Virus record (IMG/VR): IMGVR_UViG_3300020141_000899
Coordinates: 1-31,647 of that record
Strand: one strand, 5' to 3'
Source: a virus
Length of the DNA stretch: 31,647 nt
Of the stretch, positions 1-31,647 are shown in pieces. The position numbers were made by a program, and so were the translations under genes. The notes beneath the pieces are model-generated. The model was not told the origin of the DNA. It saw only the letters and a program-made list of their open reading frames with translations, and searched no databases. The first letter of the stretch is position 1; the number at the start of each line of letters is the position of its first letter.

Positions 1-28
1 TTAGGATCGTCTAAAGTGTCTCTATAGT
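1..28 (+). promoter_or_regulatory. Promoter cassette copy 1 (left edge cut)
   Basis: First of 13 near-identical cassettes. It has TTAGGA at 1-6, a 16-bp spacer and a TATAGT -10-like box at 23-28. Unlike other copies, extra bases including a T-run separate the -10 box from the ATGAGCACC start at 45. The AT-rich left shoulder (ATTAAAG) seen in other copies lies outside the window. Confidence 0.7.
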
Positions 29-44
29 ACAGAATGATTTTTTT

Positions 45-1457
45 ATGAGCACCATTAAATTAATGAAACTTCGTCCCAATCAAATTGAAATTCTTGATGC
101 ACTGAAAAAAAATAATAAAGGTTTAATTACTAGTCCTACTGGTAGTGGAAAAACTTTATCTTTTATTACTGATTGTCGCAGGTTTCTTGAGGAAGGAAAA
201 GTAGTTGTTGTGGTCGCCCCTCAACTAATGCTTTCGGAGCAACTTTTTGGGGAATTTGACGAACATCTTTCTGATGTTGATTTTTACTATCGTCAAATTT
301 CTTCAGATTCTAAGACTTTCCAACGTAATCGTAAGAATCTAAAGTTTTGTATTACCCCCCCAAAGTCTCCCACAACTGTTGTATCAGAGATTCAAAATAC
401 TTATCGAATTGCACAGAAACTTAAGAAACCTCTGATTCTTTTTGTAACCTATGATAGTCTTGATCGTATAGTATCTTCTTTGATTCCGATTGATGTTGTA
501 TATTATGATGAGGCACATAATGCAACTTCTTCAAATCACTTTAACTCAGTAAAGTTTATGAGTAATCATGCTGCTCATAATTATTTTTTCACCGCAACTC
601 CACGATATAGTCAATCTAAAAGTGTAGATGGTCCTGGAATGGATAATATCAATGTTTATGGAGGAAATATTGTCAATATTCCCTTTAAACAACTTGTTGA
701 TCAAGGTATTATTGTTTCTCCCTTCATTCACCTTGTAAAAAGTGATGCAGACACTGATAAAATGGACGAAACTTCTGTAAATCTTAAAACAATTAAATCA
801 ATTGTCAACTATTATGAAACAGAGCATTCTGACACTTCTGCACATAAAATTCTCTTCTGTGCTCAAGGTACTAAATCAATTCAAGATTTGATGAATGCTG
901 GTTTGCAAGAGTGGGCAACTGAAATGGGATATAAAGTATTGTCAATTGATTCTGTAAATAAAGGATATATTGATGGTAAACGCAATATCAACAAATCCGA
1001 ATTTATAAAAACTCTCAATCAACTTGGAAATGATCCAAATCAAAAAATGATTGTGTTACATTATGCTATGCTTGGCGAAGGGATTGATATTAAAGGTTTT
1101 ACTGGAGTTGTATTTCTTCGCAATACTCTTTCACAAATCTTTGCAACTCAATCTATTGGTCGAGTAATTCGTTCTGCTCCTGGTAAGAAATATGGTATTG
1201 TGACAATAGTTGAACACGAAAACAATTCTAATGAAAGTCAAGAACTGATTAGACAAATTGTTGAGCAACTTTTTAAACAAGGTGTTCCTGTATCTGAAAT
1301 TTTTACTGAAGTTCAAGGTCGTGGTAAAGAAGATGAAATTGTTGAAAGTTTAGATGAAGATCTTAAAAAACTCATTCGTAACTATAATATTCAATATGAA
1401 CACAATAACATTCTTGCAGAACTTTTGGGAATGAATGTTGAAGATTTTGCTTTTTGA
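45..1457 (+). CDS. DEAD/DEAH-type superfamily 2 helicase (restriction-type)
   Basis: Probable ATP-dependent DNA translocase/helicase of superfamily 2, 470 aa. Visible motifs: LRPNQ near residue 9 (Q-like motif), Walker A PTGSGKT at 31-37, DEAH box YYDEAHN at 153-159, motif III FFTATP at 181-186, and motif VI QSIGRVIR at 369-376. No nuclease or methylase domain is fused. Next come a methyltransferase half, an Mrr-like nuclease and a small SAM-binding protein in tight order, so it is probably the motor subunit of a split restriction system. It is collinear with the helicase at 4279-5478 (shared NKG before Walker A, PGM..NVYG, VVFLRN), indicating duplication. T4 UvsW is an alternative, but the restriction-gene context favours the motor role. 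The start could also be Met7; the upstream cassette supports transcription from about position 35. Confidence 0.85.
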   Translation: MSTIKLMKLRPNQIEILDALKKNNKGLITSPTGSGKTLSFITDCRRFLEEGKVVVVVAPQLMLSEQLFGEFDEHLSDVDFYYRQISSDSKTFQRNRKNLKFCITPPKSPTTVVSEIQNTYRIAQKLKKPLILFVTYDSLDRIVSSLIPIDVVYYDEAHNATSSNHFNSVKFMSNHAAHNYFFTATPRYSQSKSVDGPGMDNINVYGGNIVNIPFKQLVDQGIIVSPFIHLVKSDADTDKMDETSVNLKTIKSIVNYYETEHSDTSAHKILFCAQGTKSIQDLMNAGLQEWATEMGYKVLSIDSVNKGYIDGKRNINKSEFIKTLNQLGNDPNQKMIVLHYAMLGEGIDIKGFTGVVFLRNTLSQIFATQSIGRVIRSAPGKKYGIVTIVEHENNSNESQELIRQIVEQLFKQGVPVSEIFTEVQGRGKEDEIVESLDEDLKKLIRNYNIQYEHNNILAELLGMNVEDFAF

Positions 1458-1466
1458 ATCACTGCC

Positions 1467-1502
1467 TATTAAAGTTAGGATCGTCCAAAGTGGACCTATA
1501 GT
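1467..1502 (+). promoter_or_regulatory. Promoter cassette copy 2
   Basis: Cassette with TTAGGA at 1475-1480, 16-bp spacer and TATAGT at 1497-1502. The ATG of the next reading frame directly abuts the -10 box. This copy has GGACC in place of the usual GTCCC just before the -10 box. Confidence 0.75.
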
Positions 1503-2765
1503 ATGAGTACAATTATGATGCAACAACTTTCTGTTTATGAATTGGCACGGATAAAGTTTCGTGATGAGTTTAAAAAAGGGATTACACCTGTTGATGGTCG
1601 GCAACCTATTCCTGACGAACTTGCTAAAACAATGGTTCAGGAGTTGATTGACCTTGAAGTGCCTAAAGATGCACTGATTGGTATTTTTGATGCCTTTTTG
1701 ATTCTATCTACTCACCTTAAGGAGGTGGGATATTCAAATCTAGTTCTTCTTGAAAATACTCATAATAACTTGTCTAATGCACAAGGAACGTATTATAGTA
1801 ATGTTCAGAATATATGTGAAAAGTCGGGCATTAAATACTATGTGCCCCCAATGAACAACTATGGGAGATGTAATATGGAATTTGATGTTATTATCGGCAA
1901 TCCTCCTTATCAGAGTGACAAAGTGAGTGGAAATAAAAGAGGGTCTGGATATGAAGCACTCTGGTATGAGTTCTCAAAAAAAGCATTTGATCTTGCAAAA
2001 AAAGGTGCCATCATATCTCTAATTACTCCAGAATCTGCATTTACTGGTAGTGAAAAGTTCACATCTCTATTGAGTGGTAAAAAATCAAAGGTTGATCTTG
2101 ACTATGTTGAATTTGGACTTAAAGACAAGTTTAGGGGAATTTCTATTAACATTTGTCGTTGGATATCTAAAAATAACTATACGCCAGGGTATCTTAGCAA
2201 TATTGGTGATCGTCATTTTGATGCAAAAACTGTTTTTAAAATCTACAATAATTCCATCGTTCAACAAATCGTAGATACTCTTGTCTCTTATAGAGGTGAC
2301 AAGATTAATTTTTCAGTATCTGGACAATACAACTATGCAGCAGTGTCTGATAAATTGAAAAAAACTGGTCATGATCCAGCACGAGCAAAAGATATTTCCT
2401 TGGTGAAAACTGACACTCATAAGTATAAACTCATTGATAATGGTGTTGTAAAATATACTTCAATTATTCATGGTAATGATTATGGAACTCCTCGCGTATT
2501 TCTCTCTCGACTAAAGAATCCATACATTGTACAGGTAGATGATTATGCTATGAATACAGAAAGCACTCTTGTCATGCACTTCAGCACAATAGAAGATGCA
2601 AATAAAATCTATCATATTCTTGATGATCAGTTAACTCGCAAGGTGATTTCTCTTTTTTGCTCCAACGGTCGTATTTCTGGTGCAGATATATCTCAGTTAC
2701 CAACTGTTCACCTTTCCGAAGTTCTATCACCAGAACAACTTGCTTACATTCAATCTCAACTCTGA
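1503..2765 (+). CDS. N6-adenine DNA methyltransferase, NPPY half with degraded SAM site plus probable target-recognition region
   Basis: Protein of 420 aa resembling Eco57I/Type I-like adenine methyltransferases. The catalytic motif IV, NPPY, is at residues 133-136 within FDVIIGNPPYQ. Upstream, PDELAKTMV near 37-45 resembles motif X. The following stretch, about 55-90, occupies the place of motif I and the acidic motif II, but lacks the expected FxGxG glycines, so SAM binding looks impaired. The region after about residue 220 could be the target-recognition domain; that is inferred from position only. The gene at 3328-3735 has the reverse content, with intact motifs X and I and no NPPY. The two may form one heterodimeric enzyme, or this may be a decaying gene. 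Methionines 5 and 6 (1515 and 1518) are alternative starts, because the first ATG abuts the promoter -10 box. Confidence 0.75.
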   Translation: MSTIMMQQLSVYELARIKFRDEFKKGITPVDGRQPIPDELAKTMVQELIDLEVPKDALIGIFDAFLILSTHLKEVGYSNLVLLENTHNNLSNAQGTYYSNVQNICEKSGIKYYVPPMNNYGRCNMEFDVIIGNPPYQSDKVSGNKRGSGYEALWYEFSKKAFDLAKKGAIISLITPESAFTGSEKFTSLLSGKKSKVDLDYVEFGLKDKFRGISINICRWISKNNYTPGYLSNIGDRHFDAKTVFKIYNNSIVQQIVDTLVSYRGDKINFSVSGQYNYAAVSDKLKKTGHDPARAKDISLVKTDTHKYKLIDNGVVKYTSIIHGNDYGTPRVFLSRLKNPYIVQVDDYAMNTESTLVMHFSTIEDANKIYHILDDQLTRKVISLFCSNGRISGADISQLPTVHLSEVLSPEQLAYIQSQL

Positions 2766-2767
2766 TT

Positions 2768-3331
2768 ATGCAACTTCAACATCCAGCATCCTTTGATATA
2801 ACAGAATTTACTCAAATCATAGAGGTTGAAACTCTTGCTGGATTTGTTAAAAATGTTGTGAAGTATGGAAAAATGCAAGATCCTGATATTTATGACCCCC
2901 TTGATTATATGGGGGATTGTTGGGAAGTATTTGCAGAGTTCTTCTTTAAATTTTTTAATGGTGATCATACTCTCACATATACTGCCAATTACGAACCAAA
3001 TATAGGGTATGATTGTGGAATTGATGGTCGTGGTATCTCAACTCTTGATGGTAATTTATGTGTACATCAGCATAAGTTCAAGGCAAATCCTACCGCCTAC
3101 CTAACCAATGATGACAATATTAGTAATATTGCAGCAGATGCAACTCTAAATGAAGGGTTGGTTCCAAATGGTAAAAATATTATCATTTTTACTTCCTGTA
3201 AAGGAGTACATCCCAATCACGCAATGTCATCGGCACATTGTATCTCTGAAAAAGAAATTTCTAGACGAGTGAATAAAAATGTAGTATTCTGGAATGATTT
3301 TAAGAGTGCAATAACTTATAAAAACCTATGA
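2768..3331 (+). CDS. Mrr-like PD-(D/E)XK nuclease
   Basis: Protein of 187 aa, starting at the ATG two bases after the previous stop. It shows a restriction-nuclease-like core: a helix with E53 and E57 (WEVFAEFFF), then GYDCGIDGRG with D82 and D86, then VHQHKFK with Q101 and K103. This E...D...QxK order is the Mrr-type variant of the PD-(D/E)XK fold. The later part has IIIFTS near 137 (a hydrophobic strand) and a lysine-rich C-terminus. It is sandwiched between a methyltransferase half and a SAM-binding protein, and overlaps the latter by an ATGA junction, so translation is probably coupled. It would be the cleavage subunit of the split system. The function is assigned from motif order alone; no close homologue was identified. 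Confidence 0.6.
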   Translation: MQLQHPASFDITEFTQIIEVETLAGFVKNVVKYGKMQDPDIYDPLDYMGDCWEVFAEFFFKFFNGDHTLTYTANYEPNIGYDCGIDGRGISTLDGNLCVHQHKFKANPTAYLTNDDNISNIAADATLNEGLVPNGKNIIIFTSCKGVHPNHAMSSAHCISEKEISRRVNKNVVFWNDFKSAITYKNL

Positions 3332-3735
3332 ATAAGAACAAACATAATATAACAGTAGGTTCAGAAATTGAAAGAACAGACGAAAGAATTGATGATACTG
3401 GGGAAGTATTTACACCAATAGAACTGTGTATAGAAATGGTGAATGAAATTCCTCTGTATATTATTCAAAATCCACAATCAAAGTTTCTTGATAATAGTGC
3501 AGGAAATGGTAATTTTATGATTGCATTACTCAATAAACTTACAGAGTATCATAGCAGAGAACATGTATTGAATCATATGCTTTATGCAGTAGAACTTATG
3601 GAAGACAATCATAAAGAAATGTGTGAACGTCTTGGTGTTGATATAACTCACTCACATTATGTTTGTCGCGATGCACTCACTTATGATTATAGTTTTGGTG
3701 AACCTATGGGAGTTGAGGAATTTTTTAGTGATTAA
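3328..3735 (+). CDS. SAM-binding methyltransferase fragment (motifs X, I-III only)
   Basis: A 135-aa protein overlapping the preceding gene by four bases (ATGA). TGEVFTP at residues 24-30 matches motif X of gamma-class adenine methyltransferases. LDNSAGNGNF at 54-63 matches the SAM-binding motif I. YAVELMEDN near 87-95 fits motif II, and CRDALTYDYS fits motif III. It ends before any NPPY motif, so alone it could bind SAM but not methylate. The NPPY half lies two genes upstream (1503-2765), so the order is permuted. It is either a complementing subunit or the front of a truncated methyltransferase. Its stop codon lies inside the next promoter cassette, which suggests the cassette junction set its 3' end. 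Confidence 0.65.
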   Translation: MNKNKHNITVGSEIERTDERIDDTGEVFTPIELCIEMVNEIPLYIIQNPQSKFLDNSAGNGNFMIALLNKLTEYHSREHVLNHMLYAVELMEDNHKEMCERLGVDITHSHYVCRDALTYDYSFGEPMGVEEFFSD

Positions 3736-3765
3736 AGTTAGGATCGTCTAAAGTGTCTCTATGGT
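3731..3765 (+). promoter_or_regulatory. Promoter cassette copy 3
   Basis: Cassette containing the stop codon of the upstream gene in its ATTAAAG shoulder. TTAGGA is at 3738-3743 and the -10-like box is TATGGT (3760-3765), the only copy with this change. It is followed directly by ATGAGCACC. Confidence 0.7.
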
Positions 3766-4011
3766 ATGAGCACCAAACAAATGTCCTTCACTATCACTGA
3801 CCAACCTGTAATCATTAACGGCACTGAACATCAAGTCACTGCTGTGAATGGTATGGACCGAGTTCTAATCAACAACAAACTGCATGATCTTGGAGAGCAA
3901 ATCCTGAAACTGCGTATGCAGCAAGATGAACTTGCAATGATGCGTAATGTTCTTGATCATCACATCAAATCCAAAGAAAAAGATTTGTTTGAGATGTTTT
4001 ATGCTTCCTGA
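3766..4011 (+). CDS. Small hypothetical protein, probable coiled coil
   Basis: An 81-aa protein not recognised. The N-terminal half (ITDQPVIINGTEHQVTAVNGMDRVLI) looks like short beta strands. From about residue 35 onward it is helical and heptad-like, rich in Leu, Gln, Glu and Lys. It is the first gene after cassette 3 and is followed 39 bp later by another small gene. The reading frame opens at the ATG abutting the -10 box, but Met6 (3781) is the more likely translation start if TATGGT is the -10. Phage-accessory function unknown. Confidence 0.6.
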   Translation: MSTKQMSFTITDQPVIINGTEHQVTAVNGMDRVLINNKLHDLGEQILKLRMQQDELAMMRNVLDHHIKSKEKDLFEMFYAS

Positions 4012-4050
4012 TATACTCTCTGTAACCCCTCTATAATCCCCTACAACATC

Positions 4051-4248
4051 ATGGAAACTGTGAACGTGTCTGTAAGTACTCTGGAAACTCTTATTGAGGG
4101 TCTAGAGAGTGCAATCAATGTGTGCTATAATGTAGACTACCAATCAGATGATCACGAAAAGTCTGCACCTTATGCAACAGGATATAGTCGTGCTGCGATG
4201 CGAATGATTAGTGATCAACTCAAAACTCTGAAAGTACAGGGGTATTAA
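4051..4248 (+). CDS. Small hypothetical protein
   Basis: A 65-aa acidic protein, METVNVSV..., not recognised. It looks mostly helical (STLETLIEGLESAINV and YSRAAMRMISDQLKTL) with a short central DYQSDDHEK segment. There is no strong Shine-Dalgarno; the leader ATCCCCTACAACATC is A/C-rich, as in many other early genes here. The TAA stop lies within the ATTAAAG shoulder of cassette copy 4. It probably shares a transcript with 3766-4011. Confidence 0.6.
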   Translation: METVNVSVSTLETLIEGLESAINVCYNVDYQSDDHEKSAPYATGYSRAAMRMISDQLKTLKVQGY

Positions 4249-4278
4249 AGTTAGGATCGTCCAAATTGTCCTTATAGT
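4243..4278 (+). promoter_or_regulatory. Promoter cassette copy 4
   Basis: TTAGGA at 4251-4256, 16-bp spacer and TATAGT at 4273-4278. This copy has ATTGTCC where others have AGTGTCC. The upstream stop codon is embedded in the left shoulder, and the ATG of the second helicase abuts the -10 box. Confidence 0.75.
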
Positions 4279-5478
4279 ATGAGCACAACCTTGATGAATA
4301 CGCAAATCAAACTTCGTCCTCACCAAATTCGTGGTGTTGATGCTATGTCCAAGCACAACAAAGGTCAACTTATAAAACCAACTGGAGCAGGAAAAACTCT
4401 TACTATGATTGCTGATGCACTCAAAGAGTTTGCTAAAGAAACTCCACAGACCATTGTTGTTGTTGCTCCTCGCATTCTCTTAGCAACTCAGTTGTCTTCT
4501 GAGTTTCTGGAGTTTATCACTAATGCTGCTGTATTTCACTGCCATTCTGGTGATGTTCACTGGGAAAGTTCTACTCGTCCTGCTGTGATTAGTCAGTGGG
4601 TTGAGAACAATCAGTCACGTCACAAGTTGATTGTAACCACCTACAACTCTCTCCAACGTCTTGTTGATGCAGAGATTGATGTGGATACGATATATTTCGA
4701 CGAAGCACATAATTCCGTCAAACGTAACTTCTTTCCTGCAACGGAGCACTTCTCTGCAAATGCAAATCGTGCGTACTTCTTCACTGCAACTCGCAAGACT
4801 TCTGTTGCTGTGGGTAAACCAGGAATGAACGATGTTGATGTCTATGGTAACATCATCTGCCGCGTTTCTGCACCAGAACTTGTTGATGGTGGGTATATTG
4901 TTGCTCCCAAGATTATAGCAAAGAAGTTTGAAGTTCTGGACGGCAAACAAATCACTGCCGAATGTGATAGTAGCAATCTGATGGAAACTCTTGACGACAT
5001 TGACTGCAAGAAGATCCTGGTCTGTGTGAAGTCTGCGAAGCAACTTATCAACCTTGTATCACAATCTGATTGCATCACTGAACTACAGTCTCGCGGATAC
5101 TCTTACCTTTACATCACCTCCAAAACAGGAGCAGTGATTGACGGTAAGAAAGTGGATCGTGAGGTATTCTTTGATACTCTTAATGCTTGGGGACGTGATA
5201 GCAGCAAGAAGTTTGTTTGTCTTCACAGGTCTATTTTGAGTGAGGGAATTAACGTAAGCGAATTAGAGGCAGTTGTCTTTCTTCGCAATATGGATGTGAT
5301 TGAACTCACTCAAACTATCGGTCGCGTACTTCGCAAAGGAGGCAAAGATAAGGTCTGGGGTCTATGTGTGGTCCCAGTATATTCCAAGGTGGGTATAGCA
5401 ACCGAACGGGCACTTCAGGGTGTTGTTGATGCAGTATTTGAGAGGGGAGAGTTGCTGGATTCTGTTGTGAGACGGTGA
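4279..5478 (+). CDS. DEAD/DEAH-type superfamily 2 helicase, paralogue of 45-1457
   Basis: Superfamily 2 helicase of 399 aa. Motifs: LRPHQ at 12-16, Walker A PTGAGKT at 34-40, DEAH at 141-144 (YFDEAH), FFTATR at 167-172 (arginine replaces the usual final proline of TATP), and QTIGRVLR at 345-352. It is collinear with the helicase at 45-1457 but shorter at the C-terminus. Its codon use is less AT-biased than the first copy, suggesting a different history. No methyltransferase or nuclease follows directly, so it may act in DNA repair, recombination or annealing, like UvsW-type phage helicases, rather than restriction. Met6 at 4294 is an alternative start, since the first ATG touches the promoter -10 box. 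Confidence 0.85.
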   Translation: MSTTLMNTQIKLRPHQIRGVDAMSKHNKGQLIKPTGAGKTLTMIADALKEFAKETPQTIVVVAPRILLATQLSSEFLEFITNAAVFHCHSGDVHWESSTRPAVISQWVENNQSRHKLIVTTYNSLQRLVDAEIDVDTIYFDEAHNSVKRNFFPATEHFSANANRAYFFTATRKTSVAVGKPGMNDVDVYGNIICRVSAPELVDGGYIVAPKIIAKKFEVLDGKQITAECDSSNLMETLDDIDCKKILVCVKSAKQLINLVSQSDCITELQSRGYSYLYITSKTGAVIDGKKVDREVFFDTLNAWGRDSSKKFVCLHRSILSEGINVSELEAVVFLRNMDVIELTQTIGRVLRKGGKDKVWGLCVVPVYSKVGIATERALQGVVDAVFERGELLDSVVRR

Positions 5479-5495
5479 GTCTCACAGTAGACTCA
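5476..5495 (+). terminator. Hairpin at end of helicase gene
   Basis: A perfect 7-bp inverted repeat (TGAGTCT, loop CACAGT, AGACTCA) begins at the helicase stop codon. There is no immediate T-run, so it may be an mRNA 3'-end stabiliser or a weak terminator rather than a classic intrinsic terminator. Confidence 0.4.
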
Positions 5496-5600
5496 AGTCC
5501 ACCACTCAAGCAAAAACGTGATTTTTTGAAGATTTCACTGCAAACGACCTATCACCCATCCACAACCACCAGATCACTGATTTTTGAGAAAGTATAACAA

Positions 5601-6254
5601 GTGATTTCCATTCAAGATCAAAAATTTATTAAATCTGTTGTTAAAAAATATATTCAAGAATGCTTGATTGAATGTGGATTTGATCCGACTATCAAAGAAC
5701 CTGGACATACTTATGGTGAAAACATAGAAGAAAAATTGGTGAATAAACTTGTTTCAAAATATCCTGATAAGTTTTCACCTCCAATAAAAACAAAGGGAAA
5801 AGGAAAACAAACAAGAAAAATGGAAGATTTAATTTGGATTCCAACTAATGATTTCATTAACATTAAACTTGGATATGAGAAGGGAGGGGGACAACCTAAT
5901 ATGGTTTCTTTTACTCGTCTTTTGGAAAAATATCATAGTGGAGAAATAGACTCTTATTATATTTTTATTATCGACGTTTCTGGTAAAACAAAACAAAGTC
6001 TCAATACAAAATTATATTTGTTTAATCTTTATGATTATTTAAATTATGTGAATTATAACTATGGAACTGGTCAAGTTATGCTCAAAGAAAAACAATTTTT
6101 TAGTGAATATGATTCAAATAAATATGTTGACAACACAAAAAAGAATATTATGCTACAATTAAAAGAAATTGAAAATAATGCTTTCACTACTCACCAAAAA
6201 CTTAAAGAAAATCAACATCAAAAAAGACAGGAGATATTTAATGATTACTGCTAA
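5601..6254 (+). CDS. Putative Type II restriction endonuclease (PD-(D/E)XK)
   Basis: A 217-aa protein starting with GTG; the next in-frame methionine is residue 74, so GTG is needed to include the conserved-looking N-terminus. The core resembles a restriction endonuclease: an N-terminal helix with E40, E43 and E44, then E75-D76 (KMEDLIW), then FINIKLG with K89, followed by GGGQPNM at 95-101. ED...(I)N(I)K is a PD-(D/E)XK pattern. The C-terminus (about 180-215) is lysine- and glutamine-rich and probably helical. It overlaps the downstream methyltransferase gene by 14 bp, a typical restriction-modification arrangement, which supports the assignment. Base composition is more AT-rich than the preceding helicase, suggesting acquisition as a unit. 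Recognition site unknown. Confidence 0.6.
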   Translation: MISIQDQKFIKSVVKKYIQECLIECGFDPTIKEPGHTYGENIEEKLVNKLVSKYPDKFSPPIKTKGKGKQTRKMEDLIWIPTNDFINIKLGYEKGGGQPNMVSFTRLLEKYHSGEIDSYYIFIIDVSGKTKQSLNTKLYLFNLYDYLNYVNYNYGTGQVMLKEKQFFSEYDSNKYVDNTKKNIMLQLKEIENNAFTTHQKLKENQHQKRQEIFNDYC

Positions 6255-7221
6255 AATTTATAATGATGATTGTGTAAAATTTTCAAATCAATATGAAGAT
6301 CAATTTGATTCAATCGTAACCGATCCTCCATACGGAATTGAATATCTTGGGAATGGGTGGGACTCCTATCAAGATTGCATATCATTTCAAAAACCTACCT
6401 GGGAATCAATATCAAAGTGTCTAAAACCTGGTGGATATTTGGTAATTTTTGGTGCCCCTAAAACATTTCATCGTTTGACCTGTGCGGTAGAAGATTCTGG
6501 ACTTAAAATTAGAGATGTATTGATGTGGTTATATGGTCAAGGTATGCCCAAAAGTCAAAATATTGGAAAGAAAAATGCAAATTGGGAAGGATGGGGAACA
6601 GGTTTAAAACCCTGTTATGAACCCATTTTATTGGCACAGAAACCTATTGAAGAAAAAACTATAGTTAAAAATTGTGAAAAGTATGGTGTGGGTGCAATTA
6701 ATATTGAAGACACTAGATTGGATTCTGGTAGATTTCCTGGAAATGTTTTGCACGATGGTAGTGATGAGGTTGAGAATGAGTTTTGTAAATTTGGAGAAAG
6801 AGGTAATGGTTGGTCAAGAAATTATGGAGTAGAAGATTATCAAGGTAGACAATATGGGGGTGGTGTTTTTGGTGGAGGTGGATATATTGGTGAAACTACA
6901 TATTGTGATTCTGGAACGGCAAGTAGATTCTTTTATTCGACTAAAAGTTCAGTAAAGGAAAGAACACATAACCGAACAATAGAAAATAATCATCCCACAG
7001 TCAAAAATTTAGATTTGATGAAATACTTGATTAAACTTGTAACTCCTCAAAATGGAATTGTCTATGATCCCTTTGCTGGAAGTGGAACTACTTTAATTGC
7101 TGCTAAAGAACTTGGATTTAATTCAGTAGGAGTTGAATATTCTCCCGAATACTATAAAATTATTCAAGATAGAATTAATGCGATTACCTCTTCTTTAGAA
7201 AACTTTTATTGCGACACTTGA
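6241..7221 (+). CDS. Site-specific DNA methyltransferase (DPPY, N6-adenine or N4-cytosine)
   Basis: A 326-aa amino-methyltransferase. Catalytic motif IV, TDPPYGIEYLG, has DPPY at residues 28-31, and the SAM-binding motif I, DPFAGSGTT, is near the C-terminus at 276-284. This circular order (IV before I) marks the beta-type arrangement. The middle, about 90-240, including the glycine-rich GRQYGGGVFGGGGYIG, may hold target recognition. The ATG at 6241 is chosen because AGGAGA (6230-6235) precedes it at good spacing; the frame also extends further upstream. It overlaps the endonuclease gene, so translation is probably coupled and it would protect phage DNA from that enzyme. It could also act alone, to evade host restriction. 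Confidence 0.85.
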   Translation: MITAKIYNDDCVKFSNQYEDQFDSIVTDPPYGIEYLGNGWDSYQDCISFQKPTWESISKCLKPGGYLVIFGAPKTFHRLTCAVEDSGLKIRDVLMWLYGQGMPKSQNIGKKNANWEGWGTGLKPCYEPILLAQKPIEEKTIVKNCEKYGVGAINIEDTRLDSGRFPGNVLHDGSDEVENEFCKFGERGNGWSRNYGVEDYQGRQYGGGVFGGGGYIGETTYCDSGTASRFFYSTKSSVKERTHNRTIENNHPTVKNLDLMKYLIKLVTPQNGIVYDPFAGSGTTLIAAKELGFNSVGVEYSPEYYKIIQDRINAITSSLENFYCDT

Positions 7222-7226
7222 ATAAA

Positions 7227-7412
7227 ATGAAAGATGGATTTATTGTGGGTAAAGATGGAGAGTATGCAGCAATTCCTTATGGAAACTCTGGGTACATCAT
7301 CCTACACAACGGACAGCAACTTGAGAAACTTTGTAGGACTGAAAGTTCTGCAAAGAAGTATATTGCCGACCACAAGAAGAGTCTAACTCAAGGGCAACTT
7401 CCTTTGAATTAA
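7227..7412 (+). CDS. Small hypothetical protein
   Basis: A 61-aa protein, MKDGFIVGKDGEYAAIPYG..., not recognised. Several short beta strands (FIVGKDGEYAAIPY, GYIILHNGQQLEKL) are followed by a lysine-rich helix (SSAKKYIADHKK). The ATG at 7227 is preferred over an in-frame TTG at 7209, which would overlap the methyltransferase. The stop codon is inside cassette copy 5. It lies just after the restriction-modification pair, probably on the same transcript, but nothing in the sequence ties it to that function. Confidence 0.55.
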   Translation: MKDGFIVGKDGEYAAIPYGNSGYIILHNGQQLEKLCRTESSAKKYIADHKKSLTQGQLPLN

Positions 7413-7442
7413 AGTTAGGATCGTCCAAAGTGTCCCTATAGT
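7408..7442 (+). promoter_or_regulatory. Promoter cassette copy 5
   Basis: TTAGGA at 7415-7420, 16-bp spacer and TATAGT at 7437-7442. The upstream stop codon lies in the left shoulder. This is the one ATG-type copy whose downstream gene has no second methionine near the start. Confidence 0.75.
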
Positions 7443-8312
7443 ATGAGCATTCAAAACAAGCACCAAGAACATTTTGAGGATCTAATCCTAACAGGTGATC
7501 TATCAGTACTAGATTTCTTTGATGGTGACTATGAAGTTTCATTGAAAATTGATGGTTCTCCTGCTATTGTGTGGGGAACCAATCCTGTGAGTGGTAACTT
7601 CTTCGTGGGCACCAAAAGTGTCTTCAATAAAGTTAAACTGAAGATCAATGAATCTCACGAGGACATTGATGCAAACCACATTGGGAATGTAGCACAAATC
7701 CTACACTGCTGCTTGGATAATCTGCCTCGCACAGAGAACATCTATCAGGGTGATTTCATTGGGTTTGGTGGACTTAATGTCTATACCCCTAACACGATTA
7801 CCTATCAGTTCCCTGAAGTTGTAACTCAAAGTATCATCATCGCACCACACACAAAGTGGAGCACTGATGGTGAACTTCGTGATGCGTTTGTATCTGGTTC
7901 TGCACCATTCTTTAATGATACTGAGCACGTCAAGTTCGTGCAACCGGTTGTAGACATGATGCCTGTAAATTCCCTTGATGTGAATGTTGATGATGTAAAG
8001 TTCCTGACTGATAAGGAAGCAGCATCAGCAAAAATAAAAATCAATGCTCTTATTCGTGAGGGAAAGGAGTTGACTTGGTGGGCACTTGGAGACATTTTTG
8101 GTTGTATGAACCTTGCACATTTGTATCTAACTCTCACAGAAATTAAAGAGCACCTAATTGATGCAATGATCGTCAGTGATGCACCAAAATCATATCTTAA
8201 TGGTGAGCAAATCGTAGGTGAGGGTTTTGTCCTCAAGAATAGTAGCATCATTATGAAGTTGGTGAATCGTGAAGTTTTCAGCAAAGCAAATTTCAACCTG
8301 CAAAGATCCTGA
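7443..8312 (+). CDS. KxDG nucleotidyltransferase-like protein (DNA/RNA ligase superfamily)
   Basis: A 289-aa protein with signatures of the covalent nucleotidyltransferase superfamily (ligases and capping enzymes). Motif I, K35-I-D37-G38, holds the lysine that would be adenylylated. IYQGDFIGFGG near 100-110 fits motif III, EGFVLK at 260-265 fits motif IV, and IIMKLV at 269-274 fits motif V. FFVGTKSVFNK near 53-63 resembles motif Ia. No extra oligonucleotide-binding domain is evident, so it may be an RNA-ligase-like repair or modification enzyme. T4-like phages encode several divergent proteins of this superfamily whose substrates are not established. The start is the ATG abutting the cassette -10 box; no other ATG lies before the catalytic lysine. 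Confidence 0.65.
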   Translation: MSIQNKHQEHFEDLILTGDLSVLDFFDGDYEVSLKIDGSPAIVWGTNPVSGNFFVGTKSVFNKVKLKINESHEDIDANHIGNVAQILHCCLDNLPRTENIYQGDFIGFGGLNVYTPNTITYQFPEVVTQSIIIAPHTKWSTDGELRDAFVSGSAPFFNDTEHVKFVQPVVDMMPVNSLDVNVDDVKFLTDKEAASAKIKINALIREGKELTWWALGDIFGCMNLAHLYLTLTEIKEHLIDAMIVSDAPKSYLNGEQIVGEGFVLKNSSIIMKLVNREVFSKANFNLQRS

Positions 8313-8348
8313 TATTAAAGTTAGGATCGTCCAAAGTGTCCCTATAGT
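8313..8348 (+). promoter_or_regulatory. Promoter cassette copy 6
   Basis: TTAGGA at 8321-8326, 16-bp spacer and TATAGT at 8343-8348, beginning directly after the upstream stop codon. It is the presumed promoter for the five-gene run 8349-9833. Confidence 0.75.
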
Positions 8349-8780
8349 ATGAGCACAACCACTATGCAACTCCAAGCACAACAAACCATTGCAGATATCG
8401 TTCTCAAGAATACTCATCTGCTGATTGAAGCACTCAAAGATAACTTTCGTGAGTATTCTATTCGTGGTCATCAACGTTCTGTTGATCGTGGTGAAAGTGT
8501 AGAGCATCATCAGCAGAGGATTGATGAACTCAAGAATGGTATTCTGCCGATTGATTATGTGATTGAGAGTGGTAAAAAGTACCACAAAGTTGTTATGGTT
8601 GATGCTGGAAGTTCTAGGTCTGTTCATGCTTTTGTGGACAAGAATACTGGTGAAGTGTATAAGTCTGCATCGTGGAAATCGCCTGCTAAAGGTGTTCGTT
8701 ATGACCTGCGATTGATTGCTGATCGTGAGTATCTGCTGAAAAATGCAGATTGGTCGGGTGGATATTTGTACGCAAAATGA
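8349..8780 (+). CDS. Hypothetical phage protein
   Basis: A 143-aa protein of unknown function. The N-terminal half is helical (QAQQTIADIVLKNTHLLIEALKD). The C-terminal half reads like a small beta domain: KYHKVVMVDAGSSRSVHAFVD, then NTGEVYKSASWKSPAKGVRYDLR. Met6 (8364) is the likely translation start if the upstream TATAGT is a -10 box. It heads a run of five genes with ATGA-type or zero-gap junctions, so they are probably co-transcribed and translationally coupled. The KNTGEVYKSASW segment looks like those of small cyanophage proteins, but I cannot name a family. Confidence 0.65.
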   Translation: MSTTTMQLQAQQTIADIVLKNTHLLIEALKDNFREYSIRGHQRSVDRGESVEHHQQRIDELKNGILPIDYVIESGKKYHKVVMVDAGSSRSVHAFVDKNTGEVYKSASWKSPAKGVRYDLRLIADREYLLKNADWSGGYLYAK

Positions 8781-8923
8781 GTATAATGAACTGGGAAGAA
8801 ATGAAACAACAAATGCTCATTGAAGCAGTTGAAGATTACATCTACAGTATGAAACAACTTAACTGCAATCAAGCAGCAATTGATGCCTACACTAAACTTT
8901 TGGAGGAACTTGAAACAAAATGA
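8777..8923 (+). CDS. Tiny helical protein (48 aa)
   Basis: A 48-aa reading frame, MSIMNWEEMKQQMLIEAVEDYIY..., that starts in an ATGA overlap with the preceding gene and ends in an ATGA overlap with the next. This is the clearest evidence that it is translated. The sequence is entirely helical in character and acidic, with no recognisable domain. Confidence 0.6.
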   Translation: MSIMNWEEMKQQMLIEAVEDYIYSMKQLNCNQAAIDAYTKLLEELETK

Positions 8924-9159
8924 CTTACACTCTCCACGATCCAATTAAAGAACTCTCTGTTACTAAATCTCTCCAACTTCTGCGTGATGGTTTCAAGAGT
9001 GATCTTGCAACTTATGTCTATGCTGATGAGCGAATAACTGAACTTTTGATGGAACTTGTGAGTGATTTTGTAGAGATTAACATTCCTGTGGTTGATGAAT
9101 ACAATCGCACAGAACTTGCTATGATGTTGATGGAAACTCTGGACATTATTGCACGATGA
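8920..9159 (+). CDS. Small hypothetical protein
   Basis: A 79-aa acidic, mainly helical protein (ITELLMELVSDFVEINIPVVDE, ELAMMLMETLDIIAR). It overlaps both neighbours by four bases (ATGA), so translational coupling within the 8349-9833 operon is likely. Not recognised; the pattern is typical of small cyanophage early proteins. Confidence 0.65.
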   Translation: MTYTLHDPIKELSVTKSLQLLRDGFKSDLATYVYADERITELLMELVSDFVEINIPVVDEYNRTELAMMLMETLDIIAR

Positions 9160-9419
9160 CTTACTCTAACCTCTCCAAAATCAAAACCAAGTTTAGAACT
9201 AAAGGTAACGTCACTGGAAACTTTGGTGTTCCAAAATCTAAAGCAGGTTCACCACTAAATGATATTGGTGTAACGAACGCAAAAGTAGTCAAATGTGCAA
9301 CACAAGACGAATATCTCAATCGCCTCTATTATGCGTTTGATAATAGCACAGATGAAAAACTCCGTCATTTCATCTACACCGAAATCCGACAAATCCTTAT
9401 CCAAACAGGTAAATGGTAA
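9156..9419 (+). CDS. Small basic hypothetical protein
   Basis: An 87-aa protein. The N-terminal 35 residues are basic and glycine/serine-rich and look disordered (SKIKTKFRTKGNVTGNFG). The C-terminal half is helical (QDEYLNRLYYAFDN, TDEKLRHFIYTEIRQILIQ). It overlaps the upstream gene by ATGA and abuts the downstream gene with no gap (TAA then ATG). Function unknown; the basic N-terminus could contact nucleic acid, but that is a guess. Confidence 0.65.
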   Translation: MTYSNLSKIKTKFRTKGNVTGNFGVPKSKAGSPLNDIGVTNAKVVKCATQDEYLNRLYYAFDNSTDEKLRHFIYTEIRQILIQTGKW

Positions 9420-9833
9420 ATGAAACATCTACTCACTCTTTCACTCCTACTTCCATTTGTATTTGTTGCACCAACTCAAGCACAGCAAGTGAATGTTTAT
9501 GGTGAAAGTTATTGTTATACTAACATAGAGCAATACGTTCCTGGGTATTATGATGCTTATGGAAACTATGTGGGTGGTTATGTAAATAATACTCGCAATC
9601 GTGTTCCTTGTAACAATAATGTAGTGGTAAATCCACAACCTTACTATAACAATGGTGGAGGTTATTATGGTCGTCGCACTAACCCTAACTGTAATCCATC
9701 TCGAACTATATTAGGAGCAGTACTTGGTGGTGCGATTGGTAGATCTATGACTAGCACTCGCAATAATCGCAATAATCGTGGATGGGCAACTGCACTTGGT
9801 GCAAGTATAGGTGGGCTCACATTTTCTTGTTAA
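9420..9833 (+). CDS. Secreted or periplasmic Gly/Asn/Tyr-rich protein with glycine-zipper segment
   Basis: A 137-aa protein with a clear signal peptide: MKHLL, a hydrophobic core to about residue 17, and a TQA-Q cleavage site after residue 21. The mature part has tyrosine-, asparagine- and glycine-rich repeats (YDAYGNYVGGYVNN, YYNNGGGYYG). It ends with a glycine-zipper-like segment, TILGAVLGGAIGRSM and WATALGASIGG, that could insert into or associate with a membrane. Cysteines at the end and middle could form disulfides in the periplasm. An exported protein in an otherwise cytoplasmic-looking operon suggests an envelope role, such as lysis control or exclusion, but no function is proven. It directly abuts the gene before it. 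Confidence 0.65.
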   Translation: MKHLLTLSLLLPFVFVAPTQAQQVNVYGESYCYTNIEQYVPGYYDAYGNYVGGYVNNTRNRVPCNNNVVVNPQPYYNNGGGYYGRRTNPNCNPSRTILGAVLGGAIGRSMTSTRNNRNNRGWATALGASIGGLTFSC

Positions 9834-9866
9834 TAAAGTTAGGATCGTCCAAAGTGTCCTTATAGT
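9832..9866 (+). promoter_or_regulatory. Promoter cassette copy 7 (GTGTAG type)
   Basis: TTAGGA at 9839-9844 and TATAGT at 9861-9866. It overlaps the stop codon of the secreted-protein gene. First copy of the second subtype, where GTGTAGAGACC replaces ATGAGCACC after the -10 box, so no reading frame opens inside it. A C/A-rich leader then leads to the ATG at 9887. Confidence 0.75.
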
Positions 9867-9886
9867 GTAGAGACCAATCAAACCAA

Positions 9887-10054
9887 ATGACCAGATATGA
9901 TGTCCGTTGCGGACAAGCACCTTGGGAGAACACTACTACCGACCTTGATAGTGCAATCGACCTTGCCTATTCATTGTCCGAAGATTATCAGTGTGACGTG
10001 AACATTCACTATAACCACACTGGTACAATCTACACCACTGTTTCTAACTACTGA
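9887..10054 (+). CDS. Tiny hypothetical protein (55 aa)
   Basis: MTRYDVRCGQAPWENTTTDL... is a 55-aa protein, the first ATG after cassette 7 and 20 nt downstream of its -10 box. It resembles a compact beta-alpha-beta fold (RYDVRCGQ, helix DLDSAIDLAYSLSE, then CDVNIHYNHTGTIYTTV). There is no Shine-Dalgarno; the leader is AATCAAACCAA. The next gene starts two bases after the stop. Confidence 0.6.
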   Translation: MTRYDVRCGQAPWENTTTDLDSAIDLAYSLSEDYQCDVNIHYNHTGTIYTTVSNY

Positions 10055-10056
10055 TT

Positions 10057-10257
10057 ATGGTACTTCCAACTCACAATGCAATTTCATTCACTTCTAAAGG
10101 GGAACATCAAGCAGCACTATATGGTGCTTGTCTGTTGATTGTGAACACTTACAATCAAACTGATATGTTAGACTTCTATGAGCACAATGGTGTAACTCCT
10201 TATACCTTTATGACTTTTGCCCGTAACATTCTCAATCAAATTGCAGAAGGTAACTAA
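10057..10257 (+). CDS. Small hypothetical protein
   Basis: A 66-aa protein, MVLPTHNAISFTSKGEHQAA..., with a central hydrophobic helix (ALYGACLLIVNTYNQ) and a second helix near the C-terminus. It follows the preceding stop after two bases and is followed one base later by the next gene, so it is part of a three-gene transcript from cassette 7. Not recognised. Confidence 0.6.
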   Translation: MVLPTHNAISFTSKGEHQAALYGACLLIVNTYNQTDMLDFYEHNGVTPYTFMTFARNILNQIAEGN

Positions 10258-10258
10258 A

Positions 10259-10402
10259 ATGAAGTATATTGTTGATTTATACGTTGGTGGTAAAGTCTTC
10301 AAAGAAGAAGTACAAGCAAACAACCCACAAGATGCACGTTATACTGCACAAAATCGAAATCCTACTGCAAAAGTAATCGGAGTGAATGTAAGTTTCAAGT
10401 AA
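10259..10402 (+). CDS. Tiny hypothetical protein (47 aa)
   Basis: MKYIVDLYVGGKVFKEEVQA..., 47 aa. The pattern is strand, helix (NPQDARYTAQNR), strand (AKVIGVNVSFK), like a small ferredoxin-like or DUF-type fold found in many phage micro-proteins. The frame opens further upstream from a TTG, but the ATG at 10259 is the first consistent with the preceding stop. Its stop codon touches cassette 8. Confidence 0.55.
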   Translation: MKYIVDLYVGGKVFKEEVQANNPQDARYTAQNRNPTAKVIGVNVSFK

Positions 10403-10436
10403 TTAAAGTTAGGATCGTCCAAAGTGTCCTTATAGT
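10402..10436 (+). promoter_or_regulatory. Promoter cassette copy 8 (GTGTAG type)
   Basis: TATAGT at 10431-10436 with TTAGGA 16 bp upstream. The flanks are almost identical to copy 7, including the AGAGACCAATCAAACCAA leader, so these two may be a recent duplicate pair. Confidence 0.75.
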
Positions 10437-10462
10437 GTAGAGACCAATCAAACCAACTCTAA

Positions 10463-10669
10463 ATGACTACTTTTCTCACCAAAGCACAACGACAAATACT
10501 CATCGACTGGTATATTGACTGCCTGATTGATACCGAGTCGGAGTTTGTTGATGGAAGTGAGGAAGCAGAACGTCAACAACTTGCATCAATGAACAACTCT
10601 TACTTCTATGAGTACGTTCAGGAGATGATGCCTTCCTGTATGAAAGATCTTGCAAAAATGAAGGTCTGA
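10463..10669 (+). CDS. Small acidic hypothetical protein
   Basis: A 68-aa acidic helical protein (KAQRQILIDWYIDCLIDTESEF, then EEAERQQLASMNNSYFYEYVQEMM). Met1 lies 26 nt after the cassette -10 box, with no Shine-Dalgarno. The N-terminal LTKAQRQILIDWY reads like a helical adaptor but cannot be named. First gene of the 10463-11175 group. Confidence 0.6.
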   Translation: MTTFLTKAQRQILIDWYIDCLIDTESEFVDGSEEAERQQLASMNNSYFYEYVQEMMPSCMKDLAKMKV

Positions 10670-10710
10670 TACGCACACTTTCTTCTCCTAATTACACCAA
10701 ACAAACCAAG

Positions 10711-10935
10711 ATGATCATCAAAGGCAACAACCACGCTCCCTTCAAAGTTAACAAAGGCACCAAGGGTTATAACGTTTGGGTATATAAAACTAGCAGTGAA
10801 ACTCACCCTGATGGTGTCATCCGTCACCACTACAAAATGTTAACAACCCACGGCAAGTATCACTCACGGGAGGATGCAACTGCTGTAGCGTGGCATTATA
10901 TCGAAAACCACTCCTACGATCACTGTGCCACCTGA
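10711..10935 (+). CDS. Small protein, WNVWVY-type family member A
   Basis: A 74-aa protein, MIIKGNNHAPFKVNKGTKGYNVWVYKTSS.... It has the same layout as the 63-aa protein at 14352-14543: PF.V, then G.(Y/W)NVWVY, a charged hairpin, and a C-terminal helix ending in an aromatic/Asn motif (A..W.YI.N). The two appear paralogous. It is probably a small beta-hairpin-helix protein of unknown role. The leader ACCAAACAAACCAAG replaces a Shine-Dalgarno. Confidence 0.6.
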   Translation: MIIKGNNHAPFKVNKGTKGYNVWVYKTSSETHPDGVIRHHYKMLTTHGKYHSREDATAVAWHYIENHSYDHCAT

Positions 10936-10992
10936 ACCTATAAACTAAAGCACACCAAACAAACCAACTCTAATCCTAATCCTAATACAAAA

Positions 10993-11175
10993 ATGACTCA
11001 TTACAACCCTTATGTGAATACCCTAATCGAGATGGGATACAATGAACAAGACTGCCGCAATGTTGCTGCGGTAGGTGAAACAAACGTAACCTATCCCCGT
11101 ATCATTCATGGACGCATATTTGAGACTAAAGAAGAGTATGATGATGCAGTTGCTGACTTTATCAATGGAATGTAA
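10993..11175 (+). CDS. Small hypothetical protein
   Basis: A 60-aa protein (YNPYVNTLIEMGYNEQDCRNVAAV, ETKEEYDDAVADFINGM), with helices flanking a short strand. The leader contains three tandem copies of a CTAAT-like hexamer (TAATCC) and an A-rich AATACAAAA before the ATG. Not recognised. It shares the transcript of cassette 8. Confidence 0.6.
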   Translation: MTHYNPYVNTLIEMGYNEQDCRNVAAVGETNVTYPRIIHGRIFETKEEYDDAVADFINGM

Positions 11176-11184
11176 GTTTCAAGT

Positions 11185-11220
11185 GATTAAAGTTAGGATC
11201 GTCCAAAGTGTCCCTATAGT
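11185..11220 (+). promoter_or_regulatory. Promoter cassette copy 9 (ATG type)
   Basis: TTAGGA at 11193-11198 and TATAGT at 11215-11220, followed by ATGAGCAAC. The upstream gene ends ten bases before it. Confidence 0.75.
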
Positions 11221-11460
11221 ATGAGCAACACCCAAATGGATCAAGTCTTCTCCTACTCTACCAACTGGAAAGAAGGTAAAGTGAATCAAATGTGGATTCA
11301 ACAAATCACTCCTGAGTATCAAGAATGTGATCACAAATACGTTGCTATTGCTTACAATCCCGAAAAGAATGTGAGTATGGTAATGTCTAACCCACGCAGT
11401 CACTATGACACTCTTAACTGGGTTCGTAACTTCTGCGGTTCATTCTCTATCCTAAACTGA
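11221..11460 (+). CDS. Small hypothetical protein
   Basis: A 79-aa protein, likely started at Met6 (11236), as the first ATG abuts the -10 box. It looks like a small mixed alpha/beta protein with tryptophans (STNWKEGKVNQMWIQQITPEYQE, TLNWVRNFCGSF). The sequence HKYVAIAYNPEKNVSMVMSN suggests two antiparallel strands. Not recognised. First of three genes up to 11803. Confidence 0.6.
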   Translation: MSNTQMDQVFSYSTNWKEGKVNQMWIQQITPEYQECDHKYVAIAYNPEKNVSMVMSNPRSHYDTLNWVRNFCGSFSILN

Positions 11461-11471
11461 GTAAACAGCAA

Positions 11472-11636
11472 ATGACTACACAAAGGTTCACTAATCTCTT
11501 TGAAGCAGTAGATTTTCTCACTACAAACTTTCCTCTCTCACGACAACAAGCAACTCATTTTGTATGGGATCATTCATTCACAATCGGCACTGATAAAGGT
11601 GTTTGGATTGATACTCGTTTCGTAAAAGTCTCTTAA
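11472..11636 (+). CDS. Tiny hypothetical protein (54 aa)
   Basis: MTTQRFTNLFEAVDFLTTNF..., 54 aa. It starts 12 bases after the previous stop, preceded by AACAGCAA. The N-terminal helix (FTNLFEAVDFLTTN) is followed by a strand-rich end (FTIGTDKGVWIDTRFVKVS). Unknown function. Confidence 0.6.
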   Translation: MTTQRFTNLFEAVDFLTTNFPLSRQQATHFVWDHSFTIGTDKGVWIDTRFVKVS

Positions 11637-11641
11637 ACAAA

Positions 11642-11803
11642 ATGATCACAACTTCTTTCTACAAAGGCAACTCTTACTCAAAGTCTGATGCTTATTATGA
11701 GGATCACGAACATGATGATAATCTAACAGCAGAAGATTATGAGCGCAAAGCATATCAACGTGATGGATGGGAAGATGTAAAGTATGACCGACAATATTGG
11801 TGA
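11642..11803 (+). CDS. Tiny Tyr/Asp-rich protein (53 aa)
   Basis: MITTSFYKGNSYSKSDAYYE..., 53 aa. It is strongly acidic and aromatic in the middle (DAYYEDHEHDDNLTAEDYE) and basic near the end (RKAYQRDGWEDVKYDRQYW). It is probably partly disordered. The leader AAACAAA and the five-base gap to the upstream gene fit the local pattern. Confidence 0.55.
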   Translation: MITTSFYKGNSYSKSDAYYEDHEHDDNLTAEDYERKAYQRDGWEDVKYDRQYW

Positions 11804-11839
11804 TATTAAAGTTAGGATCGTCCAAAGTGTCTCTATAGT
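11804..11839 (+). promoter_or_regulatory. Promoter cassette copy 10
   Basis: TTAGGA at 11812-11817 and TATAGT at 11834-11839. The downstream GTGTAAGCACC is intermediate between the two subtypes. It starts directly after the upstream stop codon. Confidence 0.75.
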
Positions 11840-11866
11840 GTAAGCACCAATCCAAACCAAACCAAA

Positions 11867-12181
11867 ATGAGAAAAATCGAAATCCAAATGAATGATGCAA
11901 TCTCCAATCAAAAGAATTGGAGCAATGCTAATACTCAAGTTCTTACAGAAGGTAACATCTCCCGTGTGTTTCTTCATGGTAATCAAATCGCAACTATTGG
12001 AGAAAACTTTATTCAACTGTTTGATGGTGGTTATCAATCAGCAACCACTAAGTCCCGTCTAAATGCTATTCTGAAAGAGCACGGACTTCCTGGTGAAAGT
12101 GTATTTCAAAAGAACTTTAACTGGTTTGTGAATCAAGTTGGAGGTGCTATTCCTTTCTTCTCAGGTATGCGTCTTAACTGA
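11867..12181 (+). CDS. Hypothetical phage protein
   Basis: A 104-aa protein, MRKIEIQMNDAISNQKNWSN.... The N-terminus is helical. A beta-rich middle (NTQVLTEGNISRVFLHGNQIATIGENFIQLFDGG) is followed by a helix with TTKSRLNAILKEHG and a C-terminal FNWFVNQVGG. Small early phage proteins often have this build, but no family could be assigned. The start is 27 nt after the -10 box with a CCAAACCAAACCAAA leader. It heads a four-gene run to 12628. Confidence 0.6.
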   Translation: MRKIEIQMNDAISNQKNWSNANTQVLTEGNISRVFLHGNQIATIGENFIQLFDGGYQSATTKSRLNAILKEHGLPGESVFQKNFNWFVNQVGGAIPFFSGMRLN

Positions 12182-12183
12182 GA

Positions 12184-12336
12184 ATGAGAACTAAAAAACT
12201 AACACTCAAATCACCCTCAAAGATGAAACTTATTGCACTTATCTTTGTCATTAGTTTTATAGTCTTCCCATCAGTAAGGTATACAACTGCTGAAGTATTA
12301 AGGTCTACTGCATCACTCATCTCACCACAATACTAA
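12184..12336 (+). CDS. Small membrane protein (50 aa)
   Basis: MRTKKLTLKSPSKMKLIALI... has a basic N-terminus, a hydrophobic segment at about residues 15-30 (KLIALIFVISFIVFPSV), and a polar tail (YTTAEVLRSTASLIS). It is either a single-pass inner-membrane protein or a signal-anchor. Translation could also begin at Met14 (12223). There is a two-base gap after the preceding stop. Function unknown. Confidence 0.55.
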   Translation: MRTKKLTLKSPSKMKLIALIFVISFIVFPSVRYTTAEVLRSTASLISPQY

Positions 12337-12343
12337 ACACAAA

Positions 12344-12481
12344 ATGACACTTAACGAAACTGATCTTCAAAACTTACTTACACTGATTGATTTTCATGAT
12401 GATTATGATGAGGTGAAAGAAGTGTGGGGTTTTGATATAGGACCTCTTCGTGAAAAGATTGTTACTGAACTTACTCACTAA
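12344..12481 (+). CDS. Tiny acidic protein (45 aa)
   Basis: MTLNETDLQNLLTLIDFHDD..., 45 aa, acidic and helical (ETDLQNLLTLIDFHDDYDEVKEVW). It starts after the A-rich leader AACACAAA, seven bases after the previous stop. Not recognised. Confidence 0.55.
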   Translation: MTLNETDLQNLLTLIDFHDDYDEVKEVWGFDIGPLREKIVTELTH

Positions 12482-12490
12482 TCAAACAAA

Positions 12491-12628
12491 ATGATACGTT
12501 ACGAAGTCCGATTCCAAACTCCTTATAACAATCAGGAATGGAGATCACAATTCTTTAATACACTTCAAGAAGCAGAAAGTATGGTAAGGTTTTATCTCTC
12601 TTGTGGATCAAAGTCTTATATGGTATAA
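12491..12628 (+). CDS. Tiny hypothetical protein (45 aa)
   Basis: MIRYEVRFQTPYNNQEWRSQ..., 45 aa, with a strand, then a helix (NTLQEAESMVRFYLSCG). It resembles other micro-proteins here with an R-Y-x-V-R start (compare MTRYDVRCG at 9887), possibly a divergent relative. It is the last gene before a roughly 500-bp stretch with no confident gene. Confidence 0.55.
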   Translation: MIRYEVRFQTPYNNQEWRSQFFNTLQEAESMVRFYLSCGSKSYMV

Positions 12629-12645
12629 TAATCAAGAAGAGGAAG

Positions 12646-12693
12646 ATGTTGGCCTCTGCTATACAACAAAGTTACATCGTAGAGTATAGATAA
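12646..12693 (+). CDS. Possible 15-aa leader peptide
   Basis: MLASAIQQSYIVEYR, with a purine-rich GAAGAGGAAG just upstream. Its codons 3-5 carry the CCTCTGCT segment that can pair with the left arm of the terminator at 12723. It would fit a leader peptide of an attenuator, but its short length makes chance occurrence plausible. Confidence 0.2.
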   Translation: MLASAIQQSYIVEYR

Positions 12694-12722
12694 TTGACTT
12701 AAGGTTGGTATAGGTGATTATA

Positions 12723-12751
12723 AGCAGAGGGGTGGTTCCTTCTGCTTTTTT
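12723..12751 (+). terminator. Intrinsic terminator
   Basis: A 10-bp stem from 12723-12732 paired with 12737-12746, three G-U pairs included, tetraloop TGGT, followed by a T-run. It ends the run of small genes. Its left arm AGCAGAGG is also complementary to CCTCTGCT at 12653-12660, so an alternative, terminator-breaking fold is possible. Confidence 0.75.
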
Positions 12752-12941
12752 ATGCTTTTTAATCAAAATAAGGTTAAAAATACATTAAAATCAATTAAAA
12801 ATGTATTAAAGAATATAAAGTACTTTATTATCTCTCTGTGGAAAACCTGTGGAAAACCTATGTTAATCTGTGGAAAACCTATAATCTATGGAGTATTATT
12901 GTCTCTGTGTGACTATAATGTGGGGAGGTTATTGTCTCTGT
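12752..12941 (+). other. AT-rich tract with DnaA-like boxes, candidate replication origin
   Basis: Noncoding. A strongly A+T-rich stretch (12752-12831) is followed by three same-strand TGTGGAAAA boxes at 12837-12845, 12848-12856 and 12869-12877, spaced 11 and 21 bp, about one and two helix turns. Their complement TTTTCCACA matches the DnaA box I recall for cyanobacteria. A 13-bp direct repeat (TTATTGTCTCTGT) follows at 12896 and 12929, 33 bp apart. The rest of 12942-13059 shows only degenerate relatives of the boxes (for example GTCCACA near 13047). Origin function is inferred. Confidence 0.4.
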
Positions 12942-13059
12942 ACCTTATAAACCCCTCAGAGTCTTGTTATCTTAGCAAGCATACACTAAGGAACGCAAAT
13001 TGTCAACCCCCCAAGGTCACAAAATCCCCACAGATCCCTCACAAAAGTCCACAGAGGCA

Positions 13060-13067
13060 CATAAATA
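13060..13067 (+). promoter_or_regulatory. Late-promoter-like box CATAAATA
   Basis: Matches the NATAAATA consensus of T4-like cyanophage late promoters and lies 70 bp upstream of the gene at 13137. A vegetative-type promoter sits between them, so its use is uncertain. Confidence 0.35.
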
Positions 13068-13079
13068 CCCCCAAGGTGC

Positions 13080-13108
13080 TTGACATTCACTCTCAGGTAT
13101 CTTATAGT
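13080..13108 (+). promoter_or_regulatory. Strong sigma70-type promoter
   Basis: Perfect -35 TTGACA at 13080-13085, 17-bp spacer, and -10 TATAGT at 13103-13108. It has the same -10 hexamer as the cassettes but a consensus -35. The predicted start is about 13115, giving a short leader with AGGAG before the ATG at 13137. Probably a strong early promoter recognised by host RNA polymerase. Confidence 0.75.
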
Positions 13109-13136
13109 ACCCTTATAACACATCAGGAGCACTCTT

Positions 13137-13310
13137 ATGTCCGTTGCATATCATCAAGCACAGAAGCAAAAGTATCGTGTGACTATTGAATTAGAGGTCC
13201 TCAGTGACTTTGACCCGCACAATTTGGACTGGGAGAAGATCTTTGACCTCGAACCCGCAGAGAAGGTGTCAGCCTATGTTGAGTCACTCAGTGTACCTGA
13301 TAGATGGTAA
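13137..13310 (+). CDS. Small early protein (57 aa)
   Basis: MSVAYHQAQKQKYRVTIELE..., 57 aa. A strand (KYRVTIELEVLSDF) is followed by PHNLDWEKIFDLEPAEKVSAYVESL, a strand-helix layout I associate with small conserved cyanophage proteins but cannot name. Unlike its early neighbours it has a consensus Shine-Dalgarno (AGGAG, seven bases before ATG) and a consensus promoter, and its codons are more GC-rich (CCG, CTC, GCC). This suggests strong early expression and a different origin or selection. It stands alone between two noncoding stretches. Confidence 0.7.
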   Translation: MSVAYHQAQKQKYRVTIELEVLSDFDPHNLDWEKIFDLEPAEKVSAYVESLSVPDRW

Positions 13311-13325
13311 TTGCGTTCTTAAGTG

Positions 13326-13333
13326 TATAAATA
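13326..13333 (+). promoter_or_regulatory. Late promoter TATAAATA
   Basis: Exact match to the T4-type late promoter octamer, 15 bp after the stop of the preceding gene. No reading frame follows for about 400 bp, so it probably drives a noncoding transcript. Confidence 0.55.
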
Positions 13334-13338
13334 ACCTC

Positions 13339-13632
13339 ATAAGAGACTAACATTAAACGACAGAACATTCAGCACAATTCTATACCTAGAAAGCACAACA
13401 GACAGTTAACCTGGTGAGATAAGTCTTTCGCTTTGGATCATTAGAATTCCCTGCTACATTCCGTCAATAATTGTTACTATCTTATGAGTTGATTCGTTTA
13501 TATTATACAGGCGTACAGGGTTTAATGCTAGTGTTCCCAATTTGCCGCATCGATGTGAAATAGGTTATCAGGTTAAGGTATATCCAAGAACTTAAGTATC
13601 CAAAAAAGCAGTGTACTTTTTGGAGATTTTTT
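13339..13632 (+). ncRNA. Candidate late noncoding RNA
   Basis: About 295 nt bounded by the TATAAATA box at 13326 and a terminator hairpin at 13599-13632. ATG-initiated frames checked on the + strand stop within a few codons (for example ATG AGT TGA; a 12-codon frame from an ATG near 13525). No tRNA T-loop was seen. The remaining 13633-13671 bases hold only the TACAATCTCTTACG lead-in to cassette 11. The evidence is architecture only; the 5' end is inferred. Confidence 0.35.
13599..13632 (+). terminator. Intrinsic terminator
   Basis: Stem TCCAAAAA (13599-13606) with TTTTTGGA (13617-13624), 10-nt loop, followed by GA and a run of six T (13627-13632). The stem is AT-rich, so termination may be partial. 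Confidence 0.5.
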
Positions 13633-13671
13633 GCTGTCTGGATTTATACTCATAATCTACAATCTCTTACG

Positions 13672-13707
13672 TATTAAAGTTAGGATCGTCCAAAGTGTCT
13701 CTATAGT
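13672..13707 (+). promoter_or_regulatory. Promoter cassette copy 11 (GTGTAG type)
   Basis: TTAGGA at 13680-13685 and TATAGT at 13702-13707. The lead-in TACAATCTCTTACGTATT is shared with copy 13, so these two copies are longer repeats than the rest. Confidence 0.75.
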
Positions 13708-13739
13708 GTAGAGACCAATCAAAACCAACTTTCTTCTAA

Positions 13740-13994
13740 ATGACTACTTCCTACCAACGCAATGCTCTTGATATCTCCTATAACGGTTGGGAGAACTATG
13801 AGACCTGGAATGTAGCTCTCTGGATCAACAATGAGGAGGGTCTGTATCACCTTGCTATGGGGTGTGGTGATTATGAAACCTTTGTAGATTGTCTCTACAA
13901 TGAGTATGGAGTGAATGAAACAAAGGACGGAGTTAAGTTTGCCGACCCCAAAGTTAACGTGGTTCAGATTAACTCTGACGTGTTCGATTTCTAA
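13740..13994 (+). CDS. Small phage protein with NGWENYETWNVALWI motif
   Basis: An 84-aa acidic protein. The motif NGWENYETWNVALWINN at residues 15-31 resembles the YETW-type small phage domain (DUF7249-like, from memory), found across unrelated phages and of unknown function. A middle helical section (LYHLAMGCGDYETFVDCLYNEYG) and a beta-rich C-terminus (VKFADPKVNVVQINSDVF) follow. It has its own cassette promoter 32 nt upstream and ends just before cassette 12, so it is a single-gene module. Confidence 0.65.
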   Translation: MTTSYQRNALDISYNGWENYETWNVALWINNEEGLYHLAMGCGDYETFVDCLYNEYGVNETKDGVKFADPKVNVVQINSDVFDF

Positions 13995-13996
13995 GG

Positions 13997-14032
13997 TATT
14001 AAAGTTAGGATCGTCCAAAGTGTCTCTATAGT
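13997..14032 (+). promoter_or_regulatory. Promoter cassette copy 12 (GTGTAG type)
   Basis: TTAGGA at 14005-14010 and TATAGT at 14027-14032, starting two bases after the upstream stop codon. Downstream sequence is GTGTAGGGACC. Confidence 0.75.
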
Positions 14033-14065
14033 GTAGGGACCAATCAACCCCACTTATTTGTGATC

Positions 14066-14254
14066 ATGACAGTCTCTGAGTTTGCTTCGTTGTCTACACT
14101 GGATCTCGCAATTGCTGAAGTCCAGGGTAAGATAAAGGTCACACGGTTAGCATCAGCAAAACCCCGTAAGTCAGATCTAATTCTATCACAAACTAAGGGG
14201 AATCGTTGTAGAACTAACCGTTCCAGTGGTACTAACTTTGTAACACAAGTTTGA
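14066..14254 (+). CDS. Small basic hypothetical protein
   Basis: A 62-aa protein. The N-terminal half (MTVSEFASLSTLDLAIAEVQ) is helical, and the second half is basic and probably disordered (KVTRLASAKPRKSDLILSQ, KGNRCRTNRSS). The ATG at 14066 is preferred to the GTG two codons earlier. A basic tail suggests nucleic-acid contact, without further support. Single-gene module between cassettes 12 and 13. Confidence 0.5.
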   Translation: MTVSEFASLSTLDLAIAEVQGKIKVTRLASAKPRKSDLILSQTKGNRCRTNRSSGTNFVTQV

Positions 14255-14267
14255 TTTATTAAGTTAC

Positions 14268-14290
14268 ACGTAAGTTACAATCTCTTACGT
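14268..14290 (+). other. Stem-loop directly upstream of cassette 13
   Basis: Perfect 7-bp inverted repeat ACGTAAG / CTTACGT with a 9-nt loop, ending at the base before ATTAAAG of copy 13. There is no T-run, so a simple terminator is unlikely. The combination of stem-loop and promoter resembles the PeSL cassettes of T4-type phages. Confidence 0.5.
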
Positions 14291-14325
14291 ATTAAAGTTA
14301 GGATCGTCCAAAGTGTTTCTATAGT
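14291..14325 (+). promoter_or_regulatory. Promoter cassette copy 13 (last copy)
   Basis: TTAGGA at 14298-14303 and TATAGT at 14320-14325. No further copy occurs in the rest of the window. Confidence 0.75.
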
Positions 14326-14351
14326 GTAGAGACCAACCAACCTCAAATCTT

Positions 14352-14543
14352 ATGATCTTCCCTAACACTGAAACCCGTCCATTCTTCGTAGAACAAAGTA
14401 AGTCTGGAAGGTGGAATGTGTGGGTCTATCAGAGAGCAACTGATGAAGGTCACAAGTATTCTGTACAGCAGACATTAAAGCACCCTGATGATGCTTACTC
14501 CTGGGGACTGAATTACATCAACAACGTAACAAAGTCTTATTAA
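14352..14543 (+). CDS. Small protein, WNVWVY-type family member B
   Basis: A 63-aa protein, MIFPNTETRPFFVEQSKSGR.... The RWNVWVYQRATD motif at residues 20-31 and the C-terminal DDAYSWGLNYINN helix match the layout of the protein at 10711-10935. The pair is probably paralogous, each in its own cassette-driven module. Unknown function; predicted as a beta hairpin plus helix. Confidence 0.6.
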   Translation: MIFPNTETRPFFVEQSKSGRWNVWVYQRATDEGHKYSVQQTLKHPDDAYSWGLNYINNVTKSY

Positions 14544-14583
14544 GTTACACTCACTCGTTCTTCACTAACTAACACCTTTCATC

Positions 14584-14829
14584 ATGAAAACCTCCACTAA
14601 GTATACCATCAAACTCAACGATGAAGAGATGAGTATGCTCCGTGATCTTGTGCGGATTGGTATGCGCTCGAAGTATTATCAGGACTTTGTGAGTTATGAA
14701 TGCGACGACATTGATATGGAAGTTAATCAGCAGGATATTACTCTTGCTGTTACTCAATTCGTCAACCTTTGCTCATCTAGTCCAATCGAAAGTTTGATGG
14801 ATAAGTACATCTTCGAAGGTGCAGAGTAA
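14584..14829 (+). CDS. Small acidic hypothetical protein
   Basis: An 81-aa protein with KYTIKLNDEEMSMLRDLVRIG at the start. This resembles the strand-then-helix start of DNA-binding-like or DUF-type small phage proteins. It is followed by an acidic middle (YECDDIDMEVNQQD) and a C-terminal helix. The leader CTAACACCTTTCATC has no Shine-Dalgarno. The upstream spacer holds a second copy of TTATTAAGTTACAC (14537-14550; first at 14256-14269). Confidence 0.6.
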   Translation: MKTSTKYTIKLNDEEMSMLRDLVRIGMRSKYYQDFVSYECDDIDMEVNQQDITLAVTQFVNLCSSSPIESLMDKYIFEGAE

Positions 14830-14907
14830 GCATCACACAAGGGAATGAGATGCGCCCCATAAAGACACTCAGTACACACACAGTTTCTTACTCTTTTCTT
14901 TCTTATT

Positions 14908-15042
14908 ATGACTCTCTCAGTTGCACTTAGTCTCCTTGCACAAGGTAACAACGGTGATGAAATCTTGACTATCCTGAATACACTTGTTTCTGATATTGAG
15001 CAGGAAGGTATTAACAGTTGCGCGGAGGTCTTCGAGGTCTGA
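14908..15042 (+). CDS. Tiny protein (44 aa)
   Basis: MTLSVALSLLAQGNNGDEIL..., 44 aa, a helical, mildly hydrophobic protein (LSVALSLLAQGNNGDEILTILNTLV) with an acidic end. The leader is pyrimidine-rich (CTTTTCTTTCTTATT), with no Shine-Dalgarno. Upstream at 14830-14907 no gene is seen. Confidence 0.5.
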   Translation: MTLSVALSLLAQGNNGDEILTILNTLVSDIEQEGINSCAEVFEV

Positions 15043-15056
15043 ATATAACTCTCTGT

Positions 15057-15084
15057 GTGCCCTCTGGTTGACTCCGGAGGGCAC
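15057..15084 (+). terminator. Strong GC-rich hairpin at the end of the early region
   Basis: An 11-bp stem (15057-15067 with 15074-15084, one G-U pair) and a 6-nt loop TTGACT. It has no clear T-run, but the stem is very stable. It closes the accessory region. The next 15085-15240 has no gene; it contains a G-rich segment (15134-15158) and AAATCGACC twice. Confidence 0.55.
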
Positions 15085-15240
15085 TTATGTTAGACTTTGG
15101 CAGTATACCCCTGAGAGCAGTGTTTTGCCCTTGGGGGCGTTGCGGTGCGGGGGGCGTTATTAAAAATCGACCACTACCCTAACCTACAGAGGTGACAAAT
15201 CGACCTCTAAATATCAATCTCATAAAATTTTTCCGGAAGT

Positions 15241-15399
15241 ATGATAAGTCCTCGAAACCCCCGCAGATATAATCGTAGGAAACCTTATTGGAATTTCTAT
15301 AGAGTTGTACTTGCAGGGTGGGTAATAAGATATCCAAAAATTGTGTGGATGCCTATTGGATTTTTAATAGTATTGATATATAATGCGGTAGTAAATTAA
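15241..15399 (+). CDS. Small membrane protein (52 aa)
   Basis: MISPRNPRRYNRRKPYWNFY... The first 20 residues are strongly basic, followed by RVVLAGWVIRYPKIVWMP and a hydrophobic segment IGFLIVLIYNAVV to the end, consistent with a single-pass inner-membrane protein with the N-terminus inside. GGAAG lies immediately before the ATG. Such short basic membrane proteins occur in cyanophages. Function unknown. Confidence 0.6.
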   Translation: MISPRNPRRYNRRKPYWNFYRVVLAGWVIRYPKIVWMPIGFLIVLIYNAVVN

Positions 15400-15440
15400 G
15401 ATTTGCTACAAAAAATTTCTCAAAATATTTTTCACCCCGC

Positions 15441-15632
15441 ATGGAAAAAATATACCACATATATGCAAAGGATAGATGTTTATTTCATTCTATCAAAGAA
15501 GAAGAATTTGGAGTTACGTGGAAAACATTAAACAATATGGTTGGTTTAATGAAAACTGATTATAAAATAGAAGACTTGTCATATGAAGAGTTATCTGTAA
15601 ATAAACTCATATCACTAAACTCTTCTTATTGA
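15441..15632 (+). CDS. Small conserved-type phage protein (63 aa)
   Basis: MEKIYHIYAKDRCLFHSIKE... has a strand-rich start and a helical rest (EEEFGVTWKTLNNMVGLMKTDY, EDLSYEELSVNKLISL). I recognise the general pattern from T4-like cyanophages (YHIYAK...LNNMVGLMKTDY) but can give no function. A weak leader precedes the ATG. Confidence 0.65.
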   Translation: MEKIYHIYAKDRCLFHSIKEEEFGVTWKTLNNMVGLMKTDYKIEDLSYEELSVNKLISLNSSY

Positions 15633-15681
15633 CAAAACCATATATACCTGATAAAATTGATCTGAGGTTTAAAAATAACCT

Positions 15682-16158
15682 ATGTCTCTATTAGAAAAAT
15701 TTTATAATAAACTGCCAGATATTCTTAACGAAAATTGTTGTTGGGAATGGAAAGGAACAATTGATGCCTATGGGTATGGAAATTTTTCATATAAAGGAAA
15801 AACTGTAAAATCTCATAGATTAATGTATGAAGTATACTACGCCGAACCATTAGAAAATCTTCATTGCCTTCATAAGTGCGATAATAGAAAATGTGTAAAT
15901 CCTTTACATTTATTTTCCGGAACAAATCTTGATAATATGAAAGATAAAGTTCAAAAAGGTAGATGTTATACTGGAAATCAAAAAGGAGAAAATAATGGAG
16001 GATCAAAACTTACTGATAACCAAGTAAGAGAAATTAGAAAGTTGTATATCTCAAAAAAATATACAACTTTAAAACTTGGAGAAATGTATAATGTTCATCG
16101 TTCTACAATCTCTTATATCATAAACAACAAAACTTATAAGCATTTATTGGAGGATTAA
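15682..16158 (+). CDS. Free-standing HNH endonuclease (homing type)
   Basis: A 158-aa HNH nuclease. CWEWKGTIDAYGYGNFSYKGK at 20-40 and H45-R46 precede the zinc/HNH core: LHKCDN at 63-68 and CVNPLHL at 71-77, followed by GTNLDNMKDKVQKGR. The C-terminus (KLTDNQVREIRKLY...HRSTISYIIN, about 110-150) looks like a helix-turn-helix that would set DNA-target specificity. Free-standing HNH genes of this type sit between phage genes as mobile elements, cutting phage DNA to spread. It lies between two phage genes in an AT-rich stretch with no Shine-Dalgarno, and the gene behind it starts from GTG with a strong GGAGG three bases after its stop. Confidence 0.8.
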   Translation: MSLLEKFYNKLPDILNENCCWEWKGTIDAYGYGNFSYKGKTVKSHRLMYEVYYAEPLENLHCLHKCDNRKCVNPLHLFSGTNLDNMKDKVQKGRCYTGNQKGENNGGSKLTDNQVREIRKLYISKKYTTLKLGEMYNVHRSTISYIINNKTYKHLLED

Positions 16159-16161
16159 TTC

Positions 16162-16929
16162 GTGGCTCGTGGTTTCACAGTTAAAGCAGCAGCACCTACT
16201 CCCAAGACTGAAGATTGGGACTATGTAGCAATTAAGGAAAGAATGAAAGGAAAAAGCATTGTTTTCTGTCTCCCCGGCAGAGGATGTTCTTTTATCTTTC
16301 TCAAAGCATTTGTACAACTTTGTTTTGATTTAGTTCAAAATGGAATGAGTATTCAAATCTCACAAGATTACTCATCAATGGTAAACTTTGCAAGATGTAA
16401 GTGTCTCGGAGCAAATGTTCTTCGTGGACCTAAACAAATTCCATGGGACGGAAAACTTCAGTATGATTATCAACTTTGGATTGACTCGGATATTGTCTTT
16501 GACTCTAACAAGTTCTGGCAACTCTGTGATATGTCTCTGAATGCAGAAGGAGAAGAAAAGGAAATCGTTGGTGGTTGGTATGCAACAGAAGATGGACACA
16601 CAACCTCTGTCGCACACTGGTTAGAAGAAGATGATTTCCGCAAGAATGGTGGAGTGATGAATCATGAAACTGTAGAGTCTATCAGCAAGCGTCGTAAACC
16701 TTTTACAGTTGATTACACTGGATTTGGTTGGGTGTTGATTAAGAAAGGAGTTTTTGAGAATCTTGAATATCCTTGGTTTGCTCCTAAGATGCAAGTATTT
16801 GAATCTGGTGCGGTTCAAGATATGTGTGGAGAGGATGTTTCATTCTGTCTTGATGCGATTGAGAAAGGTTTTGAGATTTGGTGTGACCCTCGGATTCGCG
16901 TGGGACATGAAAAGACTCGCATAATCTAA
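16162..16929 (+). CDS. Glycosyltransferase-like protein (GT-A type)
   Basis: A 255-aa protein starting at GTG, with GGAGG at the expected distance. LWIDSDIVFD has a DxD motif, D108-S-D110, that in GT-A glycosyltransferases binds a metal and nucleotide-sugar. CGEDVSFC near 220-227 resembles the late acidic motif, and RVGHEKTRII ends the protein. YTGFGWVLIKKGVF and GGWYAT are typical of the fold. It may glycosylate phage or host surface structures or DNA; the substrate cannot be read. The strong ribosome site immediately after the HNH gene suggests that the HNH was inserted upstream of an existing gene. Confidence 0.65.
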   Translation: MARGFTVKAAAPTPKTEDWDYVAIKERMKGKSIVFCLPGRGCSFIFLKAFVQLCFDLVQNGMSIQISQDYSSMVNFARCKCLGANVLRGPKQIPWDGKLQYDYQLWIDSDIVFDSNKFWQLCDMSLNAEGEEKEIVGGWYATEDGHTTSVAHWLEEDDFRKNGGVMNHETVESISKRRKPFTVDYTGFGWVLIKKGVFENLEYPWFAPKMQVFESGAVQDMCGEDVSFCLDAIEKGFEIWCDPRIRVGHEKTRII

Positions 16930-17081
16930 TGAGTAAACTTTACAATCTTTTATATAAAGGGCGTAAGATTTATACAAATATCAGCACAGAAGAATGTGCT
17001 GATATTCTTCAAGAATTCTCTGAGCGTTATTTCTCCGGAGAAAATATTAATCCTAATGAACTAGAAATGGAGGATCTTTAA
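16929..17081 (+). CDS. Small phage protein (50 aa)
   Basis: MSKLYNLLYKGRKIYTNIST... has a basic start and an acidic end (YFSGENINPNELEMEDL). The start overlaps the upstream stop by one base (TAATG) and its stop overlaps the next start the same way, so translation is coupled. AATGGAGGATC near its end is the Shine-Dalgarno of the next gene. Function unknown. Confidence 0.65.
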   Translation: MSKLYNLLYKGRKIYTNISTEECADILQEFSERYFSGENINPNELEMEDL

Positions 17082-17227
17082 TGGCATCTAAAGGTGGTAT
17101 GAATAAGACGGTGTTTGAATCAGGAACACCTAAGAAAACTCGTCAAGGAAGAAGTGCTCGTACATTGCTTTCAGCAACTTCTCGCAATGGAAAACAAAAG
17201 AAATATAGAGGACAAGGAAAAGGTTAA
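17081..17227 (+). CDS. Small basic phage protein (48 aa)
   Basis: MASKGGMNKTVFESGTPKKT..., a very basic 48-aa protein, with KKTRQGRSARTLLSATSRNG and KKYRGQGKG at the end. A GGAGG Shine-Dalgarno lies ahead and a strong terminator 13 bp behind. I recall small Lys/Arg-rich proteins ending in YRGQGK from T4-like cyanophages. It could bind nucleic acid; that is inferred from charge alone. Confidence 0.65.
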   Translation: MASKGGMNKTVFESGTPKKTRQGRSARTLLSATSRNGKQKKYRGQGKG

Positions 17228-17240
17228 GTAATATAGATAA

Positions 17241-17267
17241 ACCAGGGAGAAATCTCTGGTTTTTTTA
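17241..17267 (+). terminator. Intrinsic terminator
   Basis: An 8-bp stem 17241-17248 with 17253-17260, GAAA tetraloop, followed by seven T. It is a textbook rho-independent terminator after the 48-aa gene. Confidence 0.85.
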
Positions 17268-17281
17268 TTATTAAAAGGTTA

Positions 17282-17986
17282 ATGTCATATTTAAATCATA
17301 ATTTACCTACGTTTACATGTTATATTCGCAATGAGTTTCTCTATAATCATAAGAAAGGTCATGGTGAGGTAACTTTATGTGATGTGCATTCAGTAGCATC
17401 CTTAGAGAAGCACGTACCACTCTTTGAGACGTTTCTAGAGAATGGGGTTAACTGGACACGAAGACCTATTCATGCACTTTGTTGGAAACCTGATGCGCCA
17501 ATACCAAAATTAGAAGAGTGTATGTGGTGGGACTGCTTTTCACCATACATCGATGTTCAGATTCGATCAAGATTATCAGGTCTAAGAGCAGAATTAATTA
17601 ATTATAAAGGTGAAAAGAATGAAGGAGTATATCTTTTTACTCTTGATTGGTCTTGGGAGTCAAAATCAACTCTGAATACTAACTTCAGTGAGACACCAGA
17701 ACATAAATGTGCTCACTTTTTTAAAATGGATAATGGAAATTTCTACGCATATCCAAATAATAAAATTTTATGGTACGATGATGCATGGATAAAAAATAGA
17801 ATTACCAAAAATCCAGAGTACGAAATTGATTTAAATGAATATACCGTTGAAAATCGTCGCAAAATTGAGACTTCTGACGATTTTATGTATGAAATTATAG
17901 AAATTCGGGATAGCAACCCCGCAAAAAGTTCTGATTCAACTAATCAGGAGCAAAACAATGGAAATCAACCAGAAAAAAATGCTTAG
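17282..17986 (+). CDS. Conserved-type phage protein upstream of baseplate genes
   Basis: A 234-aa protein. It has an ordered-looking core (residues 1-175) with many aromatic residues: WTRRPIHALCWKPDAP, ECMWWDCFSPYIDVQI, FTLDWSWESKS, GNFYAYPNNKILWYDD. The C-terminal tail (about 205-234) is Asn/Ser/Gln-rich and probably disordered. I do not recognise it, but its position directly before gp25 in the structural region and its length suggest a virion- or assembly-linked role. No promoter box was seen directly ahead; it begins 14 bases after the terminator's T-run. Confidence 0.65.
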   Translation: MSYLNHNLPTFTCYIRNEFLYNHKKGHGEVTLCDVHSVASLEKHVPLFETFLENGVNWTRRPIHALCWKPDAPIPKLEECMWWDCFSPYIDVQIRSRLSGLRAELINYKGEKNEGVYLFTLDWSWESKSTLNTNFSETPEHKCAHFFKMDNGNFYAYPNNKILWYDDAWIKNRITKNPEYEIDLNEYTVENRRKIETSDDFMYEIIEIRDSNPAKSSDSTNQEQNNGNQPEKNA

Positions 17987-18128
17987 AGAGATTGCAAATG
18001 ATGATATAACACCCAAAAAACACGATTTTGTTGTCCAAAATGAAATTCATGAGAAAATTCGCAATGATGAAGACTATGATGACTGGGAATATGGTACTGA
18101 ACCACTTTATGAATCAAAAAATCGGTGA
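17958..18128 (+). CDS. Small acidic protein (56 aa) overlapping the preceding gene
   Basis: MEINQKKMLREIANDDITPK..., 56 aa, ending in an acidic aromatic stretch (RNDEDYDDWEYGTEPLYE). It overlaps the previous gene by 29 bp in another frame, and AGGAG at 17946-17950 supports its start. The late-promoter box for gp25 overlaps its last codons. Function unknown. Confidence 0.6.
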   Translation: MEINQKKMLREIANDDITPKKHDFVVQNEIHEKIRNDEDYDDWEYGTEPLYESKNR

Positions 18129-18134
18129 TAAATA
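18127..18134 (+). promoter_or_regulatory. Late promoter GATAAATA ahead of gp25
   Basis: Matches the NATAAATA late-promoter consensus of T4-like phages, 20 bp before the gp25 start. Probable late promoter for the baseplate cluster. Confidence 0.65.
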
Positions 18135-18154
18135 AGATAGAATTGTAATAATCA

Positions 18155-18556
18155 ATGCCTTTAGAAAGGGTAAGTCAAGGTTTTAGAGACATTAGTATGA
18201 CTTTTCAGAATAATCCTCTGAATAGTGATCTAATTGCTCTTAAAAATGAAACTGCAATTGCACGTTCGATAAGAAACATTGTATTTACTCTTCCTGGTGA
18301 AAAATTCTTCAATCCTAATTTTGGATCTAGAGTGAGTAGATCATTATTTGAAAATATTGATGAAATATCAGCATCAATTATTAATGATGAAATCAGAAAT
18401 TCGATTAATAATTTTGAACCAAGAGTTAGTTTAATAGATGTTCAAACAATTCCTGATTTTGATAATGGAGCATTTGATGTAATTATTATCTACAGAGTAG
18501 TTGGTGTTGATATTCCAGCACAACAGTTAGAGTTTGTTTTACAACCAACCAGATAA
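18155..18556 (+). CDS. 25: Baseplate wedge subunit gp25
   Basis: A 133-aa protein, close to T4 gp25 (about 132 aa). The fold is the gp25/lysozyme-like baseplate type. Typical features: NPLNSDLIALKNETAIARSIRNIVFT near 20-45, then LPGEKFFNPNFGSRVSRSLFENID, the family's hallmark. gp25 is a wedge component that helps join the wedge to the sheath-initiation end of the tail tube. A late promoter precedes it, and gp6 follows immediately after the stop, so co-expression is expected. Confidence 0.9.
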   Translation: MPLERVSQGFRDISMTFQNNPLNSDLIALKNETAIARSIRNIVFTLPGEKFFNPNFGSRVSRSLFENIDEISASIINDEIRNSINNFEPRVSLIDVQTIPDFDNGAFDVIIIYRVVGVDIPAQQLEFVLQPTR

Positions 18557-20485
18557 ATGCCCCTAGTAAACTTTTCAAATCTTGATTTCGATCAGATAAA
18601 AATTACTCTTAAAGATTATTTAAGATCTAATTCAAACTTTACAGATTATGATTTTGAAGGATCAAATCTGTCAACTATTATTGATGTATTAGCATATAAC
18701 ACATATATTACTTCATATAATGCCAATATGGTGGCAAATGAAGTCTTTATCGATAGTGCCACTCTGAGAGAAAATGTAGTAGCACTTGCTAGACATATTG
18801 GTTACATTCCTAGATCAAGAAAAGCAGCAAGAGCAACAATAAGTTTCTTTATAGATGCTTCGAATATAACTCCCACACCATCCTCTCTAACCCTCCGTAA
18901 AGGACCTGTAGCAAGCACCTCAGGTAGTTTTGGTAATCAGTCCTTTGTGTTCTGTATTTTAGAAGATATTACAGTTCCAGTCTTCAATGGTATAGCAACA
19001 TTTGAAGATCTTGAAGTTTATCAAGGAACTCGTTTAACAAGCAATTTTACTTTTAGTTCTAATAATCCAAATCAAAGATTTATTTTACCGAATAGTGGTA
19101 TTGATACTGATTTAATTTCAGTAATTGTAAGAAATAATGAACAGTCTACACGCTCAGTAAAATATAGTCGACAAGATAGTCTTTTTGATATTGATAAGGA
19201 ATCTAAAATTTTCTTCTTACAGGAGATTGAAGATGAAAGATATGAACTTATTTTTGGAGATGGAATCTTTGGCAAAAAACTTGAGGAAGGAAACTTTATA
19301 GAAATTGGATATATTACTTCAAATGGTGATAGTGCAAATGGTATAAGTCAATTTACATTTGCCGGAAGAATTACGTATAATAGAAATTCTATAGAATATA
19401 TAATTACTTCTGGCATTTCTCTATTAACCACAGGATTAATTGCATCTGGTGGAGAAAATATTGAATCGGTTGAGTCAATTAAGAAATATGCGCCAAGAAT
19501 TTATGCATCACAAAATAGAGCTCTTACTGCAAATGATTATGAAACTTTAATTCCTGCAAAAATTTACCCAGAAACCGAATCTATTTCTGTATTTGGTGGT
19601 GAAGAATTAATTCCGCCACAGTATGGAAAGGTCTTTATAAGTATTAAACCAAGATCAGGAGACTTTTTACCAAATTTAATTAAAGAAAATATTAAACTTA
19701 AACTTAAAAAGTATGCTGTTGCAGGGATTGTTCCTGAGATTTTAGATTTAAAATATCTTTATATTGAAATAATCTCAAAAATTTATTATAATACAAATCT
19801 TGCACCAAGTTCAGACTTTGTATCAAGTATTATACAAAACAATACTACAAAATATGCAGAATCAACGGAACTGAATAAGTATGGAGCAAGATTTAAATAT
19901 AGTAAATTTTTAAAAGTTATTGATGATAGTCATGAGTCGGTTACATCTAATATAACAACTATTCAAATGAGAAGAGATTTAAGAGTTGTGTTAAATACTT
20001 TTGCAGAGTATCAGATAGGATTTGGAAATGAATTTCATATTAAAAGTATGAATGGGTTTAATATTAAAACCACACCTTTTAGAGTTTCTGATGTACAACA
20101 GGAAGTATACTTATCAGATGTTCCAAATACCAACAGAGAAACTGGATCTTTATTTTTATTTGTTCTTCCTGCAACAAATTCTTTAACACCAACAATTGTT
20201 AAAAGAAATGTTGGAAATATTATATACAAAACTGGAATTATTACATTAAATCCAATCAATATATTTTCTACTGGAAAAATAAAAGATGAACAATCAATTA
20301 TTCAAATTTCAGTTATTCCAAAATCCAATGATGTTATTGGATTACAAGATTTATATTTACAACTAGATATTAGTAATAGTTTATTTGAAATGGTGACGGA
20401 TGAAATATCTTCGGGTCTAGATCCTTCAGCATCAAACTATATTGTAACTTCAAGCTACGCAAACGGGAACTTAGTAAGATCATAA
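18557..20485 (+). CDS. 6: Baseplate wedge subunit gp6
   Basis: A 642-aa protein similar in size to T4 gp6 (about 660 aa). The N-terminus (FSNLDFDQIKITLKDYLRSN, GSNLSTIIDVLAYNTYITSYNANMVANEVFIDSATLREN) is the recognisable gp6/gpJ-family signature. It forms the ring that joins neighbouring baseplate wedges. It begins directly after the gp25 stop and ends four bases before the giant virion gene, so the three genes form one late operon. Confidence 0.9.
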   Translation: MPLVNFSNLDFDQIKITLKDYLRSNSNFTDYDFEGSNLSTIIDVLAYNTYITSYNANMVANEVFIDSATLRENVVALARHIGYIPRSRKAARATISFFIDASNITPTPSSLTLRKGPVASTSGSFGNQSFVFCILEDITVPVFNGIATFEDLEVYQGTRLTSNFTFSSNNPNQRFILPNSGIDTDLISVIVRNNEQSTRSVKYSRQDSLFDIDKESKIFFLQEIEDERYELIFGDGIFGKKLEEGNFIEIGYITSNGDSANGISQFTFAGRITYNRNSIEYIITSGISLLTTGLIASGGENIESVESIKKYAPRIYASQNRALTANDYETLIPAKIYPETESISVFGGEELIPPQYGKVFISIKPRSGDFLPNLIKENIKLKLKKYAVAGIVPEILDLKYLYIEIISKIYYNTNLAPSSDFVSSIIQNNTTKYAESTELNKYGARFKYSKFLKVIDDSHESVTSNITTIQMRRDLRVVLNTFAEYQIGFGNEFHIKSMNGFNIKTTPFRVSDVQQEVYLSDVPNTNRETGSLFLFVLPATNSLTPTIVKRNVGNIIYKTGIITLNPINIFSTGKIKDEQSIIQISVIPKSNDVIGLQDLYLQLDISNSLFEMVTDEISSGLDPSASNYIVTSSYANGNLVRS

Positions 20486-20489
20486 AAAA

Positions 20490-23400
20490 ATGTTAGAGAA
20501 AAGAATTCAGTTCAGCAACATCGTTAACAATCAACTTCCATCTTATGTAAGGGAGGAGTTTCCGTTAGTATCAGAATTTTTATCCCAATACTATCGTTCT
20601 CAAGAGTTTCAAGGATCTCCTATTGATTTAATTCAAAATATTGATAAATATATCAAAGTTGATGAAGTAACTAGTCAAGCAGAGTCTGCTATTTTACTTG
20701 AAAATATTTCTTCGTTTGATAATATTATATTTGTAGATGTATCTTCAACGCCAACAGGAACAAATGGGTTTCCTGAAAAATATGGATTGTTAAAAATTAA
20801 TGACGAAGTAATTACTTATACTGGAAAAACTTTTAATTCTTTTACTGGGTGTATAAGAGGATTTAGTGGGATAAGTTCTTATAAGTCCCAAAATCAACCA
20901 GACCAATTAGTATTTTCTAAATCAGAATCTGCAGATCATTCTGCTGAATCTACTATTACTAATTTGAGTTCTTTATTCCTAAAAGAATTTTTACTCAAAA
21001 TTAAGTATCAATTAACTCCTGGATTTGAAAATAGAACTTTAACTAAGGATTTAAATAATTCTTTATTCATTAAGCAGTCAAAGGATTTCTATAGAAGTAA
21101 GGGTACTGATGAATCGTTTGAAATTTTATTTAAAGTTCTTTATGGTGAAGATGCAAGCATTATTAGACCTAAAGAATATCTCTTTAGACCTTCAGACGCA
21201 CAATTCCAAGTTACATCTGATTTGGTTGTAGAAAGTATTGAGGGAAATCCAGAAAATTTAATAAATTCCACTTTAATTCAAGAAGAATATCTAGATTTTT
21301 CAAAAGCATATGCGCCAATTACAAAGGTAGAAAAAATAATTTCTAAAGATGCAAAAGAATATTATAGACTTAGTTTTGATTCTGGATATAATAAAGATAT
21401 TACATTTGATGGTGCATTGTATGGAGGATTTAAAGTTCATCCACAAACTAAGGTAATTGGGCAGTATAATGCAGATTCTATTAATGAACTTAAGACTCTT
21501 GATGTTGATTCAACTGTAGGATTTCCAAATAGTGGTGAACTGTACGTTACATATAATGATACAACGAGAGGTATTATAAAATATGAGTCAAAAAATATAA
21601 ATCAATTCTTTGGATGTTCAAATATCACAGGAATTATTGAGGATTCTACAAATATTGGTATTAGTACTTACGCACAAAATTTTGATAATACCGTTAAAGT
21701 AAGAATTACTTCAGTTATAAAAGATTTTAATTTAATCGATGATACATACTATCTTAAAAAGGATTATACCTCACAAATTAAAACTTTAGGAGTTAATTCA
21801 GAAGATGTAGTTTCTAATAATTGGTTTTTTAATATTTCAACTTCATATAATGTTGAATCAATTTCTTTGATTGATAGTACAGATAATACTTATAGAGTCA
21901 ATACAAAGTTAAATCACATTTTTAGAATAGGTGACAGTTTAAAAATAATTGATAGTAGTGGAATAGAAAAGAACTCTACCATAATTGATGTTGTTTCAGA
22001 AAAATCATTTAACATAAAGGGTCAGGGTGAATTATTAATTACCAATTTGTATGCAGTAAAAAGAAATATTTTAAAACCAAACTCTTCAACGTTTCCAAAA
22101 ATTTCTGTTAATAATGCAAACATTCAAAATATTTACAAAGATAAAGATAAAACTATAGTTGCATCAACATCTCTTCCCTACTACAACAATATATCATTAA
22201 ATGCATCTTCAAGAGAAATAATTTTTTCAGGAACATTTAATTCAGACACTTTTAAAATTACTTCAACTACAGATCATGGATTTTATACTGGAGATTTAGT
22301 TTACTATACTCCTGAAAAAATAGTATCAGAATCATTTGATGAAGATGGTACTATTATTGAAACTGCACAAATTCTGAGTAAGTTGTTTGATGAGGGTACA
22401 TATTTTATTAAAAGAATAGATTCAAGTAATATTAAACTTGCTAAGAGTAAATCAGATATTTACTATTCAAAATTTGTTTCTGTTGATAGTCCAGTAACAA
22501 TAAATTCAAATAAACTTGAATATTATAAGTTTAAATCAAAAACACTACAATCACAAAATCTTTTCAGGGAAATTTCTTCTCCTATTAATGATGGAGCAGA
22601 ATATCCAACAGAACCTGGATTTACTGGAATCTTAATTAATGGTGTTGAAGTATTAAATTACAAATCTAGAGATATTGTATATTATGGATCATTAAATGAA
22701 ATAGAAGTTACCGCTCCTGGGATTGATTATGATATAATTAATCCTCCTATTTTATCAATTAGCGACCCCGTAGGTTCTGGCGCCACGGCATATTGTGCAG
22801 TAAGAGGTTCTCTTAGTCAAATAAGAATAGTTGATTCTGGATTTGATTATGCAGAAATACCATCAATTAGAATAACCGGTGGAAATGGTATAGGTGCTAA
22901 AGCTTATGCTGGTATGAAATTAGTTGACCATCAATCAATTTTTAATTCTGAAATTAATTCTGAACAAGTATCTTTAATAAGTAATACTGTTGGATTTAAT
23001 ACTTACCATAAATTCCGAAATACTGAAAGAATAATTTATGATACTAAAGGACAAAGGGGAGTTGGTGGATTATCTACAGATTCCTCATATTTTGTTTCTG
23101 TACAATCATCAACTACAGTTAAGTTGCACAATACTTTAGGTGATGCAATATCTGGAATTAATACGGTCAACTTAACCTCACATGGAATTGGAGATCATGA
23201 GTTTAGATCTTTTAATAAAAAATCCATTTTAGGATCAGTTAATATAGAAAATTCCGGTTCTGGATATCAAAATAAGAAAAAAACAGTTTTAAGTTCAGTA
23301 GCGGGTATTAATACTTCAATAAATCAAATTAATATTTCAAATCATGAATTTGAATCTGGGGAAATTGTAAAATACTCTACAAATGGATCAATAATTGGAG

Positions 23401-26400
23401 GACTAACCAATAATACAGAATACTATCTAACAAAAGTTGATAATAATAGTTTTAATTTATCGGTAATTGGAACTGGATCTGTAGAAAATAATTTTTATTA
23501 TTCTACAAAACAATTTATCAATTTAACTTCAATTGGTTCTGGGATTCAATCATTTAATTATCCAGAAATTTCTGTTGAAATTATTGGTAACGTTGGTATT
23601 TCTTCAATTGGGACTACTACTTTTAAAGCAGTTGTTCAACCAATTTTTAGAGGAGAAATTACTTCAGTTCATTTAGAAAGTAATGGATCTAATTATGGAT
23701 CATCTGAAATTTTAAACTATAACAGACAACCATTAATTACTTTAAATAGTGGTTCTGGTGCAAAAGTTATTCCTATTATTTCAAATGGAAGAATTATAGA
23801 AGTTTTAGTAAATTCTTCTGGAAGTGGATATAACTCTCCCCCAAATTTAACAATTGATGGTGAAGGTTTTGGTGCAGTACTTACTCCGATTATTGAAAAT
23901 GGACAATTAATTAAAGTTAACGTAATTGAATCTGGCATCGGATATTTACCAAGTACTACTGCAATAAATGTCATTACTACAGGACTTTTGGCAGAATTTA
24001 ATACAAAAATACAATCTTGGAATGTTAATCTTTTTCAAAAAAATTCAACAATTGTTTCTGATGACGATGGAGTTTTATCTGAAGGAATTAATCAAAATTT
24101 TGAATTAGAATATTCTTATTTGTATGCGCCAAGGAAACTTAGAGAAATTGTCTATGCTTCAGATCAAGCAGGAAATATTTTATATGGAAGAAAAGACTTA
24201 ATAAAATCTGGCAATAAAGAGGTATTATCAAATAATCACTCACCGATTATTGGGTGGGCATATGACGGAAATCCAATTTATGGTCCATATGGATATTCCA
24301 CTAAACAAGGTGGTATAATATCTCAAATGAGGTCTGGATATAAACTTGATTTGAAATCAAATAGACCTTCAGTTTCTGCTTTTCCTGCAGGATTTTTTAT
24401 TCAAGATTATAGTCATTTTGAAGTCTCTGATGAAACTGTATTGGATAAAAACAACGGAAGATTTTGTGTTACGCCAGAATATCCAAATGGTGCATATGTA
24501 TATTTTGCAACGATTAGTAATTCTGCTGCGGATTCTTCAGGACCTTTTGCTGGGTATAAGTCGCCAGTATTTCCATATTTGATTGGAGATAATTTTAATT
24601 CAAAACCAAATGAATTTAATTTTAAAGCAGCATCAAATCAAAATGATCTTGACTTAAATCAAACAAATTTTTCGAGAAATACTAATCCATATAATTTAAT
24701 TGAAAATGGTGCTTCTTATGCATACTTGGATATACCAAATCTTTTAAATCAAACTGTTGATATTAAATATGCTACTCCTGGATCTGTAGAAAAAATAAAT
24801 ATATCTTCTGGTGGTTCTGGATATAAAATTGGAGACAAGTTAGTATTTGATAACGAGGGTACTGATGGTTCTAATGTCTCTGCTGAAGTTGAAAGAATTT
24901 TTGGACGATCTGTAAATTCCATTAGTGTTGCAACTACATCAATATCAAATGTTGAATTTTATCCAATTACATCTCAGGGAAATTTCTTAGTATTTTCAGA
25001 AAATCCTCATAATTTTACAAATTCTGATTTAATTGTTGTCTCGGGATTAAATACAACTTCATCTTTAATTGAGGGATCTTATAGAATTGGAGTAACAACA
25101 AATACAATTGCTCTTACTGCTGGTATTGGTAGCACTGCAACAACTGGAATAGTTACTTATTTTTCTGTTGCAGGAAACTTAAATTATCCTAATATTCGTG
25201 AAAATGATATTTTAGGTATTGGTACAGAACAGATTAAAGTATTAAATGTTGATGCAAGGTCATCAAGAATTAGAGCTCTTCGTGCAATAAATGGGACAGT
25301 AGGATCCTCTCATAGTGTTACTGATGTTCTGTATGAAAATTCAAGAAAACTTATAATAAATGCTGGGTTTAGATCTCAGTATGATTATCAAATTAATCGT
25401 GAAATTTATTTTAATCCAATTGATGCAGTTGGTTTAGGTACAACCTCTGGAATTGGAATTGGTGTTACTTTAATTTTTTCAAATCCAGGAGTTGGTATCA
25501 CTCAGATTTTCATTCCTACAAGATCCATTTATATACCAAATCATCAATTAAATACTGGTGATGAATTAATATACTCTACAAATAATGGATCTGTAATTGG
25601 AGTTTCTACAAATGGAATATCCACTTCAGTATCACTTTCAAATCAGTCGATAGTATATGTTGCAAGAATATCAGATGATTTAATTGGTATTTCTACATTC
25701 AAAGTTGGTCTTGGAACAGGAGGAACTTTTGTTGGAATTACAAGTCAGACAAGTGGAACGGGAATCTTACATTTCACTAGCGTAGGTACAGGAGAAAACC
25801 ATAGTTTTAAAACAACTTATAATGGATTAATTGGAGATATTTCAAAAAATACAGTCACAGTATCCACTGCACAAACTCATGGACTTTTAAATAACGATAC
25901 AGTTTTTATTGATGTAAACCCATCAATATCAACCACATTTACTTTTAAATATAATGACTACAACAGAAAATTATTAGTAAATCCAAAAGACTTTATTTCT
26001 GCAGGAATTAATACAGTTACAAATACAATTACTATCATTGATCACAAATTTGAAAGTGGACAAAAAGTAATTCACACTGCATCAATCCCTGCGATTGGTC
26101 TTGAAAATAATAAAGAATATTTTATTTTTGTAGTTGATACAAATAATATTAGACTTACTAATACTTATTATGATTCTATTAATGTAAAACCAAACATTGT
26201 TGGAATCACTAGTGCTTCTAACGGAACATTATCCAATATTAACCCACCAATACAAGTATACAAAAATTCTTCAGTTATTTTTGATCTATCAGATTCGTCA
26301 CTTTCATATACTCAACAATCAACTCTGTATCCTGCATTTGATTTAAAATTTTTCAATGATTCTAATCTTACAAAAAATTATAATAGTAATTCTGATGATC

Positions 26401-29400
26401 AAGTTTTCGAAGTCCAAAAGATAGGAACAGTTGGAGTTACTAGCGATGCAAAAGTTATTTTATCGGTTAATGAAAATACGCCAGAAAATCTTTATTATAA
26501 TTTAATTCCAATTTATGATGGAAACCTTCCCGAAAATAAAAAATTAATTACTGAAGATCGTGAAGTTTTATCAAATAATGAAATCCAAATTCTTAGCAGT
26601 CAATATAATGGAATATACAATATTATAGTAGGATCTAGCACATCATTTACTTATGATGTTGCAAAAGTTCCAGAAGAAGATTTATATATTTCAGGTATAT
26701 CTAGTATAAAATACGAAACCAATTCCTCAAATACTAATGGTTCTATTTCCAAAATAAAAATATTAAATAGAGGACAAAATTATTATTCCCTTCCACAAAT
26801 TTTGAGTGTTACATCTGGAATCGGAACCGGAGAAATATTAGAACCCTCAAGTACTTCTATTGGTAAAATTAAATCAGTAAAAATTAATGATATTGGTTTC
26901 GATTTTCCCTCAGATTTGACTATAAGACCAAGTGTATCAATTCCACAAGTTGTAAAAGTTGATCCTCTTTCATCTTTTGAATCTATTGGAATATCTTCAT
27001 TTGGAAGAGGATATACTTCTGCACCAAAACTCATAGTTTTGGACGGAAAGACTGACAACATTGTTCCTGAAATTGATTTAAAATTTACTTTAGGTAACAA
27101 TAAAATAGAAATTTTAAAAAACACTTTTGGTCTAAACAATATAACTCCAACAATTTTACCAATTCAGAATTCAAATGGAGTTGGAATTTCATCTATTCAG
27201 TATGATTCTATAACAAAAAATGTAACAGTAGTTTTATCGGTAGGATTTAGTACTGCAAACTCATTTCCATTTGCAGTAAATGATAAAGTTTTAATTGAAA
27301 ATATTAGCGTGGGGGTTACGTCTACAGGTAAAGGATTTAACTCTGAAAATTATAACTATCAGTTGTTTACTCTCACTTCAGTTACTGAAAATCTTGGTGG
27401 ACTTGGTGGATCGGTAACTTACAATCTTAATGAATTTCTTATCGGTTCAGAATCTCCAGGCACGTTTAATCCCAATAATTCTTCTGGTAGAATTATTGCA
27501 CAAAAACAATTCCCAATTTTTGATATAGTTTTAAGAAAAAATGATTATTTAATTGGAGAAACGGTAACATCAGAGTCATTTACTGGAACAGTGGAAGACT
27601 GGGATTCTAAATTAGATTTTATAAAAATACTATCCAAAGATAATTTTAAAGTAGGAGAAATTATAAAAGGATCTTCTTCAAAAACCCAAGGAGTAACATC
27701 TTCAATTGATAGATTTGATGCATTTTTTAATCTAGCAGCAACATCAAAATTTATAAATGGGTGGAAATCTGATGCTGGTGTATTGAATGATAATTTACAA
27801 AGAATACAAGATAGTTTTTATTATCAAAACTTTTCATATTCGATTAAATCTAGAGTTTCATTTGACACTTGGAACGATGTGGTAAGCACTTTAAATCACA
27901 CAACTGGATTTGTAAAATTCTCAGACTATCAGTTAGAATCAAACTTAAGCGTAGAAGACTCAAATTCACTTACAATTAACTTACCATCAGATTTAACATC
28001 GGTTGAAGTTATAAGTGACATCATTAGTGTTGTAAATTTAAATTGTGTTTATGATTTTGATTTAGTGAGAGAAAATTCACTTCAGATTGGATCTCAAATT
28101 TTTTCAGATGAAATAATATTCTCAAATAGAATTTTAACTGATTATGCAGAGTCTATTGGCAATAGAGTTTTGTCAATAGATGATATTAGATCACAATTCA
28201 ATAGTAATCCAAGACCAACTCGTTTTTCTGAAGTTCACAGATTTAATCTTGCAGATGTAAGATCACAAAAATATATTACGTATATTAGAGATAAAAGATT
28301 TGTTGGAGAAAGACAACTATTACTTGTTACAACTCTTAGAGATGATGCCGGAAATGGATATTTAAATCAATATGCAAGGGTTGAAAACACTTATGATATG
28401 GGATCTTTTGATTTTGCAATCGATGGATCTGAAGGTGTTCTTTTGTTCTATCCAACAAAATTTAGCGTTAATGATTTTGATGTAACAACACTCTCATATA
28501 ATATCAACGACAATTTATCTGGAATTGGAAGTACTAATTTTGGAGGAATAGTTGATATTAAATCAAATAGTGTTTTAGTTTCTTCCGGACCAACAACTAT
28601 TGTTAGTATTGCTAACACTTATAGGTCTACAAAAATTTTAGTTTCAATTTTGTCAGATAATCAACAATATGAATTTGATGAGTTAACAGTAATTCATGAT
28701 GGGACTAATGTCGAATTCTTAGAATATGGACAATTAACCACACATTCATTTGATTCATATTCAAGCAGTGGACTTGGTACATATTATTCATACCTGTCTG
28801 GTTCAGAACTAAAAGTTGATTTTACACCCAATGTTGGTATTGCGGTAACTATTAATACAATTCAGGTTGCATTTGGAAGTACAACCTCGGTGGGTATTGG
28901 CACTTATGATATGAAACACGCTAGATTGGAAGGAAGATCCACATCTATTGCTTCAACATCAACTCCATCACCGATCATTATCAGTGAGTATCCCGATATT
29001 TACGATGGTGCATATTTCATCATACAAGTTTCAGATAACACAAATAATGTACACCAAATATCTGAAGTAGCACTAATTGATGATGGAACAGATGTTTATA
29101 TTACTGAATATGCAAATGTTGATACTCTTTCTGGTCTTGGAACAATTGGTGCTCAAAAAACTTCATCAGTGGTGGATTTAACTTTCACACCATTACCAAA
29201 TATTGATGTTGATGTTAAAGTTTATTTAAATGCTTTAAGATATGAAGATGATGAAAAAGATATTATAGATTTTATCAATTCAGAAATTCAGACTGATTAT
29301 GGAACTTATGAAGGAACTGACGTTGATATTAAACGAGCATTTAATTTAACTCATAAAAATGATCCAATTTTTGAAAGATATTTTGCGGGAGATTCTTCTG

Positions 29401-31647
29401 TTGTTGTCAATGTTACTTCTAATACAATTTCTATACCAAATCACTTCTTTGTAACAGGAGAGGAAGTTAGATATATTAACGCAGGTGCAGGAACAACACA
29501 AGCAATTGGAATAGCAGCAACTACTTTTACTGGTGTTGGATTAACTGATAAGTTACCTGATAGTGTCTATGTTGTTAAAGTCGACATAAACAATATTAAA
29601 TTGTCAAGAAGTGCAGAGGATGCTCTTAATATTGTACCAAAAACTTTAGACATTACTAATGTTGGAATTGGAACATTACAAAGATTTATATCAACAAATC
29701 AAAATGCAAAGGTGATTGTTGCACTTGATAATCTTATCCAATCACCAATAGTTTCTACTGCAACTACTACAACATTAGCAACTAATGCGTTTACAACAAG
29801 TGATATAATCTTTTTCAATCAGATTACTTCATTCTTTGGTGGAGATTTAATTAGAATTGGTGATGAAATAATGAGAATTGATGGTGTTGGTATTGGAAGT
29901 ACTAATGCTATTCAAGTTCGTAGACCTCGATTAGGAACATCAATTGCAGGGTATTCAACTGGTGCTTTAGTTACTAAAGTATCTGGTAATTATAATATAG
30001 TTGATAATGTTTTAAATTTTGCAGAAGCTCCTTTTGGAAACATTCCATTAAGTTCTCCCACAAATCGTCCAGACGAAAGAGATTGGGTTGGAATATCAAC
30101 GGGATCATCATTCCAAGGAAGGTCATTTATTAGATCTGGAATTGTAAATTCATTGGATGAAACTTATCATAAGAATTATATTTTTAATGATATATCCTCA
30201 GGGTTTAATGGTATCACCAAAAAATTTACACTAAAATCTAACGGAACTGATGTTGATGGTATTGCAAATAAAAATGCTGTCATTTTGATTAATGATATAT
30301 TCCAAGGTCCTGGAATAACATATGATTATAATCTAACAGAATCTGTGGGAGTTACTACAATTACCTTTACTGGAGCAGCTACATCAGTTGCTTACGATGT
30401 TAATAATGCAAGTATTCCTCGCGGTGGAGTTATAGTTTCTGTTGGATCTACAGAAGGATTTGGATACCAACCATTAGTGTCTGCTGGTGGAACTGCAAAT
30501 GTTTCTATTGCTGGTACTATTTCCACAATTAGCATTGGTAATAGTGGATCTGGGTATCGTTCAGGTGTTCAAATTGTTAAAGTCGGTGTTGCACTTTCTT
30601 CTACTGGTACACCATCTATTGAATTTATTGGAACTGCGACAGTAAGTAATGGTAGTATTGTAAGTATTGCTATTACTAACCCAGGTTCAGGATACACATC
30701 CACAAATCCACCATATGTAATATTTGATGATCCATTATCATACTCAAATCTACCTTTAATTTATAGTTCCGTGTCCTCTGGGGTAGGAACACAAGCAACA
30801 GTAAATGTTGTTGTTGGACAAGGATCAAGTGTAATAGATTTTGAAATAATCAATACTGGATATGGTTATATTGAGGATCAAATTTTAACTGTTCCTATCG
30901 GCGGTCCAACTGGGATACCAACAACAGGATCATCATTTAAAGAATTTAAAATATCCATACAAAAAACCTTTGCAGATAAATTTACCGGATGGTCAATTGG
31001 AGAACTTCAAGTATTAGATAGTTTAGATGATAAATTTGACGGAGAAACAGTTTCTTTTCCAATAACAGTATCTAATAATTTAATTTCTATTCTTTCTTCT
31101 AAAGGATCAAATATTAATGTTCAGGACACCTTATTAATATTCATCAACGATATTTTACAAATTCCTGGTGGTGGATATATCTTCCCAGGTGGAAGTATTA
31201 TTACATTTACCGAACCTCCCAAAATTGGAGATACCTCAAAGATTTTATTCTATCGTGGTAGTGGATCTGTTGATGTTGTAGATGTTGACATTTTGGAAAC
31301 TGTTAAAATTGGTGATGGGTTAACTATTGGTTATGATTCCTCTCTTGGACAGTCTCCAACACTTCAAGAGGAAGAAAGAACGGTTACTAGTATTAATTCT
31401 ACAGATCTTGTAAATACTAATCCATATTTTGGTCCAGGAAATGTTAGTGATGAAACTCTTGAAAGACCTGTGGTATGGTGTAGACAGACTGAGGATAAAA
31501 TTATTAATGAACTACCAATTGGAAAGGATAGAATGCTTTACGAAGCAGCAATTACTCCAACTTCATATTTAATTCAACCAGTTGGAGTTGGAAACACTAT
31601 TCTTCGTGTTGATAATGTAAGACCATTCTTTAATCCAACAAATGAAA
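20490..31647 (+). CDS. Giant virion protein, gp7 position, 3' end outside the window
   Basis: An uninterrupted frame of at least 3,719 codons; residues remain in frame to the window edge. It sits where T4 has gene 7 (baseplate wedge, 1,032 aa), which it may replace; I cannot show sequence homology. Residues 1-250 look conserved: RSQEFQGSPIDLIQNIDKY, then FYRSKGTDESFEILFKVLYGE and RPKEYLFRPSDAQF. Around 1251-1340 lies a YHYH-like domain (GWAYDGNPIYGPYGYS ... TPEYPNGAYVYF). Repeated glycine-rich beta segments with a GSGY or SGIGY core occur near residues 925, 1110, 1150, 1440, 3350 and 3395. They are of the form I..SGSGY..P, typical of fibre- or adhesion-type beta proteins. Codons are strongly AT-rich. 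Likely a large baseplate or tail-associated structural protein; no enzyme activity is shown. Confidence 0.8.
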   Translation, partial: MLEKRIQFSNIVNNQLPSYVREEFPLVSEFLSQYYRSQEFQGSPIDLIQNIDKYIKVDEVTSQAESAILLENISSFDNIIFVDVSSTPTGTNGFPEKYGLLKINDEVITYTGKTFNSFTGCIRGFSGISSYKSQNQPDQLVFSKSESADHSAESTITNLSSLFLKEFLLKIKYQLTPGFENRTLTKDLNNSLFIKQSKDFYRSKGTDESFEILFKVLYGEDASIIRPKEYLFRPSDAQFQVTSDLVVESIEGNPENLINSTLIQEEYLDFSKAYAPITKVEKIISKDAKEYYRLSFDSGYNKDITFDGALYGGFKVHPQTKVIGQYNADSINELKTLDVDSTVGFPNSGELYVTYNDTTRGIIKYESKNINQFFGCSNITGIIEDSTNIGISTYAQNFDNTVKVRITSVIKDFNLIDDTYYLKKDYTSQIKTLGVNSEDVVSNNWFFNISTSYNVESISLIDSTDNTYRVNTKLNHIFRIGDSLKIIDSSGIEKNSTIIDVVSEKSFNIKGQGELLITNLYAVKRNILKPNSSTFPKISVNNANIQNIYKDKDKTIVASTSLPYYNNISLNASSREIIFSGTFNSDTFKITSTTDHGFYTGDLVYYTPEKIVSESFDEDGTIIETAQILSKLFDEGTYFIKRIDSSNIKLAKSKSDIYYSKFVSVDSPVTINSNKLEYYKFKSKTLQSQNLFREISSPINDGAEYPTEPGFTGILINGVEVLNYKSRDIVYYGSLNEIEVTAPGIDYDIINPPILSISDPVGSGATAYCAVRGSLSQIRIVDSGFDYAEIPSIRITGGNGIGAKAYAGMKLVDHQSIFNSEINSEQVSLISNTVGFNTYHKFRNTERIIYDTKGQRGVGGLSTDSSYFVSVQSSTTVKLHNTLGDAISGINTVNLTSHGIGDHEFRSFNKKSILGSVNIENSGSGYQNKKKTVLSSVAGINTSINQINISNHEFESGEIVKYSTNGSIIGGLTNNTEYYLTKVDNNSFNLSVIGTGSVENNFYYSTKQFINLTSIGSGIQSFNYPEISVEIIGNVGISSIGTTTFKAVVQPIFRGEITSVHLESNGSNYGSSEILNYNRQPLITLNSGSGAKVIPIISNGRIIEVLVNSSGSGYNSPPNLTIDGEGFGAVLTPIIENGQLIKVNVIESGIGYLPSTTAINVITTGLLAEFNTKIQSWNVNLFQKNSTIVSDDDGVLSEGINQNFELEYSYLYAPRKLREIVYASDQAGNILYGRKDLIKSGNKEVLSNNHSPIIGWAYDGNPIYGPYGYSTKQGGIISQMRSGYKLDLKSNRPSVSAFPAGFFIQDYSHFEVSDETVLDKNNGRFCVTPEYPNGAYVYFATISNSAADSSGPFAGYKSPVFPYLIGDNFNSKPNEFNFKAASNQNDLDLNQTNFSRNTNPYNLIENGASYAYLDIPNLLNQTVDIKYATPGSVEKINISSGGSGYKIGDKLVFDNEGTDGSNVSAEVERIFGRSVNSISVATTSISNVEFYPITSQGNFLVFSENPHNFTNSDLIVVSGLNTTSSLIEGSYRIGVTTNTIALTAGIGSTATTGIVTYFSVAGNLNYPNIRENDILGIGTEQIKVLNVDARSSRIRALRAINGTVGSSHSVTDVLYENSRKLIINAGFRSQYDYQINREIYFNPIDAVGLGTTSGIGIGVTLIFSNPGVGITQIFIPTRSIYIPNHQLNTGDELIYSTNNGSVIGVSTNGISTSVSLSNQSIVYVARISDDLIGISTFKVGLGTGGTFVGITSQTSGTGILHFTSVGTGENHSFKTTYNGLIGDISKNTVTVSTAQTHGLLNNDTVFIDVNPSISTTFTFKYNDYNRKLLVNPKDFISAGINTVTNTITIIDHKFESGQKVIHTASIPAIGLENNKEYFIFVVDTNNIRLTNTYYDSINVKPNIVGITSASNGTLSNINPPIQVYKNSSVIFDLSDSSLSYTQQSTLYPAFDLKFFNDSNLTKNYNSNSDDQVFEVQKIGTVGVTSDAKVILSVNENTPENLYYNLIPIYDGNLPENKKLITEDREVLSNNEIQILSSQYNGIYNIIVGSSTSFTYDVAKVPEEDLYISGISSIKYETNSSNTNGSISKIKILNRGQNYYSLPQILSVTSGIGTGEILEPSSTSIGKIKSVKINDIGFDFPSDLTIRPSVSIPQVVKVDPLSSFESIGISSFGRGYTSAPKLIVLDGKTDNIVPEIDLKFTLGNNKIEILKNTFGLNNITPTILPIQNSNGVGISSIQYDSITKNVTVVLSVGFSTANSFPFAVNDKVLIENISVGVTSTGKGFNSENYNYQLFTLTSVTENLGGLGGSVTYNLNEFLIGSESPGTFNPNNSSGRIIAQKQFPIFDIVLRKNDYLIGETVTSESFTGTVEDWDSKLDFIKILSKDNFKVGEIIKGSSSKTQGVTSSIDRFDAFFNLAATSKFINGWKSDAGVLNDNLQRIQDSFYYQNFSYSIKSRVSFDTWNDVVSTLNHTTGFVKFSDYQLESNLSVEDSNSLTINLPSDLTSVEVISDIISVVNLNCVYDFDLVRENSLQIGSQIFSDEIIFSNRILTDYAESIGNRVLSIDDIRSQFNSNPRPTRFSEVHRFNLADVRSQKYITYIRDKRFVGERQLLLVTTLRDDAGNGYLNQYARVENTYDMGSFDFAIDGSEGVLLFYPTKFSVNDFDVTTLSYNINDNLSGIGSTNFGGIVDIKSNSVLVSSGPTTIVSIANTYRSTKILVSILSDNQQYEFDELTVIHDGTNVEFLEYGQLTTHSFDSYSSSGLGTYYSYLSGSELKVDFTPNVGIAVTINTIQVAFGSTTSVGIGTYDMKHARLEGRSTSIASTSTPSPIIISEYPDIYDGAYFIIQVSDNTNNVHQISEVALIDDGTDVYITEYANVDTLSGLGTIGAQKTSSVVDLTFTPLPNIDVDVKVYLNALRYEDDEKDIIDFINSEIQTDYGTYEGTDVDIKRAFNLTHKNDPIFERYFAGDSSVVVNVTSNTISIPNHFFVTGEEVRYINAGAGTTQAIGIAATTFTGVGLTDKLPDSVYVVKVDINNIKLSRSAEDALNIVPKTLDITNVGIGTLQRFISTNQNAKVIVALDNLIQSPIVSTATTTTLATNAFTTSDIIFFNQITSFFGGDLIRIGDEIMRIDGVGIGSTNAIQVRRPRLGTSIAGYSTGALVTKVSGNYNIVDNVLNFAEAPFGNIPLSSPTNRPDERDWVGISTGSSFQGRSFIRSGIVNSLDETYHKNYIFNDISSGFNGITKKFTLKSNGTDVDGIANKNAVILINDIFQGPGITYDYNLTESVGVTTITFTGAATSVAYDVNNASIPRGGVIVSVGSTEGFGYQPLVSAGGTANVSIAGTISTISIGNSGSGYRSGVQIVKVGVALSSTGTPSIEFIGTATVSNGSIVSIAITNPGSGYTSTNPPYVIFDDPLSYSNLPLIYSSVSSGVGTQATVNVVVGQGSSVIDFEIINTGYGYIEDQILTVPIGGPTGIPTTGSSFKEFKISIQKTFADKFTGWSIGELQVLDSLDDKFDGETVSFPITVSNNLISILSSKGSNINVQDTLLIFINDILQIPGGGYIFPGGSIITFTEPPKIGDTSKILFYRGSGSVDVVDVDILETVKIGDGLTIGYDSSLGQSPTLQEEERTVTSINSTDLVNTNPYFGPGNVSDETLERPVVWCRQTEDKIINELPIGKDRMLYEAAITPTSYLIQPVGVGNTILRVDNVRPFFNPTNE

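Follow-up and report, generated by a model that had tools for sequence, protein, structure and literature searches.

Methyltransferase functions on two proteins in a putative, exchangeable restriction cassette of T4-like cyanophages

Do four neighbouring genes near the end of an environmental virus record make up a restriction system in which even the methyltransferase is parted between proteins? The stretch analysed here (31,647 nt, an IMG/VR record of an ocean virus; hereafter, the window) is, judged by its genes, a fragment of a T4-like cyanophage, with baseplate wedge genes at 18155–20485 and with close relatives in Kyanoviridae. An earlier note had proposed a split restriction system on four open reading frames between positions 45 and 3735, and all four could be located. 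They lie on the plus strand in the order helicase (470 aa, 45–1457), methyltransferase and target-recognition protein (420 aa, 1503–2765), Mrr-like putative nuclease (187 aa, 2768–3331) and SAM-binding protein (135 aa, 3328–3735). The 420-aa gene stops at 2765, the nuclease gene starts at 2768, and the nuclease and SAM genes overlap by ATGA at 3328–3331; this spacing suggests that the three genes form one unit. A 29-bp intergenic repeat precedes the 420-aa gene (1475–1503, plus strand) and, with further copies at 1–29 and 3738–3766, frames two units, the helicase and the methyltransferase–nuclease–SAM set. A 29–33-bp intergenic element, TTAGGATCGTCCAAAGTGTCYCTATAGTA, occurs in 13 copies in positions 1–14330 of the window, with 0 expected, and sits immediately upstream of many window genes, often running up to the start codon; none of the related loci compared contained its core.

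Our sequence comparisons place methyltransferase functions on two proteins: of the gamma-type N6-adenine methyltransferase motifs, X and I are on the 135-aa protein and IV is on the 420-aa protein. The 135-aa protein (phrog_4376, E = 2e-70; motifs X, I, II and III) carries TGEVFTP at residues 24–30 and DNSAGNGNF at 55–63, and its chain ends ahead of motif IV, which it lacks; its N6_Mtase match (E = 0.0055) is below the Pfam cut-off. The 420-aa protein (phrog_3689) has motif IV, NPPY, at residues 133–136 (1899–1910, plus strand), invariant in the homologue alignment, and lacks SAM motif I; its match to the Eco57I methylase family (Pfam, E = 1.5e-13) begins only at about residue 111. The idea that each half lacks what the other has proved measurable, as the two proteins give adjoining matches to one PADLOC profile, PDLC03273, the 135-aa protein at positions 43–128 (E = 1.8e-5) and the 420-aa protein at 129–413 (E = 1.7e-9), and abut in the same way on the mad2, phrog_9133 and phrog_3820 profiles. 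We infer that the two together form one N6-adenine methyltransferase.

The 420-aa protein had been described as an NPPY half with a degraded motif I. NPPY is present and motif I is absent, but the AlphaFold model (15 sequences; pLDDT 87, pTM 0.82) matches M.TaqI with Z 19.1 over 325 residues (rmsd 4.7), recognition domain included, so that in the model the protein is a whole M.TaqI-like fold with a degenerate SAM-binding part and not a half fold. The degenerate part, residues 34–115 (1602–1847, plus strand), is defined by strand order in the model and by a profile alignment with the 135-aa family that has a modest score (E = 0.003) and a gap at the Gly-rich loop. Within it, D63 is invariant among close homologues, and a wider alignment keeps both D63 and E84 almost without exception. 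The strand 1–3 positions of the model are already occupied by this degenerate copy, and on partners that keep it the 135-aa protein may displace it or bind elsewhere. A sequence search of the PDB with the 420-aa profile gave chance matches only, and the 135-aa family matched CamA best among PDB entries (E = 0.006). M.TaqI and CamA are single chains with an intact motif I, unlike the 420-aa protein.

Homologues of the 135-aa protein were gathered from IMG/VR and isolate phages and reduced to a non-redundant set of 81 (≤95% identical). Motif I and E[VF]FTP are kept in 81/81 and motif IV occurs in 0/81. Ten of the 81 loci are too close to a contig end, which leaves 71 informative for counting partners; a motif-IV partner is nearby in every one (64 found by script, the other 7 on inspection), and at no fewer than 48 the partner overlaps the SAM gene. 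The earlier note had named beforehand, as evidence against its proposal, homologues of the 135-aa protein that always occur without a partner, and the NPPY-type partner at 71/71 informative loci contradicts this. A true motif I was not found in the partner proteins, in which two pattern matches fall outside the Gly loop. Motif IV itself reads NYPY, NSPF, NSPY or NLPF, not NPPY or NPPF, in partners at loci L006, L014, L016, L019, L048 and L080. That the 135-aa gene might be a stray fragment is ruled out by its conservation, its dN/dS and the constant pairing. A bacterial source was also considered and rejected: the sole match in genome_contigs, a Rhodobacteraceae MAG contig (L072, 712–1149) with a SAM subunit 58% identical to that of the window, is possibly a phage contig binned with a bacterium.

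Two kinds of locus bear on whether the proteins interact. In Aeromonas phages (Aeh1 and relatives), a single chain carries both parts, ordered NPPY, TRD, X–I–III, and this natural fusion of NPPY–TRD and SAM part argues for an interaction of the two separate proteins. The motif order of the fusion is that of beta-class enzymes. Its AlphaFold model is weak (pLDDT 70, pTM 0.62), too weak to show docking. At the other extreme, bare NPPY and SAM pairs accompanied by neither nuclease nor helicase are found in P-SSM2 (proteins of 193 and 132 aa), L099, L104 and others, and the bare NPPY partners, for example that of P-SSM2, have no SAM part of any sort. Because the partner in these minimal pairs begins directly at the NPPY strand, the SAM protein alone can provide strands 1–3.

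Two-polypeptide methyltransferases are known among cytosine-5 enzymes, namely M.AquI and M.EcoHK31I (PMC3404938), and the window, as far as its sequence tells, likewise has one methyltransferase on two polypeptides. The C5 enzymes are parted near the C-terminal motifs, whereas the putative adenine enzyme of the window is parted between its SAM-binding and catalytic parts; its family also differs from them in having a constant SAM subunit and varying partners. Circularly permuted M.EcoKI-like methylases have been noted in jumbo phages, and in the Aeromonas fusion the catalytic part similarly stands ahead of the SAM part; split enzymes, exchangeable partners and restriction cassettes are not described in the portions of that source available to us (PMC7824862). 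Our search of the open-access literature found no paper on a split adenine methyltransferase with a constant SAM subunit, and none on split methyltransferases in cyanophages.

Type ISP enzymes combine in one polypeptide, in this order, an Mrr-like nuclease (typically PD-QxK), a helicase motor, a coupler, a gamma methyltransferase and a TRD (PMC3874165, PMC4666363). The 45–1457 protein is an SF2/ResIII helicase (Pfam ResIII, E = 6e-18; Helicase_C) with PDB matches to LlaGI (the best, E = 1.4e-11) and LlaBIII. A plasmid search with it returned 66 records, of which most of those listed are annotated as type ISP, at 93% cover and E values down to 4e-16. A second ResIII helicase gene, UvsW-like, lies at 4279–5478, 3′ of the SAM gene in the window and in most related loci, and is apparently a core gene alongside which cassettes are placed. 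PDB matches alone do not separate the two helicases; used as a control in the plasmid search, the UvsW-like gene found no Type ISP enzymes. The possibility that the 45–1457 protein is itself the phage UvsW was rejected, given the separate UvsW-like gene and the plasmid Type ISP matches of the former only, and its motor appears by sequence to be of the ISP type.

Assignment of the 187-aa protein (phrog_7683) as an Mrr-like nuclease is weaker than that of the helicase and depends on a D..QxK pattern, with E53, E57, D82, D86, Q101 and K103 invariant in 14 homologues. Pfam, NCBIfam and PADLOC returned nothing significant for the 187-aa protein; sub-threshold matches to Mrr_cat_2 (0.05) and Mrr_cat (0.12) were each given by one of the 14 homologues, and the best match of the nuclease profile to a Type ISP profile fell on GID..IQCK and was not significant (P = 0.25).

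Like the Type ISP enzymes LlaGI and LlaBIII, the window has an SF2 helicase-like motor, homologous to theirs over 93% of its length, and a TRD, together with a candidate Mrr-like D..QxK nuclease and a putative gamma-type N6-adenine methyltransferase. Unlike the single Type ISP chain, it has four proteins, with methyltransferase functions on two of them; its recognition domain is TaqI/CamA-like and the system is phage-borne. For the ISP coupler and Type_ISP_C specificity domains, no window protein gave a match with E as high as 1, whereas in reference ISP proteins they were found at E = 1e-48 and 1e-107 or better. We therefore do not class the window system as a Type ISP member, as it has several chains and no detectable coupler or Type_ISP_C domain. 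Of the proposal that Type ISP parts are spread over four proteins, the ISP-like helicase and the multi-gene set are supported.

The layout had been thought to be without described precedent, and it is not confined to this window: all four genes occur together in 13 non-redundant cyanophage loci, isolate Bellamy included. All four are under purifying selection (dN/dS mostly 0.06–0.4): the helicase, nuclease and SAM genes have values of 0.06–0.32, and the 420-aa gene reaches 0.53 where its block has been exchanged. Purifying selection on every gene, together with this recurrence, indicates that the four-gene block is not due to chance. A census of architectures at 66 informative loci assigned 13 to the window's type (Mrr-like, helicase, NPPY and SAM) and 17 to a type with GIY-YIG/T5orf172-like and ResIII domains, fused or separate, the GIY-YIG label being based on one Pfam match just above the cut-off (T5orf172 in L012) and on similarity to L012. 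A nuclease-like domain is fused to NPPY, without a helicase, at 11 loci, and another ResIII type is fused to NPPY at 7. The other 18/66 are minimal or unrecognised, P-SSM2-like pairs included, so that up to 18 of the 66 are without a recognised nuclease or helicase. Reordered gene sets of the window's type were found in ACG-2014f and in S-CAM7 isolate SB42.

How the partners vary is visible from a comparison of two near-identical contigs, L010 and L011. Their DNA is 95–100% identical across the SAM and nuclease genes, the bulk of the helicase gene and the 420-aa gene as far as NPPY; identity declines to 79% at the helicase 3′ end and to 47–63% over the remainder of the 420-aa gene, NPPY codons included. 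This exchangeable block, corresponding to 1911–2765 (plus strand) in the window, holds the remaining catalytic domain and the target-recognition domain. L011 has the window's version of it (86% identity) and L010 the version present in L066 (91%); at L012, a block resembling the window's is part of the GIY-YIG-fused protein. The alignments show that everything from NPPY to the gene end has been replaced in one piece, with the helicase, nuclease and SAM subunit kept. In Type I systems, specificity is altered by exchanging recognition parts (HsdS), and motor and nuclease stay. Unlike HsdS, the block exchanged here also takes in some of the catalytic domain, and it is the SAM binder that stays constant.

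Genome comparison of isolates shows that whole cassettes, too, are swapped or dropped next to a SAM gene that does not change. The SAM protein of Synechococcus phage ACG-2014f is 96–100% identical among the five isolates compared, and the cassette beside its gene is of the Mrr type in C90, a GIY-YIG/helicase and NPPY pair in C16, another small gene in US44 and nothing in C7, with flanks 98–99% identical between C90 and C7. Cassettes also differ among S-CAM7 isolates. ACG-2014f isolates without an adjacent partner were considered as a counterexample to the pairing and set aside, since all have a distant NPPY half, gp186 (301 aa), at a distance of about 100 kb; among ACG-2014f records, the SAM gene and gp186 occur in one and the same set of 26. 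At L018, L034 and L131, one SAM gene stands with two NPPY proteins. From these loci and the distant gp186 we infer that one SAM subunit may be common to several partners, even where 100 kb separates them. Whether one constant SAM subunit serves interchangeable catalytic and specificity subunits in trans, letting the phage change, multiply or discard specificities, we regard as an even call. The small gene of US44 (L151, 2419–2955) encodes a 178-aa PD-(D/E)xK nuclease-like protein that replaces the cassette, with no NPPY partner adjoining. In ACG-2014f, both the SAM gene and the end of the cassette are followed by a similar hairpin, AATAACTGGCACA-GGGGGG...CCCCCC (L002, 4290–4385 and 7835–7930; L146, 5299–5400), which is a possible recombination point for cassette exchange.

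The reading that we favour, and consider probable, is a phage restriction-modification cassette that acts as a dismantled Type ISP enzyme would, its adenine methyltransferase made of two subunits, of which the SAM subunit is the constant one. The 135-aa subunit would supply SAM and the 420-aa subunit would pick the target site and transfer the methyl group; the Mrr-like nuclease and ISP-like helicase would rely on the same target recognition, translocating from unmethylated sites before DNA is cleaved. Phage DNA would thereby be marked, and unmarked DNA, of a rival phage or the host chromosome, destroyed. The multi-gene restriction system with a split methyltransferase proposed earlier is retained in its sharing of functions and its ISP-like helicase, with the correction that the 420-aa protein cannot strictly be called a half. 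A different account, to which we give a minor share of belief, has the cassette only modify: phage DNA would be methylated against host restriction or as a regulatory mark, like DarB-like or orphan methylases, and helicase and nuclease would serve phage recombination or another role. The minimal pairs, which imply that modification alone is also selected, favour it, as does the frequent carriage by phages of methylases for evasion (PMC7824862). It accounts poorly for an Mrr-like gene kept with helicase, NPPY and SAM genes at 13 non-redundant loci, for nuclease-like domains fused to the NPPY chain in other cassettes and for a helicase that is ISP-like and not UvsW-like. Marine picocyanobacteria, moreover, have few or no restriction systems (PMC8262939), which leaves the evasion of host restriction with little force as a motive; destroying the DNA of the host or of a rival would fit better.

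The shared active site may also be questioned. The 420-aa protein might bind SAM by itself through a changed loop, leaving the 135-aa protein as a separate SAM-sensing or assembly factor, as the complete TaqI-like fold of the 420-aa protein and the conservation of its D63 and E84 would allow; yet the Gly loop is lost in the degenerate copy, some partners are without any SAM part, the Aeromonas fusion has both parts in one chain and the pairing is kept at all 71 informative loci, and we hold this account to be unlikely. We see still less reason to think of a selfish cassette maintained through exchange or homing and not through a restriction function, which strikes us as distinctly improbable. 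A cassette that is present, absent or exchanged at one fixed position, with similar junction hairpins in ACG-2014f, is what such an element might leave behind, but within the 420-aa gene it is precisely the specificity block that is exchanged, and the nuclease and SAM genes stay, a pattern expected for restriction specificity and counting against the selfish account, and all genes are under purifying selection.

If a restriction-modification cassette with a two-part methyltransferase is the correct reading, widespread T4-like cyanophages carry restriction systems whose adenine methyltransferase is modular and in two parts, and the combination of a constant cofactor subunit and plug-in catalytic and specificity subunits would be a new route for evolving restriction specificity. 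It would also give a function to phrog_4376 and phrog_7683 (both of unknown function) and to phrog_3689. Restriction by ocean phages of the host chromosome or of each other would become directly testable, and isolates that differ in the cassette already exist (ACG-2014f, S-CAM7).

Elsewhere in the window, the region 5601–7221 holds a family-less 217-aa open reading frame that overlaps a gene for a beta-type N6/N4 methyltransferase (6241–7221). A NIKLGYEKGGGQPNMVS stretch in this frame resembles a Type II restriction endonuclease, and the two genes may be a second, ordinary restriction-modification pair. An HNH homing-type endonuclease gene lies at 15682–16158 (phrog_59, E = 4e-27). Far from the cyanophages, the Prevotella phage Lak-A2, a megaphage that uses code 15, in which TAG encodes Gln, carries two such parts in L148 (4945–10001, minus strand): a SAM part containing EFFTP and GNGNF and, about 2 kb off, a helicase-like chain that has NPPY and a degenerate SAM part, apparently the same parting of the methyltransferase in a very distant phage.
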